Positions 1 to 64,000 of a stretch of DNA of 64,000 nt are shown here, piece after piece; the stretch's first letter is position 1, and each line of letters opens with the position of its first letter. The stretch spans positions 1-64,000 of the forward strand of contig NZ_MDFN01000026.1 in the NCBI RefSeq assembly GCF_001730525.1, in the 5' to 3' direction. The notes under the pieces are model-generated. The model saw only the letters and a program-made list of their open reading frames with translations, did not search any database and was not told the origin of the DNA. The translations under genes and the position numbers were made by a program. Origin of the DNA: Arcticibacter eurypsychrophilus (GTDB lineage Bacteria; Bacteroidota; Bacteroidia; Sphingobacteriales; Sphingobacteriaceae).

Positions 1-164
1 CCCATCGCGGTGCGGCTGTTTATATTTCAATCTAAGCTTTTACGCTTTTGAATTATTTCAATCTTTTTGTTTTCTCTTAAGGGTTATCCTTAGTTTCAAA
101 CGTTTCATTTACTTTGCTTTAAGCCTTGCGCTTGCAGCGTTTTGTTATCCCCGATTTGGGATTG

Positions 165-194
165 CAAAGGTAAGAAGCTTTTTCATATTTGCAA
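165..194 (-). promoter_or_regulatory. Leftward Bacteroidetes-type promoter, proximal
   Basis: Read on the minus strand, TTG (192-194) is followed after exactly 19 bases by TACCTTTG (165-172), a perfect match to the Bacteroidetes primary-sigma consensus TTG-N19-21-TAnnTTTG. The start region just behind it reads CAATCCCAAATCG. Transcription would leave the window on the left. Strong tandem promoters of this form are typical of rRNA operons in this phylum, so a 16S gene just outside the window is my inference. Confidence 0.65.
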
Positions 195-288
195 GAAAAA
201 AATGATTTTCTTTTTTGCTCCTCTTTCCTTCTCTCTTCATCTTCCGCTCTGCCTCGCGCTTTGCTTTTCCCCATTCGATTTGGGATTG

Positions 289-319
289 CAAAAGTGCGCA
301 TTCTATCCCAGTCCTGCAA
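289..319 (-). promoter_or_regulatory. Leftward Bacteroidetes-type promoter, distal tandem copy
   Basis: On the minus strand TTG (317-319) precedes CACTTTTG (289-296) by 20 bases, a 7 of 8 match to TAnnTTTG, and the following bases CAATCCCAAATCG are the same as at the proximal promoter 124 bp further left. Duplicated start regions under two promoters suggest a highly expressed stable-RNA operon. The weaker -7 box makes this the secondary promoter. Confidence 0.5.
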
Positions 320-918
320 GTTTTTCGCAGTCTTTTGAACAGGATAAACAAAAACTTTCACTTAGACTTTGACAAACAACTATTTACGATCAATATTTTT
401 CTGAAATTGATTCAGAAAAACCGAAAAGAATAAAATTATCCTTTTATTTAAATTAAACAAACCACTCTTTATCTTAAATAAACCGCAGATAAAATTAAGG
501 AATCATTATTCATCAGAAAATTATTGTGCTTTCTGTAATATGCTCTAAAAAGCTATTCAGCGAAACCTTCCCTGAATTAACAATCCTTACTTTTTCTAGT
601 AAAACTACTTCACACCTATCCACATCAGAATTGTTTCTATTCCGGGAGGAGCAATTGACAGTATAATCATATAGCGCAGCCTGGCACAAACACAATATAT
701 AAGATTTAATTTTTGATGCGTTTATAACTCAATAAAGAAAAAATATACAATCATCCACCCTGCTACAACAAGTTTAGCATGTGATGTAAGGCCATTCAAA
801 TTGAATCTATTAGCGAAATAGCCCTTAATTTATTTTCTAATTGGAAATTAAACGCAACTGGTTATATTAGACTGTTTTTAATCTAAACCCAATTCAATTT
901 AACCTAAACCTTAACAGT

Positions 919-1356
919 ATGGAAAATCCTTCAGATCAAATCGAGCCCACTGGTATTAATTTTGACAGCGTATGCATTGATAATTTAAGAAGAACACGTA
1001 AATGGACTAAATTTTTATCCTTATTGGGATTATTTATGTTAGTTATTATGTTGATCATTTTTTTAATAACAACAATTCCAAGTTTAATGTCAAACGGAAA
1101 ATATTTGTCCTTATCAATCCTACCAATGCTATTAATAGCTGTAATTTACTTTTTCCCATTATATTATTTATTTCAATTTTCTAGGTATTCAAAACTCGCA
1201 ATTACTCATCATGACACAAAAAATCTATCTATCTCAATTAAATATTTACGAATGCACTATACATTTTTGGGAATCTTAGTCATTATAATGATGCTATTAT
1301 ACAGCGCAATAGCTGTTGCACTAATTATATCTGGCAAGAATTTTTTTCACTTTTAA
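919..1356 (+). CDS. DUF5362-like small membrane protein
   Basis: A 145-residue protein with three strongly hydrophobic segments (about residues 34-54, 69-90 and 116-138) and short polar loops, so an inner-membrane protein. Order and spacing of the segments, and the polar stretch with KNLSISIKYLRMHYT before the last helix, resemble the DUF5362 family of Bacteroidetes, whose function is unknown. It stands alone: the leftward promoters lie behind it, and a strong hairpin and a promoter separate it from the hydrolase downstream. No catalytic motif is visible. Family assignment is from memory of the pattern and moderately sure. Confidence 0.6.
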   Translation: MENPSDQIEPTGINFDSVCIDNLRRTRKWTKFLSLLGLFMLVIMLIIFLITTIPSLMSNGKYLSLSILPMLLIAVIYFFPLYYLFQFSRYSKLAITHHDTKNLSISIKYLRMHYTFLGILVIIMMLLYSAIAVALIISGKNFFHF

Positions 1357-1582
1357 CGTTTAAAAGGATATAAGTAAAGATCGGCTATAATCTTGCTGTT
1401 TAATTACGGAGAATGAAACACAAGCAGATATAAACTGCTTCAATAATAAATATGGATACTACATACCATTAATTCTTGATCGTAGGGAAGACCAATTAGT
1501 GCGGAACTTTGACAGTTAAAACCAGTATATTTTAAATAGATTGGCTTTAACTATATATCTGGATCAAAAAAAGTTATTTTAT

Positions 1583-1635
1583 CTAAGTAATCACATTAAA
1601 AGGATTAAAACAATCCTTTTAATGTGATTACTTAG
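1583..1635. repeat. 24-bp perfect inverted repeat, 5-nt loop
   Basis: The left arm 1583-1606 (starting CTAAGTAATCACATTAAA) is the exact reverse complement of the right arm 1612-1635; the loop is AAAAC. In RNA this makes a very stable hairpin on either strand. It could end transcription of the DUF5362 gene, but no T-run follows the right arm directly and the arms are longer than usual for a terminator. A miniature mobile element or a protein-binding palindrome is also possible. Confidence 0.8.
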
Positions 1636-1667
1636 TATCCAATAGGGTATATTTATTACTCAAAACT

Positions 1668-1675
1668 TATATTTG
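1668..1675 (+). promoter_or_regulatory. Putative -7 box of the hydrolase operon
   Basis: TATATTTG matches the Bacteroidetes -7 consensus TAnnTTTG and ends 18 bases before the ATG at 1694. I see no clear TTG at the -33 spacing, so the call rests on the -7 box and position only. Confidence 0.4.
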
Positions 1676-1693
1676 CCATTTTAATAGCAAATC

Positions 1694-3574
1694 ATGATAC
1701 AAATGCATACAAAAAAGACCTTAATCCTGTTTTTTTCGCTCCTTATCTCCTATCAACTAGCTGCTCAGCAAACAGATTCAGCTTATGTAAGAGAAAACTA
1801 CACAAAAACAGAACGCCAGATCCCTATGCGCGATGGCATCAAACTTTTCACATCCATTTATATCCCCAAAGACCTAAGCAAAAAATATCCTTTTTTAATT
1901 AATCGGACACCTTATACCGTTGCTCCTTACGGAGATGGAAAATATAAAACCAGTCTGGGTAATTTCCCGGCAATGATGAAGGAAGGATTTATATTTGTAT
2001 ACCAGGACGTCAGAGGTAAATGGATGAGTGAAGGTAATTTCGATGATGTCAGGCCTCAGGTCGCTAACAAGAAAAACAAAAAAGATATTGATGAAAGCTC
2101 AGATACCTATGATACCATAGACTGGCTAGTTAAAAACATAAAGAATAATAATGGCAAAGCAGGCATATACGGCATTTCCTATCCTGGGTTTTATTCCACA
2201 GCATCTTTGCCAAACGCCCACCCAGCGCTTAAAGCAGTTTCCCCGCAAGCCCCAGTAACCGATTGGTTCATGGGTGATGATTTTCACCATAATGGTGTTT
2301 TATTTTTAACCGATGCCTTTGGCTTCATGTCTACGTTCGGAGTTCCCCGTTTAAAGCCCATTACAGTGGAAAAAGGACCTAAAGGCTTCCAGTATTCCAT
2401 TACAGATAATTATAGTTTTTTTCTCAAATCAGGTAGCGTTAAAGACTTGAAGGAAAAGTATTTTGCAGATAGCATCCAATTCTGGAACAATTTGTTTGCT
2501 CATCCTAATCTGGATACATTTTGGAAAGCAAGGAATATTCAGCCTTATTTAACGGAAGTTAAACCAGCCGTGATGGTTGTAGGCGGCTTTTTTGATGCCG
2601 AAGATGCTTACGGAACTTTCGCTACCTATAAATCCATCGAGAAACAAAACCCAGGCACCAACAATATTCTGGTTATGGGACCATGGTTTCATGGCGGTTG
2701 GGTACGCAGCGATGGAAGCAGTTTTGGCGATATTGAATTCGGTCAGCCAACAAGCACCTATTACCAGGAAAAATTTGAACTCCCCTTCTTTAAACATTAC
2801 TTAAAAGGTCAAGGTGATTTTAATCCTGCAGAAGCAACCATATTTGTAACCGGGAGTAACGAATGGAAAAAGTTCAATACCTGGCCACCGAAGGATACAG
2901 AAGACAAAAACCTATATTTACACCCGAATGGTATGCTCAGCTTTGAAAAAGAAGCACGAACAGCTAGTTGGGATGAGTATGTAAGTGATCCAGCGAGCCC
3001 CGTACCCTACCAGGAAGGTGTACAACAAAGACGTACACGTGAATATATGATCGATGACCAGCGCTTTGCTGCTCGTCGTCCGGACGTAAAAACCTATCAA
3101 ACCCCGATCTTAACAGAAGATATTACGTTAACCGGTCCGGTTTTAGCTAACCTTGTAGTATCTACAACAGGTACAGATGCTGATTATGTTGTTAAGCTGA
3201 TTGATGTATATCCTGAAGATACCCCTAATCCCGTTCCTAACCCCAAAGACTTAGTGATGGGTGGATATCAAATGTTGATTCGCGGAGAAATTATGCGCGG
3301 TAAATACCGTAACAGTTTCGAAAATCCTGAGGCATTCATACCCGGACAAATTACAAAGGTTCATTACACACTGCCCGATGTAGCTCATACCTTTAAAAAA
3401 GGACATAGTATCATGATTCAAATTCAAAATTCATGGTTCCCAATAGCCGATCGAAACCCTCAAAAATTTATGAATATCTACGAGGCAGAAGCTAAGGATT
3501 TCCAAAAAGCCACCCATCGAATTTACCATGATACATCTAATAGTTCTTACATAACCGTCTCTGTACTTAAATAA
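1694..3574 (+). CDS. CocE/NonD family hydrolase (X-Pro dipeptidyl-peptidase/acylase type)
   Basis: A 626-residue exported serine hydrolase. Residues 1-24 form a signal peptide ending in an Ala-Ala-Gln site. The alpha/beta-hydrolase domain has the nucleophile motif GISYPG (Ser162), an acid in GGFFD (Asp301) and His333 in GPWFH, matching the Ser-Asp-His order of cocaine esterase and glutaryl-7-ACA acylases. The C-terminal third, from about residue 370, is the PepX_C jelly-roll. Members hydrolyse esters or amides, or release X-Pro dipeptides; the substrate cannot be read from sequence. The nitrilase-family gene follows after 52 bp on the same strand. An alternative ATG lies three codons in. Confidence 0.88.
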   Translation: MIQMHTKKTLILFFSLLISYQLAAQQTDSAYVRENYTKTERQIPMRDGIKLFTSIYIPKDLSKKYPFLINRTPYTVAPYGDGKYKTSLGNFPAMMKEGFIFVYQDVRGKWMSEGNFDDVRPQVANKKNKKDIDESSDTYDTIDWLVKNIKNNNGKAGIYGISYPGFYSTASLPNAHPALKAVSPQAPVTDWFMGDDFHHNGVLFLTDAFGFMSTFGVPRLKPITVEKGPKGFQYSITDNYSFFLKSGSVKDLKEKYFADSIQFWNNLFAHPNLDTFWKARNIQPYLTEVKPAVMVVGGFFDAEDAYGTFATYKSIEKQNPGTNNILVMGPWFHGGWVRSDGSSFGDIEFGQPTSTYYQEKFELPFFKHYLKGQGDFNPAEATIFVTGSNEWKKFNTWPPKDTEDKNLYLHPNGMLSFEKEARTASWDEYVSDPASPVPYQEGVQQRRTREYMIDDQRFAARRPDVKTYQTPILTEDITLTGPVLANLVVSTTGTDADYVVKLIDVYPEDTPNPVPNPKDLVMGGYQMLIRGEIMRGKYRNSFENPEAFIPGQITKVHYTLPDVAHTFKKGHSIMIQIQNSWFPIADRNPQKFMNIYEAEAKDFQKATHRIYHDTSNSSYITVSVLK

Positions 3575-3626
3575 AAGCATACTTCATTTAGCCGAATATT
3601 CATGAAGGCAAGCAAATAACACTATT

Positions 3627-4415
3627 ATGAAAGTAGCAATAGCATCTCCGCCATTTCCCAAATCTATCTGGGACGGTTTACAATGGGTTGAAAAACTAAT
3701 TATTGAAGCAGCCGACAAACAAGCTGAAATAATCTGCTTCCCTGAATCCTATATTCCGGGCTATTCAGGGCTAGACTATAAGGTAGAAGAACATTCACAA
3801 GAAAAGCTAGTATCAGCCTTAAATGAAGTACGTAAGATGGCTGCTGCAAATTCCATATCTGTTATCATACCTATGGATTGGTATCATCCAAAAGGGCTTT
3901 TAAATGTAGCCCATGTCATTTCAAATACCGGAGAAATACTAGGTTATCAGACCAAAAACCAGTTGGATCCTACTGAAGACAATATATGGATCCCAGGTAC
4001 TGAACGCAGTATTTTTGAAGTCAATGGTGTTAAATTTGGTATTACAATCTGCCATGCAGGATTTCGATATCCAGAATCGGTAAGATGGGCAGCGCAACGT
4101 GAGGCTAAAATTGTATTTCATCCGCACTGTGCTGGTAGCGATATTCAAGGAGTAAAACTTACAGAGTGGGGCAATAAAGACAATCCTTATTATGAAAAAG
4201 CAATGATGATGCGGGCATTAGAAAATACCATTTACTTTGCTAGTTCTAATTACGCATTTCAATACCCTGAATCAGCCAGCTCATTAATTGGCCCTCATGG
4301 AACTTGTATAGCCCACGAAACTTACGGCAAAACAGGAGTAATTGTAGCTGACATTGATCTTGATCTTGCTACAGGCTCCCTGGCAAAAAGGTTTAAGAAG
4401 AAGCTGTATGTTTAA
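3627..4415 (+). CDS. Carbon-nitrogen hydrolase (nitrilase superfamily)
   Basis: A 262-residue cytoplasmic protein with the full Glu-Lys-Cys triad of the nitrilase superfamily: Glu40 in FPESYIPGY, Lys110 in YQTKNQLDPTE and Cys142 in GITICHAGFRYPE. Length fits a single-domain amidase. These enzymes hydrolyse amides, nitriles or carbamoyl groups through a cysteine acyl intermediate; the particular substrate is not evident. It follows the CocE-type hydrolase closely on the same strand and may be co-transcribed, which would place two amide or ester hydrolases in one unit. The IS982-like element is inserted 38 bp behind its stop and does not damage it. Confidence 0.87.
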   Translation: MKVAIASPPFPKSIWDGLQWVEKLIIEAADKQAEIICFPESYIPGYSGLDYKVEEHSQEKLVSALNEVRKMAAANSISVIIPMDWYHPKGLLNVAHVISNTGEILGYQTKNQLDPTEDNIWIPGTERSIFEVNGVKFGITICHAGFRYPESVRWAAQREAKIVFHPHCAGSDIQGVKLTEWGNKDNPYYEKAMMMRALENTIYFASSNYAFQYPESASSLIGPHGTCIAHETYGKTGVIVADIDLDLATGSLAKRFKKKLYV

Positions 4416-4446
4416 ATAATGGTCAAGTCCCTGATTAAATTAACTT

Positions 4447-4453
4447 AATTTAT
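4447..4453. repeat. Target-site duplication, left copy (AATTTAT)
   Basis: The seven bases AATTTAT just left of the element recur at 5484-5490 just right of it. This is the footprint of a single insertion event and fixes the element ends. Confidence 0.8.
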
Positions 4454-5483
4454 AACGTGTTGTGCGATTAAAAAAAAGAAAAGAAAATGGATAAAAAAGT
4501 TATGCATAATACTGAAAATCAGTATCTTAAAGAGGAATTACAACCAAGTAAATTACTCTTTATGCACAACCTTTCGACTAATTTCAATCAATTTTTAGAA
4601 ATAACCAAATCTGTTTTTAAATCCTCTATCAATCAGGACAATAACTTTCGATTTTATCCCAGAAAACCAAAACTATCTGATTGTGAGATTATTGCCTTGG
4701 TGTTGACTGCTGAAGCTTTAGGCATTGACTCAGAAAATTACTTGTTTGGCAAGCTTAAGCACGATTATTCAGCTGAATTCCCACGGTTGATACATCGCTG
4801 CAATTTTAACCGGAGAAGAAAAGTAATCTTTCCCTGGTTGCAGCAGCTCAATGAACACCTGGCCAGGCAAATGAACGAAGGTGAAAATGTATTTATTGTG
4901 GATTCTATTCCTATTCCAATCTGTAAAATCGTTCGGGAGAAATCCTCTAAGATATGCAGGGAAAACTTTGATACGGCTCCTGATAAAGGATATTCCGCAG
5001 TCAACAAGGCTTGGTATTTTGGATATAAACTCCATCTGGTTAATCTGTAAAAGGGGTATTCTACTCTATGGACATTAGTAAAGCAAGCGTACATGACATC
5101 CATTATCTGAATGACATAAAGCACTCTGGATTAAATAATTGCACACTAATTGGCGACAGGGGCTATTTATCCAAAACCAGCCAGTTAGATTTATTCAATA
5201 CAGTTGAAATTCAGTTAAAGACTCCTATGCGTAATAATCAAAAAGACAAACAGCCATTTGAGCCTGTATTTAGGAAATGCAGAAAAAGGATTGAGACCTT
5301 ATTCGCTCAGCTATGTGACCAGTTCATGCTCAAGAGAAATTATGCTAAATCTTTGAAGGGGTTAGCGATGAGAATATTTGCCAAACTTGCCGCAGTTACT
5401 TGCTTACAGTCTATCAATATTAAAAACAACAAGCCAATTAATCAGCTTAAATATGCCCTCGCTTTTTAATCGCACAACACGTT
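4454..5483 (+). mobile_element. IS982-like insertion sequence, 1030 bp
   Basis: The element is bounded by perfect 21-bp terminal inverted repeats: 4454-4474 (starting AACGTGTTGTGCGATT) and the reverse complement at 5463-5483. A 7-bp direct repeat AATTTAT flanks it on both sides. Length about 1 kb, one transposase gene filling it, and a target duplication in the 7-9 bp range fit the IS982 family. The intact ends and exact duplication suggest fairly recent insertion, but the transposase is frameshifted, so the copy is probably not able to move by itself. Confidence 0.85.
4487..5469 (+). pseudogene. IS982-like transposase, split by a frameshift
   Basis: Two frames together give one IS982-type transposase. 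The first (4487-5050, 187 codons) ends in WYFGYKLHLVNL; the second continues from about 5044 in the -1 frame as SVKGVFYSMDIS and runs to 5469. The DDE residues are divided: Asp139 in FIVDSIPIPICK on the first part, Asp in LIGDRGYL (5155-5157) and Glu in KCRKRIETLFAQL on the second. Loss of one T after AAT near 5043 explains the break, because restoring it gives a continuous HLVNSVKGVFYS. Programmed frameshifting is unlikely: the A4G4 run lies behind the stop codon. Confidence 0.82.
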
Positions 5484-5669
5484 AATTTATATCAATGTTT
5501 GTTTGATTTCCCGATTACAGATAGATGTATATCATTTAGGAATATGTACTAAGATTCGTCTTGATTTAGACTAAAAATTTCTTCATTTTAAACAAAGCGG
5601 CTAAGAAATGCGAAGAAATCAACATTTTGCTAAACATTTGCAATTGGCATCATATTTGTAGTTATGAAT

Positions 5670-5845
5670 GTGGTTTATAATTGGTTAATATGAGCACCTG
5701 CCCATCAGGTGTTTTCTTTTAAACTTTCAATTTAATCATCCAAGTAAATTTCCAACCCATATTTCTTAATCCTTTAAACATTGTATATTCAGCTTTTAAT
5801 AATGCTGCCATCTTTTTATCATGCTGTGTAACTGGTATTACCTCT
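5670..5845 (-). pseudogene. Remnant of the oleate hydratase 3' end and its downstream flank
   Basis: This stretch matches 8213-8385, the flank and 3' end of the intact oleate hydratase gene. On the minus strand it still encodes PVTQHDKKMAALLKAEYT, against PVTPHNKNLAVLLKAVYT in the intact protein. The noncoding flank TTTATAATTGGTTAA and the small hairpin GAGCACCTG-CCCAT-CAGGTG correspond too. The rest of the gene is missing: the homology stops near 5840 and switches directly to the end of the PH-like membrane protein gene. It is the scar of an internal deletion of about 2 kb in a second copy of the locus. Confidence 0.75.
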
Positions 5846-6013
5846 TAATTGGCTTAGGAATACGGTTCACAAGCAAAGGAATGCTATATAATATCCAGGG
5901 CTCATCAGCAGTAGGAATCTTTAACTTAAATGGCAAGAACAAAACGGTCTTAATTGGCAGCAATGATCCGACTACAAAATTTTATCAAAAAAAATATCAC
6001 GCAGAAAACGAGC
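5832..6013 (+). pseudogene. Remnant of the PH-like membrane protein gene, 3' part
   Basis: The reading LGIRFTSKGMLYNIQGSSAV and TVLIGSNDPT here are identical to the C-terminal half of the intact gene at 10143-10604. The N-terminal membrane half is absent, and behind NDPT bases have been lost, so that the tail runs out of register with DFIKEKYLVENE before a readthrough into unrelated sequence. An ATG at 5821 allows a 97-codon frame, but its first codons come from the antisense of the oleate hydratase remnant and its last 30 are not conserved, so I call it dead. Confidence 0.75.
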
Positions 6014-6067
6014 AATCCCCACGAATGAGCCAATGGCTCCCCGTTCTGACAGAATGTGAAATATCTT

Positions 6068-6574
6068 TTACAGAGGTATGCCAGACAAGATATTATTTTT
6101 CTTATTATGAATGATAAACAACTCTGCACACGCCATAGCGTCAGATAAAGCATCATGATGCTGAAGCTTTATTCCATATTTATTACATACTAAATTTAAC
6201 TTTTGTCCATAGATTTTATAGGTGCAGTACGAATTAAATCCAGGAATTGCTAAACGGTAATACATCAAAGTTTGCTGTAAACAACTTACGTCAAATGAAC
6301 TATTATGCGCCACAATATTCTGATTGCAAATGAAGGGAGCTATGGAAGGCCAGATCTGATCAAAAGAAGGGGAATGACGTGTCATTTCAGAACTTATTCC
6401 ATGAATCTGAGTATTGAAGTAAGAGTAAGAGTTATCAGGAGGTTTAACCAATAACACGATCTTTCGGGTGATTATCCCTTGCTCAACTCTAACCAGGCCA
6501 ACCTGACAAATGCTATTCCTTTTTCCTTGAGCAGTTTCGAAATCTATTGCAGTAAAAGTGTTGATCGAATTCAT
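6068..6574 (-). CDS. DnaQ-like 3'-5' exonuclease (DEDDh)
   Basis: A 168-residue single-domain exonuclease with all acidic residues of the DEDDh group: Asp11 and Glu13 in TAIDFETA, Asp95 in AHNSSFDVSCL, and His140 and Asp145 in QHHDALSDAMACA. Such proteins, like the epsilon proofreading domain, remove nucleotides from 3' ends of DNA or RNA using two metal ions. There is no BRCT or polymerase part, so this is a stand-alone enzyme of unknown substrate. Its 3' end runs to the edge of the remnant of the PH-like gene. It lies between that remnant and the WYL regulator, inside the duplicated block, and has no second copy. Confidence 0.85.
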   Translation of the reverse strand: MNSINTFTAIDFETAQGKRNSICQVGLVRVEQGIITRKIVLLVKPPDNSYSYFNTQIHGISSEMTRHSPSFDQIWPSIAPFICNQNIVAHNSSFDVSCLQQTLMYYRLAIPGFNSYCTYKIYGQKLNLVCNKYGIKLQHHDALSDAMACAELFIIHNKKNNILSGIPL

Positions 6575-6694
6575 TTATATTTAAGAGAGATTAGTAAGAA
6601 GCTTAAGATGAAGTATTCTCTTTTTGTGACTCAAGCAGATTTAAAGTAAAATCATTGAATTGTAAGTATACCAACTTTAAATTAAATACGCCTC

Positions 6695-7714
6695 TCAATT
6701 AAAAACTACACCTGCTTTTTTAATCCTACTTTTTATCGATTTTCTTAATGAGGCCGGTTCAAGCACCTCTACTTCATCTGCAAAACTCATTATTAGCGAT
6801 TCCAATTCATAGTTAAGCGTCAGTCGAAGCCTTATTATAATATATTTTGCAGTTTCCGCTATTACCAGTTGGCTTTCATGTAATGGTTGACTTTTAATAT
6901 AAGGAAGCTTCGATTGGTTAAAGCGCAGTTTGATTTCTACAGGTTTAGCATTATGGAATATGGTAATACCAATAGTATCCTTAAAATATACATCAGGATC
7001 GGGCTTGTGTTGTTCATCATACTGAATATCAGCTAACACCTCAAAATTTCTGATTCTGTCTAAAGCAAAGGTTTGAATTTCCTTGTATTGATCATTCATT
7101 CCCAGCACGTACCAGCGATTACGATATTCCTTAAGTAGGTAAGGATGAAAAGGATGATTTCTTTCTGTCTGATCCAATCCGAAACGCAAATAAGTAATTT
7201 TGATCACCTGTTTTTTAATAATCGCATCCATCAATGGCTCAATAATGTCACTCCCCGAACTTTCAGGAATATTTTCGAATGCCACAATAGATTGAACCTT
7301 TTCATACTTATTTAGATGAACCTTCTGTTCCAACCGGTCTATTAGTGACTCAATTCCACGAAAAAATACTGCTCCTTTATATGTTTTCAACATCTTTACA
7401 ACAGCCGAAACATTGATTATATCCTTATTCGTCAACGAAACATTATTGATACTGAAGGTCTTATCCGAATAATAATACTTTCCATTCTTAACCTCAATAG
7501 GTGCATTAAACTCCAGTTTATCACTTCGCATTCTTCTGATATCCTCTTGAATAGTACGCTTACTTATGGTGTCCCTATTTGGATTTCCTCCTTTCTCTAT
7601 CAGATCTTGAGTGCATCGTTCAGCAAGGTAATCGAGGGTGCAACCATGAGTATACTCTTGCAAACAAGTATTTATAGAATGGTATCGTAATAAGGCATCA
7701 AAGTTTTTAGGCAT
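6695..7714 (-). CDS. WYL-domain transcriptional regulator
   Basis: I start the protein at MPKNFDALLRYHSIN (7714), giving 339 residues; the frame is open further upstream but this start is the usual one for the family and the extension would overlap the small membrane gene. An N-terminal winged helix-turn-helix is followed by the ligand-binding WYL domain, with HPYLLKEYRNRWYVLGMNDQ about residues 195-215 and the YxxxxxxFALDRI motif behind it. WYL regulators sense small molecules or nucleic acid and control DNA repair, defence or stress genes. It lies behind the 55-codon membrane gene, 80 bp away, and both probably use the promoter with the palindrome at 8004-8022. Confidence 0.85.
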   Translation of the reverse strand: MPKNFDALLRYHSINTCLQEYTHGCTLDYLAERCTQDLIEKGGNPNRDTISKRTIQEDIRRMRSDKLEFNAPIEVKNGKYYYSDKTFSINNVSLTNKDIINVSAVVKMLKTYKGAVFFRGIESLIDRLEQKVHLNKYEKVQSIVAFENIPESSGSDIIEPLMDAIIKKQVIKITYLRFGLDQTERNHPFHPYLLKEYRNRWYVLGMNDQYKEIQTFALDRIRNFEVLADIQYDEQHKPDPDVYFKDTIGITIFHNAKPVEIKLRFNQSKLPYIKSQPLHESQLVIAETAKYIIIRLRLTLNYELESLIMSFADEVEVLEPASLRKSIKSRIKKAGVVFN

Positions 7715-7794
7715 AATTCTAATCGTTAGCCGATTTAGTCCCGTAAATATATCATTACTGGAAGCCCACAGGAAAACATTTAAAATGATCCTCG

Positions 7795-7962
7795 TCACTC
7801 TTTGATTATATCTCTAGCTACCAACGTCCCTACACAATAAAAAAACAGTATGGCAAAAAAATAATAGTAGGACGGGTTCTTGATATTTGTAGATTCATTA
7901 ACTAATACGCAGATAAGTAAAAACAATGCAACAGTTAAAAAGCTAATTAGAACTTTCTTCAT
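7795..7962 (-). CDS. Small membrane peptide, 55 residues
   Basis: I read a 55-codon frame starting MKKVLISFLTVALF and ending TLVARDIIKE. It has two hydrophobic segments (about residues 4-21 and 33-48) joined by a short polar loop, so a two-helix inner-membrane peptide is likely. An A-rich stretch precedes the ATG. A second, broken copy of its 5' end together with its upstream palindrome lies at 10648-10767, which shows that this frame was part of a conserved, duplicated unit. It sits directly upstream of the WYL regulator on the same strand. Function unknown; it resembles no family I recognise. Confidence 0.6.
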   Translation of the reverse strand: MKKVLISFLTVALFLLICVLVNESTNIKNPSYYYFFAILFFYCVGTLVARDIIKE

Positions 7963-8003
7963 TCTTTTTTTAATTTAGATTAGCAACAAAGATGCTAGCG
8001 AGG

Positions 8004-8022
8004 TATGCAGGGTATCTGCATA
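8004..8022. promoter_or_regulatory. Palindromic operator TATGCAG-N5-CTGCATA, copy 1
   Basis: A perfect 7-bp inverted repeat with spacer GGTAT, about 40 bp upstream of the small membrane gene on the minus strand. Read on that strand, a CATCTTTG box (7 of 8 to TAnnTTTG) lies behind it at 7988-7995, so the palindrome covers the -33 region, a good place for a repressor. The same palindrome with one base changed in the spacer is kept at 10749-10767. The bound protein is not known; the WYL regulator is the nearest candidate. Confidence 0.6.
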
Positions 8023-8083
8023 TTTAAAAAAAAGTTTAAAAAAGTTGTAAATAAAGCTTAATGATCTGAAATTCTCTTATACC

Positions 8084-8201
8084 CCCTTGAGGACTGAGTT
8101 AAGCATGTACTGGGCGACAATTTAACTTTGCTCAGTCATTAGCGATCAAAAAGCCTCCTCGAGGAGTACGTCAAGCATGACCTGGGTGACAATCATACTT
8201 G
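8084..8201. repeat. Imperfect direct repeat, two units of about 47 bp
   Basis: Unit 1 (8084-8130) and unit 2 (8154-8201) share the order CTTGAGGA / CTCGAGGA, GT(T/C)AAGCATG, CTGGG(C/T)GACAAT and ACTTG. They lie 70 bp apart in the 340-bp gap between the palindrome and the oleate hydratase gene. Neither unit encodes anything visible. They may be binding sites, or the ends of a lost small element. Confidence 0.6.
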
Positions 8202-8305
8202 TTTATCACAATATGGCTTATAATTGGTTAACATGAGCACTTGCTCATCAGGTATTTTCTTCGAACCTTCTCTCAATCATAACCAACAATTTCTTACAAT
8301 CTCAA

Positions 8306-9895
8306 TTATCTAAACGCCGTGTATACCGCTTTTAATAATACCGCCAGATTTTTATTATGTGGTGTAACCGGAATGACTTTTCTATCAATACCCAATAATG
8401 TATAAACTGCTATCTTTGCTGCACGAACTGAATACTCTTCAGTAAACACCATATCATCTGCAATTTCAACAAACTGACTATGAAAAGCAAGATTAGTAGA
8501 GCCTTTAGGCACGACTAATGGCCTGTCACTCTTAGCTCGGGGCTGAAACAAAGCATCAACATAAGGCATCATTACCGGAATCACATTGATTACAGTATCC
8601 TTGATTTCTGTTTCATAAGCCTCAAAATGAAGATGATGGATAAGTTCCGTCAAAATCTCCTCCCCAGTACAATCAATCATAGGTTTTTTAATATAGTCTC
8701 CTATTTTATCCGGATACAATCCATATCCCCATAAAATAGTAGTATCCTCAAGTTGTGCTGCAAAATGAGGTTGCGCAGAAACAACAATGGACATCAGCCA
8801 GCTGGAGTCGACGAAACTCATCAATGCTCCGCTTCCAGGTTTATTATTAGAGAAATCCTCTATCAGCTTCAGCATTTTATTATCCTTAAAAGTAGCTGTG
8901 AAAGAGTACCATTTAGTTTCATCCGGCTTACCAAAAAAAGGTGCGGGATTTCCCAAGCCAGGTTTCTTCCTGGAGATGTTACTCCATAAAACACCCGAAA
9001 CAGGCTCATTAGGCAAGTACCTGGCCGGAGTATGATAATTACCTAAATTCGCATTATCGGTAATACAGCCATTCGTCACCATACAAAGATCTCCTTTCTT
9101 TAAAACAAAGGATCCTGAATTCCCCTCTGCAGCCGTATAACGGATGGCGCTGACTGTAATGGCATCCCCCGGTATAAAGTCTAAATCCGTTACGGTACAC
9201 CTCAACAAATAATCTATATTAAACTGTTCCAAATGTTTTTTTATAGGCAATATGATCGATTCATATTGATTATAAGGCGTCCTGGTCACACCTGCTAAAG
9301 TTTCAATGCGTGAAAATTCACGAATCATTCTGTTCATATACCGTTTCAGTTCAAGAAGACTCGACCACTTCTGAAAAGCAAAAGTCGTCTGCCACATGTA
9401 CCAAAAGTTAGTAGTGAAGAAATGATCATCAAACCACTCCTTGATCGTCCGGTTCTCAAGCTCTTTCTCATCCATCCGCATCAATTTCAACAATCTTAAA
9501 CGATCCCTGTTATCAAAGCCCATCGAATGAACATCTAGAATTTTACCTACTTTATTAATAAGCCGAGCATTAGCATGAGTCGGGTTAGCATGATCAAATG
9601 CCAATACCTCATCTTTTACCGAAATATGAGGCACATTCAAGGAAGGGATCCGGCTAAGCAGCTCCCAAAGATTTTCATAAGTCTCCTCATTTAGCATCCT
9701 CCCCCCACGGCATACAAAACCATCTTGTTTAGTGCCAGAACCATCATTACTCCCACCAAGAATAGGCAAGGCTTCTATAATGTGAATGTTCTCTCCCTTA
9801 AATCCAGCATCCTCTATCAAATATAAGGCACCAGCTAAAGAACCTAAACCACCTCCAACGAAATAAGCTTGTTTGTTTTTATTGTTTTCATTCAT
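8306..9895 (-). CDS. ohyA: Oleate hydratase (myosin-cross-reactive antigen family)
   Basis: This FAD protein adds water to the cis-9 double bond of oleate and related acids, giving 10-hydroxystearate. Starting at MNENNKNK (9895) it has 529 residues; the frame is open ten codons further, without support. The dinucleotide motif YFVGGGLGSLAGALYL is at residues 11-26, followed by HIIEALPILGGSNDG and the substrate-site motif RGGRMLN at 63-69. Many hydratases carry RGGREM with a catalytic Glu; the MLN form belongs to the subgroup of Rhodococcus OhyA, as far as I recall. The gene stands alone on the minus strand; a broken 3' copy lies at 5670-5845. Confidence 0.9.
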   Translation of the reverse strand: MNENNKNKQAYFVGGGLGSLAGALYLIEDAGFKGENIHIIEALPILGGSNDGSGTKQDGFVCRGGRMLNEETYENLWELLSRIPSLNVPHISVKDEVLAFDHANPTHANARLINKVGKILDVHSMGFDNRDRLRLLKLMRMDEKELENRTIKEWFDDHFFTTNFWYMWQTTFAFQKWSSLLELKRYMNRMIREFSRIETLAGVTRTPYNQYESIILPIKKHLEQFNIDYLLRCTVTDLDFIPGDAITVSAIRYTAAEGNSGSFVLKKGDLCMVTNGCITDNANLGNYHTPARYLPNEPVSGVLWSNISRKKPGLGNPAPFFGKPDETKWYSFTATFKDNKMLKLIEDFSNNKPGSGALMSFVDSSWLMSIVVSAQPHFAAQLEDTTILWGYGLYPDKIGDYIKKPMIDCTGEEILTELIHHLHFEAYETEIKDTVINVIPVMMPYVDALFQPRAKSDRPLVVPKGSTNLAFHSQFVEIADDMVFTEEYSVRAAKIAVYTLLGIDRKVIPVTPHNKNLAVLLKAVYTAFR

Positions 9896-10142
9896 GATTT
9901 TAAACGTTTTGTTTAATAAAACCATCTTGCTGCCTGTCCATTAATCTGGTGCAGCTATTTGAACGCATCAATAATGACTGGGAGAGTCGGGAGAATGCTA
10001 ATATGATAGCATAAACGGGCTTGTGGTATATTAACTTAACTACCAGGATCTACTAATTGTTTCTCCCTATCTAAAACAGAAACATAAACAAGTGATTTAC
10101 AAGATAAAGATTTTATTTTTACGCTATTTATCCATAAAAATT

Positions 10143-10604
10143 ATGAAATATCAAAATACTCAAATAGGATGGTTTATAATGGTCATCTTTCTATTAATCC
10201 CTGTTCATTTAACTTATGCGTACTTTGCTCAAATAGGCAATAACCCTTTGTCTTTTCCAGCATATCTTGCTTTATCCATACTATTTATTCTAATCATTTT
10301 ATGCTTTTATAAATTGCAAGTAAAAGTAGATCAATCAGGAATTCACGTAATTTTCGGAATAGGGTTAATTCATATTAATATTACACCTGAAAAAGTTTAT
10401 CAGGTTCGGGTCGTACATACGCCTTGGTATTATGGTTTAGGAATAAGGTTCACCAGCAAAGGAATGTTGTATAATATCCAGGGCTCATCTGCAGTAGAGA
10501 TATCCTATTTAGATGGCAAGAAGAAAACAGTCTTAATTGGCAGCAATGATCCGACTGCGTTGAAAGATTTTATCAAAGAAAAGTATCTGGTGGAAAATGA
10601 GTGA
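10143..10604 (+). CDS. Two-helix membrane protein with PH-like cytoplasmic domain
   Basis: From the ATG at 10143 (MKYQNTQIGWF) the protein has 153 residues; the frame is open 17 codons upstream. Two membrane helices (about residues 8-28 and 38-57) are followed by a beta-rich domain with LQVKVDQSGIHVIFG, TPEKVYQVRVV and RFTSKGMLYNI, which resembles bacterial PH-like domains of small membrane proteins. Function unknown. It is divergent from the oleate hydratase gene, with 247 bp between them, and was duplicated together with it, because a truncated copy follows the hydratase remnant at 5832-6013. Confidence 0.6.
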   Translation: MKYQNTQIGWFIMVIFLLIPVHLTYAYFAQIGNNPLSFPAYLALSILFILIILCFYKLQVKVDQSGIHVIFGIGLIHINITPEKVYQVRVVHTPWYYGLGIRFTSKGMLYNIQGSSAVEISYLDGKKKTVLIGSNDPTALKDFIKEKYLVENE

Positions 10605-10647
10605 TTCAGTAAAGAGATTAAAACTAAGTATTCTTTGTTTATCATCA

Positions 10648-10707
10648 TCAATTTATACATCTCTGGAAACAATGCAAGGTTAAAAAGCTAATTAGAGCTT
10701 TCTTCAT
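10648..10707 (-). pseudogene. Truncated second copy of the small membrane peptide
   Basis: The first ten codons (MKKALISFLT) match those of the intact 55-codon gene at 7962 (MKKVLISFLT). A base loss after ACC then shifts the frame and a TGA at 10648 ends it after 19 codons. The upstream flank and palindrome are conserved as in the intact copy. No WYL regulator follows, which shows that this half of the duplication has lost its regulator. Confidence 0.65.
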
Positions 10708-10748
10708 TCTTTCATTATTTTTAATTCGCAACAATGATGAAAGCAAAG

Positions 10749-10767
10749 TATGCAGGGCATCTGCATA
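10749..10767. promoter_or_regulatory. Palindromic operator TATGCAG-N5-CTGCATA, copy 2
   Basis: The same perfect 7-bp inverted repeat as at 8004-8022, with spacer GGCAT instead of GGTAT. It precedes the truncated small membrane gene on the minus strand, and lies 80 bp before the cREC gene on the plus strand, so it may now influence that gene. Conservation of both arms beside a decayed reading frame suggests that the site itself has been under selection, or that the duplication is young. Confidence 0.55.
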
Positions 10768-10845
10768 TTAAGAAAAAAGCTAAAAAACTTTTATAAAAGG
10801 ATTAATAACTAGGAATAAACAAAATAAATCCGATACTTACCAAAA

Positions 10846-11187
10846 ATGGGATATAAACTTTTTCTTGATGACCTACGATCTGTAAATATGGTTTATAAAG
10901 ACCTCAGCGATCATGATTTTATTATAGTAAGAAGCTATCTCGATTTTGTAAATTATATATCCGAAAACGGCCTTCCCGATTTCATTAGTTTTGATAATGA
11001 TCTCGGCGAAGATGAATTACAATGCCTGCTTCCTGATGGTTATGCTTGTGCTAAATGGTTGGTTTATGATAGAGAATTCGATCTCAGAAACTTAAAGTTC
11101 AACGTCCATTCAGCCAATCCTGTAGCAAAAGTGCAAATTGAATCATTACTGAATAATTATCAAAAATTTCTAAAGAACGAGGAGTAA
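10846..11187 (+). CDS. Cyclic-phosphate processing receiver-like protein (cREC)
   Basis: A 113-residue protein made only of a receiver-like domain. The N-terminal LFLDDLR (residues 5-11), the acidic FDNDLG (49-54) and the late VHSANP (87-92) are the marks of the cREC family (PF20274 as I recall), predicted to handle cyclic phosphate groups in nucleotide or RNA metabolism. No output domain is attached. The stop is followed after four bases by the start of a WYL regulator, so the two are probably translated together and work in one circuit. Biochemical activity of this family is, to my knowledge, only predicted. Confidence 0.75.
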   Translation: MGYKLFLDDLRSVNMVYKDLSDHDFIIVRSYLDFVNYISENGLPDFISFDNDLGEDELQCLLPDGYACAKWLVYDREFDLRNLKFNVHSANPVAKVQIESLLNNYQKFLKNEE

Positions 11188-11191
11188 ATCT

Positions 11192-12145
11192 ATGAACAGG
11201 ATCGACCGCCTTTCCGCAATTCTTATTCAGTTACAGTCGCGTAAAAACACAAGGGCGCAGGATGTTGCCAACCGTTACCAAATCAGTTTGCGCACCGTTT
11301 ACCGGGATATCCGTTCACTCGAAGAAGCCGGAGTGCCCATTATTGGTGAAGCCGGAAGAGGTTATTCCCTTGCTGATGGTTATCGCCTCCCTCCTCTTAT
11401 GTTTACACGCGAAGAAGCAACGGCTTTCATTACAGCAGAGAAACTGGTAATTTCCTTAACCGATCAGGAAAACAGTAAATCTTACACACTTGCTATGGAT
11501 AAGATTAGGGCAGTGCTTAAACGAACCGACAAGGATTACCTGGAAGATCTGGACACACGAATAAAAGTAATTAAAAGCAAACGGGATCCTGAGTTCAAAG
11601 AACACGCTAACCCACTTCAGATAATACTGCAAGCTATTGCGGATAAAAAGGTGATGCGAATGACTTATTACGCCTATTACCGGCAGGAACAAACATTAAG
11701 GTTAGTGGAGCCCATAGGCGTTTTTTATCTGGATAACTACTGGCACCTGATTGCTTATTGCAGGGAAAGAAAAGCCTGCCGTGATTTTCGCTTTGATCGC
11801 ATAAAAAGTATCGAAATAACAAACGAATGTTATCAAGACGTTCATATCAGTCTGGAAAACTACCTCATTGATCAGTATAAGGAATATTCAGTAATAGAAA
11901 TTACCCTTCTTGTTGATCAGGAGGCATCATTTCATTTGGGTGAACAAAAATATTACCAGGGATATGTTTCTGAAAAACAAACTTCAAAAGGCGTAGAAAT
12001 GAAGTTTATGACTCTATCTCCTGAAGGATTTTGCCGCTGGTATCTGTCTATCGCAGATTGTGCCATTATCCTTCAACCCGATTCCATTAAGAAAAAAGCA
12101 CAGCTATTATTTAATACCATTAAAAAAAATATTAATTTTATTTAG
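11192..12145 (+). CDS. WYL-domain transcriptional regulator, YafY type
   Basis: A 317-residue regulator. The winged HTH covers residues 3-60, with the recognition region NRYQISLRTVYRDIRSLEEAG, followed by GRGYSLADGYRLPPLMFT, typical of the DeoR-like YafY group. The WYL domain spans about 145-215 and contains MTYYAYYR and PIGVFYLDNYWHLIAYC, and a C-terminal WCX-type extension ends the protein. Its closest relatives regulate neighbouring genes in response to a ligand. Placement four bases behind the cREC gene suggests that it controls, or responds to, the product of that enzyme. The DinB-family gene follows after 59 bp. Confidence 0.87.
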   Translation: MNRIDRLSAILIQLQSRKNTRAQDVANRYQISLRTVYRDIRSLEEAGVPIIGEAGRGYSLADGYRLPPLMFTREEATAFITAEKLVISLTDQENSKSYTLAMDKIRAVLKRTDKDYLEDLDTRIKVIKSKRDPEFKEHANPLQIILQAIADKKVMRMTYYAYYRQEQTLRLVEPIGVFYLDNYWHLIAYCRERKACRDFRFDRIKSIEITNECYQDVHISLENYLIDQYKEYSVIEITLLVDQEASFHLGEQKYYQGYVSEKQTSKGVEMKFMTLSPEGFCRWYLSIADCAIILQPDSIKKKAQLLFNTIKKNINFI

Positions 12146-12204
12146 CACTGCTGACATAGGGCTGTCACAGGACTGTTGTTTATTTGTGTATAAACAAAAA
12201 CAAA

Positions 12205-12702
12205 ATGTCGATAGTAACAAATTTTTTAGAAGAACTTGAACAGGAATCTGTAGTAACCCGTAAGATGCTGAAAATAATCCCTGCGGATAAATACGAATGG
12301 CAACCACATGTAAAAAGCATGACCATCAAACAGCTTTCCTCACATATTGCTGATCTAACCAACTGGATTCCTTTAGCCTTTGATACGGATGAACTGGACT
12401 TTGCAAAAGTGCCTTATTCGCCTGCACCATGGAATAACAATGAAGAGCTACTTGATCTCTTTGAACATTCTTTTGCAAATGCTAAAGCAAAACTTGAAAA
12501 TGCCAAGGATGAGGATCTTTCAACCGAATGGATCTTAAGAAATGGGGAACAAATTTTAGAGAAACTAACAAAGGGTGGACTTATTCGTATCGCACTAAGC
12601 CAGACGATTCATCACCGTGCTCAGCTGGGTGTATATCTCCGTTTACTGGATATCCCAATCCCCGGTTCGTATGGCCCAAGTGCTGATGATCAGAATTTTT
12701 AA
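12205..12702 (+). CDS. DinB/YfiT-like four-helix metalloprotein
   Basis: I choose the ATG at 12205 (MSIVTNFLEELEQ), 165 residues; a start seven codons earlier is possible. The fold is that of the DinB superfamily, with metal-ligand histidines in SSHIADL and in TIHHRAQLGVYLR near the end. Members are damage-inducible proteins, thiol transferases (bacillithiol, mycothiol) or unknown. The distal position behind the cREC-WYL pair and the shared terminator suggest one transcription unit. The substrate or thiol is not evident. Confidence 0.78.
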   Translation: MSIVTNFLEELEQESVVTRKMLKIIPADKYEWQPHVKSMTIKQLSSHIADLTNWIPLAFDTDELDFAKVPYSPAPWNNNEELLDLFEHSFANAKAKLENAKDEDLSTEWILRNGEQILEKLTKGGLIRIALSQTIHHRAQLGVYLRLLDIPIPGSYGPSADDQNF

Positions 12703-12708
12703 CTGAAT

Positions 12709-12744
12709 AAAATACCACCTCCCTTTTCCAAGAGGTGGTATTTT
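12709..12744. terminator. Bidirectional terminator between convergent genes
   Basis: A perfect 13-bp stem, AAAATACCACCTC (12709-12721) with its complement at 12732-12744 and a 10-nt loop. A and T runs at the stem ends let it act in both directions. It ends the cREC/WYL/DinB unit and the receptor operon from the other side. Confidence 0.85.
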
Positions 12745-12752
12745 ATCAGATC

Positions 12753-13586
12753 TTACTCAACCTTTCTTTCCACTGATTCCACTAGTGAAGTGCCAAAATA
12801 GCCTGTCACATTTCTTGAACTTTCGGTCAGCTTTTGTACATTAGCACGTGAATTAGTTAGAGGAGAAGCAAAAATCCCACCACTCTGAAGTTGAGTGCTT
12901 AAGTCAGCCCAAAAGTCAAAAGCACCCCGAGTCAGTGACCATACTTCTGCTTTTATTACATCATCCTTTACAAACGGCGTATCTATCTGAAGTTCGGTTT
13001 CGCTAATATAATTCCCATCAACAAACTCGTCTGAAAAAAAATTAATATCATTTGCTTTATTTAGATAAGTATTGTTTCGATAAAGTTTAACCAGCATATA
13101 GTCCCCCTCTCCTGGTAGCTCCTGTCCGTAAATAAATGGATAATAACCAGCATCTTCATGAACAATAGATTTTTCTTCGTACTTAATTCGAATAGAATCA
13201 GGAGCCATAGAGATCCGTGGCATTTTAGAAATTACTTCATAACTTCCTTCTGAACATAGTATTCGCAAGGTATACGTTCTACCTTCTACTCCCTTCAAAT
13301 TTGCTATTTCATATTTACCCGGACTTACTTCTTTAAGCACTTCCTTATTACCAGCGTCATCATTAAGGGTCAAAGTGGCATTAGTTACAGGTGGATAGCT
13401 GTTTTTTTCTGCCAATGTTTTTGTCAAATACAATTTAACATATTGATTTCCGGGAAGATTTGTAAGCCAGCCTTCCACAACAAGCGCCGGAGTACCTTCA
13501 TTTGTTTTAAAATCTATTGTATCTTCGCATGAGGAAAACAGGAGCGAAGAGAAGAACATCACTATTAATAAGTTTACTATTTTCAT
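12753..13586 (-). CDS. DUF4249 lipoprotein, receptor partner
   Basis: A 277-residue lipoprotein with a signal peptide and lipobox FSSC (Cys20). The EGWLTNLPGNQYVKLYLTKTL and YTLRI regions, with Ig-like beta-strands, are typical of DUF4249, a Bacteroidetes family usually encoded directly behind a TonB-dependent receptor. It likely sits on the outer-membrane surface or periplasmic face beside the receptor, in the manner of SusD-like partners, though no ligand is known. Ten bases separate it from the receptor gene, so they are co-transcribed. It is the last gene of the five-gene operon that begins with the ECF sigma factor. Confidence 0.82.
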   Translation of the reverse strand: MKIVNLLIVMFFSSLLFSSCEDTIDFKTNEGTPALVVEGWLTNLPGNQYVKLYLTKTLAEKNSYPPVTNATLTLNDDAGNKEVLKEVSPGKYEIANLKGVEGRTYTLRILCSEGSYEVISKMPRISMAPDSIRIKYEEKSIVHEDAGYYPFIYGQELPGEGDYMLVKLYRNNTYLNKANDINFFSDEFVDGNYISETELQIDTPFVKDDVIKAEVWSLTRGAFDFWADLSTQLQSGGIFASPLTNSRANVQKLTESSRNVTGYFGTSLVESVERKVE

Positions 13587-13596
13587 GGTATGTGTA

Positions 13597-15960
13597 TTAA
13601 AATTTAAAATTCCAGGTTACTGATGGTATTACGGATCCAAACATTGAAAAGCGAATTGTTTCCAGATCAGCTGGTCGATCTTCAACCTGACGGGGGTAAA
13701 CAGAAAATGCGTTTTTACGGTTCAGTGCGTTAAATAAGGATACGACCCATTCACTTGTAAATTTTCGACCTGGTATCACTTTCTTTTTAAAAGTTGCTGA
13801 TACGTCGAGTCGATGGTAATCAGGGATCCTGTAATTGTTTCGAAAATTCCCTGAATTATACTGAACCGGCAAGCCATCAAACTCAAACCTTCCATCAGGT
13901 AGTGTAGTGGGCACTCCGGTGGCGTAGCTATAGGTACCAGAGAGTAGAATTCTTGGTTTCAACTGGTATACCGCAACCACAGAAAGTGCATGTGTTTTGT
14001 CATACTTAGCCGGATAAAACGCAGCATTATTAATTCCTTCAATTTGTCTTTCCGTTTTGCTGAATGTATAGCTTACCCAGCCATTCAGTCGTCCGCTATT
14101 TTTCTTTAGGTAAAACTCCGAACCATAGGCACGCCCTTTCCCGAACAACATGTCGCCTGGCAAATCCTCATTTAATAAGGTTTCAGCTCCATCAATAAAA
14201 TCGATCTGATTATTCAACTTTCTGTAATAAACCTCTGCCGATGCTTCATATTTATCATTAAAGAAGTTGCGGAAATAACCTGTTGATACCTGATCTGCGG
14301 TCTCGGGTTTAACATTATAAGAACTGGGAGTCCAAATATCAAGTGGACTTGACGAAATGGTATTCGAAATTAAATGAAGATTTTGAGATGTACGGCTGTA
14401 AGATGCTTTAATTGAGGCATCTTCCCCTGTTTTTATCTTCATGGATAACCGAGGCTGTAAATTTTGGTACCATTTGATGGTTGCCCAGTCATCAAAAACC
14501 TTTTGATTTACGGGCAATTTACGTTCACCAGTAACTCCTTCATAGTCACTCACTAGAGTTGTTCCTTTGGCTAGATTTTGAAATGCAGTATATCTTAAGC
14601 CGTACTCCACGGAGAAAACATTAGATATTTCCAATTCATGATCCCAATATAAGCTATATTCAGCAGCACGATTTCCGGGCATCTCTATAGTATTAAAAAT
14701 GGAATTATCACTTTGAGGTGTAGCCTTTCCAGGACGGAAATCGTGAAGACTAGCTTCTATCCCAAAATAAACGGTACTTTTTGAATTCTGATACCAACTA
14801 TAGGCGTTCTTAAGCGTGTAATCAACAATAGATGCATCCCAATTAAAACTAGTTGCAGGATTCTCCATTGCACCTAAGCGATATTTATAATCTGAATAAA
14901 TCAGACTTGTATTTGAAAAAAGGCGCGGACTGTAAATATGATTCCATCTAACTGTACCTGTTCCGTTTGCCCACTGAAGAAGAAATCTATTTGCAGCTTC
15001 AATTTTATCCTTTCCAAAATAACCTGAAACAAAAAGACGGTCATTATCTGACAAAGCGAAGTTCAGTTTAGCGCTCAAATCATAAAAATAGATAGAATTA
15101 TCACGAATACTCGGGTCTGATGATTGTTTGGTAAGAACATCCGTATAGGAACGCCTTGCACTAACAATCATAGAACTTTTATCTTTCTTTAACGGACCTT
15201 CTGCAGTGAAACGGCTTGCTATAAGCCCTAATCCACCTGCAAAGTTCCATTCTTTATTATTTCCATCCTTCATCCGTGTATCCAGAACAGAAGAAAGGCG
15301 CCCTCCAAATCTAGCCGGCATCTCGGTTTTATATAGAGAAGCCTCTTTTATCGCATCAGGATTGGCAACAGAAAAGAGGTTAAACAAGTGTGAAGTAAAA
15401 TAAAGAGGCGCCTCATCAAGCAAAACAAGGTTCTGATCGACTCCTCCACCTCTTACATTAAATCCTGATGCTCCATCACCAACTGTACTGACTCCAGGAA
15501 GGAGTTGGAAAGAGCGGATTAAATCAGCTTCCCCAAGAAAAGCAGGCAGTTGTTTTACTTCAACCATGGAAAGAGGAGCCACATTAACAGGTCTGCTTAC
15601 ATTATCCCGTTTTGAAACTGAGCTAATTATAACTTCATCCATCACATTTGAAGCAGGCATTAGATTAATATTTAAAGAAGTATCTCTTTTCAAAGTAAGA
15701 TTCATTTCCATCCTCTCATATCCTACATAAGAGAACCATACTTTGTATGTACCTGGGCGAATACTTAATGAATAGAATCCATAACTATTTGCTGGAGCCT
15801 TAGCAGCAATACCAACAATAGATACCACCGCACCAGTAAGACTTTCGCCACTTACACCATCTTTAAGATAACCGCTTAAGGTAATGCTCTTTTGCGCAAT
15901 CGCTGTTGTTTGCATTGATAATATAAGCAATGCCAAGTAGAACAGTTTAAGAATTTTCAT
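13597..15960 (-). CDS. TonB-dependent receptor with N-terminal CarboxypepD-like domain
   Basis: A 787-residue outer-membrane receptor. After a signal peptide (1-22) comes a CarboxypepD_reg-like beta-sandwich (about 26-105), then the plug with EVKQLPAFLGEADLIRSFQLLPGV and GFNVRGGG, and a 22-strand-type barrel ending in VTWNFKF, with the terminal Phe usual for barrel assembly. It imports an unknown large or scarce ligand using TonB energy. It has no STN signalling domain; that domain is on the separate protein encoded just upstream (16041-17714), which is unusual. The DUF4249 gene follows. The operon's sigma/FecR pair presumably responds to occupancy of this receptor. Confidence 0.9.
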   Translation of the reverse strand: MKILKLFYLALLILSMQTTAIAQKSITLSGYLKDGVSGESLTGAVVSIVGIAAKAPANSYGFYSLSIRPGTYKVWFSYVGYERMEMNLTLKRDTSLNINLMPASNVMDEVIISSVSKRDNVSRPVNVAPLSMVEVKQLPAFLGEADLIRSFQLLPGVSTVGDGASGFNVRGGGVDQNLVLLDEAPLYFTSHLFNLFSVANPDAIKEASLYKTEMPARFGGRLSSVLDTRMKDGNNKEWNFAGGLGLIASRFTAEGPLKKDKSSMIVSARRSYTDVLTKQSSDPSIRDNSIYFYDLSAKLNFALSDNDRLFVSGYFGKDKIEAANRFLLQWANGTGTVRWNHIYSPRLFSNTSLIYSDYKYRLGAMENPATSFNWDASIVDYTLKNAYSWYQNSKSTVYFGIEASLHDFRPGKATPQSDNSIFNTIEMPGNRAAEYSLYWDHELEISNVFSVEYGLRYTAFQNLAKGTTLVSDYEGVTGERKLPVNQKVFDDWATIKWYQNLQPRLSMKIKTGEDASIKASYSRTSQNLHLISNTISSSPLDIWTPSSYNVKPETADQVSTGYFRNFFNDKYEASAEVYYRKLNNQIDFIDGAETLLNEDLPGDMLFGKGRAYGSEFYLKKNSGRLNGWVSYTFSKTERQIEGINNAAFYPAKYDKTHALSVVAVYQLKPRILLSGTYSYATGVPTTLPDGRFEFDGLPVQYNSGNFRNNYRIPDYHRLDVSATFKKKVIPGRKFTSEWVVSLFNALNRKNAFSVYPRQVEDRPADLETIRFSMFGSVIPSVTWNFKF

Positions 15961-16040
15961 AATTTTAAGTAATTGTTTTCATATAGTACAACGTCTTCAG
16001 GCTTTACCCCTACGCACTTTGTAAATATTTAGCAGATTAA

Positions 16041-17714
16041 TTAAAAAATTGATATTCCAGCACTCCAGCCTACCCAACCCCGAACGCGGTCATTGGAAGA
16101 GATCTTAAAAGTTTTTATTTTATGGGGAATCAACTTATATCCATCGAATTCTTTATCCTGATCAGAATAAAACAGGTTGAAAGATGGACCTGCAAAAGCA
16201 GAGATGTATTTGTTTAATTTAAAAGACAAATTCAGATTAAATCTATTGAGCGAATTGGTATAGTCTGTACTACCCTGATAAACGTAAAGGTTAAGAATCT
16301 CCGGATTTATAGATAGATGATTGGTAACCTGATAGGCTTTCCCAAGCCCTAATCCATTAAGATTTTTCCCGAACTGAATAATCGTATACAGTTGATTTGT
16401 GCCTGTTCTTACAACTAGATTTTTGCTGTTTATTTCATTTGATGACCCAGACAGCGAATGGATACCATTCTTACGAATAATATTAATTAAACCAAGACTA
16501 ATCCCCGATGCTGTATCTGCTATATTGACCAAACCAAACTGTAAACCCTTTTGTTTTCTTGCTATATTGAGCAAGCTCACTTGCGCCCCTTTCATCTCCT
16601 TACCCGCGATGTTAACAATTCCAGCAATCTGCAGTCCCCCAACATTCTTACTCGAAAAATTAGCAATTCCTCCCACCTGAACGCCCATTACCGATCCTAA
16701 AGCTATATTAAGAACCCCTCCTACCTCGATTCCTCTAACAGCACCAAGTACTCCATTGCCCAAGCCTGCAACCTGAACTCCAGCTACAGACTCCCCTACA
16801 ATATTAAAAAGCCCTGCTACTTGCACACCCTTAACATATCTCTTATTTATGTTAAATAATCCACCAGTTTCAACGCCTTCCACTCCTGCAGTATATCCTC
16901 CCAATAAATTATAGGAAAAATTATTGATAACTTGCCCGCTTAACATGCCATGAGAACTGAGGCCTGGAACTATAGAAGCCTGTACCGGACTTTGCGTTAT
17001 AAATCCAGGTACATTCAAGTCTTGGATTTTTTGTTTAGAACTGACCAATAACCTACCTAAGAATGTTTTATCCGAAACAGATCCACTCTCAGACCAATAT
17101 TCATCATTTTCATGAATAGAGCCATCTGAATTTACATTTACAGAAGAGAGAATAAGGACAGTTGTATCACGATAATTCTCTTTACTTACGGTGAGTGCTA
17201 TTGTGTTATTCTGTGTATTGATTTTAATGTCAAAAGTTCCATCATTATCTGTTAAAGCAGAGCGAAGCAGTTTTTTTTCATATACACTTGCCTTAGAAAT
17301 CTTCTTTCCAGTACGGTCGTCTATCACTACTCCGCTGATAAAATATAATCCATTTATATTTTGAACTTTATCGGCAATTAATGACAATCTAAGTGGTGCG
17401 TAACGAAGAATTACATATCCCGCAGTTTCTTTATATTCGAATTGATCACCAAACAGATGGTCAAGAACATCCCTAACCGTTTCATCGGTAACAGAAAGAC
17501 TTACTATGCTGTCAAGGGGTACAATAGCACTATTATAAGAAAATCTAAACCCACACTTTTGGCCAATTTTAGCCAATACGTCCTCCAGATGTAAGTGCTG
17601 CGCCTGAACTGAAATTCGCTTAGACAATAAACCCTGAGCGCTTAGTTCTTTAGGCGGGAAACAAAATACAAATAGGATGATAGTCAAAAGAAATCTCCAA
17701 TTTCTGTTTAACAT
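16041..17714 (-). CDS. STN-domain protein with glycine-rich repeats, separate signalling module
   Basis: A 557-residue exported protein. A signal peptide (about 1-26) leads to an STN (secretin/TonB short N-terminal) domain at about 38-105, VLAKIGQKCGFRFSYNS and TVRDVLDHLFG, and a CarboxypepD_reg-like domain (about 125-200). Residues 265-415 hold about eight units of roughly 18 residues of the form GVQVAGLFNI, which read as a beta-solenoid or barrel-like repeat. The end, VGWSAGISIF, looks like a last barrel strand. STN domains normally contact FecR from the N-terminus of a receptor; here the receptor lacks it and this protein, between FecR and receptor, may relay the signal. Three bases separate it from FecR. 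Confidence 0.72.
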   Translation of the reverse strand: MLNRNWRFLLTIILFVFCFPPKELSAQGLLSKRISVQAQHLHLEDVLAKIGQKCGFRFSYNSAIVPLDSIVSLSVTDETVRDVLDHLFGDQFEYKETAGYVILRYAPLRLSLIADKVQNINGLYFISGVVIDDRTGKKISKASVYEKKLLRSALTDNDGTFDIKINTQNNTIALTVSKENYRDTTVLILSSVNVNSDGSIHENDEYWSESGSVSDKTFLGRLLVSSKQKIQDLNVPGFITQSPVQASIVPGLSSHGMLSGQVINNFSYNLLGGYTAGVEGVETGGLFNINKRYVKGVQVAGLFNIVGESVAGVQVAGLGNGVLGAVRGIEVGGVLNIALGSVMGVQVGGIANFSSKNVGGLQIAGIVNIAGKEMKGAQVSLLNIARKQKGLQFGLVNIADTASGISLGLINIIRKNGIHSLSGSSNEINSKNLVVRTGTNQLYTIIQFGKNLNGLGLGKAYQVTNHLSINPEILNLYVYQGSTDYTNSLNRFNLNLSFKLNKYISAFAGPSFNLFYSDQDKEFDGYKLIPHKIKTFKISSNDRVRGWVGWSAGISIF

Positions 17715-17716
17715 CC

Positions 17717-18670
17717 TTATTTAAGAATAATAGTGTTACCTCTATGCTCAACCTGAATATTGAATGTTTCACTAACCACATGCAAGATATCATCAAGAGA
17801 GGCGTTCGAGAAGGTGGTATTGATCTTTAACATTTCAAGGTCTTTCGTTTCAATTACAATATGTACGTCATAGGTATCATTAATTGCCCCAACCAGTTCA
17901 TAAAGAGGCGTGTTGCGGCAAACAAACCTCCTATTTTTATACGACTTATAAAAAGTACTGCTATTCATTCCTTTTATAAAACTATCCTCCTGACTCGCAA
18001 TCACTTTTTCACCAGCCACTAGCTGCACATAATCATTATTTTTATGTACATCCACAATTCCTGATTCAACGATAACTTCCGTTTTTCCCTTTCTGCTTTT
18101 TATATTAAAAGACGTTCCAACTACGGTAACAGTAACCTTATTTATGCGGACAATAAACGGATGACCCTTGTCAGCTGAAACATTAAAAAATGCCTCGCCT
18201 TGCATAGATATGTTTCTTTGAGCCCCCTTGAAACGTGATGGATAGCTGAGCGTGCTATTTCTATTTAAGGTAACTATAGAACCGTCAGGTAATGTTTTTG
18301 AAAGAATTTGTTGACGACTATTTAAATGAACAAATTGAACAGTTTTTGAGCTGAAATATTTAGATACCCCAATGGCGCCTGCAGTGCAGATAAGTAAAAA
18401 GAGAGCTGCGATTCTGATCCATGATGGCAAAGTAGAAACCCTATTACCACTTTTTTGCCTTAAGATAATTCTCTTTTTGAATCTATCCCATGCAACATTC
18501 ACATCTACATTACTTTTGTAAGCTACCTCATCACTCTTCTCCCAGATCAGTTTTAAATGCCTAAAGTAGCGTTCATTCTCAGCATTCGTTTCCATCCATT
18601 GAATAACTGTTGCTTTTTCATCTTCATCAGTTTCTCCAGCAAGATATTTTACCAGTAAATCATCTTTCAT
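17717..18670 (-). CDS. FecR-family anti-sigma factor
   Basis: A 317-residue inner-membrane regulator from the ATG at 18670 (MKDDLLVKYLAGE); an ATG five codons upstream is possible. The N-terminal cytoplasmic part binds the sigma factor, a membrane helix lies at about residues 80-98 (WIRIAALFLLICTAGAIG), the FecR domain (about 110-200) has MQGEAFFNVSADKGHPFIV and a DUF4974-like domain ends the protein. It should hold the sigma factor inactive until a signal arrives through the STN protein in the periplasm. It overlaps the sigma gene by 11 bases, so the two are translationally coupled. Confidence 0.9.
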   Translation of the reverse strand: MKDDLLVKYLAGETDEDEKATVIQWMETNAENERYFRHLKLIWEKSDEVAYKSNVDVNVAWDRFKKRIILRQKSGNRVSTLPSWIRIAALFLLICTAGAIGVSKYFSSKTVQFVHLNSRQQILSKTLPDGSIVTLNRNSTLSYPSRFKGAQRNISMQGEAFFNVSADKGHPFIVRINKVTVTVVGTSFNIKSRKGKTEVIVESGIVDVHKNNDYVQLVAGEKVIASQEDSFIKGMNSSTFYKSYKNRRFVCRNTPLYELVGAINDTYDVHIVIETKDLEMLKINTTFSNASLDDILHVVSETFNIQVEHRGNTIILK

Positions 18671-19271
18671 ACCAACTCCTTTCACATGCTAAAACACCAA
18701 AATATTTAACCATAAAAAGTAGTAGAGCTGGGAGAAACTCTACCAGTTTCGTTTTTAAAATTTTCAAAGCTTTACCCATTTGGTTCTCTACCGTTTTTAT
18801 CGAGATATTCAGATGGGTAGCGATCTCCCGATACTTATACTGATCATTCCTGCTCAGCTGAAATATGGTACGACATTGTTGTGGTAATGTCAAAAGTGCT
18901 AACGAAATATGCTTTTCCAATTCTGAAACCATTACCTTTTCTTCAGTATGATGATACCCTTCTTCTACATGATTAATGTAATACAACTCGTATGCCGCTT
19001 TAACTTTATGATGTTTGATGTAATTTAAACTTTCATTATGTATGGAACGATAGAGATAAGATTTAAGTGAACTGTTTAACTTCAACTGATCCCTATTTTC
19101 CCAAATTTTACAAAACACATTCTGAACTATTTCTTCAGCCATTATTTCATCCCTTAAAAACGAAAAAGCATAGGAATGGAGCTGTTTAAAATGTTCTTTG
19201 AACACCTGCTCAAAGGCAATCTCGTTGCCTTCTTTAATTAACTCTATGTTTGTTTTAGGGGTAATCTCCAA
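18660..19271 (-). CDS. ECF RNA polymerase sigma factor, FecI-like (Bacteroidetes type)
   Basis: A 203-residue sigma-70 factor with region 2 at residues 22-90 (YAFSFLRDEIMAEEIVQNVFCKIWENRDQL) and region 4 at about 130-180 (LPQQCRTIFQLSR, YREIATHLNISIKTVENQM). The short hydrophobic tail VEFLPALLLFMVKYF is common in this subgroup. It leads a minus-strand operon of FecR, STN protein, TonB-dependent receptor and DUF4249, and probably activates that operon itself. The 176-bp gap to the divergent chromate locus holds promoters for both. Confidence 0.9.
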   Translation of the reverse strand: MEITPKTNIELIKEGNEIAFEQVFKEHFKQLHSYAFSFLRDEIMAEEIVQNVFCKIWENRDQLKLNSSLKSYLYRSIHNESLNYIKHHKVKAAYELYYINHVEEGYHHTEEKVMVSELEKHISLALLTLPQQCRTIFQLSRNDQYKYREIATHLNISIKTVENQMGKALKILKTKLVEFLPALLLFMVKYFGVLACERSWYER

Positions 19272-19447
19272 AATATGGATTAAATTTCGCTGTAAATGTA
19301 AGATTTAGCTATGTATTATGGGTCATGTTATCTGTACTTTATGACCTTAAAAAGCTTGCCAGATCTATTTAGATAGTTTTATTTATCGACCTTTGGCATC
19401 TTATGAATATTTAAAATATTCAACAAAAGAATAGTTAAGCGATAAAA

Positions 19448-19900
19448 ATGAAAATCATATCCCGTTGTTTACTATTATTGCCATTCGTGACGTTTTTTGC
19501 AAGCACGTCGGCGCAAAACTCACCTTCTCCAATCAAACTAATTGAGTTTGTACTCACACCTGATGCAAAGGACTGGAACTACACGATAAATGAAAATGCC
19601 TCAGTAACAATCAGTGTCTTAAAGTTTGGTGTCCCAATGAACAATGTTTCCATCAGCTATGAAACAGGGCCTGAAATGCTACCAGCTGATAAAAAAAATA
19701 GCATAACCTTGAAAAAAGGCCAAGGAAAACTAGAAGTTGGCACCAGCAAACAACCAGGCTTCCGTGAATTATTGGTAAGCACAGAATATAAAGGCAAAAC
19801 GTACACCCCTATTTCCGGACACTGGCGCTTTGAAGAGACTAACCAGGAATCACTTGACTGGATAAAAAACAACTATCGAAATGAACTGGATCACACGTGA
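19448..19900 (+). CDS. Secreted Ig-like module resembling the N-terminus of acetylxylan esterases
   Basis: A 150-residue exported protein with signal peptide (cleavage near STSAQN, residues 18-23). The body, FVLTPDAKDWNYTINENASVTISV, VSYETGPEMLPADKK (here SISYETGPEML) and GTSKQPGFRELLVSTEY, resembles the Ig-like N-terminal domain that Bacteroidetes acetylxylan esterases carry before their alpha/beta-hydrolase. No hydrolase follows. The last residues overlap the start of the ChrB-AraC gene by 20 bases, so it is the first gene of the chromate operon. Either a truncated esterase or a domain reused alone. The family link is from memory and unverified. Confidence 0.55.
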   Translation: MKIISRCLLLLPFVTFFASTSAQNSPSPIKLIEFVLTPDAKDWNYTINENASVTISVLKFGVPMNNVSISYETGPEMLPADKKNSITLKKGQGKLEVGTSKQPGFRELLVSTEYKGKTYTPISGHWRFEETNQESLDWIKNNYRNELDHT

Positions 19901-20738
19901 AAGACCCAAAATAGACCGTATTGCCTGTCCCTGGCTAATCAGGAAATTCATCGATAAGGATGCATGTTTTTTTTACGTGCCCTTCGATCAGGTTATTGAA
20001 AAATCTAAATTACTGAAAGCGATCCCTTTTGACGTACCCGGTGTGGAGCTTACACATCAAAACAATCTGTGTACTTTCGATGCCTTAATAAAAAAATATA
20101 AGCTGACTGATCCTGCACTGCATGTTATGGCACCAATAGTCAGAGGTGCAGATACGGATCAACACAATCTTGCAAGTCAATGCGCTGGTTTATGGGCCAT
20201 AGCGGCTGGAATGGCGCATAATATTAAAGATGATTTAGAGTTGGTGCAAGCAGGATCCGTTATCTATGATGCCTTATACACTTGGGCAAAACACCTCCAA
20301 AATATAAAACATACTGAAAGTCCTGTAGAACAATTATTAGTTGATGTTTACAAAAAGTTTCTGAAGAAAGGAAGTAATGATAAAATACCTGTCTGGGCAA
20401 CGGAATTAAAAACTATTATTCAGGATCAAATTGACACGAATATTACCCTGAGCCTCACAGATATTTCAATTGAGCTCAACGTAAACCCAACTTATGTATC
20501 CAGAGAATTTTCCAAATATTTTAACAATCTTTCATTTGGTGAATATATCAGGAAACTTAGGATCGATAAAGCCATTGTATTTATTGAAACCAGTGCCTAT
20601 TCTTTATCCGAAATTGCCTATCTGACCGGTTTTTCTGATCAAAGTCATTTCACCCGCATTTTTAAACAGGCAAAAGGGATTACCCCATCGGAGTACAAAA
20701 AGAATACGTTAAAAAGTAAAATACGTTCTAAGAGTTAA
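19881..20738 (+). CDS. ChrB domain fused to an AraC-type DNA-binding domain
   Basis: A 285-residue two-domain protein. Residues 1-135 carry a ChrB C-terminal-type (chromate resistance, PF09828-like) domain: KIDRIACPWLIRKFIDKDACFFYVP, FDVPGVELTHQNNLCTFDALI and a late MAPIVRGADTD. Residues 180-275 are an AraC helix-turn-helix pair ending in the family signature SEIAYLTGFSDQSHFTRIFKQAKGITPSEYKK. ChrB proteins sense chromate and control chrA; here the sensor is joined to an activator-type reader, which suggests chromate-dependent activation. It overlaps the preceding gene by 20 bases and lies before the outer-membrane protein and the ChrA transporter. The fusion arrangement is the notable point. 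Confidence 0.8.
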   Translation: MNWITRERPKIDRIACPWLIRKFIDKDACFFYVPFDQVIEKSKLLKAIPFDVPGVELTHQNNLCTFDALIKKYKLTDPALHVMAPIVRGADTDQHNLASQCAGLWAIAAGMAHNIKDDLELVQAGSVIYDALYTWAKHLQNIKHTESPVEQLLVDVYKKFLKKGSNDKIPVWATELKTIIQDQIDTNITLSLTDISIELNVNPTYVSREFSKYFNNLSFGEYIRKLRIDKAIVFIETSAYSLSEIAYLTGFSDQSHFTRIFKQAKGITPSEYKKNTLKSKIRSKS

Positions 20739-20781
20739 ATCCATTCTATTTTTAATTTGAGGTCTTGCGTACAATTGTACT

Positions 20782-21309
20782 ATGCAAACTCCAATTTATA
20801 AACCCCTATTCTTTGTACTCTTTTTAAGTGTTTTCTTTACTTCCATCACAGTATATTCACAACAAACAGTTAAGCAAACCTGTCCCAAAATCACGGGCTA
20901 TGTTGCGATTATTCACCCCATCGTTACCTTCAATTCAGAAGGCACACATACCAATTTCAATGACAGCTACATAGTAGGATTACCAACGGGGATAAACATC
21001 TGGAAAAGTCCCAAAATAGGCTTTTCATTTGAGATGGTTCCTTTTATCAAAGCCACTCCTTCCGGAAGTAAGACTAACAACTTGTTGTTTCATCCCGGTG
21101 TTTTAGTGGCATTAGGAAATGGCTTTACCTTTATGGGGCGTTTGGCATTTGAAACTTCCGGCAGATATGGTATTACCCCTGCCATTAATAAAGTTGTAAA
21201 GAAAAACAAGGGTAGCAGTTTTTTTATAGCTCTACCCATGCCAGTCCGTTTTGGGAATAATATAGCCGCTACTTATGGCTTAGGCCTTCAATTTGGGTTA
21301 GCCTTTTAA
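20782..21309 (+). CDS. Small outer-membrane beta-barrel-like protein
   Basis: A 175-residue exported protein with a signal peptide (about 1-26, cleaved near VYSQQ) and no lipobox. The rest has alternating beta-strand character (KITGYVAIIHPIVTF, GFSFEMVPFIKA, GFTFMGRLAFETSG) and ends in the aromatic LGLQFGLAF, the end expected for a small barrel inserted into the outer membrane. I recognise no family. It lies 8 bp before the chromate transporter gene on the same strand, so it is probably co-expressed and may be a porin-like accessory of efflux; this is inference. Confidence 0.55.
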   Translation: MQTPIYKPLFFVLFLSVFFTSITVYSQQTVKQTCPKITGYVAIIHPIVTFNSEGTHTNFNDSYIVGLPTGINIWKSPKIGFSFEMVPFIKATPSGSKTNNLLFHPGVLVALGNGFTFMGRLAFETSGRYGITPAINKVVKKNKGSSFFIALPMPVRFGNNIAATYGLGLQFGLAF

Positions 21310-21317
21310 AAACTACT

Positions 21318-22490
21318 ATGAAAGAGAAACCTAACTATACGCTAAGTGAAATGACGCTGTATTTTTTAAAGCTGGGCACATGGGGATTCGGCGGCCCAGT
21401 TGCTTTGGTAGGATATATGCATCGTGACCTTGTTGAAAACAAAAAATGGGTTACAGAGGATGAATACAAGGAAGGACTTGCACTTTCTCAGCTTGCACCA
21501 GGTCCAATGGCCGCTCAACTCGGCATTTATATGGGTTTTATACATTATAGCTTTTTAGGTGCTACACTTGCCGGACTTGCTTTTATATTACCATCCTTTA
21601 TCATGGTGGTCCTGCTTGGAATGGCGTATAAAATTTATAGCGGATTGCCGGGTATGCAAGCCGTTTTTTATGGTGTAAGCGCCTCAGTGATTGGGATTAT
21701 CGCGATAAGTGCCTATAAATTAACTATCAAATCCGTCAGCAGCTTAAATTTAGAAGCGATAAAATCTAAATGGTTATTGTGGATATTTTATATTGCAGGG
21801 ATTGTAGTAACAGTAGTCACCCAGCAGGAGAGCATCTTATTATTCCTTGCGTGCGGACTAGTGTATATGCTCGTAAAAGCACCACCCCCATGGATAAAAA
21901 AACCGTCTGTAATTCCTTCAATCCTATTAATGGGAATAGGATTCTGGCAATATAAAGGAGAGACTTTAGAAGAAATTGGCTGGTTCTTCCTTAAAGCAGG
22001 TACTTTTGTATTTGGTAGCGGACTTGCAATTGTTCCTTTCCTGCATGGTGGCGTAGTCAATGAATTTGGTTGGCTCAATGAAAAACAATTCGTGGATTCA
22101 GTTGCCGTAGCAATGATTTCTCCTGGCCCTGTAGTGATTACTGTTGCCTTTATTGGATATTTAGTTGCTGGATTTCCTGGTGCTTGTGTCGCAGCGCTTG
22201 CAACCTTCTTACCTTGTTATGTATTTACTGTGGCATTCGCTCCATCATTTAAAAAAATTGCGAAAAACAATAGTATCAGGGCCTTTGTGGATGGCATTAC
22301 TTCTGTTGTAATCGGTGCACTAGTTGGTGCGGTGATTATTATTGGAATGCGTTCTGTTATTGATATTCCAACAGCATTGATTGCTGTTCTTTCCATGCTG
22401 GCACTTATCTATATCAAAAAGATAAAAGAACCCTATTTAATTCTCCTATCAGCAGTTTGTGGTTTATTGCTAAAGTCATTCTTTCAATAA
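21318..22490 (+). CDS. chrA: Chromate transporter ChrA (CHR family)
   Basis: A 390-residue inner-membrane protein made of two homologous CHR halves. The first begins FLKLGTWGFGGPVALVGYMHRDLVE and LSQLAPGPMAAQLGIYMGF; the second FLKAGTFVFGSGLAIVPFLHGGVV and AVAMISPGPVVITVAFIGYLVAG. Around ten membrane helices are visible. The family exports chromate using the proton gradient, giving resistance; some members may move other oxyanions. It ends the four-gene unit starting at 19448, which supplies its likely sensor (ChrB-AraC). Confidence 0.9.
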   Translation: MKEKPNYTLSEMTLYFLKLGTWGFGGPVALVGYMHRDLVENKKWVTEDEYKEGLALSQLAPGPMAAQLGIYMGFIHYSFLGATLAGLAFILPSFIMVVLLGMAYKIYSGLPGMQAVFYGVSASVIGIIAISAYKLTIKSVSSLNLEAIKSKWLLWIFYIAGIVVTVVTQQESILLFLACGLVYMLVKAPPPWIKKPSVIPSILLMGIGFWQYKGETLEEIGWFFLKAGTFVFGSGLAIVPFLHGGVVNEFGWLNEKQFVDSVAVAMISPGPVVITVAFIGYLVAGFPGACVAALATFLPCYVFTVAFAPSFKKIAKNNSIRAFVDGITSVVIGALVGAVIIIGMRSVIDIPTALIAVLSMLALIYIKKIKEPYLILLSAVCGLLLKSFFQ

Positions 22491-22631
22491 AAATTCTTTC
22501 ATAGCAAAGACAAAATAAACTCAGTAAAATTTAAATTAAAGGCGTAACTGAAGCAAAAGCCAGGTATATGGTCAAATGACAGTAATTCGTTCAACAAACT
22601 AAAAGGTAGATAGCTTGTTATATAGCAAGAG

Positions 22632-23423
22632 ATGAAGAAAAAGGTCGAATGGCATTATTTAAAACATGAATGGACGAAACTCAAAGCCCATTTGAAATCT
22701 TTTGATCATGAAGGCAAACAAGATTCGCTGCACCAATTCCGAATTCAGGTAAAGAAAGTCCGCGCTTTCCTTATAATGGTAGATCGCGAAAAAAAAACAG
22801 CGAAACTGGAAAAACAACTAAAGCCTGTACGCCAAATCTTTAAGGCAGCGGGCGAGATCAGAAACGCCTATATAAATCTGGAAATGATTAAGGACCATCA
22901 ATTAGGATCCTCGCCTTTTGTGCGCATTCAACGGCACTTAATGAAGACATCAGCGGCTAAACTTAGGTCGGCCACGAATAAACATATACACGACTTGCGC
23001 AAAACGCGGAGGAGTCTTAAAAAGAAACTTCCTCATCTGAGCAACCAACACGTGACAATGTATTACCAGCAGCAATTGGAGCAAATCGCTCTTAACCTGA
23101 AACCTCCTCATTCTGACGAAACACTACATGCCTGCCGAAAGCAATTGAAAATACTGATTTATAATTATGCACTGGTGAAACCGGTGCTAAACTTAGACCT
23201 CAATGAGGATTACCTGGAACAAGTGCAAATCACTATCGGAGACTGGCATGATAAACAGATTGCTATTGATCTCTTTTGTGGCGAAGAAGTCGGCGATGCA
23301 GATATTGCGGTACTGCTGAAAAAGGAACGGATTAAACTGAAAAGGAAAATCACTTTATTGGTTAAGAATTTTTATATGCGTGCAACCACTGTAGAAGAAC
23401 TATCACTGGAAAAAACGATATGA
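22632..23423 (+). CDS. CHAD domain protein
   Basis: A 263-residue basic, helix-rich protein containing a CHAD (conserved histidine alpha-helical) domain. Typical pieces are HQFRIQVKKVRAFL (residues 34-47), the AGEIRNAYINLEMI start of the paired motif, and LHACRKQLKILIYNYALVKP near the middle. CHAD domains bind inorganic polyphosphate and often localise to polyphosphate granules. There is no CYTH partner domain attached or nearby. The gene stands between the chromate transporter and msrA with a 141-bp leader and no visible operon partner. Confidence 0.8.
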   Translation: MKKKVEWHYLKHEWTKLKAHLKSFDHEGKQDSLHQFRIQVKKVRAFLIMVDREKKTAKLEKQLKPVRQIFKAAGEIRNAYINLEMIKDHQLGSSPFVRIQRHLMKTSAAKLRSATNKHIHDLRKTRRSLKKKLPHLSNQHVTMYYQQQLEQIALNLKPPHSDETLHACRKQLKILIYNYALVKPVLNLDLNEDYLEQVQITIGDWHDKQIAIDLFCGEEVGDADIAVLLKKERIKLKRKITLLVKNFYMRATTVEELSLEKTI

Positions 23424-23489
23424 AAACCATTCAATCAATAATAAAGTTATATTGGTAACGTATTAAGTCTTGTTTAAATAATATATTAT

Positions 23490-23981
23490 ATGAATACTGA
23501 AAAAGCCATATTGGCTGGTGGTTGCTTTTGGGGTGTGGAAGAACTGATCAGGAATTATCCTGGGGTTATTTCAACAGTAGTGGGCTATACGGGCGGCAGT
23601 GTGCCGAATGCCACTTACCGGAACCACGGAACACATGCTGAAGCTATAGAAATTTTATTTGATCCAGCACAATTATCCTATCGCAAACTCCTGGAATATT
23701 TCTTCCAGATCCATGACCCCAGCACCCGAAACAGGCAGGGAAACGACATAGGTGCCTCTTATCGTTCTGCAATTTTTTATTTAGATGAAAGTCAGCGCGA
23801 GACTGCGAACGCACTAATCTCTGAAATGGATATATCTGGCAAGTGGCCTGGTAAGATTGTTACAGAGGTAGTTCCAGAAACAGATTTTTGGAATGCAGAA
23901 GTCGAACATCAGGATTATTTACAAAAGAACCCGTACGGATACACTTGTCATTTTGAAAGACCTGATTGGAAACTGGGGTAA
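23490..23981 (+). CDS. msrA: Peptide methionine sulfoxide reductase MsrA
   Basis: A 163-residue enzyme that reduces methionine-S-sulfoxide in proteins. The catalytic Cys12 sits in [11 protein letters not shown], followed by the family stretches [24 protein letters not shown] and [23 protein letters not shown], and [11 protein letters not shown] near the end. Length and motifs are complete, so the enzyme should be active, with resolving cysteine in the TCHF tail. No MsrB gene is next to it. It follows the CHAD gene after 66 bp on the same strand. Confidence 0.93.
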
Positions 23982-24019
23982 TTTAAAAGATGATCTACTA
24001 TTTTTATATTACATTAATC

Positions 24020-24098
24020 TCGCTCTTTTTTGATCGTTTCATTGGCATCACGTGAAGCGGCCAATCAATAATCATTGCCTCGTACGTATATCTATCAC
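24020..24098 (-). pseudogene. Fragment of a TetR-family gene
   Basis: Read on the minus strand this segment aligns base by base with the middle of the intact TetR gene about 1 kb to the right, at its codons for LIEIYVRGKDYWIAASGDAVEMIKE. GTACGAGG, CCGCTTCA, GATGCC and ATGATCAAA or its near form recur in order. Small losses break the frame, so the piece encodes nothing. The remainder of the gene is absent. Confidence 0.6.
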
Positions 24099-24303
24099 TC
24101 ATAAGGGTAAAATAACAGCTATTAAAACGAACGAAATTGTTGTTATAGTAACGGAATGAAAATTGACGATTATTTGCCAATTGTTGATGAAGCAATAGTA
24201 TTCAACAACTCAAATAGAAAACACGAGCTATTGGCCTAAAAAATGGATAAAGGACAACTAAACTTCATTGACAAAACAACGTTCAACAAACTTAAACGAT
24301 ATT

Positions 24304-24454
24304 ATGACCACAGATGAAAAACGAATCGAACTTAGAAACAAAATTATGCTAGGTCTTGAAAGGCCTATGAAAAGCTAATTGAGTTTAAGAAGTGTAAAAA
24401 AATGAGCTTGTTGTAATGAGAGACAACAAAATAGTAAAAATAAAACCAGAGTAG
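24304..24454 (+). pseudogene. Frameshifted small conserved-type gene
   Basis: ATG at 24304 begins MTTDEKRIELRNKIMLGLER; two single-base losses, near 24363 and 24402, must be corrected to continue as AYEKLIEFKKCKKNELVVM and RDNKIVKIKPE up to a TAG at 24454. As given, it stops at 24376 after 24 codons. The corrected product, about 50 residues, is like a small charged protein I have seen in other Bacteroidetes, with unknown role. The two damages make loss of function likely. Confidence 0.45.
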
Positions 24455-24633
24455 TAGTTAATCAGCTCAGCTATAACACAATTGCTGTATATTTTTATTA
24501 ATCATTCACTCAGGCCTGATAATAATTAACCTATCAGGTTCAATGTAGTATTTCCCAAAGGTATTGCCCTTCATGAATCAGTCGTAACTGAAGCAAACAA
24601 AATCTCCTTGATCAGCTAAAAGGTAAGGGGAAA

Positions 24634-25287
24634 CTAAGATGCATTGACATTAACATGACTATTGTAGGTGTTTTTTAATATCAAGCGAATAGCCTCTTTT
24701 ATTCTATTCATTCCTTCAGGTTTATTTATGTCAATTTCACAAAAAAGGGAGTCAGTGGATTTCGCATGAAGTACCAGATAATATATACCTGCTACCAGTA
24801 TAGCGCTCACAGCTCGTATGTCAATATTTTTTCCTTCAAGTTCTTTATCAGAAAGTGCAAAAAAATCTAAGCTAAGCAGCTCTCTTTCATCGCAGACCTC
24901 TTTCATGATCTGGGTGGTCTGACTGATTTGCCACAATACAATTTTTTGCATTTCTTCATTGTTAAAAAAGTAACTCAATTGGTTTTGTAGGAGGAATTCC
25001 AATATTTGCTGCGTATTTTCACCTTTGTTCTCTTTGATCATTTCAACGGCATCTCCTGAAGCGGCTATCCAATAGTCCTTACCTCGTACATATATCTCTA
25101 TCAGATTATCAATCGTACCAAAATAAAGAGAAATTAGTTTGCGGTCTAATCCGGCCTCCTTTGAAATATTAGTAGCGTTTAATCCTGTATATCCTTTTGA
25201 TTTTATGACTTCCCCCACCGCTTCAACAAGTCTTTGCTTAGACTTTTCTTTATCATTAAATTGACCCTGGTATGGTTTCTTTGTCAT
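24634..25287 (-). CDS. TetR/AcrR family regulator
   Basis: A 217-residue regulator. The HTH at residues 15-62 reads KSKQRLVEAVGEVIKSKGYTGLNATNISKEAGLDRKLISLYFGTIDNLI, as in TetR proteins. The C-terminal ligand domain (65-205) is divergent, so the effector cannot be named. It has no adjacent transporter or enzyme; the neighbours are broken genes on one side and lipoprotein genes, divergent, on the other. A degenerate partial copy lies at 24020-24098, which hints at an earlier tandem copy. Confidence 0.85.
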   Translation of the reverse strand: MTKKPYQGQFNDKEKSKQRLVEAVGEVIKSKGYTGLNATNISKEAGLDRKLISLYFGTIDNLIEIYVRGKDYWIAASGDAVEMIKENKGENTQQILEFLLQNQLSYFFNNEEMQKIVLWQISQTTQIMKEVCDERELLSLDFFALSDKELEGKNIDIRAVSAILVAGIYYLVLHAKSTDSLFCEIDINKPEGMNRIKEAIRLILKNTYNSHVNVNAS

Positions 25288-25459
25288 GCGTAACTTACTA
25301 ATTTAACGAATGTACGTAATAACCCAATATTTCCTTTTTTAAGATACCCTGTATTACAATAAATTTAGCTTTTAAAATTTTCTCATCAAAGAGAATTTTG
25401 TATATATTTGTTGTTAATCAGATAATTATACATGTTGTAATTTCAATAATTTCATTCCT

Positions 25460-25957
25460 ATGAAATATATTTTTTGTTTATTGATTTTAGCAACCTTGTC
25501 AGGTTGTTTCAGAGATGAAGAAGAAAGTCCTTGTCCGAACTATGTGAATGACGTAATGGATTATTCACCTTTGGTGTTCTCATTTATTGATGCAGACAGC
25601 ACCAACCTACTGGAGAATAAGACTATTGATTCCACGGATATTTCCATTAAAGACGATAAGGGAAGCATTCAAAAGTTTAGCGTGTTTCTGGACTCTACGG
25701 GTACGAAAGCTAGGTTCATCTCAATCCCCATCATTGATAAGCTAGGCACCAATGAACTAAAAATTAGTGTAAAGAACAAGGAAAATTCTTTAAAGTATGA
25801 CTTTACTGTTGTTAACAGTGCATGTGGATCATATTATCTTTATGATAACTATTTATTGAATAACAGTCCATATAAAATACGACCCAAGTTAAGCTATTAT
25901 ATGGTCGGCAAGCAGAAAATTCAAACCGTTTTTAGGGTTATATATATTAAGGAATGA
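25460..25957 (+). CDS. Lipoprotein of unknown function, 165 residues
   Basis: Signal peptide and lipobox LSGC (Cys16) at the N-terminus make this a membrane-anchored lipoprotein. The mature part contains ESPCPNYVNDVM, Ser/Thr-rich beta-strand segments and a second Cys in NSACGSYYLYDN. It looks like the small DUF6452-type lipoproteins of Bacteroidetes, but I am not sure of the family. A TATATTTG box (25403-25410) lies 50 bp before the ATG. The gene after it (26036) is also a lipoprotein, 78 bp on; they may share a transcript. Confidence 0.6.
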   Translation: MKYIFCLLILATLSGCFRDEEESPCPNYVNDVMDYSPLVFSFIDADSTNLLENKTIDSTDISIKDDKGSIQKFSVFLDSTGTKARFISIPIIDKLGTNELKISVKNKENSLKYDFTVVNSACGSYYLYDNYLLNNSPYKIRPKLSYYMVGKQKIQTVFRVIYIKE

Positions 25958-26035
25958 TAGGTTTATCCTTACCAGTATCACAATGCATCTTATCCAATTA
26001 TTATAATTAACAAACATAGCTTCTATGTTAATCTA

Positions 26036-26797
26036 ATGAAAATATTTCATTTTTCTATCATCGTTTTAAGTTTTTGTTTGATCTTACAGTCCTGTTTAAA
26101 AGATGACCAGGGACCTGAAACTACTGGACCAGATCCTCTTTGGGCAGAGTTAATCTTTTTATGGCCTGGACAAGACTCCATAATCACTATAAATGATTTC
26201 TCCAAAGTTATAGAAGTTAGCTCATCAGATGATAAGATTGTAAAAGCAATAATTCAAGGCAATAACATAAAGCTAACAGCTGGTGCTTTAGGATCAACCA
26301 ATGTCTTGATTACAGACGTGTCCAACCGTATAGCAAAACGTGATATTAATGTAAAGCAACTAAGATATATTTGGAAAAACGTGGTTAGCAACGAAACCTA
26401 TAAAACTAACGTGGTGGTAGAGGCAAATGATCAAACCTTTGCTCAGAATTTAAAAGAGCAACTTCTGCTGGAAGCAAACGCACCGTATGCGATTGAATTT
26501 GGCAAAGTATCAACTGGAAATAAACTTGGTTCTTTCAAGCATTTAATGCTTAGCAATCCTTCGGTAATCATCGCTGGAACTTTTAGTTTACATGACCTTA
26601 CTCTAGAGTTAAATTTCCCTGCTACTCAAAAAATATATAAAATAATACCAGTTAAAAACGAAGATGTATTGGGACTAAAACAGGATTTAACGGCTTATTA
26701 CAAAACTTTGTATCCAGAGAATAAAGGGATCCAAAAAGTCATCATCACACAATATATTAAATGGTATCTTCCAGAGTTAGTTAATTTATTTCCTTGA
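26036..26797 (+). CDS. Lipoprotein with Ig-like N-terminal part, 253 residues
   Basis: Signal peptide and lipobox LQSC (Cys20), so an exported lipoprotein. Residues 35-115 have short alternating beta segments with IITINDFSKVIEVSSSDDKIVKAIIQGNNIKLTAGALGSTNVLITD, which resembles a Big2-like immunoglobulin fold. The C-terminal half is helical and shows no motif I recognise. A hairpin terminator follows after 14 bp. Neighbouring genes give no functional hint. Confidence 0.6.
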   Translation: MKIFHFSIIVLSFCLILQSCLKDDQGPETTGPDPLWAELIFLWPGQDSIITINDFSKVIEVSSSDDKIVKAIIQGNNIKLTAGALGSTNVLITDVSNRIAKRDINVKQLRYIWKNVVSNETYKTNVVVEANDQTFAQNLKEQLLLEANAPYAIEFGKVSTGNKLGSFKHLMLSNPSVIIAGTFSLHDLTLELNFPATQKIYKIIPVKNEDVLGLKQDLTAYYKTLYPENKGIQKVIITQYIKWYLPELVNLFP

Positions 26798-26810
26798 CTA
26801 ACAAAAAGTT

Positions 26811-26846
26811 AAGGAGGAAATTGATAATAATTTTCAATTCCTCCTT
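26811..26846 (+). terminator. Terminator of the lipoprotein gene
   Basis: AAGGAGGAAATTGA pairs with TCAATTCCTCCTT across a 9-nt loop, with one bulged A. It lies 14 bp behind the stop at 26797. It also stands directly before the tRNA-Val gene on the opposite strand, so it could serve the tRNA transcript too. Confidence 0.75.
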
Positions 26847-26851
26847 ATAGT

Positions 26852-26925
26852 GGGAATTACTGGGCTCGAACCAGCGACCCCTACCTTGTCGAGGTAGTGC
26901 TCTAAACCAGCTGAGCTAAATTCCC
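26852..26925 (-). tRNA. tRNA-Val (anticodon GAC)
   Basis: A 74-nt cloverleaf: acceptor GGGAATT with AATTCCC, D-arm AGCTCAGCTGGTTTAGAGC, anticodon stem CTACC with GGTAG around loop TCGACAA (GAC at 34-36), and T-arm GCTGGTTCGAGCCCAGT. No CCA is encoded. It lies alone between a terminator and a convergent-side gene; no other tRNA is beside it. Confidence 0.95.
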
Positions 26926-27054
26926 ATAGGATCGTCTAAATATAATATTTTTTCTTAGATAATGTTACATTCCCTAATGCTGCGCTAACAAAAAAAATCA
27001 GCATAGTTTCAATAAATGGATGTATCCAGATAGTGATTCAAATAAATTTAAGCG

Positions 27055-28020
27055 TTATAACTTTTTGAAAGAAACCCTGCCTTTCTGTAAAAGGTTAGGA
27101 ATTACCTCCTTTACTTCCTGCTTTTTGTTAGTTGAAATAGCCTTTTTGCTGATTTTATTAACTAATCCAACCATAAGTGAATTGCCTTTATAAAACATCT
27201 CTGTGATCTTTTCTTCTCTGCCAGGATAATTGAATGGCTGATAGTTAACCTCTATTGAAGGGTAATCGCAGGGGTTTGCGGATTGAAATGTTCCAATTAT
27301 AGCGCAGGGACTGAACTCTCTACTATTCAATAGGATACTTTCATTAGTCTGGGCAACAGTGGAGTACAACATTAAAGACATACTTACTAGTGCCAGACAG
27401 TTCTCAGGAACTGTTTCTGTAAAGGTGACCACTTGACTTTCGATAGTTTGATAACCTTCCAAATCTAGATCCTGAACCCCCAGGTTTTCAAAATACTCTT
27501 CCCTGAAGTTAAAAGCAACCAGCATCAACCGGATTCGATGTTTCATATAGGCTCCGCTGGCATTTTTAGGCCTTTTAATGTCTGTTTTGGTGTTTAAAGA
27601 ACCTAAATTAACACTTACTAAACCTTCCACACTTATACTTACAGAATGGCTTATCTGCAGCATTTCATGCAGTTTACTGTTGGTATTAAAGTCTAATTCT
27701 TCGAGCATAGAAAGATTCCCGTCATGTAGATCCCTTTTTCCCTTCTCGCCGCTCACATTATTCAGTATCGACCGATACACCATTTGAGTGCTCCTGTAAG
27801 CTGCCGTTCCATCCTTGAAAAAATAAGCCGGTTCAAATGCAGTCCGGATTATTGCTGCAGCAGAACTTGAAAGCCCAAATTCGGTAGCGCTCCTGATCGT
27901 TTTTTCGGTTTGTTTAAATGCTTTTGCTTTGCCCTGGATAATGTTCTTTCCCCGATACTCTCGATAAATCACTGAACCTGCGGTTCCGTGTACCATTCCT
28001 TTATTGTCTATAGTTGCCAT
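27055..28020 (-). CDS. Uncharacterised Bacteroidetes protein, 321 residues
   Basis: Starts MATIDNKGMVHGTAGSVIYREYRGKNIIQGKAKAF without a signal peptide. The first 100 residues are rich in Gly, Ala and basic residues (FGLSSSAAAIIRTAFEPAYFFKDGTAAYRS), and the rest is beta-rich. The theme of the start, a short glycine motif, then a repeated IYREYRGK type of pattern, reminds me of DUF6266 proteins of the same phylum, but I do not claim it. No enzyme motif is visible. The 925-bp stretch downstream of its neighbour contains nothing that explains it. Confidence 0.6.
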   Translation of the reverse strand: MATIDNKGMVHGTAGSVIYREYRGKNIIQGKAKAFKQTEKTIRSATEFGLSSSAAAIIRTAFEPAYFFKDGTAAYRSTQMVYRSILNNVSGEKGKRDLHDGNLSMLEELDFNTNSKLHEMLQISHSVSISVEGLVSVNLGSLNTKTDIKRPKNASGAYMKHRIRLMLVAFNFREEYFENLGVQDLDLEGYQTIESQVVTFTETVPENCLALVSMSLMLYSTVAQTNESILLNSREFSPCAIIGTFQSANPCDYPSIEVNYQPFNYPGREEKITEMFYKGNSLMVGLVNKISKKAISTNKKQEVKEVIPNLLQKGRVSFKKL

Positions 28021-28945
28021 ACTTTCATATTATTTGCATAAAGTAATCACTAAAGATTCTTAAGAGAGAAATAAACGCTAATTCTTCTCAAATCTTCCAT
28101 GATACGACATAAATTTCCTTTACATAGCATCATGACCCAAACCAAGGCTATAGAGAATAAGGAGGATCTATAATTTTAATATTTTGTTAATCCAATATTC
28201 CAAGGAAATGCATCAGGAAAGGAAGTAACTATCTAATGAACATCTGGTAAACAGATTATTATTGTAAGCATAAACAAAGCAATAATTATCTGGGTTGAGT
28301 CCAACTTAAAGTAGCTATCATTGGACTTATACCGGAATCTTATCCCAATCATATTAGAAGGAATTATAATGAAGTTACTGAGCTATACAAATGGAGATCA
28401 GCTTAAGGCTATGGCATTAAAAACCTTCATTGAACAAGTAAACATTTGCACCGTTCCTTCAATCAATTAAATGGAGCATTATTTCCGCTTCTGTGCGTTT
28501 TATAAGGTAACTCAGGATGTTGCTTTCCCCGCTCTAAAATCGTTTAGTATAGCTCTCCACCCTGACTTACAAAGGATTTTATGACCCGGTTAAAGGCTAC
28601 ATGATCTTTACTTTTTAAATAGCCAAAAGCTCCAGATACCTATTTCTATAGCTAATCTTTAGTTCCAAGTATACTAAATTGAAACATTATAAACAGTATA
28701 TGAGTCTTTAGTATTAAAAATAAGTATCAACAATGTTACGAAGCGTTTTCCCGTTGGTTAGAAATTTATCTAGTTTCGTCAAATGAAATCTTGACATTTC
28801 AGATTATAAAAAAAATCTCTCCTTTAAATGTTTGCAGAACAACATCGTCCTTTGAAAAGCAAGTACTAATTCTACATTCTAATTATTTAAAAGGCCTGGA
28901 ATTATTTTAACTCCTAAAATCATACCCATTAAAGATTATAAATCG
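28021..28945. other. 925-bp gap without a supported gene
   Basis: No frame over 35 codons with a family resemblance was found. One 33-codon frame (28370-28471, MKLLSYTNGDQLKAMALK) and an overlapping piece reading SYPNHIRRNYNEVTELYKWRS upstream of it suggest the tail of a decayed gene, but no match can be named. The right half holds poly-A and AT-rich stretches leading to the lipoprotein at 28946. Confidence 0.5.
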
Positions 28946-29740
28946 ATGCTCAAATTAAAACAAATCTTTCTAATTGCGCTAATGTGCCTATCACTGACAA
29001 GCTGTGAATTTATTAGTAACACCTTCAAGTATAAAGATACAACCAAACTTTTCATTGATAATTTATTAAAAAGAGATTATAACAAATGCATCATAGGAAT
29101 GGCAATGAAACATGATATGGCCACAAAGACTGAAATTAATACGCTAAGAAATGGCTTAAAGAATTTTAGAGGATTACTTGTTCGTAATTCAGGTATGCAG
29201 CTAGAATATTCATTTATGAAGGCTGAAAAGACATTTTCATCTGGTAGAGAAGATAACACTCCTCCTAATACCACATTAGTTTTTATCCAGTTTTCTGATA
29301 AAGACAAATTTGGGGTATTCAGGGTACTGTTTGATGATAAGTCAAAAAAAATATTAAATATCAACATTGTTGAAATGGGAATACCTATCCCATCTATGGT
29401 CAAATTTTGGTTATTTGGATTGCTAGCTTTATGTATACCTATCTTTAACATTTTTGTAATCAGGCAAATCAAACAAAGTGAGTTAAAGAAGAAATGGGTC
29501 AAATATATAGCAGTAATTGTTTTAAATTGTCCAACAATAGCATACAAAGCAGTCGGTGGACTTTCAATCACCTATTTTAATTTTCAGCTTCTCTTTGGAT
29601 TTAGTTTTGGCTTAATGGGTTATTTGAGTTCATTTTGGGCGTTTGGGATACCATTGGGAGGAATTTATTGGTTATGGAGACTCAAGCGTATAAATAAACC
29701 CACAGATGAAATTTTACCTGAAACGCTAATAATAGTATAG
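28946..29740 (+). CDS. Membrane lipoprotein with DUF3887-like ectodomain
   Basis: 264 residues. A signal peptide with lipobox LTSC (Cys20) leads to an ectodomain of about 130 residues (YKDTTKLFIDNLLKRDYNKCIIGMAMKHDMATKTEINTLRNGL), shaped like the DUF3887/DUF4864 fold that binds small ligands. A hydrophobic second half, residues 150-245, has three membrane segments. Family is uncertain. It has no close same-strand partner; a decayed gene on the other strand follows. Confidence 0.5.
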   Translation: MLKLKQIFLIALMCLSLTSCEFISNTFKYKDTTKLFIDNLLKRDYNKCIIGMAMKHDMATKTEINTLRNGLKNFRGLLVRNSGMQLEYSFMKAEKTFSSGREDNTPPNTTLVFIQFSDKDKFGVFRVLFDDKSKKILNINIVEMGIPIPSMVKFWLFGLLALCIPIFNIFVIRQIKQSELKKKWVKYIAVIVLNCPTIAYKAVGGLSITYFNFQLLFGFSFGLMGYLSSFWAFGIPLGGIYWLWRLKRINKPTDEILPETLIIV

Positions 29741-29829
29741 GATAGTTAGATTAAAAAACTGCCATTTGTTTTTAAGTTTTCAAATTAGTTATAGGAATGT
29801 GATTGAATTATTGTTACCTCGATTTTCCA

Positions 29830-30426
29830 TTAAAGTGCAGAACTTTCCTTCCTGAGCAACTCAATGTCATATTGCGGGCTATTTTGGTTATATATTGCAT
29901 ATTGGCTCATGTCATGGACCTGCTTCTGATAATTCGTTAGATTTGATTTAGGTTTAAAGACAGCAAGGTTATTAAACTGATTGTATAAAAGACCGTAAAT
30001 ACCTGTAATTAATATACCCACTGTTGTATAAGCGATCTGATCGCCCACAGATGGCGCTGAATCCAAATACTCTTTGCTTAAAAGGCCTTCTGATGTATAG
30101 TCTGAAGGCTTGGGTTCTAAAACCGGGATTTTAATTGTGCGTCGCTTGCTGGGGTATTCCTTTATTTTGATGCTTTTTATTTCGGAGGCATTAACAGCAG
30201 TATAAACATCATTCTTCTCTAAAACAAAAACTTTCGTTGGCGTGCATCGCTCAAGATCACCGCGAACGGATCTTCATTTTGTCTTGATTATTACATGATA
30301 TATTCGGATTTCCATCTTATTTTCCTGTGCAATGGAGGTAAAGCAATAAAAAAACAAGACAAAAATTACCAAAACCTTGTAGCCTGGTACCATGCTAAAG
30401 CTTTTTATAGCGTTCTTATTCATCAT
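29830..30426 (-). pseudogene. Exported protein gene interrupted by an in-frame TGA
   Basis: From ATG 30426 one frame runs 199 codons to 29830, with a single TGA at 30276-30274 after residue 50. The N-terminal part MMNKNAIKSFSMVPG and a hydrophobic run ending near SIAQENK form a signal peptide; after the stop the frame continues without another break as RSVRGDLERCTPTKVFVLEKNDVY through IKSIKIKEYPSKRRTIK to a hydrophobic segment VGILITGIYGLLYNQFNN. Such continuity argues that the stop is recent. A TTG at 30066 would open only the last 78 codons. Readthrough or recoding is not indicated. Confidence 0.55.
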
Positions 30427-30549
30427 AATAGATTTAAGTAGGTAGATTTAGACAAATGAAGCTGTAGGAGAACAAAGAAAGGCAAGTAAGTGAAAAAAAC
30501 TGAATCATGCTGTTTTTTTTATTTAATATTGGAACAAGATAATATTAAA

Positions 30550-30804
30550 ATGGAACAAGATAAAACCAAGTTAGTTGAAGTTTTTGAAGGCGAATTATGG
30601 AAAGCGACTATGATACAGCATGTTTTAGAGGACAACCAAATTCAGTCCTATATCAAAAACGGACTAATGGGCACTATTGAGCCTTGGGTAGTTTCGGCTG
30701 GTGGTGTAAATCCTTTTAAACTGATTGTGTCAGATGTGGACTATAAGCGGGCAATACACCTTATTGACGAATTTAACAATACTGCACCAAGCGAAGAAGT
30801 TTAG
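30550..30804 (+). CDS. DUF2007-type small protein
   Basis: From the ATG at 30550 (MEQDKTKLVEVFEGELWKATMI) it has 84 residues; a GTG 20 codons upstream opens a longer frame that I do not trust. The pattern VEVFEGELWKATMIQHVLEDNQI, a mid-chain AGGVNPFKLIVSDVDYKRA and closing LIDEF match the DUF2007 (putative prokaryotic signal-transducing) family. It lies 104 bp before the helicase gene on the same strand, probably by chance. Confidence 0.65.
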   Translation: MEQDKTKLVEVFEGELWKATMIQHVLEDNQIQSYIKNGLMGTIEPWVVSAGGVNPFKLIVSDVDYKRAIHLIDEFNNTAPSEEV

Positions 30805-30908
30805 CAATATAAATTTGCAGATTCATTTCCTTTGAGGTTTCTTTGAATGCATCTTTGTAGCGGAACCTATTACGGATCCACATAAAGGAATATATTTAAA
30901 GGTATAAA

Positions 30909-33900
30909 TTGGGAATAGCAACAACAGATCAGGACGACGAATACCTATTTAGTGGTCTTACTTTACCGACATTGTCGGAAGAGCTAATTACTCAGCATAG
31001 TGTAAATGCGGATTTCCTACTTCAATCCATCAATCTGGTTATTCCCCAGTATCTTGTTGTAGATGAAGGTTCTTTTATGCTTCAATATAGTGCAGATGCT
31101 TTTCCTGTAATCAAATTAAAGCAGGGCTTAAATCAACTGAGCATCTCCTGCACTTGTGCAGATAAAAAAACTAATTTGTGCGAGCATCAATCGCTGGTGT
31201 TAGCTAGTGTATTACAGCGCAATGAATTGCGGGTATTTTTTGACCGTTCATTACGTCATGAAAAATTAAGAAAATTTGCTTTGGATTATGGTTTGGAGCA
31301 TGATCCTGATCTGGATCGTTATTTCCTGATCGAATATATAGATAAAAAATTGGCCATCCGACCGATTTTAAATACCCTTCTGCCGGTAACCAAAGAGAGT
31401 TTGACTCTTTTAAAGGATCAATTAACGTCCACACAGGAGCCTGTTATGCCGAAGGATTATTTGGCTGAAGGTAGTTTAAGAATGGTTGTCCTCAAGCAGC
31501 ATAAATATTATAAACATCTGTTTATTGAACTCTATGAGGCGCAGCAAACTAAAGATGGTAAGATTAAAAATCCACTAAAACCAGTAAATCCGCTTGATTT
31601 AATATGGGAAACGGACGAAGCGGATGCAATTAAGTTCTTCACTGCGCTTTCCAGGTTTCAGAATAATGTCGATTCAAAGGTTACTCAACCTGCCATCAAC
31701 AGCTTAAAGGCTATTGTAAAAAATCCGCTCAACTTCCTTTTTTATATTCATAACAGTGATATTGCGGAGAGCATAAATGCCTTATCTGTGCAATCAGTAC
31801 GGGTGAGTACAACCACGGTAAGTGAAATCAAATTAATGGTCAGCAAGAAAGGCCAGTTTTATGAAGTGACTGGAAGCCTGGAGATTGGGGCCCGTACATA
31901 TGATATTGAAGACCTGGTTATTAAACATACTTATTTTATACTAGTTGAAAATACGCTCTACCTGATTGATTTTCTGAATACATTAGACATCATCAATTTC
32001 CTTAAAAGAAAGGCGAATCATCCGCTAATTCATCAGTCTAAGTATAAAGATTTCAAAAACACCATTTTAAGTAAACTGGAAGAACGGGTAAGTATCAATT
32101 ATACAGATATCGAGGTGGCTTCTCCGGAACAGATTATGGAACAGGGTTTTAATGCGGACATTGAACGGATTATATTTTTGTCTGACTTTGGCCAGCATGT
32201 GATGCTTATCCCGGTAATTCGTTATGGGGAAGTTGAGATTCCTATCCGTAGCAGGAAGCAGATCTTTGGGGAAGATTCGAAAGGTCGTCCTTTTTTGGTG
32301 CAGCGTGATGAAGAAGCGGAACTTCAGTTTACTTCCCTCCTGTTAAAGCAGCATGCGCATTTTGAGGAACAATTGGATAATGGCCTGCAATATTACTTTT
32401 TGCACAAACGGTATTTTCTGGATGAGGAATGGTTCCTGACGGTTTTCGAAGACTGGAAAGAGAGGCATATCACTATTTTAGGGTTTAATGAAATTGAGGG
32501 TAATAAACTGAATGCCAATAAGGTGAAGATCTCGATACAGGTTTTAAGTGGGATCAACTGGTTCAATAGTAAGATTAACGTGAGCTATGGCAAAAGAAAG
32601 GCTTCTTTGAAACAAGTGCATAAAGCGATCCGGAATAAAAGTAAATATGTACAACTGGATGATGGTACTATGGGCATTTTACCTTCGGAATGGATAGCAA
32701 AATTTACAAATTACTTTCATGCCGGCGAAGTAATCGACGATGAGACCATTCGTACGCCTAAAATTAACTTTTCTGCGCTTGCCGAACTGTATGATGATGA
32801 TGCTTTTACAGCTGAGGCCAGGAATGAGCTACTCTTATTTCAGCAGAAGCTACCTGATTTTGAAGGAATTGCTCCTGTAGAAATACCAGCGGGTTTATTG
32901 GCTACGCTTCGCCCCTATCAGTTGCAAGGCTTAAACTGGTTGAACTTTTTGGATGACTTTAGTTTTGGCGGTTGTCTGGCTGATGATATGGGTCTAGGTA
33001 AAACGCTTCAAATTATTGCTTTTATTCTTACACAAAGAAAGAAGGTGAAGCAAAACACTAATCTACTGGTGGTGCCTACCTCCCTAATCTTTAACTGGCA
33101 GGCAGAGATAGAAAAGTTTGCTCCTTCTATAAAATTGTTGACGCTTTATGGGGGCAACAGGTTGAAAAACAGTCATGGGTTTGATGAGTATGAGGTGATA
33201 TTAACTTCGTATGGCTCGTTACTATCGGATATCAACTTTGTTAAAGACTATTCTTTTAACTACATTTTTCTGGATGAATCGCAGAATATTAAGAATCCGG
33301 AATCGCAACGGTACAAGTCTGTTCGTCTACTAACCTCCCGGAATAAGATTGCAATAACTGGTACGCCAATTGAGAATAACACCTTCGATTTGTATGGTCA
33401 ACTTTCATTTGCCTGTCCGGGTTTATTAGGCAGCAAGCAGTATTTCAAGGATATCTACTCCTCACCGATTGATAAATTTAAGGTGAGTAAACGGGCCGCC
33501 GAACTGCAGAAGAAAGTAAAGCCTTTTATATTGAGGCGCACTAAACAAGAGGTTGCTAATGAATTGCCGGATAAAACGGAAATGATCCTCTACTGTGAGA
33601 TGCAAGCTGAACAGCGTAAGGTGTATGATGATTATGAGCGGGAATTCAGGGAGTTTATTTCGGCTACTGACCATTCGGAGCTTCCAAGGAAATCCATGCA
33701 TGTGCTGAAAGGGTTGACTAAGTTGAGGCAGATTTGTGATTCGCCTCTGCTGCTGAAAGGTGAAAAAGTGAAAGGGGACGCTTCCTGCAAGATTGATACG
33801 CTGATTGAACAGATTGAAACGAAGTCAAGCAGACACAAGATTTTGATTTTTTCGCAGTTTGTAACGATGCTTGACTTGATTAGAAAAGAACTTGATGAAA

Positions 33901-34286
33901 GAAAAATTGGCTTAACTTATCTGACAGGAGCCTCACGAAACAGAGAAGTGCTGATTCAGGAATTTCAGAATAATCCGGAGGTGCGGGTATTCCTGATCAG
34001 CTTAAAGGCTGGCGGAACAGGTTTGAACTTAACAGCTGCTGATTATGTGTATATCGTAGATCCATGGTGGAATCCTGCAGTGGAAAATCAGGCTATAGAC
34101 CGATGTTACCGCATTGGGCAGAAAAAGAATGTGGTAGCTGTGAGGTTAATCTGTAAGGATACTATAGAAGAAAAAATAATGGAGATGCAGGAATCGAAAA
34201 AGGGATTGATGAATGAACTAATCCGTACAGATAATGGAGTTAAGATATTGAATAAACAGGATTTGCTAGCGTTATTACGTGCTTAA
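30909..34286 (+). CDS. SNF2-family helicase with SWIM zinc finger
   Basis: An 1125-residue ATPase. A SWIM-like CxCx(n)CxH motif, ISCTCADKKTNLCEHQSL, lies at about 77-95. A linker of about 500 residues follows, then the SNF2 motor: DDMGLGKTLQIIAF (about 692-705), DESQ box (FLDESQNIKN, about 787), TGTPIENN, LRRTKQEVANELP, and the C-terminal lobe with SQFVTMLDLIR, AGGTGLNL, VDPWWNPAVENQAIDRCYRIGQKK. It moves along DNA or remodels nucleoprotein. Its start is TTG at 30909: a stop is 4 codons upstream in frame and the first ATG is residue 57. Confidence 0.9.
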   Translation: MGIATTDQDDEYLFSGLTLPTLSEELITQHSVNADFLLQSINLVIPQYLVVDEGSFMLQYSADAFPVIKLKQGLNQLSISCTCADKKTNLCEHQSLVLASVLQRNELRVFFDRSLRHEKLRKFALDYGLEHDPDLDRYFLIEYIDKKLAIRPILNTLLPVTKESLTLLKDQLTSTQEPVMPKDYLAEGSLRMVVLKQHKYYKHLFIELYEAQQTKDGKIKNPLKPVNPLDLIWETDEADAIKFFTALSRFQNNVDSKVTQPAINSLKAIVKNPLNFLFYIHNSDIAESINALSVQSVRVSTTTVSEIKLMVSKKGQFYEVTGSLEIGARTYDIEDLVIKHTYFILVENTLYLIDFLNTLDIINFLKRKANHPLIHQSKYKDFKNTILSKLEERVSINYTDIEVASPEQIMEQGFNADIERIIFLSDFGQHVMLIPVIRYGEVEIPIRSRKQIFGEDSKGRPFLVQRDEEAELQFTSLLLKQHAHFEEQLDNGLQYYFLHKRYFLDEEWFLTVFEDWKERHITILGFNEIEGNKLNANKVKISIQVLSGINWFNSKINVSYGKRKASLKQVHKAIRNKSKYVQLDDGTMGILPSEWIAKFTNYFHAGEVIDDETIRTPKINFSALAELYDDDAFTAEARNELLLFQQKLPDFEGIAPVEIPAGLLATLRPYQLQGLNWLNFLDDFSFGGCLADDMGLGKTLQIIAFILTQRKKVKQNTNLLVVPTSLIFNWQAEIEKFAPSIKLLTLYGGNRLKNSHGFDEYEVILTSYGSLLSDINFVKDYSFNYIFLDESQNIKNPESQRYKSVRLLTSRNKIAITGTPIENNTFDLYGQLSFACPGLLGSKQYFKDIYSSPIDKFKVSKRAAELQKKVKPFILRRTKQEVANELPDKTEMILYCEMQAEQRKVYDDYEREFREFISATDHSELPRKSMHVLKGLTKLRQICDSPLLLKGEKVKGDASCKIDTLIEQIETKSSRHKILIFSQFVTMLDLIRKELDERKIGLTYLTGASRNREVLIQEFQNNPEVRVFLISLKAGGTGLNLTAADYVYIVDPWWNPAVENQAIDRCYRIGQKKNVVAVRLICKDTIEEKIMEMQESKKGLMNELIRTDNGVKILNKQDLLALLRA

Positions 34287-34297
34287 CAGACCTTGAT

Positions 34298-34325
34298 GAG
34301 GTGTTTAAGTAAACTTAAACACCTC
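34298..34325. terminator. Perfect 12-bp hairpin between convergent genes
   Basis: GAGGTGTTTAAG with loop TAAA and CTTAAACACCTC. It lies 12 bp behind the helicase stop and includes the last codons of the anti-sigma gene on the other strand (its stop is at 34315-34317). No T-run follows the stem, so termination is inferred only from position and strength. Confidence 0.55.
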
Positions 34326-35142
34326 CCATAACGACCATCTCAGTTAAGGTTGGCGTCTTACTTCCTCCCTTTTTCTCTAAAGTTACCGCAAAGGCTTGAG
34401 CTTTGCCGATAGACTTCATTTGAGTTAAACCTGGTTGTCCGCTTGTATAATCGAATACCCCAAGATCTATCGGTTTGCCATCAACAAGGGCCCATAACTG
34501 GTACTGGTGATTAGCATCAGTAGCCGGTAAATTCAAGGATGAAACATCAATCAGCACTTCTTGTTTGCCATTGTTAAAGGCAACCTTCATACTTGCTTCA
34601 GGAGCTTTCGGCGTTCCCTTTAAAGTAACCAGCTTATATTCTTCCGGATTTTGATATACCTGCAGGAACTTTTTGTTATCCTGTAATTCCTTACCGATGT
34701 AATTAACCTGAGAAGCGTATTTTTGATTTGAACTCTGAAGTGCTATAATTTCATTTTTAGACTCTTTTAGCTCTTTATTTAAATTGACTATAGTAAAGAG
34801 TGAGATTAATAATAAGGTGACAGAGGCAGCGAAGGCAAATTTATAAAACCTAATACTTTTATCTCTGGAGGGCAATTTAACAATTGCAGTTTCCTGTGGC
34901 GGTTCTGCTTGCACTTCAAAATTCATTGAAGACAGAAATTCATCGCGCGAAGCTATCGGAGGTTCAACCGAATAGACGTTTGAGTATTGTAATAAACAGT
35001 TTTCGATTTGACTTAATTCCGTATTTAACTCTGGAAATTTAAGGCACATATCTTCTACCTCACGTCTTTCGGCATCAGTCAGGTTTCTCAGAACATAAAG
35101 CTCTAAGACCCCGCTTTCGATATATGCTTTAATATCTTCCAC
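34315..35142 (-). CDS. Anti-sigma factor, RskA-like
   Basis: 275 residues with an N-terminal sigma-binding helix bundle (MEDIKAYIESGVLELYVLRNLTDAERREVED), one membrane helix (about 95-115, FAFAASVTLLLISLFTIV), and a periplasmic RskA-type C-terminal domain (about 160-275) with QYQLWALVDGKPIDLGVFDYTS and FAVTLEKKGGSKTPT. Such proteins hold a SigK-type sigma factor at the membrane and release it after a signal, often by proteolysis. Its start is three bases from the sigma stop, in one operon. Confidence 0.85.
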   Translation of the reverse strand: MEDIKAYIESGVLELYVLRNLTDAERREVEDMCLKFPELNTELSQIENCLLQYSNVYSVEPPIASRDEFLSSMNFEVQAEPPQETAIVKLPSRDKSIRFYKFAFAASVTLLLISLFTIVNLNKELKESKNEIIALQSSNQKYASQVNYIGKELQDNKKFLQVYQNPEEYKLVTLKGTPKAPEASMKVAFNNGKQEVLIDVSSLNLPATDANHQYQLWALVDGKPIDLGVFDYTSGQPGLTQMKSIGKAQAFAVTLEKKGGSKTPTLTEMVVMGGV

Positions 35143-35145
35143 TCT

Positions 35146-35694
35146 TTAATTAAAAAAACTTTTTAATGTATTTATTGCACACCGTAATCTCGTTTTCACT
35201 GTTCCCAAGGGTAAATGTAACTCATCTGAAACTTCTACGTGCGTATAACCTTTAAAATAAATCAAATCTAATATTATTTTATCTTGAGGTTTTAATTTTT
35301 CTACCAGTTCTCTTACGCCCATACTATCCGAATTTATCTCTACGAACTGCTGTTCGTCAATAGCATATACGTTATTTTCTATCTTATCGATGTTACTATG
35401 GTTACGATAATCTTTTGAACGAAGTTTATCGATTGAACTATTACGTGCAATATTGCTGATCCAGGTGAACAATTTACCTTTAGATTCATCATAAGAAGTA
35501 AATGAATTCCAGGCTTTAACGAATGTATCCTGTAGTAAGTCTTCTGCTAATTCCTGATTTTGAACCACACGGATAATCACCCCAAAGATTGCAGCAGAAT
35601 ACATATCGTACAAAGCTTCTGCAGCCATTCTGTCCTTTCGGCGAATACCTTCAATAAGCTCATGCTCCGCTATTTTAATATTATCTTTTCTCAA
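35146..35694 (-). CDS. ECF sigma factor, SigK/SigE-like
   Basis: 182 residues. Region 2 covers about 25-92 (MYSAAIFGVIIRVVQNQELAEDLLQDTFVKAWNSFTSYDESKGKLFTWISNIARNSSIDKLR) and region 4 about 125-178 (LKPQDKIILDLIYFKGYTHVEVSDELHLPLGTVKTRLRCAINTLK). It forms an operon with the RskA-like anti-sigma factor, three bases apart. The divergent pair of exported ferritin-like genes across a 138-bp gap are the likely targets. Confidence 0.9.
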   Translation of the reverse strand: MRKDNIKIAEHELIEGIRRKDRMAAEALYDMYSAAIFGVIIRVVQNQELAEDLLQDTFVKAWNSFTSYDESKGKLFTWISNIARNSSIDKLRSKDYRNHSNIDKIENNVYAIDEQQFVEINSDSMGVRELVEKLKPQDKIILDLIYFKGYTHVEVSDELHLPLGTVKTRLRCAINTLKSFFN

Positions 35695-35832
35695 AATGGA
35701 ATGACTTCATCCACAATAACTAAATATTTAATTATTAGTTTTTAAGCTTTCATATTTTTTTTTAAAATAAATATTTTTTAAAACCGAACATAGTTAATTT
35801 CTCGTAGATGTAATAAACTAAAACATCAAATT

Positions 35833-36540
35833 ATGAAAAACCTAAAGAATGAAGAAGATCAACTACTTTCAGAAAAAGTGGATGGATTCTTAACAGCGAA
35901 TGTTCAACGGCGTTCGTTTTTAAAATATGCAGGTGCCGGTGCCGCAAGTATTGCTTTACTGGCTGCAGGTTGTAAAAAAGACATGAACAGTGATGATATG
36001 GGTGTATCTTTTGGTACAGGAGATACAGCTGTTTTAAACTATGCTTACGCCTTAGAGCAACTGGAAGCTGCTTTTTATATTCAGGTTCTCAATTTTCCGT
36101 ATGAGTCAATGAATGCTAACGAAAAATCACTTTTAACAGATATTCGTGATCACGAAATTGCTCATCGTGAATTCTTTAAATCTGCTATCGGTGCAAATGC
36201 TATTCCTGAGCTGAAGGTAAATTTTAGTACAATTAATTTCAATAGCCGGGACAGCGTTCTGGGAACAGCAAAAGCTTTTGAAGATTTAGGGGTATCTGCC
36301 TATAATGGTGCCGGACAATATATTGCTCTGGGTGATTATCTGGTACTTGCAGGCAAAATAGTATCGGTTGAAGGCAGGCATGCAGCCTTAATTCGTGATT
36401 TGATTAGTAATGGCACATTTGCTGATAATACAGTAATTGATGCTATGGGCTTGGATAAATCGCGTACTCCCCAAGAAGTGTTTGCTATTGCAGGCGCTTA
36501 TGTTGTTACTAAACTAAATTTAAATACACTTCCAGGATAA
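35833..36540 (+). CDS. Exported ferritin-like lipoprotein, Tat-type signal
   Basis: 235 residues. The N-terminus has a twin-arginine motif, VQRRSFLKYAG (Arg26-27), a hydrophobic run and a lipobox LLAAGC (Cys47), so export folded and lipid-anchored is likely. The rest is a Ferritin_2-like four-helix domain with carboxylate and His candidates in YALEQLEAAFYI, DIRDHEIAHREFF, FEDLGVSAYN and VEGRHAAL. It may bind or store a metal in the periplasm. It is the first of two ferritin-like genes, 10 bp apart, divergent from the SigK/RskA pair. Confidence 0.82.
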   Translation: MKNLKNEEDQLLSEKVDGFLTANVQRRSFLKYAGAGAASIALLAAGCKKDMNSDDMGVSFGTGDTAVLNYAYALEQLEAAFYIQVLNFPYESMNANEKSLLTDIRDHEIAHREFFKSAIGANAIPELKVNFSTINFNSRDSVLGTAKAFEDLGVSAYNGAGQYIALGDYLVLAGKIVSVEGRHAALIRDLISNGTFADNTVIDAMGLDKSRTPQEVFAIAGAYVVTKLNLNTLPG

Positions 36541-36550
36541 AACTACCATT

Positions 36551-37369
36551 ATGAACATTCAAAATATTATTGATGAAATTGAAAAGGTTGATGCAAACAT
36601 TTATGATCGTATCAGTCCGAGAAGAAAAGCAATGAAAAACTTCTTCAATATTGGCTCTAAGGTTGCTTTGTCGGCAGTACCGCTGGCATTGGGTTCTATG
36701 TTTAATAAGGCATACGGACAGACTACTGGTACTATAGTTGATGTACTTCAGTTTGCCTTAACACTGGAATATCTGGAGTCTGATTTTTACGACACTGGGT
36801 TAAAAAGTGCAGGATTAATTCCTTCTGGTGCACCAATGGGCGCCATTACTACAATCTGTCAGCATGAAAAAGCGCATGTGAAGTTCTTGCAGGATACGAT
36901 CACTTCTTTAGGCACAACACCAGTTACTAAACCTTCTTTTGATTTTACGGCTAAGGGAACATTTCCGACTGTTTTTAGTAATTATGATACCTTTTTAGCG
37001 GTAGCTCAGGCTTTTGAAGACACTGGTGTACGGGCTTATAAAGGCCAGGCTGGAAATTTGAAAGGTAATGCTGGTGTGTTAACAGCTGCTTTGAATATTC
37101 ATTCTGTGGAAGCCAGACATGCTTCTCATATCAGGCAGATGCGCAAAGCTCAAGGAGCTGATGTTAAACCATGGATTACGCTTAACAATTCAGGTATAGG
37201 CGCGGTTGTCAATAACGTGTATGCCGGTGAAGAAACTACTATGCAGGCTATGCTAGAAATAACAAATATTAACGGTCAGGCTATTTCTGCAAATGCCGCT
37301 TCAGAAGCGTTTGATGAGCCACTAACCAAAGATCAGGTACTTCAAATTGTTACTCCTTTTTTAGCGTAA
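36551..37369 (+). CDS. Exported ferritin-like protein, second of a pair
   Basis: 272 residues. An RR motif at 24-25 (SPRRKAMKNFF) and a hydrophobic run to residue 57 (AYGQ) suggest Tat export but without a lipobox, unlike the upstream gene. The Ferritin_2-like domain has ALTLEYLESDFYD, TICQHEKAHVKFL, AQAFEDTGVRAY and HSVEARHASHIRQM, the same order of ligands as its neighbour. The two genes probably form a heteromeric or layered metal-binding pair. A terminator hairpin lies 21 bp behind the stop. Confidence 0.82.
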   Translation: MNIQNIIDEIEKVDANIYDRISPRRKAMKNFFNIGSKVALSAVPLALGSMFNKAYGQTTGTIVDVLQFALTLEYLESDFYDTGLKSAGLIPSGAPMGAITTICQHEKAHVKFLQDTITSLGTTPVTKPSFDFTAKGTFPTVFSNYDTFLAVAQAFEDTGVRAYKGQAGNLKGNAGVLTAALNIHSVEARHASHIRQMRKAQGADVKPWITLNNSGIGAVVNNVYAGEETTMQAMLEITNINGQAISANAASEAFDEPLTKDQVLQIVTPFLA

Positions 37370-37390
37370 TTTTTTAGTTTTGAGGTTAAG

Positions 37391-37415
37391 TTGCCGCTCT
37401 TCGTTAGAGCGGCAA
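37391..37415 (+). terminator. Terminator of the ferritin-like operon
   Basis: TTGCCGCTCT and its complement AGAGCGGCAA enclose a TCGTT loop, giving a perfect 10-bp stem, followed by a T-rich tail TTATTATATT. It lies 21 bp behind the second ferritin-like gene. Confidence 0.85.
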
Positions 37416-37547
37416 TTATTATATTCAGATTACAAAAACAATTGAAGCGTTTAAATGTCTGAGTTTTATAATAAGTTATTGAATTTATAAATTTTATAAT
37501 AAATCTGCATTTGCCTCAATATCTACCAATACATAGTTTCAATTAGT

Positions 37548-38402
37548 ATGTTTAAACCTATCAAAAAATACTTGAGCAATCTTGGAGAAGTACCTAAAAG
37601 AATTCAACATCGCCACCATATATTTTGGAGTGACACTAATGCTGAGCGGATTAGGAACACGCCTATGCGCGCTCAGGACTCCATGGAAAAATGGAAAGAT
37701 GTACCATACTGGCAGCGGAAATTAAGTAATAAGTATAATGCAAGAGAGTTCGCCATAAAACATGGCTGCAAAGTAGCTGACTTATATTGGAAAGGTTCGG
37801 ATGTGCAACAGATTAATTTTGAAACCTTGCCCCCATACTATGTGATACGTCCTACTGTTGGTCACTCTTCAAATCTTGTTTTTGTGATGGAGTATGGATT
37901 GAATCTCTTTAACGAAAAAAGGTATACAGCAGAAGAGATCAGAAGTATTCTAAGTGCTGAAGTAGCTAAAAATCCTGATTTAGAATTTCTTATTGAAGAG
38001 TTTCTGGAAAACGAAGATGGAGAGCACGCTATTTTGGATGACTATAAGCTTCTTTGTTTCAATGGTAAAATAGCTAGTTGCCATGCGATTAAGAGGTTTA
38101 GTCCCAGTAAAGGACAAGGTAATTTCTATGATGAGCACTGGAACAAAATGGAAGCCCTGCATCTTAAATACCCAGTGGTAGATGGACAAAAACCACCAAA
38201 ATGTTGGGATGAAATTATTTCTCAGGCTAAGATATTAAGCAAAGCATATGGTATTTTTGTACGTTTAGACTTCTATGCTTCTTCTAAGGGAGCGGTATTT
38301 GGCGAGTTTACACCTACTCCGGGAATGGGAAGACACTTTAGTAGCTACGGAAAAAAGCTAATGATTAGTTATTGGGATACGTATTGTAAGGGATTAGTTT
38401 AA
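37548..38402 (+). CDS. TupA-like ATP-grasp protein
   Basis: 284 residues. The pattern NAREFAIKHGCKVADLYWKG, YYVIRPTVGHSSNLVFVM, FLIEEFL, YKLLCFNGKIASCHAIKRF and the final VRLDFYASSKGAVFGEFTPTPG matches the TupA-like ATP-grasp family found with cell-surface polysaccharide genes. ATP-grasp enzymes join a carboxylate to an amine or hydroxyl through an acyl phosphate. No sugar genes are near, so its substrate is unknown. It stands alone with its own leader. Confidence 0.75.
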   Translation: MFKPIKKYLSNLGEVPKRIQHRHHIFWSDTNAERIRNTPMRAQDSMEKWKDVPYWQRKLSNKYNAREFAIKHGCKVADLYWKGSDVQQINFETLPPYYVIRPTVGHSSNLVFVMEYGLNLFNEKRYTAEEIRSILSAEVAKNPDLEFLIEEFLENEDGEHAILDDYKLLCFNGKIASCHAIKRFSPSKGQGNFYDEHWNKMEALHLKYPVVDGQKPPKCWDEIISQAKILSKAYGIFVRLDFYASSKGAVFGEFTPTPGMGRHFSSYGKKLMISYWDTYCKGLV

Positions 38403-38449
38403 AATTCAATAAAACAAAAATGCTATATTTATTTGTAAAGTAGACCCGT

Positions 38450-38587
38450 GTGGAAGCGGCTAATAAGCTTTTAGTGCAAACGGATCTGCACACGATGGAA
38501 GTGATTGTTAGTTCTGAATATAATGATTCAAAGGCCTTTAAGAAAAAACATGGTTATGCCTCCTTCAGAATACAGAGAAAAGTTTAA
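38450..38587 (+). pseudogene. Possible remnant of a GNAT acetyltransferase 3' end
   Basis: A 46-codon open piece lacking a start reads EAANKLLVQTDLHTMEVIVSS and then YNDSKAFKKKHGYASFRIQRK. The last part, a short helix followed by KKHGY, is like the end of N-acetyltransferases. A decayed gene or a shadow of chance coding is possible; I give it low weight. Confidence 0.3.
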
Positions 38588-38675
38588 TGCGAATCAATAA
38601 AGAGACGAACCTTTTAAGTTAAAATGACAAAACTTTTCGTCAATTTGCATCTTAATATATTAAAAGTTTTATTTT

Positions 38676-39707
38676 ATGGAATGGACACCTTCTCCAGATC
38701 GCTATGACAAAATGATTTACAATCATTGCGGAAAAAGCGGTTTAAAATTACCTGCCCTCTCTTTGGGTTTATGGCATAACTTCGGCGAAGACGCTGATCA
38801 TAGAAACAAAAAAGCGATATGCAGACAGGCTTTTGATCTTGGGATTACTCATTTTGATCTTGCTAATAATTACGGGCCACCTCCAGGAAGTGCAGAAACA
38901 GCATTTGGGCGTATTTTAAAGGAAGATTTTTCTAATCTTCGTGATGAACTGGTTATTTCTTCGAAAGCAGGCTATGGTATGTGGCCTGGTCCTTATGGGG
39001 AATGGGGAAGTCGCAAATATCTTATTTCCAGTTGCGATCAGAGCCTTAAAAGGATGGGTCTGGATTATGTAGATATATTCTACTCGCATCGTTTCGATCC
39101 CAATACCCCACTTGAAGAAACTATGACGGCTCTTGATCATATCGTACGGTCGGGACGTGCCTTATATGTTGGCATCTCTTCATATAATTCTCAACGTACG
39201 CTTGAGGCCATTTCTATTTTAAAGGACTTGAAAACACCTTTCATCATTCATCAGCCAAGTTACTCTATGCTGAACCGTTGGATTGAAGAGGATGGTTTGG
39301 TGGATACTCTGGAAGACGCAGGAATCGGATCGATAGTTTTTTCTCCTTTAGCTCAGGGAATGCTGACAGATAAGTATTTAAAGGAAGTACCTGAAGGTAG
39401 CAGAGTGACTCAAAATTCATCTCTGAAGCCCGAGTTTCTAAATGAGAAAAACTTGAATAATATCAGGTCACTGAATGCAATTGCTGCACAACGGGGTCAG
39501 ACTTTAGCGCAAATGGCTATTGCCTGGGTACTAAGAAATGGGCGCATTACTTCGGCGCTGATTGGTGCAAGTCGTCCGGAGCAAGTAGTAGATTGTGTAA
39601 AAGCTATTGACAATATGAGCTTTACTCCTGATGAACTAGCACAAATTGATCAGTATGCAGTAGATGCGTCTATAAATTTATGGGCAAAATCTGCTGAACT
39701 GGCTTAA
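38676..39707 (+). CDS. Aldo/keto reductase, YghZ-like (AKR14)
   Basis: 343 residues. The catalytic tetrad is present: Asp61 and Tyr66 (THFDLANNYG), Lys97 (ISSKAGYG) and His138 (FYSHRFDP). The start YNHCGKSGLKLPALSLGLWHNFG and the WPGPYGEWGSRKYL insert, with LAQGMLTDKYL, are typical of the YghZ group, known in E. coli to reduce L-glyceraldehyde 3-phosphate and methylglyoxal with NADPH. It has no operon partner; an AT-rich leader with TTGCATCTTAATATATT precedes it. Confidence 0.88.
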   Translation: MEWTPSPDRYDKMIYNHCGKSGLKLPALSLGLWHNFGEDADHRNKKAICRQAFDLGITHFDLANNYGPPPGSAETAFGRILKEDFSNLRDELVISSKAGYGMWPGPYGEWGSRKYLISSCDQSLKRMGLDYVDIFYSHRFDPNTPLEETMTALDHIVRSGRALYVGISSYNSQRTLEAISILKDLKTPFIIHQPSYSMLNRWIEEDGLVDTLEDAGIGSIVFSPLAQGMLTDKYLKEVPEGSRVTQNSSLKPEFLNEKNLNNIRSLNAIAAQRGQTLAQMAIAWVLRNGRITSALIGASRPEQVVDCVKAIDNMSFTPDELAQIDQYAVDASINLWAKSAELA

Positions 39708-40134
39708 TTTATAAAGCTCCGTGTTAGGTTATTTTCCTGACAGGGCGCTTTAAATACATTTATTTTTGCTTTTTCAATATCTCTTTTTGTTGCAAGTTAT
39801 TATAAAACAGTTCGATATCCTATTACAAGGTTAAACTTGAATTGCATACTGATCTTAATTTCAAATCCGTTATTTTCCTCATATATTATTATCGGAGTAA
39901 ACTAAACTTGCTTATTACTGTTGAATGCCACAACTATGTTTTCCCAATACCCAATTAAAAGATTAAAATCAAATTGCTTCTTCGCGCTTATTAAATAGTA
40001 TATATCCCATTTACCTTGTAACCTAATGCTGTTTTCTTTCGTCTTGTATGTAACACACGTAACAAATTAGTTAAAAGGAAACTGGGAATAAACCTTTATA
40101 CTCAATTCCTCTCTAATCATTTAAACACACACAG
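39708..40134. other. 427-bp gap without a supported gene
   Basis: AT-rich sequence with no open frame of note. No hairpin of clear terminator form and no repeat stands out. The stretch AAAGGAAACTGGG about 55 bp before the DUF6600 start could be part of a ribosome-binding or leader region. Confidence 0.45.
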
Positions 40135-41478
40135 ATGAAAGATTTAAAACGCTTATTAATGCTAGGATTACTAATTACAGTAATCGGCAGCACGAAAGGT
40201 ACAGCAGGCATGGTGTCACAGCCCGGTGCCCGTGTATCTTTCCAAACTTTTTATGACGAACTCTATCCTTATGGAGAATGGGTTAATTACGAAGACTACG
40301 GCCAGGTTTGGGTACCGGATGTAGAGGAAGATTTTCAACCTTACGGAACAAGAGGCCAATGGGTTGTCACTGAGTATGGAAATACATGGGTATCTGATTA
40401 TGACTGGGGTTGGGCTCCCTTTCATTATGGACGCTGGATATTTGACGATTATTATGGCTGGTTATGGATTCCAGGATCTGAATGGGGACCGGCATGGGTA
40501 AACTGGCGCTCTGGTGGAGGATACTATGGATGGGCTCCCTTGAGTCCTGGTCTTTTGATCGACATCAATATCAATATTCCATTATCTCGCTGGATCTTTG
40601 TGCCACAACTTTATATTACCAATCGTTCGGTTTACAATTATTGTTTACCAAGACATAGATATTCAGGTATCTATGGAAGAACAACCGTAATTAATAATAT
40701 ATACGTCAACAATAACCATCGTTATTTTTCAGGTCCCGACCGTAGAGAAATGGAACGGGTTACAAGGCGTAGAGTAGATGTACATCAGGTATATGGCTCT
40801 AACAGACCGGGAAGAGCAGTTGCCGACAGAGGTTCATTACGCATTTATCGTCCGGAAGTGACCGGTAGAAACAATTCGAACCGATACGAAGATAACCGGA
40901 ATGGTCGTCCAACTAATGATAGAGACAATCGGGATGGCAGGAATACCCGTCCTGGCACTATTACCGGTAGGACCCCCAGTACAGTCAACAGGAATGGCAA
41001 CAACACGGATGCCACTCCAAGAGGTCAAAATGGAAATTCCACTAATCGCTGGGAAAACCGACCATTGAGAACTGACAGAACCGATGCTCCAAATAATACA
41101 TCCGATAGGGTTACACGCAGTCCTCAGACAAGCAGACCAGCTGAAACGAATACCTCTAATAAAAATTCTAATGGAGTCACACGAGCCCCTCAGACGAGCA
41201 GACCAGCTGAAACGAATACTCCAAGGGAAATTCCAGATAGAGTTACACGGACACCACAACGTACACCTTCTGCAGAAACTCCTCCGCAAAGGCAGGTAGA
41301 GCAACAAAGAAGGACTCAAACTCAAGAAGGTCAACCACAGGAAAGACCTGGTCAGGCAACGCCTCAGGTAAACCGACCTGCTGAGAGAGTTCAAAGTCCC
41401 GAAAGATCTAATGACAGCCGAGGCTCTTCTTCCAATAGCAGACCTACCAGAAGTGGAAGCAGGTCCACAAGGGATTAG
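40135..41478 (+). CDS. DUF6600 exported protein with Arg/Asn/Thr-rich tail
   Basis: 447 residues. A signal peptide (1-24) leads to a Trp/Tyr-rich domain (about 30-150) with repeating GEWVNYEDYGQVWVP, WVVTEYGNTWVSDYDWGWAPFHYGRW and GWLWIPGSEWGPAWVNW, the pattern of DUF6600. Residues 200-447 are a low-complexity tail of Arg, Asn, Thr, Pro and Gln, with RVTRSPQTSRPAETNT and close copies at about 325, 345 and 365. The tail is positively charged and probably disordered; a surface-exposed linker or a nucleic-acid or polysaccharide binding strip is conceivable. Function unknown. A terminator lies 64 bp behind. Confidence 0.75.
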   Translation: MKDLKRLLMLGLLITVIGSTKGTAGMVSQPGARVSFQTFYDELYPYGEWVNYEDYGQVWVPDVEEDFQPYGTRGQWVVTEYGNTWVSDYDWGWAPFHYGRWIFDDYYGWLWIPGSEWGPAWVNWRSGGGYYGWAPLSPGLLIDININIPLSRWIFVPQLYITNRSVYNYCLPRHRYSGIYGRTTVINNIYVNNNHRYFSGPDRREMERVTRRRVDVHQVYGSNRPGRAVADRGSLRIYRPEVTGRNNSNRYEDNRNGRPTNDRDNRDGRNTRPGTITGRTPSTVNRNGNNTDATPRGQNGNSTNRWENRPLRTDRTDAPNNTSDRVTRSPQTSRPAETNTSNKNSNGVTRAPQTSRPAETNTPREIPDRVTRTPQRTPSAETPPQRQVEQQRRTQTQEGQPQERPGQATPQVNRPAERVQSPERSNDSRGSSSNSRPTRSGSRSTRD

Positions 41479-41541
41479 TGGTTTAATTGAAACAAGATAT
41501 TGGCTGCTATGAGCTTGCAGAAAGCTAGTAATCAATATTTT

Positions 41542-41593
41542 ATATCCTCAACATGCCCATGATCATATGCTGGTATTTTGAGGATATTTTTTT
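41542..41593 (+). terminator. Terminator of the DUF6600 gene
   Basis: ATATCCTCAA (41542-41551) pairs with TTGAGGATAT (41578-41587) across a loop of 26 nt with a small internal stem, followed by a run of seven T. It lies 64 bp behind the DUF6600 stop. Confidence 0.75.
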
Positions 41594-41830
41594 AAAAAAT
41601 TGATTTCTATTTGAAAATTAGTAATTTGTTTAACTAATTTAATCTGTAGACCGATGATTTATAGGCATGATACATTTATTTAATGATTTTTATACATGCT
41701 CTTAAAAACAGCTTCTTTTTCCTCTTTCATAAAAGTTTAGCAAAATAAAGCCAAAGCAAAGCTTCTCTCAAAAGCATTGAGTATAATGTATCTTTGTTGA
41801 TATTGTCTAGCTTCAAAAGCGTGATATCCC

Positions 41831-41928
41831 ATTTAAAGCCACGAAACATTCAATTAAAACTATCTGATAAAAGAAGGTAAGACGTAAATGCCTCATCATT
41901 TAAAACCACAAAACATTCAATTAAAACT
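41831..41928. repeat. 31-bp direct repeat, two copies 67 bp apart
   Basis: ATTTAAAGCCACGAAACATT followed by CAATTAAAACT at 41831-41861 recurs at 41898-41928 with two base changes (GCC to ACC, CGA to CAA). The unit encodes nothing. A short duplication, or a pair of protein-binding sites before the gene at 42002, would fit. Confidence 0.7.
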
Positions 41929-42001
41929 TTTATTTAGAATAATTACAAAAAAGCGCTATTATTATTTGGATCAATTATAAACTAATAGTAAGTTTGTGTT
42001 A

Positions 42002-42367
42002 ATGTATACAGGAATGCAAGCCAAAATTAATACTCATCTTATTGAGATTTTCAAAACTGAATTTGGATCTATCTATCAATGTGATCAAACCAATCATTTC
42101 ATATTGGAATATGCTGGGCGGTTTACTGCATTCAAACCTACTAATTTCATTGATTTCACTAAACGCGTGTTTGCAATAAATCTTCATGATATGGCATCAA
42201 ACACTGCGCGACATGCTGATATCGCTATTTTAATGCCTTTGTACACGGAAACCTGTTTCCTATTAACGATGAGTGATACAATCCGCTTACAGCGCATTCT
42301 GGGAGGAGCAAAAACTATCCTTCATCTTAATACTCTTCTTAAAACCAGTCAGCTGCAATTTGCTTGA
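42002..42367 (+). CDS. Conserved-type small protein, DUF6686-like
   Basis: From the ATG at 42002 (MYTGMQAKINTHLIE) it has 121 residues; a GTG two codons earlier is also open. The pattern SIYQCDQTNHFILEYAGRFTAFKPTNFIDFTKRVF and IAILMPLYTETCFLLTMSD resembles the DUF6686 family of Sphingobacteriales, whose role is unknown; I am not sure. It lies between a duplicated repeat region and ferritin. No signal peptide or membrane segment is visible. Confidence 0.5.
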   Translation: MYTGMQAKINTHLIEIFKTEFGSIYQCDQTNHFILEYAGRFTAFKPTNFIDFTKRVFAINLHDMASNTARHADIAILMPLYTETCFLLTMSDTIRLQRILGGAKTILHLNTLLKTSQLQFA

Positions 42368-42459
42368 CAGGGATTTGGACTTACCCCAAATAACAAATAC
42401 CAACCCACTTTTAAAACATTTTCTTTTTATTTTGTATATTAGATAAAAAGTATACGACT

Positions 42460-42993
42460 ATGAAAGACCTTCTTAGATTAAGAACTTCTCTTACAGAAGA
42501 AATAGAAACCTTACTTAACGAGCAAATCAAAGTGGAAGCATATTCCTCTTCTTTATATCTTGCCATGTCTTCATGGTGCGACCGGAATGGTTATGATAAC
42601 AGCGCAGGTTATCTGGAAAAACAATCAGGAGAAGAAAGAGAGCACATGCTTAAATTGTTTCGATACGTAAATGATCTTGGAGGAAGTGCAGTTTCTCCCG
42701 AAGTTATAAATATCCCTCAGGAATTTGATTCCTTTAAAGGAGTATTTGAAATGGCACTTCAACAGGAGATTCAGGTAACTTCAAATTTTAACCGAATTGC
42801 GGACAGATGTCAGAAGGCGAATGATTATGTCACCTTCCAGTTTCTACAATGGTTCCTTAAAGAACAAGTGGAAGAGGAATATGTTGCACGTAGAATTCTT
42901 GAGTTATTCGAAGTTATTGGTGAAGAAGGAACCGGCCGATGGGAAATAGACAAACATATTCCTAAAGTTAGTTTTGGTATCTCTGGTGAATAA
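42460..42993 (+). CDS. ftnA: Bacterial non-heme ferritin
   Basis: 177 residues, the usual length. The ferroxidase centre residues are visible: Glu26 in VEAYSSSLYLAMSSW, Glu59 and His62 in EEREHMLKLF, and later Glu in QQEIQVTSN and KEQVEEEYV. It stores iron as a mineral inside a 24-mer shell. The TATTTTG box before it and the terminator behind it make a single-gene unit. It is distinct from the two exported ferritin-like proteins at 35.8 kb. Confidence 0.93.
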   Translation: MKDLLRLRTSLTEEIETLLNEQIKVEAYSSSLYLAMSSWCDRNGYDNSAGYLEKQSGEEREHMLKLFRYVNDLGGSAVSPEVINIPQEFDSFKGVFEMALQQEIQVTSNFNRIADRCQKANDYVTFQFLQWFLKEQVEEEYVARRILELFEVIGEEGTGRWEIDKHIPKVSFGISGE

Positions 42994-43020
42994 ATTTATT
43001 TAATTAGAATTATGATATTA

Positions 43021-43045
43021 AAAAGGGCTTTACGGCCCTTTTTTT
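43021..43045 (+). terminator. Terminator of the ferritin gene
   Basis: AAAAGGGC (43021-43028) pairs with GCCCTTTT (43035-43042) across a TTTACG loop, with further T behind. It lies 28 bp after the ferritin stop. Confidence 0.85.
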
Positions 43046-43088
43046 ATGCCTATTTTTATACCAAATCTTAAGATTTATTTAAAACCTG

Positions 43089-43787
43089 ATGATTGTCTCT
43101 CTTACTATAATCCGATACCCCCGTCGATATATTCCCTTTGCTTTTTTAGCCATGGCTATACACCGGCTTCCAATGTCTTTAAATAAAAAATGCACCTTCT
43201 ATCGGTTAATGGGCTCTGGTCGCAATGGAACGTTTGATCTTTCTCCTGATTTGCAGCAATGGGCACTTTTAGCAGTTTGGAAAAACCAGGAAGACTTTGA
43301 TGCCTTTTATTCTAAATCCTTTATAAGTCGCTGGTGGACCAATTTCACTCAGGAGAAATGGACGGTATTATGTGAACCGCTCATCAGTCATGGCACCTGG
43401 GATAACCAAACACCTTTTGGAAAAGATTTCAATCAAACTACTTACAATGGTCCAATCGCCGTGTTAACACGCGCCACTATACGACTTTCTAAATTGAAAG
43501 GATTTTGGTCCAATGTAGATCCTGTAGCTCAGCTCATGCTTAAAGCAAAAGGGTATATTACTTCTTTTGGTATTGGAGAAGCGCCAGTTTATAAACAAGC
43601 CACATTTTCGGTATGGCAATCTGCGGAAGACGTTAAAGCATTTGCTTATGGATCTGCAGAGCATAGAGAAGTAATCAAAAAGACAAGAGAGGAAAACTGG
43701 TATAGTGAAGAGCTTTTTGCGAGGTTTAAAATCATCAAAAGCATGGGTGCATTATCCGGGAAAGATCCTTTGGAGAACATCATCTAA
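43089..43787 (+). CDS. Spheroidene monooxygenase (CrtA)-like protein
   Basis: 232 residues. TFYRLMGSGRNGTFDLSPDLQQWALLAVWKN, TRATIRLSKLKGFWSNVDPVAQLM and YKQATFSVWQSAEDVKAFAYGSAEHREVIKKTREENWYSEELFARF are close to the CrtA family, heme-type oxygenases that add a keto or hydroxy group to acyclic carotenoids. No other carotenoid gene is near, so the real substrate is uncertain. The start is the ATG at 43089. An 82-codon gene follows after 19 bp. Confidence 0.75.
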   Translation: MIVSLTIIRYPRRYIPFAFLAMAIHRLPMSLNKKCTFYRLMGSGRNGTFDLSPDLQQWALLAVWKNQEDFDAFYSKSFISRWWTNFTQEKWTVLCEPLISHGTWDNQTPFGKDFNQTTYNGPIAVLTRATIRLSKLKGFWSNVDPVAQLMLKAKGYITSFGIGEAPVYKQATFSVWQSAEDVKAFAYGSAEHREVIKKTREENWYSEELFARFKIIKSMGALSGKDPLENII

Positions 43788-43806
43788 ATATACATATCTT
43801 TGATTT

Positions 43807-44055
43807 ATGCGAGTAGTTGCTGAGTTACCCAGACCGGATTGTAAGATTACCATTTTTTCAATGAACAGTAAATTCATCATTAAATTTGAGAAAGGAAATC
43901 TGGAGCAAACCTATAAATTAGCTGAAATAGATTTATTGAATGGCTTAAACGGAGTCTTTGAACTGTTGGATGAAGAGTTCATTTCTACCGTAGTAAGCAG
44001 GTTTGAAAGGATGAATGATGACTTTTCAAACACATGGCATCGATATGAAACCTAG
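43807..44055 (+). CDS. Small conserved-type protein of unknown function
   Basis: 82 residues, MRVVAELPRPDCKITIFSMNSKFIIKFEKGNLEQTYKLAEIDLLNG; mostly strand-helix character, no signal peptide, no motif. It follows the CrtA-like gene by 19 bp and may be co-transcribed. I recognise no family, but the start with PRPDCKITIFSMN and the KFEKG segment look like a small protein common in Bacteroidetes genomes. Confidence 0.5.
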   Translation: MRVVAELPRPDCKITIFSMNSKFIIKFEKGNLEQTYKLAEIDLLNGLNGVFELLDEEFISTVVSRFERMNDDFSNTWHRYET

Positions 44056-44355
44056 TAAATAGCATTAAACTAATCATTTACCTATCTTAATATAAAACAT
44101 TATATTATAGTAGATTAATTCACAAATCAGAATTTAATTTGGCCATTGTAGCTCTAAACTCACTCTATTTTATACCTACATGAAGTGATGATTGATTTAA
44201 TATAATACAATATGTTCATTAACATTAAGTTACAAATAAAACAAAATATAATTTCGCAGCGCTAATTCTTATAATTAGGCCCTTTTACGAGTTTATACGC
44301 CTTTCTGTCACATCTGACGAAAATGTAACATCAATCAATTATCTTTGCACTACGA
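44056..44355. other. 300-bp gap before lepA
   Basis: No gene. The right end has the lepA promoter (44340-44347). The rest is AT-rich without clear repeats. Confidence 0.5.
44340..44347 (+). promoter_or_regulatory. -7 box of lepA, very short leader
   Basis: TATCTTTG matches the Bacteroidetes -7 consensus TAnnTTTG and ends 8 bases before the ATG at 44356. Transcription would begin about 5 bases before the start codon, so the mRNA would have almost no leader. Confidence 0.55.
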
Positions 44356-46143
44356 ATGAAGAATATCCGTAATTTTTGCATCATTGCACATATCGATCAT
44401 GGCAAGAGTACTTTGGCCGATCGGTTATTAGAATATACTAATACCATCAGCAAGCGTGACGCGCAGGCTCAATTGCTTGACAATATGGATCTGGAACGTG
44501 AACGAGGAATCACGATAAAGAGCCATGCCATACAAATGAACTATAGCCTTAATGGCGAAGACTACATATTTAACCTGATTGATACACCGGGACACGTCGA
44601 CTTTTCATATGAAGTTTCCCGTTCTATCGCTGCATGCGAAGGCGCCTTATTAATAGTAGACGCTTCTCAGGGAATTCAGGCTCAAACTATCTCTAATCTT
44701 TATCTGGCTCTGGAGCATGACCTGGAAATTATTCCCATCTTAAATAAAATGGATCTTCCGGGAGCAATGCCTGAAGAAGTGAAAGATCAGATCATCGAAC
44801 TTATAGGTTGCAAGAGAGAGGACATCATACCGGCTTCGGGTAAAACCGGACTAGGCGTTCATGAAATACTGGAAGCGATTGTAAGCCGCGTTCCTGCTCC
44901 TAAAGGAAATGAAACAGGTGCGTTGCAAGCATTAATATTTGACTCTGTATTTAACTCTTTCCGTGGTATCATTGCCTATTTCAAGGTTGTGCATGGAGAA
45001 ATTAGAAAGGGTGATAAAGTTAAATTCATTGCTACAGGCAAGGAATATATTGCAGATGAGGTTGGAATTTTGAAACTCAATCAGGAACCAAGGGATGTAG
45101 TAAGGACAGGTGATGTAGGATATATCATCTCTGGAATCAAAGAAGCCCGTGAAGTTAAAGTGGGTGATACGATCACTAAGGTTGATCGTCCCTCTACTGA
45201 TGCCATTCAAGGTTTTGAAGAAGTAAAACCCATGGTATTTGCAGGAATATATCCAGTGGATACTGACGACTTTGAAGAGTTGCGCGAAAGCATGCACAAG
45301 CTTCAGCTAAATGATGCCTCTATTGTATTTGAACCTGAATCATCTGCCGCTTTAGGGTTTGGTTTCCGTTGCGGATTTCTTGGCATGCTCCATATGGAGA
45401 TCATTCAGGAAAGACTGGAACGGGAATTCGACATGACTGTAATTACGACAGTCCCCAACGTATCCTATATTGCGCATACCACCCGTCAGGAAGTAGTTCA
45501 CGTTAATAATCCTTCGGATCTTCCCGATCCAAGTAAGATAGATTCTGTTGAAGAGCCTTATATAAAAGCGAACATCATTACAAAATCAGAATTCGTTGGT
45601 CCGATCATGTCCCTTTGCATTCAAAAAAGAGGAATCATCATCAATCAATCTTACCTAACCTCAGATCGTGTGGAGTTGATCTTTGAACTTCCGATGGGAG
45701 AAATTGTATTTGACTTCTACGACCGACTGAAAACTATTTCCAAAGGATATGCCTCATTTGACTACCATCAGATTGGTTACCGAAAGTCAGACCTGGTTCG
45801 ATTGGATATCCGCTTAAACAGTGAGCCTGTTGATGCTTTATCCTCATTGATTCACCGGGCAAATTCATATGACTTCGGAAAGCGCATCTGCGAAAAACTG
45901 AGAGAGCTTATCCCAAGACAACAGTTTGAGATTATTATACAGGCGTCAATTGGTGCTAAAGTAATTGCCCGTGAAACAGTAAAGGCACTACGAAAAGATG
46001 TTACTGCTAAATGTTATGGTGGTGATATTTCACGTAAGCGTAAGCTGCTTGAGAAACAGAAAAAGGGTAAGAAGCGAATGCGCCAGGTTGGAAATGTAGA
46101 GATTCCTCAATCCGCATTTATGGCCGTACTTAAATTAGACTAG
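44356..46143 (+). CDS. lepA: Elongation factor 4 (LepA), back-translocating GTPase
   Basis: 595 residues, the normal size. G-motifs are complete: AHIDHGKST (residues 10-18), [19 protein letters not shown] (130s) and the EF4-specific C-terminal tail with [26 protein letters not shown] type of end (here [20 protein letters not shown]). It acts on stalled or mis-translocated ribosomes. folD follows after 36 bp on the same strand, suggesting co-transcription. Confidence 0.97.
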
Positions 46144-46179
46144 ATCATATTAAATTCAGCACATTTCTATAATTGAACC

Positions 46180-47061
46180 ATGCAGTTATTAGACGGTAAA
46201 TTCGTATCCGAAAAACTTAAAGAAGAAATAACAGCTGAGGCTGCCGGAGTATTGGCAATCCTTGGCAGGAAACCCCATCTTGTTGCCATTTTAGTGGGTC
46301 ATGATGGTGGAAGTGAAACTTACGTTGCCAGTAAGATGAGGAACTGTGAGAAGGTTGGATTTAAATCCTCCCTCTACCGTTACGATAATTCCGTAACTGA
46401 ATCTGAACTATTAGCTAAGATTAAAGAAATCAATAAGGACGAAGAAGTAGATGGACTGATTGTTCAGTTACCATTACCTAAACATATTGACCCTGAAAAA
46501 GTTACAGAAGCAATTGATTTTAGAAAAGATGTTGATGGTTTCCATCCCGTTAACCTGGGAAGAATGATGCGAAACCTTCCTTGCTTTGTTCCGGCGACTC
46601 CTTATGGCATTCTGATGATGCTCGAAGAATATAAAATAGAGACATCAGGAAAACATTGTGTGGTAGTTGGCAGAAGTAACATAGTAGGCAGTCCCATTAG
46701 TATCCTCATGGCCCGAAATGATTACCCGGGCAATTGTACAGTAACGCTAACACATAGTCGCACCAAAGACCTGAAAGATGTTGTCCGGTCTGCAGATATT
46801 ATTATTGCAGCAATTGGCAAAAAGAACTTCATTACGGAAGACATGGTCAAACCAGGAGCTGTAGTTATTGATGTAGGTATTAACACAGAGGTATCAACTA
46901 AGACTAAATCGGGATTTAAGTTATATGGTGATGTAGACTTTGAAAATGTAGCACCTAAAACATCCTGGATTTCACCTGTACCAGGGGGAGTTGGATTAAT
47001 GACGATTGTTGGTTTATTGAAAAATACATTAGCCTCTGCTAAAAAAGAGATCTATCCTTAA
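46180..47061 (+). CDS. folD: Bifunctional methylenetetrahydrofolate dehydrogenase/cyclohydrolase
   Basis: 293 residues. Catalytic Tyr48 and Lys52 are in [17 protein letters not shown], the NADP-binding motif is [19 protein letters not shown], and the closing signature reads [12 protein letters not shown], where most FolD proteins have PGGVGPMT; the Leu in place of Pro is the only deviation. It interconverts 5,10-methylene- and 10-formyl-THF in one-carbon metabolism. It follows lepA closely. The 380-bp stretch behind it contains degenerate repeats. Confidence 0.95.
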
Positions 47062-47116
47062 TTTATTTTAGAAGCAGGGATACTTGGAAAACTTCTATTA
47101 CCTCTAATGGATTTGG

Positions 47117-47281
47117 GTTGATTGAGCTTGGAAGACTAATAATAAGTTACGTTCCCTTTGTTTGATTGAGCTTAAGAAACCAAAAACAAGGTAACGTATT
47201 CTAACTTTCCGCTGGTTTGATTAAGTGTAACAAAACAACAATATAGTATACTATTATATAGTTCAGCCAATTTGATTAAGC
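47117..47281. repeat. Four spaced boxes TTTGATTRAG, about 44-55 bp apart
   Basis: Boxes begin at 47117 (GTTGATTGAGCTT), 47161 (TTTGATTGAGCTT), 47216 (TTTGATTAAGT) and 47271 (TTTGATTAAGC); spacing 44, 55, 55. The first two units also share GTTACGTT/GTAACGTA further on, so the array looks like an old tandem repeat with a 44-55 bp period. The intervals are unlike each other otherwise. They lie in the gap between folD and queE. Confidence 0.6.
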
Positions 47282-47417
47282 AAAATCACTTCAATCAACT
47301 TATAAATAGATGAATATCTAAGTTATCCTGAATATCTAAATAAGGTCTACTTTACTAGGATCGCCATTACTAAAATAATAATGACATTTCACTGCCTATA
47401 TCTTTTATTTCAATAAG

Positions 47418-47425
47418 TACATTTG
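47418..47425 (+). promoter_or_regulatory. -7 box of queE
   Basis: TACATTTG is a full match to TAnnTTTG and ends 16 bases before the ATG at 47442. I see no TTG at the expected upstream spacing. Confidence 0.5.
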
Positions 47426-47441
47426 CAGCCTTAACAATAAA

Positions 47442-48065
47442 ATGATTCAAAAAGTACCGGAAGACGGAACCTTACTCCCATTAATGGAGGAGTTTTACAC
47501 CATACAGGGCGAAGGTTACCATAGTGGAAAAGCAGCCTATTTTATTAGGCTTGGAGGTTGTGATGTAGGTTGCCATTGGTGCGACGTCAAAGAAAGCTGG
47601 GATGCATCAATTCATCCCCTTACCCCAGTAGATCAAATTGTAGCCAATGCGAAAAAGTACCCCGGAAAGACCGTAGTGATTACAGGTGGGGAACCCTTAA
47701 TGTATAATCTTGATTATCTGACCTCTGAACTTCAGAACAAAGGCATTAAAACCTTTGTGGAGACGTCAGGTGCTTACCCTTTATCAGGCTTCTGGGACTG
47801 GATTTGTTTATCTCCAAAGAAATTCAAATCACCTGATTCTTCTATTTACCCACATGCCGGAGAACTTAAAGTAATCGTGTTTAACAAAAGCGATTTTGCC
47901 TGGGCGGAAACTCATGCGGACCTGGTTTCAGAAGGCTGCAAGCTTTATCTACAGCCCGAGTGGTCTAAGTCGAAGGAAATCATCCCTTTGATTATTGATT
48001 ACGTGAAAGAAAACCCAAGATGGGAGATTTCTCTGCAAACCCACAAATTCCTGAACATTCCTTAG
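47442..48065 (+). CDS. queE: 7-carboxy-7-deazaguanine synthase (radical SAM)
   Basis: 207 residues. The SAM-radical cluster motif CxxxCxxC is at Cys40, Cys44 and Cys47 (GGCDVGCHWCDVK), preceded by EEFYTIQGEGYHSGKAAYFIRLGG as in QueE. The later VITGGEPLMYNLDYL and LSPKKFKSPDSSIYPHAGELKVI are further QueE features. It makes CDG on the pathway to queuosine or other 7-deazaguanines. No queC or queD is in the window. Confidence 0.93.
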   Translation: MIQKVPEDGTLLPLMEEFYTIQGEGYHSGKAAYFIRLGGCDVGCHWCDVKESWDASIHPLTPVDQIVANAKKYPGKTVVITGGEPLMYNLDYLTSELQNKGIKTFVETSGAYPLSGFWDWICLSPKKFKSPDSSIYPHAGELKVIVFNKSDFAWAETHADLVSEGCKLYLQPEWSKSKEIIPLIIDYVKENPRWEISLQTHKFLNIP

Positions 48066-48240
48066 TGGGAAATGATCCTTCAAAAGGTGTAGCTTCCCAT
48101 TCTACAGGTACTGTCTGGTAATTTTAAAGCATCATTCCGGCTAATGAAAATCAGCCCTACAGCTACTGCCAGGATATGAGAACATATGAAATTAATTCTT
48201 CATTAACTATATGTAAAATAACTCTCCTATATTAGGTGAA

Positions 48241-50151
48241 ATGTTCTATTCGCATCAGCTTTTATTAACAGGATTCTTCGTCTTATATAGCCTGACGATA
48301 GATGCGCAGCAACCAGAAATCACACAAGTTCGTTCCGCTAAGCAAGCCTATGAGCAGGCAGGCTCGCATATTCGTAAAAAACAATACAGCAATGCGATTA
48401 CGCTGCTGCAAAAAGCAGTACAGGAAGATCCTCACTTCGCATCAGCTTACCAGCAATTAGGTGATATATACCGGCTTACTGAAGCCTATACAGAGGCTAA
48501 GGCAAGCTATGAATCAGTGCTTAAGATAGACCCGAACTTTAATTCGTTAACCTTTTATGGCCTTGCTATTAGCAATTTCTACAGCGGCAACTACGCCGAA
48601 GCATTGCCTTGGTTTACTAAATATGCCCAATCGCCCAAACTGACAGACAAAAGCAAATTACAAATAGAGAAATATATTCAGGACTGCAGGTACGGGATGA
48701 ATGCAGTCCGCAAGCCCGTTCCTTTTGATCCCATCAATCTGGGTGCTAGTATCAACACCCCTAACCAAGAGTATTTTCCCAGCATTACTGCCGATAATGA
48801 ACAAATTATATTTACCAGGCGAACCAAAAACAATGAGGATTTTTATGAAAGTGAAAAGACTTCAGAAGGGTGGAAACCTGCTACCTCGTTAAGCTCCAAT
48901 ATCAATACAGAGTCCTACAATGAAGGTGCTCAATGCATCTCTCCTGATGGTGTTTACTTATTTTTTACTGCTTGCAACCGGCCCGACGGACAAGGAAGCT
49001 GCGATATATACCTCAGCAAAAAGAATGGTAAAGACTGGAGTGTTACCTATAATCCCGGTTCACCATTAAATACAGAGTCCTGGGAATCGCAACCTGCACT
49101 TAACGCAGATGGCAAAAGGCTCTACTTTGTAAGCAACAGAAAAGGAGGCTATGGAGGTAATGACATTTGGTGTGCAGAACTCAAACCTGACGGAGAGTGG
49201 TCTGAACCCAAAAACCTGGGTCCAAATATCAATACCCCTTATGATGAGCATTCACCATATATACATCCCGACAATAAAACCCTCTATTTTTCATCCGAAG
49301 GTTGGCCTGGATTAGGGAAGCAGGACATATTTATGAGCGTACAGGAAGATAGCGGACAATGGAAGCAACCCACAAATCTGGGATACCCCATCAATACAGC
49401 CAAAGAACAAAGTGGGTTTATGGTAAGCACTGATGGAAATACAGCCTACTACTCCTCAGATATTAAAGGTGGTTATGGCGGTATGGATATCTATTCATTC
49501 AAATTGAATGATGCATTCAAACCTAAAAAAGTAACCTACGTAAAGGGTAGCATCACTGATTTTGATACCCAAAAGGCATTATCTGCACAGGTTACGATAG
49601 TCGATCTTAAAACTGGAAAGCCAGCATTTGAAGATGACGAAGACAATAATGGAAAATTCCTGGCCACCTTACCTCAGGATTCTAAATATGCACTGACTAT
49701 ATTCAAAAAAGGATATATGGTATACTCTGAAAATTTAGCATTGGAAACTCAGAATGATCGAGCACCTTTTATTCTAGATGTAAAACTGAAACCTATTAAG
49801 GTACAGGAAGAAGCCACATTAAAGAACATATTCTTTGACACCGATAAGTATAGCTTACTGCCGGAATCCAAATCTGACCTAGCTATATTGATTCGTTTTC
49901 TAAATGAAAATGCAACAGTGAGCATTGAAATAAATGGTCACACCGATAACGTCGGTACCGATAAAATTAACTTATTACTTTCAGAAAATCGCGCTAAAGA
50001 AGTTTATAACTATTTGATCAGTAACAAAATAAATTCATCCAGATTAAGCTATAAAGGATATGGAAAAAGCAGCCCTATAGCAGATAACCTTACAGAAACA
50101 GGCAGACAATTAAACCGGAGAACCGCGTTTATTATTAAATCAATTAATTGA
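48241..50151 (+). CDS. OmpA-family protein with TPR, beta-propeller and CRD parts (PorE-like)
   Basis: 636 residues. A signal peptide (1-22, ending DAQQ) precedes TPR-like helices (about 28-115; AYEQAGSHIRKKQYSNAITLLQKAV), a PD40/WD40-like propeller (about 160-410, repeating SADGKRLYFVSNRKGGYGGNDIW-type blades), a carboxypeptidase regulatory-like domain (about 430-515) and a C-terminal OmpA domain that binds peptidoglycan (about 530-636; NGHTDNVGTDKIN). This order is the one described for PorE of the type IX secretion system, but several Bacteroidetes OmpA proteins share it, so T9SS function is inference. No other T9SS gene is near. Confidence 0.75.
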   Translation: MFYSHQLLLTGFFVLYSLTIDAQQPEITQVRSAKQAYEQAGSHIRKKQYSNAITLLQKAVQEDPHFASAYQQLGDIYRLTEAYTEAKASYESVLKIDPNFNSLTFYGLAISNFYSGNYAEALPWFTKYAQSPKLTDKSKLQIEKYIQDCRYGMNAVRKPVPFDPINLGASINTPNQEYFPSITADNEQIIFTRRTKNNEDFYESEKTSEGWKPATSLSSNINTESYNEGAQCISPDGVYLFFTACNRPDGQGSCDIYLSKKNGKDWSVTYNPGSPLNTESWESQPALNADGKRLYFVSNRKGGYGGNDIWCAELKPDGEWSEPKNLGPNINTPYDEHSPYIHPDNKTLYFSSEGWPGLGKQDIFMSVQEDSGQWKQPTNLGYPINTAKEQSGFMVSTDGNTAYYSSDIKGGYGGMDIYSFKLNDAFKPKKVTYVKGSITDFDTQKALSAQVTIVDLKTGKPAFEDDEDNNGKFLATLPQDSKYALTIFKKGYMVYSENLALETQNDRAPFILDVKLKPIKVQEEATLKNIFFDTDKYSLLPESKSDLAILIRFLNENATVSIEINGHTDNVGTDKINLLLSENRAKEVYNYLISNKINSSRLSYKGYGKSSPIADNLTETGRQLNRRTAFIIKSIN

Positions 50152-50271
50152 TATTAGCTATTGTTAATTTTTCTCTGGCAGTAAACCAAAGATAACATCC
50201 CATAGACTGAACTAATCCAAACCTTCTTTCAGATCGATATAACTGACCTATCTATACTTGGACGAATACCA

Positions 50272-50481
50272 TTGTTTGAGACTCTTGCCGTAAACGAAGA
50301 TTTCACCTTGATCTGCTACATGGTCCATGTCAGAAGGTATTTTAAGGAAGCGAAAAATAACGATCAAAAACGGGCAGTATACGCATTGAATGTGTTTGTT
50401 CAGCTCCATGATATAGTTTCAAATTATCTTGAGCAACCTGTTCCTTTTATAAAATCAAAATCTTTCTTAAAAACAGGATAG
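50272..50481 (+). pseudogene. IS66-family transposase fragment
   Basis: The frame opens with TTG and reads LAVNEDFTLICYMVHVRRYFKEAKNNDQKRAVYALNVFVQLHDI. The segment HVRRYFKEAKNNDQKRA is the region of IS66 transposases usually reading HARRYFxxAxxxDxxRAxxAL. The DDE residues are absent, both ends are cut and the tail has no match. It is a scar, not a gene. Confidence 0.6.
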
Positions 50482-50483
50482 AA

Positions 50484-50530
50484 TAAAAAAACCCTCAAAA
50501 TATAAGCCATACAGCTATTTAATTTTGAGG
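50484..50530 (-). terminator. Terminator of alaS
   Basis: On the minus strand CCTCAAAAT (complement of 50522-50530) pairs with 50493-50501 and is followed by GGTTTTTTTATTC, a proper T-run. It lies 29 bp behind the alaS stop. Confidence 0.8.
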
Positions 50531-50558
50531 ATTCGAAAATATACTTAATTATAAAACT

Positions 50559-53192
50559 TTAAACTTTACTAATCAGCTCCTTTGCCTGTAAGATTGCTTT
50601 ATCTAAACCCGAACTGTCCTTACCACCGGCAGTTGCGTAAAAAGGTTGACCACCGCCTCCACCCTGAATATTTTTAGCTAATTCACGAACAATGTTACCT
50701 GCATTCAAACCCCTGGTATTTACCAAATTATCTGAAATGATGACTGTTAGACCAGGTTTACCAGCTTCTTCCGAAGCAAGAACAAGGAATAAGTCCTCCA
50801 CTATCTCCTTTAAGGAAAAGGCAAGGTTTTTTACCGCATCAGGATGAGCAAAGTCAATACGCTGTGCAATAAAATTAATCCCATTAATATTTTCAGCTTT
50901 GGCCGCTAACTCATCTTTCAGGTTCGCTACACGTTCAAATACACTTTTCTCGATCTCCTTTTTTAAGAGGGAGTTTTCCTCCAACAAAGATTCGATTGAC
51001 CTGGAAAGATCTTTTGGGTTTTTTAATAGTGCCTTGATCTGGTTCAAAAGATGAGTCTGGTCAATAAAGTACTGCTCTGCCCGCAGACCTGTTATTGCTT
51101 CAATTCTTCTCACACCAGCAGCAACAGCACTCTCCGAAACTATTTTAAAATAACCTATTTCACCAGTTGCCTGAACATGCAGGCCTCCGCAAAGTTCCTT
51201 TGAATAGGCATCATCAAAAGTTATAATCCGTACAAATTCACCGTATTTCTCGCCAAATAAGGCCGTTACGCCTCTTTTAACAGCATCCTGAATAGGAACA
51301 TTTCGTTCTTCTTTCAGAAAAATATTTTCCCTGATCTTTTGGTTGACTATTGCCTCAACCTGCGCCAACTCCTCATCCGTAACCTTTGCAAAGTGCGAAA
51401 AGTCAAACCGCAAAGTATCTGCATTAACCAGCGAGCCTTTTTGTTGTACATGCGTACCCAGCACTTGGCGCAAAGCCGCCTGCAAAAGATGTGTAGCCGA
51501 ATGATTACTCTTGATAGAAGTCCTCCTATCGGCATCTACAACCGCAGTAAAGCCCCCTTCCAGGTTTAATGAAGAAGGAAGTTCATCCGTAAAATGGATA
51601 AATAACGCATTTTCCTTCTTGGTATCTGTAATCAGGATCTGCTGTCCGTCTTCAGCAACTAATACGCCTGTATCACCCACCTGTCCGCCACTCTCTGCAT
51701 AAAACGGTGTTCGGTCTAAAACCAGCTGAAACTGTTCTTTTCCCTTTGCTGAAATCTTTCTATACTTCAAAATCCAAGCAGGTGAGTTTGCCTGGTCATA
51801 CCCTAAAAACTCATTTGAATCACCCTGGTTAACTATAATCCAATCCGACGTATCAACAACAGTTGCAGCTCTTGAACGAGCCTTCTGAGCTTCTAAGGCC
51901 TTAGAAAAACCCTCCATATCAACGGTCATTCCATTTTCACGCGCCATCAGATCAGTCAGGTCAATAGGAAATCCAAAGGTATCGTACAACTCAAAAGCAA
52001 AGTTGCCTTCAACTACCTGATCCGTAGAACTATATTTTTCAAAACGCTGTATCCCTGCTGCAAGAGTTCTTAAGAATGAAATCTCCTCTTCCAGAATCAC
52101 CTTCTGTACAAAATCCTGCTGCGCCTTCAACTCAGGAAACACCCCTTCAAACTGCTCAGCCAAAATAGGTACCAGTTTATTGATAAATGGATCTTTAAAT
52201 TCTAGGAAGCTATATGCGTACCGCACAGCCCGTCGAAGTATTCTTCTGATCACATATCCAGCTTTCACATTTGAAGGCAACTGACCGTCTGCTATCGCGA
52301 ATGCAATAGCACGAATATGGTCAGACATCACCCTCATGGCAATATCAGTTTTAGCTAAACTTTCTCCCTGATGATACGGGATACCGCTTTCCTTAGAAAT
52401 AAACGAAATTAGCGGTTGAAATACATCCGTATCGTAGTTGGATGATTTACCCTGAAGAATCCGTACCAGTCGCTCCAGTCCCATTCCTGTATCCACATGT
52501 TGCGCCGGAAGCGTTTGTAGAGAACCGTCTTTGAGCCTGTTAAACTGCATGAATACATTATTCCAAATTTCAATTACCTGTGGATGATCGGCATTTACCA
52601 ACGTTTTGCCATCTACTGAAGCACGCTCCTCATCAGGACGACAGTCCACATGGATTTCTGAACAAGGTCCGCATGGTCCTGTATCGCCCATTTCCCAAAA
52701 ATTATCCTTCTTATTACCAAGCAGGATGCGATCTTCTGCAATCCACTTCTTCCAGAAATCGTAAGCTTCCTGATCTTTAGGCAAGCCTTCCTTTTCATCT
52801 CCCTGGAATACAGTAACATATATTTGATTTTCGTTTATGCCATACACTTTAGTCAGCAATTCCCAACTCCAGGCAATGGCGTCCTCTTTAAAATAGTCAC
52901 CAAAACTCCAGTTTCCCAGCATTTCGAACATCGTATGGTGATAGGTATCGATTCCTACTTCTTCCAGGTCATTATGTTTACCCGAAACCCTCAAACAGCG
53001 TTGCGTATCAGCCACACGGGGATATTTTACGGCTGCTTCACCAAGAAATATATCTTTAAACTGGTTCATTCCCGCATTGGTAAACATCAATGTAGGGTCG
53101 TTCTTTACCACAATTGGCGCAGATGGCACTACCTGATGTCCCTTCCCTGCAAAAAAATCTAAAAATCCATTTCTGATTTCCTTCGTTGTCAT
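50559..53192 (-). CDS. alaS: Alanyl-tRNA synthetase
   Basis: 877 residues from the ATG at 53192 (MTTKEIRNGFLDFFAGKGHQVVPSAP); 18 upstream codons are open but not part of the family. The class II core has FTNAGMNQFKDIFLG, the editing domain HSATHLLQAALRQVLG and CGGLHVQATGEIG, and the C-terminal end GGGGGQPFYATAGG. A perfect TAACTTTG box on the minus strand lies at 53211-53218. It charges tRNA-Ala and edits Ser and Gly mischarging. Confidence 0.97.
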   Translation of the reverse strand: MTTKEIRNGFLDFFAGKGHQVVPSAPIVVKNDPTLMFTNAGMNQFKDIFLGEAAVKYPRVADTQRCLRVSGKHNDLEEVGIDTYHHTMFEMLGNWSFGDYFKEDAIAWSWELLTKVYGINENQIYVTVFQGDEKEGLPKDQEAYDFWKKWIAEDRILLGNKKDNFWEMGDTGPCGPCSEIHVDCRPDEERASVDGKTLVNADHPQVIEIWNNVFMQFNRLKDGSLQTLPAQHVDTGMGLERLVRILQGKSSNYDTDVFQPLISFISKESGIPYHQGESLAKTDIAMRVMSDHIRAIAFAIADGQLPSNVKAGYVIRRILRRAVRYAYSFLEFKDPFINKLVPILAEQFEGVFPELKAQQDFVQKVILEEEISFLRTLAAGIQRFEKYSSTDQVVEGNFAFELYDTFGFPIDLTDLMARENGMTVDMEGFSKALEAQKARSRAATVVDTSDWIIVNQGDSNEFLGYDQANSPAWILKYRKISAKGKEQFQLVLDRTPFYAESGGQVGDTGVLVAEDGQQILITDTKKENALFIHFTDELPSSLNLEGGFTAVVDADRRTSIKSNHSATHLLQAALRQVLGTHVQQKGSLVNADTLRFDFSHFAKVTDEELAQVEAIVNQKIRENIFLKEERNVPIQDAVKRGVTALFGEKYGEFVRIITFDDAYSKELCGGLHVQATGEIGYFKIVSESAVAAGVRRIEAITGLRAEQYFIDQTHLLNQIKALLKNPKDLSRSIESLLEENSLLKKEIEKSVFERVANLKDELAAKAENINGINFIAQRIDFAHPDAVKNLAFSLKEIVEDLFLVLASEEAGKPGLTVIISDNLVNTRGLNAGNIVRELAKNIQGGGGGQPFYATAGGKDSSGLDKAILQAKELISKV

Positions 53193-53292
53193 CCTATACT
53201 TATTTACTTGCAAAGTTAATAGCAGATTTGGATTTTGAAATATCACAATTCATAATTCGGCAAAACTCCTATCAAATATTACTAAATCGTAC

Positions 53293-53300
53293 TACATTTG
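53293..53300 (+). promoter_or_regulatory. -7 box directly before the MerR gene
   Basis: TACATTTG is a full match to TAnnTTTG and ends four bases before the ATG at 53304. Transcription would therefore begin at or next to the start codon, giving a leaderless or nearly leaderless mRNA. Confidence 0.5.
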
Positions 53301-53303
53301 TAT

Positions 53304-53639
53304 ATGCCATACAAAGAGAGAGAAATCACCAAACTCTATTACACCATGGGGGAAGTTACTGAAATGTTTCAGGTTAATGCCTCACAGATAAGATTTTATG
53401 AGCGTGAATTTGAAATCCTCCAACCTAAAAAGAACAAAAAAGGCAATAGGTTGTTCTCCCCGGAAGACGTTGAAAATCTTAAAATAATTTTTCACTTAGT
53501 GAAAGATAAAGGTTACACCCTGTCTGGCGCAAAGGACCACCTAAAAACAAACAAAACTGAAATTAAAGAGAATCAGAAAGTAATTGATTCCCTGGAAAAG
53601 TTAAAGAAGTTTCTGTTAGAGGTTAAGGATCAGTTATAA
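53304..53639 (+). CDS. MerR-family transcriptional regulator
   Basis: 111 residues from the ATG at 53304 (MPYKEREITKLYYTMGEV); a TTG two codons earlier is also open. The MerR winged HTH is at about 13-80 (YYTMGEVTEMFQVNASQIRFYEREFEILQPKKNKKGNRLFSPEDVENLKIIFHLVKDKGYTLSGAK), then a short coiled coil. No metal- or drug-binding tail is present, so the signal is unknown. Divergent from alaS; the lipid kinase gene follows after 35 bp. Confidence 0.85.
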   Translation: MPYKEREITKLYYTMGEVTEMFQVNASQIRFYEREFEILQPKKNKKGNRLFSPEDVENLKIIFHLVKDKGYTLSGAKDHLKTNKTEIKENQKVIDSLEKLKKFLLEVKDQL

Positions 53640-53674
53640 AAACATCAACGTCGTCGAACATAACGTATCAAGCT

Positions 53675-54559
53675 GTGAAAGTTTTATTTGTAGTCAATAC
53701 CAAATCAGGGAGCCGTCTGGAAGATAATCTTAAAACCATTATTCAGTCAGACGCTGAAAATAAAAACTATGAATACCAAATTTACGACCTCCCGGATCCT
53801 ATTTTAGAAAAAGAAATTCTTAAAAAAATCAATCTCTATAAACCCGATGTACTTGCCGCTGCAGGTGGAGACGGAACGATTAACCTGATTGCCTCATTAA
53901 TTCACAAGACTCCTTTACCGCTGCTTATAATCCCTACCGGATCAGCAAATGGAATGGCCAGTGAACTTAAAATTGGCAATAAAATAGATTACGCCCTTAG
54001 CTTACTCACAGATGGAGTTGAGCAGCATATTGATGTATTGAAAATCAATAATAAAATTTGCATTCACTTAGCCGATGTAGGTTTAAATGCCCGGATTGTG
54101 AAGCGCTTTGAGGAAGATCCGGAAAGAGGTATTTGGATTTACGCAAAATACCTTTTCAGAGAGGTCTTCCTAATCAAGAAAAACAAGTTTATCATCACGA
54201 TAGACGGCAAAAAGATTAAACTTCATGCCGTATCGTTAACCTTTGCCAATGCATCAAAATATGGAACTGGTGCTGTAATTAACCCCATTGGAAAAATTGA
54301 TGATGGCAAATTTGAACTCGTCGTAGTAAAACCCTTTCCAAGGATTAAGCTTCTATCGATCGCCTGGAAGATGTTTACAAATAACCTCCATACCTCCGAA
54401 TATGTACAGGTTTACAGTTGCAGCAAATTACACATTCATGCTTCCAAATCAACTACCTTGCAAATTGACGGCGAAATAATAGGAAAAGTAAGAGAAATAC
54501 AGGCTGAAATAATATCTTCCTGTTTAACTCTCCTTGTACCGCCTCCTGTGGCAGAATAG
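53675..54559 (+). CDS. Diacylglycerol kinase-family lipid kinase
   Basis: 294 residues with a GTG start (53675, GTGAAAGTTTTA). The ATP-binding GGDGT motif is at 64-68 in AAAGGDGTINLIASL, followed by LLIIPTGSANGMASEL, both typical of DagK/YegS catalytic domains. C-terminal beta-sandwich parts read LTFANASKYGTGAVINP and IDDGKFELVVVKPF. It phosphorylates a lipid alcohol, substrate unknown. It follows the MerR gene after 35 bp. Confidence 0.87.
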   Translation: MKVLFVVNTKSGSRLEDNLKTIIQSDAENKNYEYQIYDLPDPILEKEILKKINLYKPDVLAAAGGDGTINLIASLIHKTPLPLLIIPTGSANGMASELKIGNKIDYALSLLTDGVEQHIDVLKINNKICIHLADVGLNARIVKRFEEDPERGIWIYAKYLFREVFLIKKNKFIITIDGKKIKLHAVSLTFANASKYGTGAVINPIGKIDDGKFELVVVKPFPRIKLLSIAWKMFTNNLHTSEYVQVYSCSKLHIHASKSTTLQIDGEIIGKVREIQAEIISSCLTLLVPPPVAE

Positions 54560-54562
54560 GTC

Positions 54563-55165
54563 CTATTTTAAAGGATTAATTTTCATTCCTTCTGTAATGT
54601 TATTGGGCTCTACGAATGTTTTTACAACCTTATTTATAGCATTAGCTGAATCAAGATGCATATTTAATATAGGCAGTGTTCGGGAGGCAAAATCTTTCAC
54701 ATCCGAGTCCTCAGTATCTTCTGTTGCCTCTTTAAAATCTCTCACAGCCTTCCGGTGCGATGAAAGAACAACTTTAATAAAATCCTTGTCGAACTGTACT
54801 CCTTCTTTGGTTTGCAATTTGTCTACCTCTTTCATACTGCCTGCAGATAATGAAGTGGGCAACGTAAGGCCTTTCTGACTGGCAATCGTCCTTAGTTCTT
54901 CTTCAGCATTCGTATGATCATTCATCAGCATAGAAGAAAATGATTTAATTCGTTCATTCCTTGATTTTGCCAATGCCATCTTACTGAGTTCAAACTCCAT
55001 CATGGAAGAATTAGCTGCTTTATTTAAAAACTTAGTGTCTTTACGGTCCAGTGACGAATTTTGAGCAGTACTATCAGATCCTTCCTGATTGGTTGAGGAT
55101 GAATTGTTGCTACAGCTTGTGACTATTAAAGCCACAAAAAGAAGTACAGGAGATAGCTTTTTCAT
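54563..55165 (-). CDS. DUF4142 lipoprotein
   Basis: 200 residues. Lipobox VTSC (Cys18) after a signal peptide; then a Ser/Asn-rich linker and a helical DUF4142 domain (about 45-180) with KFLNKAANSSMMEFELSKMALAKSRNERIKSFSSMLMNDHTNAEEEL and SSHRKAVRDFKEA. DUF4142 proteins have a ferritin-like helical bundle with conserved His and are of unknown function, often linked to stress. It is convergent with the lipid kinase gene with only 3 bp between the two stops. Confidence 0.85.
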   Translation of the reverse strand: MKKLSPVLLFVALIVTSCSNNSSSTNQEGSDSTAQNSSLDRKDTKFLNKAANSSMMEFELSKMALAKSRNERIKSFSSMLMNDHTNAEEELRTIASQKGLTLPTSLSAGSMKEVDKLQTKEGVQFDKDFIKVVLSSHRKAVRDFKEATEDTEDSDVKDFASRTLPILNMHLDSANAINKVVKTFVEPNNITEGMKINPLK

Positions 55166-55282
55166 GTCAAAATGGATTAATTTACGGGTAACATCTTTAA
55201 TGTGTTAATTGTTCACACTAATTCATTCTAATATAAAACTCTTATATAAATCTTATCTAATTTAACATGAAAGTATATTAAA

Positions 55283-55330
55283 TCCATGATAAGTCCATGT
55301 ATTAGTACTAAAACATGGACTTATCATGGA
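55283..55330. repeat. 18-bp inverted repeat with palindromic loop
   Basis: TCCATGATAAGTCCATGT (55283-55300) is the exact reverse complement of 55313-55330. The loop contains the palindrome TTAGTACTAA. The arms themselves hold a short direct repeat CCATG. The element lies in the 232-bp gap downstream of the oxidoreductase gene and upstream of the DUF4142 lipoprotein gene. It may end the oxidoreductase transcript or be a binding site. Confidence 0.75.
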
Positions 55331-55397
55331 CTATTTATAGAGTCATTATAGAAATATATACAATCTGTTACAAAGATAAAATGCAGGGATGTATATT

Positions 55398-56414
55398 TTA
55401 TTTAGATTCAAGGATCTGCATTTGCAGAATGATATCATTTTCAGCGATCGGATAAGGAACATCTTTACGGATCGTATTGTAGATTGCATCAAATAAACGG
55501 CTGTAATTGCCTTTTAAGGATGGAATGTATTCTACTATAGCTTTACCTGCATCGTTAATAGTGGTCAACTGACCTTCCGCTCCCTCCTTTTCAACCCCAT
55601 AATCTACCACTGTAGGCGAAGTTCCTGCCAGTAACTGATCTTCCTGAACGTCAGATCGCGATTTGATATATGTACCCTTCGTGCCATGGATCACAAATGC
55701 AGGTAAAGGTGCTGCGGTTAGTAGACTCGCTGTACTAAAAACATTCAGACTCCCGGGATACTTAAAATGAAAATTAACATAGTCATCTACCTGTGAACCT
55801 TTTCTAAAAACCCCTGTAGACTTTTGGAATGATTCCGGTTTACCCAGCAAACTAATCACCTGGTCTACCAAATGGGGGCCAAGGTCGTACGTTAAGCCAC
55901 TTGCCGGCAAAGGCAATTCCTTGAACGACTTTTTACTAATCTCACTTCTATATCGGTCATAACGAAAATGGATCTCGATCAGGGTACCTAGTTTACCGCT
56001 TTCCAATACTGATTTTACGGAGTTAAAATCCGAATCCCATCTTCTGTTTTGGTATACCAGCACCTTTAATCCCTTTGACCGGCCCAATTCGAACAGTTCC
56101 ATTGCTTGTTCTGAACTGGCAGCGAAAGGTTTTTCCACCAAAATATGTTTCCCTGCCTCCAATGCCTTTTTGGCGAATTCGTAATGGGTGTTATTGGGAG
56201 TATTGACAATAATTAACTCTATTTTATGATCAGCAAGCAGCTCCTCAATGGTATCGTAGCTGATTACATCAGGATAGACCTCCTTCACTTTCTTGGTTGT
56301 CCTTTCAGTAACGCCCCGTAACTGAAAGTGTGTATTTGAATGGATAAAAGGAGCGTGAAATACCTTTCCCGACATGCCATACGACATGATTCCTGTAATG
56401 ATTGGTTGGCTCAT
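55398..56414 (-). CDS. Gfo/Idh/MocA family oxidoreductase
   Basis: 338 residues. Rossmann start ITGIMSYGMSGKVFHAPFI (the G-x-x-G dinucleotide loop), NTPNNTHYEFAKKALEAGKHILVEKPFA with the family EKP motif at 94-96, and later YDLGPHLVDQVISLLGKPESFQ. NAD(P)-dependent reductase or dehydrogenase of a sugar, inositol or related polyol; the substrate is open. It is the last gene of the minus-strand run ppc to here, 23 bp behind the AsmA-like gene. Confidence 0.9.
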   Translation of the reverse strand: MSQPIITGIMSYGMSGKVFHAPFIHSNTHFQLRGVTERTTKKVKEVYPDVISYDTIEELLADHKIELIIVNTPNNTHYEFAKKALEAGKHILVEKPFAASSEQAMELFELGRSKGLKVLVYQNRRWDSDFNSVKSVLESGKLGTLIEIHFRYDRYRSEISKKSFKELPLPASGLTYDLGPHLVDQVISLLGKPESFQKSTGVFRKGSQVDDYVNFHFKYPGSLNVFSTASLLTAAPLPAFVIHGTKGTYIKSRSDVQEDQLLAGTSPTVVDYGVEKEGAEGQLTTINDAGKAIVEYIPSLKGNYSRLFDAIYNTIRKDVPYPIAENDIILQMQILESK

Positions 56415-56437
56415 TTTTTTAATTTATTTAAATTCAA

Positions 56438-58081
56438 TTATAATCCAGCAGACTCCTTGACTCCTGCAAAAATCGTTTTCCAGATTAGAGCAAAAAACGA
56501 TTTTTCAGGTGGCTTTTTGTAATAAGCATCCACTGGTTCGGCTTTTTTGCCTTTCTTCGGATTCTCCCGTTTAATTTTAAAGTTATTTGCTATAAAGGTA
56601 ATCAAACCACGCTTTTTGAACTTACCATTGTTGTCTTTTTTTAACACATCCACTTTAAGATCAGAATAAGTTACTAATATTTTCCCTCTTCCCTCCACAT
56701 TATTTGCACTTATATCTACCGTTAGATGAGTGATATTAGCTTGCTTGATCTCAACGGCTGCTAATCCGATGGTGGCCTTATTCAGCTTGAGGCCCGACAT
56801 AGGGCCCATATCTGCAAAAACTGTAAATACACCCTCTTTCTGGCGTTTGAGATTAAAACGAAAACTGGTCTTTAATTTACCTTCATTCATAAAACGTGTG
56901 GTGGCATCTATCTTAAGTAGCTCATCTTTCTTAATCCAGGACGGAATATTGGTGACGTTTGTCAGGGTGGCAGCGGTGTTGACAAAGTCGATTTGTCCGG
57001 TTTTCATCGTCTCCGGACTTCGTTCAATAAAGGTAATATCAAAGTTAGTAGCATCAATTTTTTTAACCCCAATAGGCAGGTCTGATTTAAATAATTGCTG
57101 ATGCGGATAATTGCCTAGCTTACTTTTATTACTCGGAATGGTACGATCGCTATACACTTCGATCTTGCCTTTAGAGAGGAAGGCATGGTCGATATACATC
57201 CCTTCATCGGCAAGCAATGCCCACCAGTTTATATTTTCTAAAACGACGTGCTGAATTAAGATATCAAACCGGTCTTTCCTGGACTTTAGCACTTTAGGAT
57301 AGTTGGCCTTATTAACCCGGGGTTCCATCCTGAGCGACTGAATCTGCACCTCATTTTTTGCAGCCAGGATGGTGATACTGTCCAGCTTAAAATTGTACAG
57401 ACTATCGGCAGTTTTATGTTTAAAATCCTTTAAAGATAGGGTAGCGTCTTTAGCATATAAAAACCGTGAAGTATCAGATTGAGTATTGGAATCGATGAGA
57501 ATATCTTTCAAGCTGACGTTTAAATCTTTGAAGCTGGTTTGCACTTTGGATGCCACATGATGATAAATAAATTCCACATGTTTGAGATCAAGTGAATTCA
57601 ATGCAAAGCTCCCAATTTCCTTGTGAACCACATCATAAACGCTGGTTTCCTTTTTAGGGCGTTCATAATCAAGCTGATGATGGTATACGTGTACAACCGG
57701 TTTTTCTATTAAAAGAATGTTCAAATGGATATCCTTTTTCCGGATTAGGTCTTCCGGACTTATTCCATCTAGTGCAAGGGAATTTAGATGAATGTTAAAT
57801 ACATCCGCAGGAGCTTGTTTGGCCACCCTGAGCTTCACGTAGACAAGTGAATCATATTTGAGGCTCACATTGCTCAAAATCACCTTAGAACCGACGATAT
57901 CGGCATTTATTTTTTCTATATCCAGCCTATAGAGGCCTTTGGAGGCATCATGTACAAGCTTTTGCAGTTTTCCTTTTATCTGGGGTTCAAAATCATCCAG
58001 TTTTCTGAACTTTAAATATAAAAGAGAGGCAAACACCATCGTGATGAGTGCCACTCCTATAAAGGTTATATATCTTTTCAT
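56438..58081 (-). CDS. AsmA/DUF748-like membrane-anchored protein
   Basis: 547 residues. An N-terminal membrane helix (about 5-22) anchors a long beta-rich chain, with RLDIEKINADIVGSKVILSNVSLKYD near the start and later DATNFDITFIERSPE, LKIDATTRFMNEGKLKTSFRF. The pattern of AsmA-like proteins, which bridge inner and outer membrane for lipid transport, fits, but this is a weak, remote call. The basic tail RENPKKGKKAEPVDAYYKKPPEK and last hydrophobic piece are unusual. Upstream is the transglutaminase gene, 45 bp away. Confidence 0.55.
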   Translation of the reverse strand: MKRYITFIGVALITMVFASLLYLKFRKLDDFEPQIKGKLQKLVHDASKGLYRLDIEKINADIVGSKVILSNVSLKYDSLVYVKLRVAKQAPADVFNIHLNSLALDGISPEDLIRKKDIHLNILLIEKPVVHVYHHQLDYERPKKETSVYDVVHKEIGSFALNSLDLKHVEFIYHHVASKVQTSFKDLNVSLKDILIDSNTQSDTSRFLYAKDATLSLKDFKHKTADSLYNFKLDSITILAAKNEVQIQSLRMEPRVNKANYPKVLKSRKDRFDILIQHVVLENINWWALLADEGMYIDHAFLSKGKIEVYSDRTIPSNKSKLGNYPHQQLFKSDLPIGVKKIDATNFDITFIERSPETMKTGQIDFVNTAATLTNVTNIPSWIKKDELLKIDATTRFMNEGKLKTSFRFNLKRQKEGVFTVFADMGPMSGLKLNKATIGLAAVEIKQANITHLTVDISANNVEGRGKILVTYSDLKVDVLKKDNNGKFKKRGLITFIANNFKIKRENPKKGKKAEPVDAYYKKPPEKSFFALIWKTIFAGVKESAGL

Positions 58082-58125
58082 TTCACAACGAACAGATTAG
58101 ACTACTTATAATTTAATACTATTTT

Positions 58126-58971
58126 TTAGAGATAAGACAGGCCCTTCAGATCAGCCTTATCGTATTGAAAGGAAACAAAATTTTCATCTGCTATTTCACA
58201 TCCTACTTGAATAGAGTTAAATATTACATCGCCAAATATGCTGGCAATAGCAGTATCTGCAGCATCTCTTCCTGTAGCAATTTTAACCAGACCATTTAAC
58301 GGACATAATTTAGTCGCATCAAAAATGATCCATTTCCCCCCTAAGTAAGCTTCAAAGCAGGCATGAAAATCTGGAGGGCTGAGTTTGTAAGAGTATCCGG
58401 TGAAATACCTGGCGGGAATAGTTAGCGCCCTGCATAAGGCGATCCCTAAGTGTGCAAAGTCACGGCATACCCCAGCCTGTTCCGTTACGGTATCATAAGC
58501 AGAGGTCTGCGAGTTAGTGGATCCACTTAAATATTCCACATTGTAATAAATCCAGTCGGTAAGTGCCAAAACCTTGTTAAAAGCACCATCAATATAGCCG
58601 AACATGTTGTTTGCCAAGCGATAGAGTTTATCAGACTGGCAATACCTGCTTGGGTTTAAATAAGATAGCACCAGGGCATCCATATCTTTTACTTGTACTT
58701 CATAGAGTTCCGATGCTGGTATTGAAGCAGTTACATTTTCTACGAGGGCTTCGTATTTAATACGAACAGGGGAAGGTTTGTCAATTTCGACCCTGATAAA
58801 CCTATTCTCAGCATTAGCTGATACTAATTCCTGTGACTTAAAATAAGGTTCAACTTGATGAAGCTCTTCCAGTACGGTTTGATCTGGAGTTTTGAGTGCA
58901 TGAATGTTTAGGATTAATGTTCCCGGGGAGTTGAACTGATAGGCTAATTGGGACGATACCTTAAACTTCAT
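58126..58971 (-). CDS. Transglutaminase-like cysteine protease-fold protein
   Basis: 281 residues from the ATG at 58971; its ATG overlaps the stop of the proteasome-type gene (ATGA). Catalytic triad Cys169 (QAGVCRDFAHLGIALCRAL), His203 (PPDFHACFEAYL) and Asp218 (WIIFDATKL) of transglutaminase-core proteins; the N-terminal third is a beta domain as in the COG1305 group. In other bacteria this protein is found with Anbu and with ATP-grasp and alpha-E genes; only Anbu is next to it here. It likely cleaves or ligates peptides; the substrate is unknown. Confidence 0.85.
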   Translation of the reverse strand: MKFKVSSQLAYQFNSPGTLILNIHALKTPDQTVLEELHQVEPYFKSQELVSANAENRFIRVEIDKPSPVRIKYEALVENVTASIPASELYEVQVKDMDALVLSYLNPSRYCQSDKLYRLANNMFGYIDGAFNKVLALTDWIYYNVEYLSGSTNSQTSAYDTVTEQAGVCRDFAHLGIALCRALTIPARYFTGYSYKLSPPDFHACFEAYLGGKWIIFDATKLCPLNGLVKIATGRDAADTAIASIFGDVIFNSIQVGCEIADENFVSFQYDKADLKGLSYL

Positions 58972-59723
58972 AGATCGATTTTCTCCTGACAATCTTTAGT
59001 TGCATTTAGTTTTTCAAAGGCGGGTTCCATCCAGTCTTCAGGAATCCGGTGGAGTGCTGCTTTTAATTCATCAGCCCACTGTGCTGTAATATGCTCAAGG
59101 TCTTTCTTTTCATACCGGTATTCGGTAATAGCGAAACTATCTTTATTATAAAGCACCACATCTATCGGGAAATCCACATCATTTGTACTCATTCTAGTCG
59201 AGTCAAAAGAAAGAAAACCTCCTTTTAAAGCTTCTCTCATGGACGATTGATCATTTAATGTTCTGTTTAAGATAGGCTTTCCGGGACCTGAATTGCCAAT
59301 TATTACAAAGGGAGAGCCCTGATCGAGCTCTACCCAGTTTCCTTCGGCATATAATAAAAAGAGTTTATGCTCTTCATCGTCTTTTAACTGACCACCTATA
59401 ATAGTCGTTAAGTTGAATTTAAAACCTGCCTTCTCGAGCGGAACTTTATCCTCTTCAGAAACGCGTCGTACCTGTTGCCCGAAGGCATTCACCGCTTTGT
59501 ATAACTTGTTGAACTCCGCTCCTTCTTCTACAAGTTCGCGGAAATAGATAATCGCTTTATCCCGAACAGACCTCAGTCCGCTAGTCATAATAAAAATTGA
59601 ATGTTTCTCTTTTTGATCCACATACAATTTTTTTTTAACCGTAGTATCTGTACCAGACGTAATACGTGTATCGGCAATAGCTACCAAACCTTCCCTTACC
59701 TTTATTGCCAAACAATATGTCAT
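58968..59723 (-). CDS. Anbu-type bacterial proteasome homologue
   Basis: 251 residues. MTYCLAIKVREGLVAIADTRIT puts Thr2 as the new N-terminal nucleophile after removal of Met, with Asp18 in the right place; TFIIGGQLKDDEEHKLFLLYAEGNW-like segments (here TTIIGGQLKDDEEHKL) and PFVIIGNSGPGKPILNRTL are typical of Anbu (ancestral beta subunit, COG3484). Anbu forms open helical or ring stacks; its peptidase activity is debated. It starts 8 bp behind ppc and shares an ATGA overlap with the transglutaminase gene. Confidence 0.85.
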   Translation of the reverse strand: MTYCLAIKVREGLVAIADTRITSGTDTTVKKKLYVDQKEKHSIFIMTSGLRSVRDKAIIYFRELVEEGAEFNKLYKAVNAFGQQVRRVSEEDKVPLEKAGFKFNLTTIIGGQLKDDEEHKLFLLYAEGNWVELDQGSPFVIIGNSGPGKPILNRTLNDQSSMREALKGGFLSFDSTRMSTNDVDFPIDVVLYNKDSFAITEYRYEKKDLEHITAQWADELKAALHRIPEDWMEPAFEKLNATKDCQEKIDL

Positions 59724-59731
59724 AGTTGCCT

Positions 59732-62299
59732 TTAAGCCAGATTCCTTCCTGCGTTTACGATACCATAAACCGTGCGGATGATTAATTTATTGAATATTTT
59801 AACTTTCGCTTCATCATCCTTGTGCAGCTCCAATTGTTGTAGCGCATAATGCTGAATAATTACTAAAGGAAGCACAATTCGTTCCCTTAATGCTATAGAG
59901 CGACGTTCTACCGGGTATTGTTCCATTAAAACAGTGGTTCCGGTGAGTTCCATGATTAACGACGTGGTTAAATCATATTCATTCTTTAGTTTTTTCCAAA
60001 AAGTGCCGTATACTTTATCATTGGCAAGGAAAGCAGTAATGTTGAAATTAACTTTAGACATCGACATATTGCAATTGTCCATCATCGTTTTAAACTGGCC
60101 TGATGTTTCATATAAACGCTTAACATCCTCCCAAACACCGTCTTCTTTGGCTTTTTTAAGTGCAGATCCCACACCATAGAACCCTGGAATCATTTGTTTA
60201 AGCTGACTCCATGATGTTACAAAGCTGATCGCTCTTAAATCTTCAAGTTTTAGTTCACCCGCTGATTCCCTTTTTATAGGGCGACTGCTGATATTAATAT
60301 GCGCAAGTAATTTGAGGGGACTAAATTGTTCCAGGTAACGCAGGAACAGCGGATCTTCCCTCAGGGCAACAAATGTTTTATGACTCGTTTCAGCCATGTT
60401 GTCCATCAATGTCTTTTGCGCAGGAGATAGTTTATTCTTATCCCCGGTATCCAATGCAGACACGATACCCGCGTTCACCATTTGCTCTATATTGAAATAA
60501 GCGGTATCAAATGAGCCATATTGACTACTGATTGTTTGTCCTTGAATGGTAAGTTGAATATGCTCGTGGGCAATTTCACTACCCATAGTGGCATAAAAAC
60601 GGTGTGTTTTGCCACCACCACGTGCGGGAGGTCCACCACGGCCATCAAAGAAAGCCAGCTTAATGCCATGCTCAAGGGCAATAGTAGTTAACTCAATCTT
60701 TGCTTTGTAGATAGACCAGTTAGCCATGAGATATCCCCCATCCTTAGTACTATCGGAGAAGCCAAGCATAATCGTTTGCTTATTGCCTCTTTTAGCTAAA
60801 TGTTCTTTATAATATTTATTCGTGTACAGACTTTCCATTACTGAACCTGCCAGAGATAAGTCCTCAACAGTTTCAAACAGGGGAACAAAATCAACGCTCA
60901 GGTTGTCCTTTTGCCATCCACTCCACAAAAAGAGGTTTATTAACTGCAGAATATCTGTTGCCTCCTGGCAATTACTGATTATAAATCGATGGGATGCTTT
61001 TTCTCCACCTGCATATTGCATTTTCTTAATCAGTCTGATCGTTTGAAACGTATCGTCACTCAAAGGAGAAAATCCAGTTGAAGGTCCTTCCTCTTCAGTA
61101 AACTGAATAATTTTTAACTTCTCTTCTTCCGCAAGACTATCGTAGTTTTCGGGGTAAGGGTTGTTTATAGTCGCTCTCATTTGTAAATGTGCCTTACGTA
61201 ATACACGGCTATCCTGACGAATATCCAGTGACGCAAAGTAACAACCAAACAATTTAACTTTATAACTCAGGTCGTCTATCACATCGACAAACAAACCATC
61301 ATGCACTCTAACCAGAACCTCTTTAATGGAGTTTAAATTAGAAAGGATTTCATCCTGTAAGTCAATAGGTTCTACAGATTTTATGAAACTATTTTCATAA
61401 AACAGTTGCTGAAGTCTTTCCATGTACACTTCAACCCCTCTGAAAGTTACTCTGCGTTTCAATACACGAAAGTCCCGGTAGTAACAGCGGAATAAGAATT
61501 CCCTAAGTAGTTCAGAAACAGCCTTCGTGCTTTCGCAGGTTACGTTTGGGTTTCCGTCTCTATCGCCACCGGGCCAGAAACCTAGCTCGATTAGTTGATG
61601 TGCGTTAAAGATTGGCGTTTCAAACTCATCCTCTACCTTCCTCTGAATACTGGAAACCACTTTATAAAATACATTCTCCAGAAACCAGGCTAAACTAGTC
61701 GCTTCATTAACAGGAGTAGGTTTAGATTTATTAAAGAATGGCGTTTTACCCAATTGTTGTAACAACAAGTGGATGCTATTTAATTCATTCGTTTTAAGGG
61801 CTACGGTCAGATCGGTAATAATTGCCAATACCCTTCCTGGATAAAATTGAGTTGGATGAGCTGTTAGTACCAGGCGCAAGGAAAATTCTTCCAAAGCTTT
61901 CCTGATATCTGCTTTCATCGACGGATTGGAAGATGCCTGCTGAAGTAAAGCAGCCAGCGATTCTATCTCATCTGAACTATGCGTCTTTTGAAATGCAGAA
62001 TCTTCAATTGCGTCAAACAATACGACCTGCCTTTCAATATATTGAATAAAACGGAATAGCAAATCGTAACGATCTGCCGCTTGAACATATTGCTCATACT
62101 GACCAAAGAAGCTTTCAATGATATCTGATGGCGCAATATTCTGCTTTACACTGTCTTCACAATGGGATGTGAAAAATGGTAATAATGTTCCTGTGTGTTT
62201 AACACGGTAAAAAGGAAGAGTTAGAAATAAGCTATTGTATAACTCAAATCGCGTGACCACCTCACTAGCAAATATTGCTTCTTTTTGGCTGAGTTTCAT
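59732..62299 (-). CDS. ppc: Phosphoenolpyruvate carboxylase, divergent type
   Basis: 855 residues. The N-terminal active-site His lies in LTAHPTQFYPGR (about 150), then GFWPGGDRDGNPNVTCE, MLGFSDSTKDGGYLMANW and the glycine loop FFDGRGGPPARGGGKT (about 550-565). Canonical enzymes have GRGGTVGRGGGPT and end in QNTG; this one has GRGGPPARGGGKT and ends NAGRNLA, so the lineage is divergent and regulation may differ. It fixes bicarbonate on PEP to give oxaloacetate, feeding the TCA cycle. Anbu starts 8 bp behind. Confidence 0.9.
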   Translation of the reverse strand: MKLSQKEAIFASEVVTRFELYNSLFLTLPFYRVKHTGTLLPFFTSHCEDSVKQNIAPSDIIESFFGQYEQYVQAADRYDLLFRFIQYIERQVVLFDAIEDSAFQKTHSSDEIESLAALLQQASSNPSMKADIRKALEEFSLRLVLTAHPTQFYPGRVLAIITDLTVALKTNELNSIHLLLQQLGKTPFFNKSKPTPVNEATSLAWFLENVFYKVVSSIQRKVEDEFETPIFNAHQLIELGFWPGGDRDGNPNVTCESTKAVSELLREFLFRCYYRDFRVLKRRVTFRGVEVYMERLQQLFYENSFIKSVEPIDLQDEILSNLNSIKEVLVRVHDGLFVDVIDDLSYKVKLFGCYFASLDIRQDSRVLRKAHLQMRATINNPYPENYDSLAEEEKLKIIQFTEEEGPSTGFSPLSDDTFQTIRLIKKMQYAGGEKASHRFIISNCQEATDILQLINLFLWSGWQKDNLSVDFVPLFETVEDLSLAGSVMESLYTNKYYKEHLAKRGNKQTIMLGFSDSTKDGGYLMANWSIYKAKIELTTIALEHGIKLAFFDGRGGPPARGGGKTHRFYATMGSEIAHEHIQLTIQGQTISSQYGSFDTAYFNIEQMVNAGIVSALDTGDKNKLSPAQKTLMDNMAETSHKTFVALREDPLFLRYLEQFSPLKLLAHINISSRPIKRESAGELKLEDLRAISFVTSWSQLKQMIPGFYGVGSALKKAKEDGVWEDVKRLYETSGQFKTMMDNCNMSMSKVNFNITAFLANDKVYGTFWKKLKNEYDLTTSLIMELTGTTVLMEQYPVERRSIALRERIVLPLVIIQHYALQQLELHKDDEAKVKIFNKLIIRTVYGIVNAGRNLA

Positions 62300-62581
62300 T
62301 AATTACTTTACTTGTTAGATAACAAAATTAAAAGGTTTGAGCACTTTGCAAAATTTTTTATTCATCTGAAGAGCTGAGAAGTTAATTAATTCTTATTAAA
62401 ATACGGCTTAAGTGCAAATAGAATGTACAAAATAAATTTATATCAAATTGCTTTACAATAAGTTACGACAATTAGTATAAAGATAATGTTTCATTGATTA
62501 TTATTTTCTATTAAATTAAAGAATTGATTAGAAATAGCCTTACTCTTCTATTCGTTCCTGCTTTTACTTATCATTGCAGTT

Positions 62582-63196
62582 ATGTTGTTTGATGATACGT
62601 ATAAAACGTTAGGCCAGCAGGGCGAAGGAATATTCCGCGATAAAGGAAGTAAGTTTCTCGGATTTGCTTTCCCTGTACGCACGGAAGAAGACGTAAAAAT
62701 CCACCTTGCTAGTATTCGTTCCTTACATCCAAAAGCCAGGCATTACTGCTGGGCGGTCAGATTTACAACGGATCGGTCGATATTTAAGCTAAATGATGAT
62801 GGGGAACCTTCGGGCAGTGCCGCTCGTCCTATTCTTAACACACTCCTTTCTTTCGATGTAACAAACGTTTTAATTATAGTAGTGCGTTATTTCGGAGGAA
62901 CTCTGCTTGGGATACCGGGATTAATTCATGCCTATAAAAATGCTGCTATTGAGGCATTAAACAATGCAGTGATTATAAATAAAAGTCTGATCGATGTATA
63001 TCGTTTTGAATTTGGATACATCGATGTGAATTCGGTCATGCGAATAATTAAAGACTTTGAGATCAATATACTGAACCAGGAGTTTGATAATGACTGTGCA
63101 ATGGAACTTGAAATAAGAAAGGGTAATCTGGATAATGTATTGGGTAAAATGGGAAAGATCAACAATTTAAAGATGACATATTTGTATTCGTACTAA
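62582..63196 (+). CDS. IMPACT/YigZ family protein
   Basis: 204 residues. The UPF0029 N-terminal domain has GEGIFRDKGSKFLGFAFPVRTEEDVK, HPKARHYCWAVRF and the DDGEPSGSAARPILN motif typical of the family; IVVRYFGGTLLGIPGLIHAYKNA follows and a short C-terminal domain ends it. YigZ/IMPACT proteins are conserved but of uncertain molecular role, linked to translational control in eukaryotes. Preceded by TATCATTG, a -7-like box, 11 bp before the ATG. Confidence 0.9.
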   Translation: MLFDDTYKTLGQQGEGIFRDKGSKFLGFAFPVRTEEDVKIHLASIRSLHPKARHYCWAVRFTTDRSIFKLNDDGEPSGSAARPILNTLLSFDVTNVLIIVVRYFGGTLLGIPGLIHAYKNAAIEALNNAVIINKSLIDVYRFEFGYIDVNSVMRIIKDFEINILNQEFDNDCAMELEIRKGNLDNVLGKMGKINNLKMTYLYSY

Positions 63197-63241
63197 ATGT
63201 TCTTAAACTTAAAATAAATAGTCTAATAGACAGGGCAAAGG

Positions 63242-63283
63242 TTTTCCTTATCAGTTATATAAAACCATAGCTGATAAGGAAAA
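63242..63283. terminator. Bidirectional terminator, 17-bp stem
   Basis: TTTTCCTTATCAGTTAT (63242-63258) pairs with ATAGCTGATAAGGAAAA (63267-63283), with one G-U, around an ATAAAACC loop. It lies between the IMPACT gene and the convergent 86-codon gene, with A/T runs at both ends, so it can serve both. Confidence 0.85.
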
Positions 63284-63286
63284 TGC

Positions 63287-63547
63287 TTAATTATTCAATT
63301 TTCTATCCATGTTACGTGTAATCTGACTAACCAGATAAGCGGGAATCCGACCATTTACTAAATTCCAGGAATGATCACTATTCTGCGTCAAAGTCCCCAA
63401 ATAGGTATCATTGTCCATTTTCATGGTGTAGCCATCCAGGCCTTTCGTAACAACAATTTCGTTGAATTCTCCATTATCAAAAAGACTAATGAAGAAATTG
63501 TAGCATTTTACTGCTTGTGCTTCGATACTATTCATATCCGTTTCCAT
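63287..63547 (-). CDS. Small protein of unknown function, 86 residues
   Basis: METDMNSIEAQAVKCYNFFISLFDNGEFNEIVVTKGLDGY; no signal peptide or membrane segment, with mixed helix and strand. A start four codons later (MNSIEAQ) is possible. It is bordered by the bidirectional terminator at its 3' end and by an 83-bp gap from the Tex-like gene. No family is recognised. Confidence 0.5.
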   Translation of the reverse strand: METDMNSIEAQAVKCYNFFISLFDNGEFNEIVVTKGLDGYTMKMDNDTYLGTLTQNSDHSWNLVNGRIPAYLVSQITRNMDRKLNN

Positions 63548-63630
63548 GTTTTATTAACCATTGATAGGAATGATTTGTTCTCACAAAAAAATAAATATTT
63601 CATACTAATTTAACATTGAGAAGCTGCTAC

Positions 63631-64000
63631 TTAAGAAAACCTATTTTTCAGCGCATTCAACTGATCCTGAAACCCAACCTGAGGTTTATCATTAGTTTTA
63701 TCAGATTGCTTTTTGGCCTCAGGAATACGCTTTTCCTGCTTCATTACACTTTCTTCCACTTTCATCGATAATGCGATTCTTTTTCTTGCGCTGTCGACCT
63801 CCGTAACCTTCACCTGCACTTTTTGATGAACCTTCACTATCTCATTTGGATCTTTAATGAAACGGTTTGATAGCTGACTTAAATGAACCAATCCGTCCTG
63901 ATGCACTCCAATATCGACAAAGGCACCAAAACTGGTAATATTGGTCACAATCCCACTCAGAACCATCCCTACCCTCAGATCATTCATATTATTAACTCCA
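63631..64000 (-). CDS. tex: Tex-like transcription accessory protein, C-terminal part (cut by window edge)
   Basis: The frame runs past the right edge: codons before the Met at 63987 read GVNN, then [43 protein letters not shown], an S1 RNA-binding domain, and a basic tail with [27 protein letters not shown]1 domain plus the preceding GVNNMNDL is the usual end of Tex proteins, which bind nucleic acids and affect transcription. Only the last 122 codons are in the window. Confidence 0.8.

What the first reader, a model, noticed from the sequence alone, without database searches (positions are those of the whole stretch)
5670..10767. Decayed tandem duplication of an oleate hydratase / PH-protein / WYL / small-peptide unit
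Unit 1 (5670-8022) keeps the WYL regulator, the small peptide gene and the palindrome but has only scars of the hydratase and PH genes, joined directly to each other. Unit 2 (8213-10767) keeps hydratase and PH but lost the regulator and has a truncated peptide gene. The two halves complement each other, so together they still hold one complete set.
Basis: partly seen in the sequence, partly recalled or inferred. Interest (0 to 1): 0.62.

Follow-up and report, generated by a model that had tools for sequence, protein, structure and literature searches.

The report
Doubled gene block, each half decayed
In an Arcticibacter bacterium a five-gene stretch of chromosome was copied side by side, and each copy then lost genes that the other kept, leaving readable scars; it is a clear example of a known process rather than a new system.

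Summary
Two head-to-tail copies of one segment (5649-8062, 8192-10806) share four blocks in the same order, 73-83% identical, including non-coding parts. Copy 2 keeps hydratase and PH, and has lost exonuclease, WYL and most of the peptide, but keeps the palindrome.

Arcticibacter svalbardensis has the same address in single copy between the same flanking genes, with a hydratase-tail scar and other genes where hydratase and PH would be. No intact undivided unit was found.

Best explanation: tandem duplication followed by reciprocal loss along transcription-unit lines, the outcome that the SNAP hypothesis and the mitochondrial duplication-loss model predict. A merger of two diverged alleles is not excluded. 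The palindrome is probably the WYL regulator's operator; it may survive in copy 2 because it lies before the neighbouring gene cREC. The genes are not a conserved functional module.

The parts
3627..4415 (+). left flank: carbon-nitrogen hydrolase gene, 94.7% aa identical and at the same address in A. svalbardensis
4487..5469 (+). transposase in two frames (187 + 133 aa; DDE_Tnp_1), between flank and copy 1; absent from the A. svalbardensis locus
5649..5848 (-). copy 1, left end: hairpin element plus scar of about the last 24 codons of the hydratase gene
5672..5731 (+). hairpin element E1 (multi-copy covarying element with U-rich tail), hairpin complete
5849..6015 (+). copy 1: scar of the last 40% of the PH gene (residues 94-154), joined directly to the hydratase scar; 35 of 40 aligned codons encode the same residue as copy 2
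6068..6574 (-). copy 1: intact DEDDh-type exonuclease gene (RNase_T), 83% identical to the A. svalbardensis gene
6585..6643 (.). copy 1: part of the WYL-exonuclease spacer, of which a remnant lies in copy 2 behind PH
6695..7714 (-). copy 1: intact WYL-WCX regulator; likely start near 7714 (the upstream part is frame-broken in A. svalbardensis)
7795..7962 (-). copy 1: intact 55-aa peptide gene, 76% identical to the A. svalbardensis peptide
8005..8021 (.). palindrome P1 ATGCAG-N5-CTGCAT, 42 bp upstream of the peptide start
8063..8191 (.). joint between the copies: 129 bp with an imperfect direct repeat (8082-8128 / 8154-8200)
8215..8274 (+). copy 2: hairpin element E2; hairpin weakened
8306..9925 (-). 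copy 2: intact oleate hydratase gene (MCRA)
10140..10604 (+). copy 2: intact 154-aa 'PH' protein gene, family unassigned
10603..10655 (.). copy 2: remnant of the WYL-exonuclease spacer; exonuclease and WYL genes missing on either side
10656..10712 (-). copy 2: truncated peptide gene (19 codons left)
10750..10766 (.). palindrome P2, 79 bp upstream of cREC
10846..12145 (+). right flank: cREC and a WYL/HTH_11 regulator gene, 86% and 92% aa identical and at the same address in A. svalbardensis

Best explanation
The ancestral segment, between a carbon-nitrogen hydrolase gene and cREC, read: hairpin element - hydratase (minus) - PH (plus) - exonuclease, WYL regulator, peptide (one minus operon) - palindromic promoter. 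It was duplicated in tandem. Because each gene was then redundant, each copy lost one transcription group: copy 1 lost hydratase and PH by an internal deletion, copy 2 lost exonuclease and WYL plus most of the peptide by at least two deletions. One full set remains, now in the order exonuclease-WYL-peptide | hydratase-PH. What survives in the dead parts fits what is still needed: E1 keeps a complete hairpin behind upstream plus-strand genes while E2's is weakened, and the palindrome is kept in both copies, P1 before the WYL operon and P2 before cREC. The regulator in copy 1 probably binds both. Shown: collinearity, scars, intact complements, same flanks in single copy in the sister species. 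Inferred: ancestral order, event order, promoter and operator function, redundancy as the cause of loss.
For: Four collinear blocks including non-coding ends. Copy 1's left flank and copy 2's right flank are both collinear with A. svalbardensis, as a tandem duplication in place requires. A. svalbardensis carries a hydratase-tail scar between the same hydrolase gene and exonuclease-WYL-peptide-cREC, so hydratase once stood there too. Over 40 codons the PH scar has 86.7% identity, dN 0.056 and dS 0.60 to copy 2 (NG86; few codons, so a rough figure): both copies were under protein-level constraint for most of the time since they diverged, and decay came later. That dS is within the 0.37-0.84 seen for this genome against A. 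svalbardensis across the locus. The palindrome is conserved 18 of 19 in both copies and A. svalbardensis against 86 of 135 outside, P 0.002. It is the only exact site in the A. svalbardensis draft genome, and near matches stand before the WYL gene or its upstream ORF in the next nearest relatives.
Against: No genome with the undivided unit, or with two intact copies, was found. Timing is unresolved: over the shared ends copy 2 has 27 and 21 private changes, A. svalbardensis 21 and 17, copy 1 17 and 8; copy 2 against A. svalbardensis is not significant (p 0.47 and 0.63), and neither a pre-split nor a post-split duplication under a clock fits exactly. Long coexistence of two constrained copies is not what one expects of a fresh tandem duplication. 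No long direct repeat that could have made the duplication is left at the edges; the repeat in the joint has one weak relative elsewhere in the genome. The hairpin folds are not unusual against shuffles (z -0.7 to -1.6). That losses follow transcription units rests on one locus and on operons inferred from sequence.
Confidence: 0.66

Rival explanations
1. Merger of two diverged alleles. The second copy came from another Arcticibacter-like lineage and was joined to the resident locus by homologous recombination (a natural merodiploid); the two then shared out the genes by reciprocal loss. The surviving set is a chimera of two lineages.
For: The copies are about as diverged (17-27%) as the two species' genes in this locus. 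PH diverged under constraint, dN/dS about 0.09 over 40 codons, natural for copies living in separate genomes. Copy 2's ends are further from A. svalbardensis than copy 1's. Exonuclease, WYL and peptide have higher dS against A. svalbardensis (0.71-0.84) than the flanks (0.37-0.62). The hydratase is patchy: 58 of 399 family genomes, this one included, have any relative, and 3 others have one at 70% or more.
Against: No donor found. The outer flanks are collinear exactly as for a duplication in place. A single crossover would make copy 2's right end resident and thus nearer to A. svalbardensis; the opposite is seen (68% against 77%), though the block is short.
Confidence: 0.25
2. Insertion of a hydratase-PH cassette beside a resident exonuclease-WYL-peptide operon, dragging in short flanking pieces; no full second copy ever existed.
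For: Hydratase and PH are absent as intact genes from the A. svalbardensis locus.
Against: Copy 1 holds scars of hydratase and PH in the right order and A. svalbardensis holds a hydratase scar; copy 2 holds remnants of the WYL-exonuclease spacer, the peptide and its promoter region. Both sides carry pieces of both halves.
Confidence: 0.06
3. Chance similarity, shared repeats or an assembly error.
For: The hairpin element at the left end is a multi-copy element, so that part alone would not prove duplication.
Against: A search of the own genome with 5640-8100 found, besides these two copies, only two further places, both matching the hairpin element; PH matched only these two places. Order is kept; E-values of the three main blocks are 3e-27 to 1e-39; sister-species synteny agrees.
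Confidence: 0.02

Closest known systems
SNAP hypothesis (Brandis and Hughes 2020, PMC7055797; abstract and passages seen)
   Same: Segmental duplication, loss of different genes from each copy, changed gene order; pseudogenes with matching active copies named as possible remains of old duplications.
   Different: SNAP is framed for large duplications (tens to hundreds of genes) driven by positive selection and fixed by loss of essential genes. Here the segment is 2.5 kb, no gene is known to be essential, and selection is not testable. The authors report the first two steps in natural isolates and say more evidence is needed. PMC8046335 (passages) invokes SNAP for rearrangements of a conserved operon cluster.
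Tandem duplication-random loss model of animal mitochondrial gene order (search listing only; content recalled)
   Same: Head-to-tail duplication followed by complementary loss gives a block swap.
   Different: Bacterial chromosome; loss follows inferred transcription units, and scars are still legible at about 80% identity.
DriD/PafBC-type WYL regulators (DriD passages seen in PMC12340889)
   Same: WYL and WCX domains; a (pseudo)palindromic site in a divergent promoter region; a nuclease among the targets or neighbours; small membrane protein (recalled for DidA).
   Different: Only WYL/WCX-level similarity to solved WYL proteins (best E 1.2e-5); ssDNA binding and damage response untested.
Oleate hydratase of the 5odo type (recalled: Rhodococcus enzyme)
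   Same: NCBIfam equivalog above cut-off (712.5 against 567 bits) and the stretch RGGRMLNEETYENLW shared with 5odo.
   Different: Activity and substrate untested.

Membership tests
Tandem duplication with reciprocal loss (SNAP / duplication-loss) | two collinear head-to-tail copies | tested here: met
Tandem duplication with reciprocal loss (SNAP / duplication-loss) | each copy lacks genes that the other keeps, with scars | tested here: met
Tandem duplication with reciprocal loss (SNAP / duplication-loss) | gene order changed against an undivided relative | tested here: inconclusive
   A. svalbardensis gives the single-copy address but has itself lost hydratase and PH
Tandem duplication with reciprocal loss (SNAP / duplication-loss) | direct repeats at the edges able to make the duplication | tested here: not met
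   no long repeat left at the edges; could have decayed, and not every duplication needs one
Tandem duplication with reciprocal loss (SNAP / duplication-loss) | positive selection for the duplication (SNAP only) | not testable with these tools
   -
Oleate hydratase (MCRA) | full-length family match above the curated cut-off | tested here: met
   PF06100 651.2 bits, NF010584 712.5 bits
Oleate hydratase (MCRA) | hydration of oleate | not testable with these tools
   -
WYL transcription regulator | WYL and WCX domains | tested here: met
   PF13280 52.4 bits, PF25583 47.2 bits
[quoted passage not shown]
   no Pfam HTH match for this protein
WYL transcription regulator | palindromic operator at its own promoter | tested here: inconclusive
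   sequence evidence only
DriD/PafBC-type damage regulators | binds ssDNA and induces repair genes | not testable with these tools
   -
PH-domain protein | sequence or fold match to PH families | tested here: inconclusive
   no Pfam match up to E 5 but a SUR7 hit at E 0.28; no NCBIfam match; single-sequence model pLDDT 53 with two N-terminal helices and a strand-rich rest, no fold search run

The most novel reading that the evidence does not exclude
A legible fossil of gene-order change in a bacterium: one 2.5-kb segment doubled, then sorted by whole transcription units, with the non-coding ends decaying only where they were no longer needed. The duplication would have split one regulator's operator into two separately placed promoters and rewired the neighbour cREC without moving it. 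(Probability lowered from 0.40 to 0.33 on re-check: E2's hairpin is weakened, not destroyed.)
Probability: 0.33. Interest if true: 0.55.

Novelty: new member of a known kind. Interest (0 to 1): 0.42.

Why it matters
Duplication followed by reciprocal loss is proposed as a route of gene-order change in bacteria, but once complete it leaves no feature unique to it, and the authors of the SNAP hypothesis suggest looking for intermediates in modern genomes (PMC7055797, passages). This locus looks like such an intermediate at base resolution, with a sister species for comparison. It shows which pieces are lost and which are kept, and can be tested by sampling more Arcticibacter strains.

Tried and rejected
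Functional module (hydratase + PH + WYL): rejected. Of the 20 of 399 family genomes with both a PH and a hydratase relative (read) only this one has them within 100 kb. Of 80 WYL loci only A. svalbardensis has exonuclease and peptide beside WYL; L168 has a 30%-identical exonuclease about 9 kb away.

Plasmid carriage: 22 of 72,556 plasmid records match; the 20 listed match in the hydratase gene only, at 60-80% identity, and none covers 80% of the query.

Defence system: PADLOC gives WYL, DEDDh, Cas3c and PDC-S48 models for the WYL and exonuclease proteins and nothing for peptide, PH and hydratase; I read these as domain-level matches.

Dating by three-way site counts: no resolution. A first dN/dS for the PH scar was in the wrong frame and is void; one search replaces it.

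Palindrome elsewhere in this genome: the other two of four sites lie at the 5' end of a SusC-like ORF as listed and in a dnaX-like ORF (names recalled); treated as chance. Sites in G001 (two), G002 and G003 (one each; G004 none) were not examined for neighbours. No site with 4 or fewer mismatches lies between hydratase and PH.

PH fold from a single sequence: too poor for a fold search.

The A. svalbardensis MoxR-like gene has no orthologue here, best 43%; the other genes of that block were only compared with the window, without a match.

Literature: searches showed me no worked bacterial example with scars in both copies; I saw listings only, plus passages of PMC7055797, PMC8046335, PMC12340889 and PMC5435697. 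The listings of searches showed nothing on this locus.
Full report
WHAT WAS CHECKED. The window lies in a 4,686,437-bp genome in 93 contigs. The only other searched genome in which I found this locus is Arcticibacter svalbardensis MN12-7 (G005 of the same genus, contig NZ_AQPN01000051.1). Size and contig number fit A. eurypsychrophilus MJ9-5, reported as 4,687,084 bp in 97 contigs (PMC5435697, passage); that is a fit, not a proof.

THE OBSERVATION. BLASTN shows four blocks in the same order in 5649-8062 and 8192-10806: 193 bp at 73%, 163 bp at 83%, about 42 bp at 76%, and 177 bp at 77%. The weak block was re-tested: the linker behind PH in copy 2 aligns to the spacer between exonuclease and WYL in copy 1 with a score that 0 of 300 shuffles reach. 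The first block holds a non-coding hairpin element and the hydratase 3' end, the second the PH 3' end, the last the peptide start and its promoter region with the palindrome. So copy 1 = hydratase tail, PH tail, exonuclease, WYL, peptide, palindrome; copy 2 = hydratase, PH, spacer remnant, a 19-codon peptide remnant, palindrome. Each of the five genes is intact once.

SISTER SPECIES. A. svalbardensis has the same flanks: hydrolase 94.7% identical on one side, cREC 85.8% and the next regulator 91.8% on the other, with one exonuclease-WYL-peptide operon and one palindrome between. Beside the hydrolase gene it has the hairpin element and about 30 codons of decayed hydratase tail. This abuts the stop codon of the last of nine ORFs (eight on one strand) that look like a MoxR/DUF58 gene block (names recalled; no family search run), in place of hydratase and PH. 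This genome has no orthologue of the MoxR-like gene (best 43%). The hydratase therefore stood at this address in a common ancestor. It was probably lost there independently: the scar reaches about 6 codons further into the gene than copy 1's and is joined to something else. The spacer between WYL and exonuclease is about 10 bp in A. svalbardensis and 120 bp here; an insertion before the duplication or a deletion there would explain it, and I cannot tell which. No intact undivided unit was found among 6 genomes of the genus searched with PH, 399 of the family searched with PH and with hydratase, or the 80 best WYL loci.

AGE AND ORIGIN. The 40 alignable codons of the PH scar show dN 0.056 and dS 0.60 against copy 2. 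So the copies diverged mostly while both coded for a working protein, for roughly as long as the two species (dS 0.37 to 0.84 across this locus). Private changes in the shared ends are 27/17/21 (left) and 21/8/17 (right) for copy 2, copy 1 and A. svalbardensis. Three sequences cannot be rooted, and copy 2 against A. svalbardensis is not significant. Duplication in place near the time of the species split is the simplest reading. Merger of two diverged alleles by recombination explains the constraint at least as well and is kept as the main rival.

WHY THESE PIECES WERE KEPT. The losses follow transcription groups as read from gene order: the divergent hydratase/PH pair from one copy, the peptide-WYL-exonuclease operon from the other. 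The left element folds in copy 1 as a 9-bp hairpin before a U-rich stretch on the + strand, where + strand genes read towards it. In copy 2 the same stem has a mismatch and more G-U pairs (read) and the minimum-energy fold is another one; none of these folds is unusual against shuffles. The palindrome is 18 of 19 conserved in copy 1, copy 2 and A. svalbardensis against 86 of 135 outside, P 0.002. It lies 42 bp before the peptide in copy 1, 79 bp before cREC in copy 2, and between the two genes in A. svalbardensis. It is the only exact site in the A. svalbardensis genome and two of the four in this one. A site with one mismatch stands some 570 bp before the WYL gene of Pararcticibacter (L108), ahead of an ORF between them (read by eye), and another within 100 bp before the WYL gene of Desertivirga (L109); L011 has one with two mismatches within 70 bp. 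Four of the six sites with at most one mismatch in 1,366,460 bp of 80 WYL loci lie in the three nearest loci. Upstream of the ten more distant WYL genes examined there was none (which examined 13 of 80 loci). In Desertivirga the fourth, an exact site, lies upstream of what reads by eye as a small membrane protein. This makes the palindrome the probable operator of the WYL regulator, by inference from sequence.

WHAT THE GENES MAY DO. The hydratase is a full-length oleate hydratase, nearest to 5odo among solved structures. The regulator has WYL and WCX domains. A WYL regulator with a palindromic site, a nuclease and a small putative membrane peptide recalls DriD of Caulobacter, which is activated by ssDNA (PMC12340889, passages); I give that analogy about one chance in four. 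The 'PH' protein matches no family and its single-sequence model is poor. Nothing ties hydratase and PH functionally to the WYL operon.

VERDICT. The finding is real and its interpretation essentially right. The process is known in concept (SNAP hypothesis, PMC7055797; duplication-random loss in mitochondria, listing). The value lies in the preserved intermediate.

Noticed in passing
window 5672-5731 and 8215-8274 (+); L005, L006, L199-L211, L215-L217: A multi-copy covarying element: nearly invariant GGTTTATAATTGGTTA, then a hairpin and a U-rich tail. 7 copies in this genome. BLAST: 24 of 41 genomes match at E 0.05, 11 of 41 at 1e-5, those 11 all in the family. Covariance model: 9 of 118 phylum genomes; repeated strong hits in three family genomes, the other six single hits at E 0.002-0.01. 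In 21 aligned copies (short BLAST hits L212-L214 left out; structure taken by me from copy 1) 7 of 8 pairs have changes on both sides and 0 of 500 shuffles reaches the covariation score. Some copies follow stretches that look like tRNA 3' ends (TpsiC-like motif in 5 of 18 loci), but ARAGORN calls a tRNA in only 1 of 18 loci (L206) and Rfam in 1 of 8. No Rfam match on the element in the window up to E 1; one sub-threshold rnk_pseudo hit overlaps it in L215. Candidate small RNA or terminator family.
   Followed up: partly
L109:20065-20081: An exact copy of the palindrome in Desertivirga arenae, upstream of what reads by eye as a small membrane protein, about 9 kb from its WYL gene: a possible further target of the regulator.
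   Followed up: partly
L103 (G149), L104 (G064), L105 (G020): The three nearest hydratases in the family (70-72%) each sit in tandem with a second hydratase gene, 38-39% identical to the query; one search counts one TAA inside the nearer copy in G064 and G020.
   Followed up: no
L025 (G042): A 65%-identical cREC gene also stands beside a distant (28%) WYL regulator gene in a genome of another family.
   Followed up: no
window 8082-8128 and 8154-8200: Imperfect 47-bp direct repeat (74%) in the joint of the two copies; one weak relative elsewhere in the genome (C1:129285-129326, 84%).
   Followed up: partly
window 4487-5469: Transposase split into two frames between the hydrolase gene and copy 1, absent from the A. 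svalbardensis locus.
   Followed up: no
window 12704-19424: About 6.7 kb here, with an ORF that looks like a TonB-type receptor (recalled, not searched), has no match in the corresponding place of A. svalbardensis, where the two sides lie 160 bp apart.
   Followed up: no
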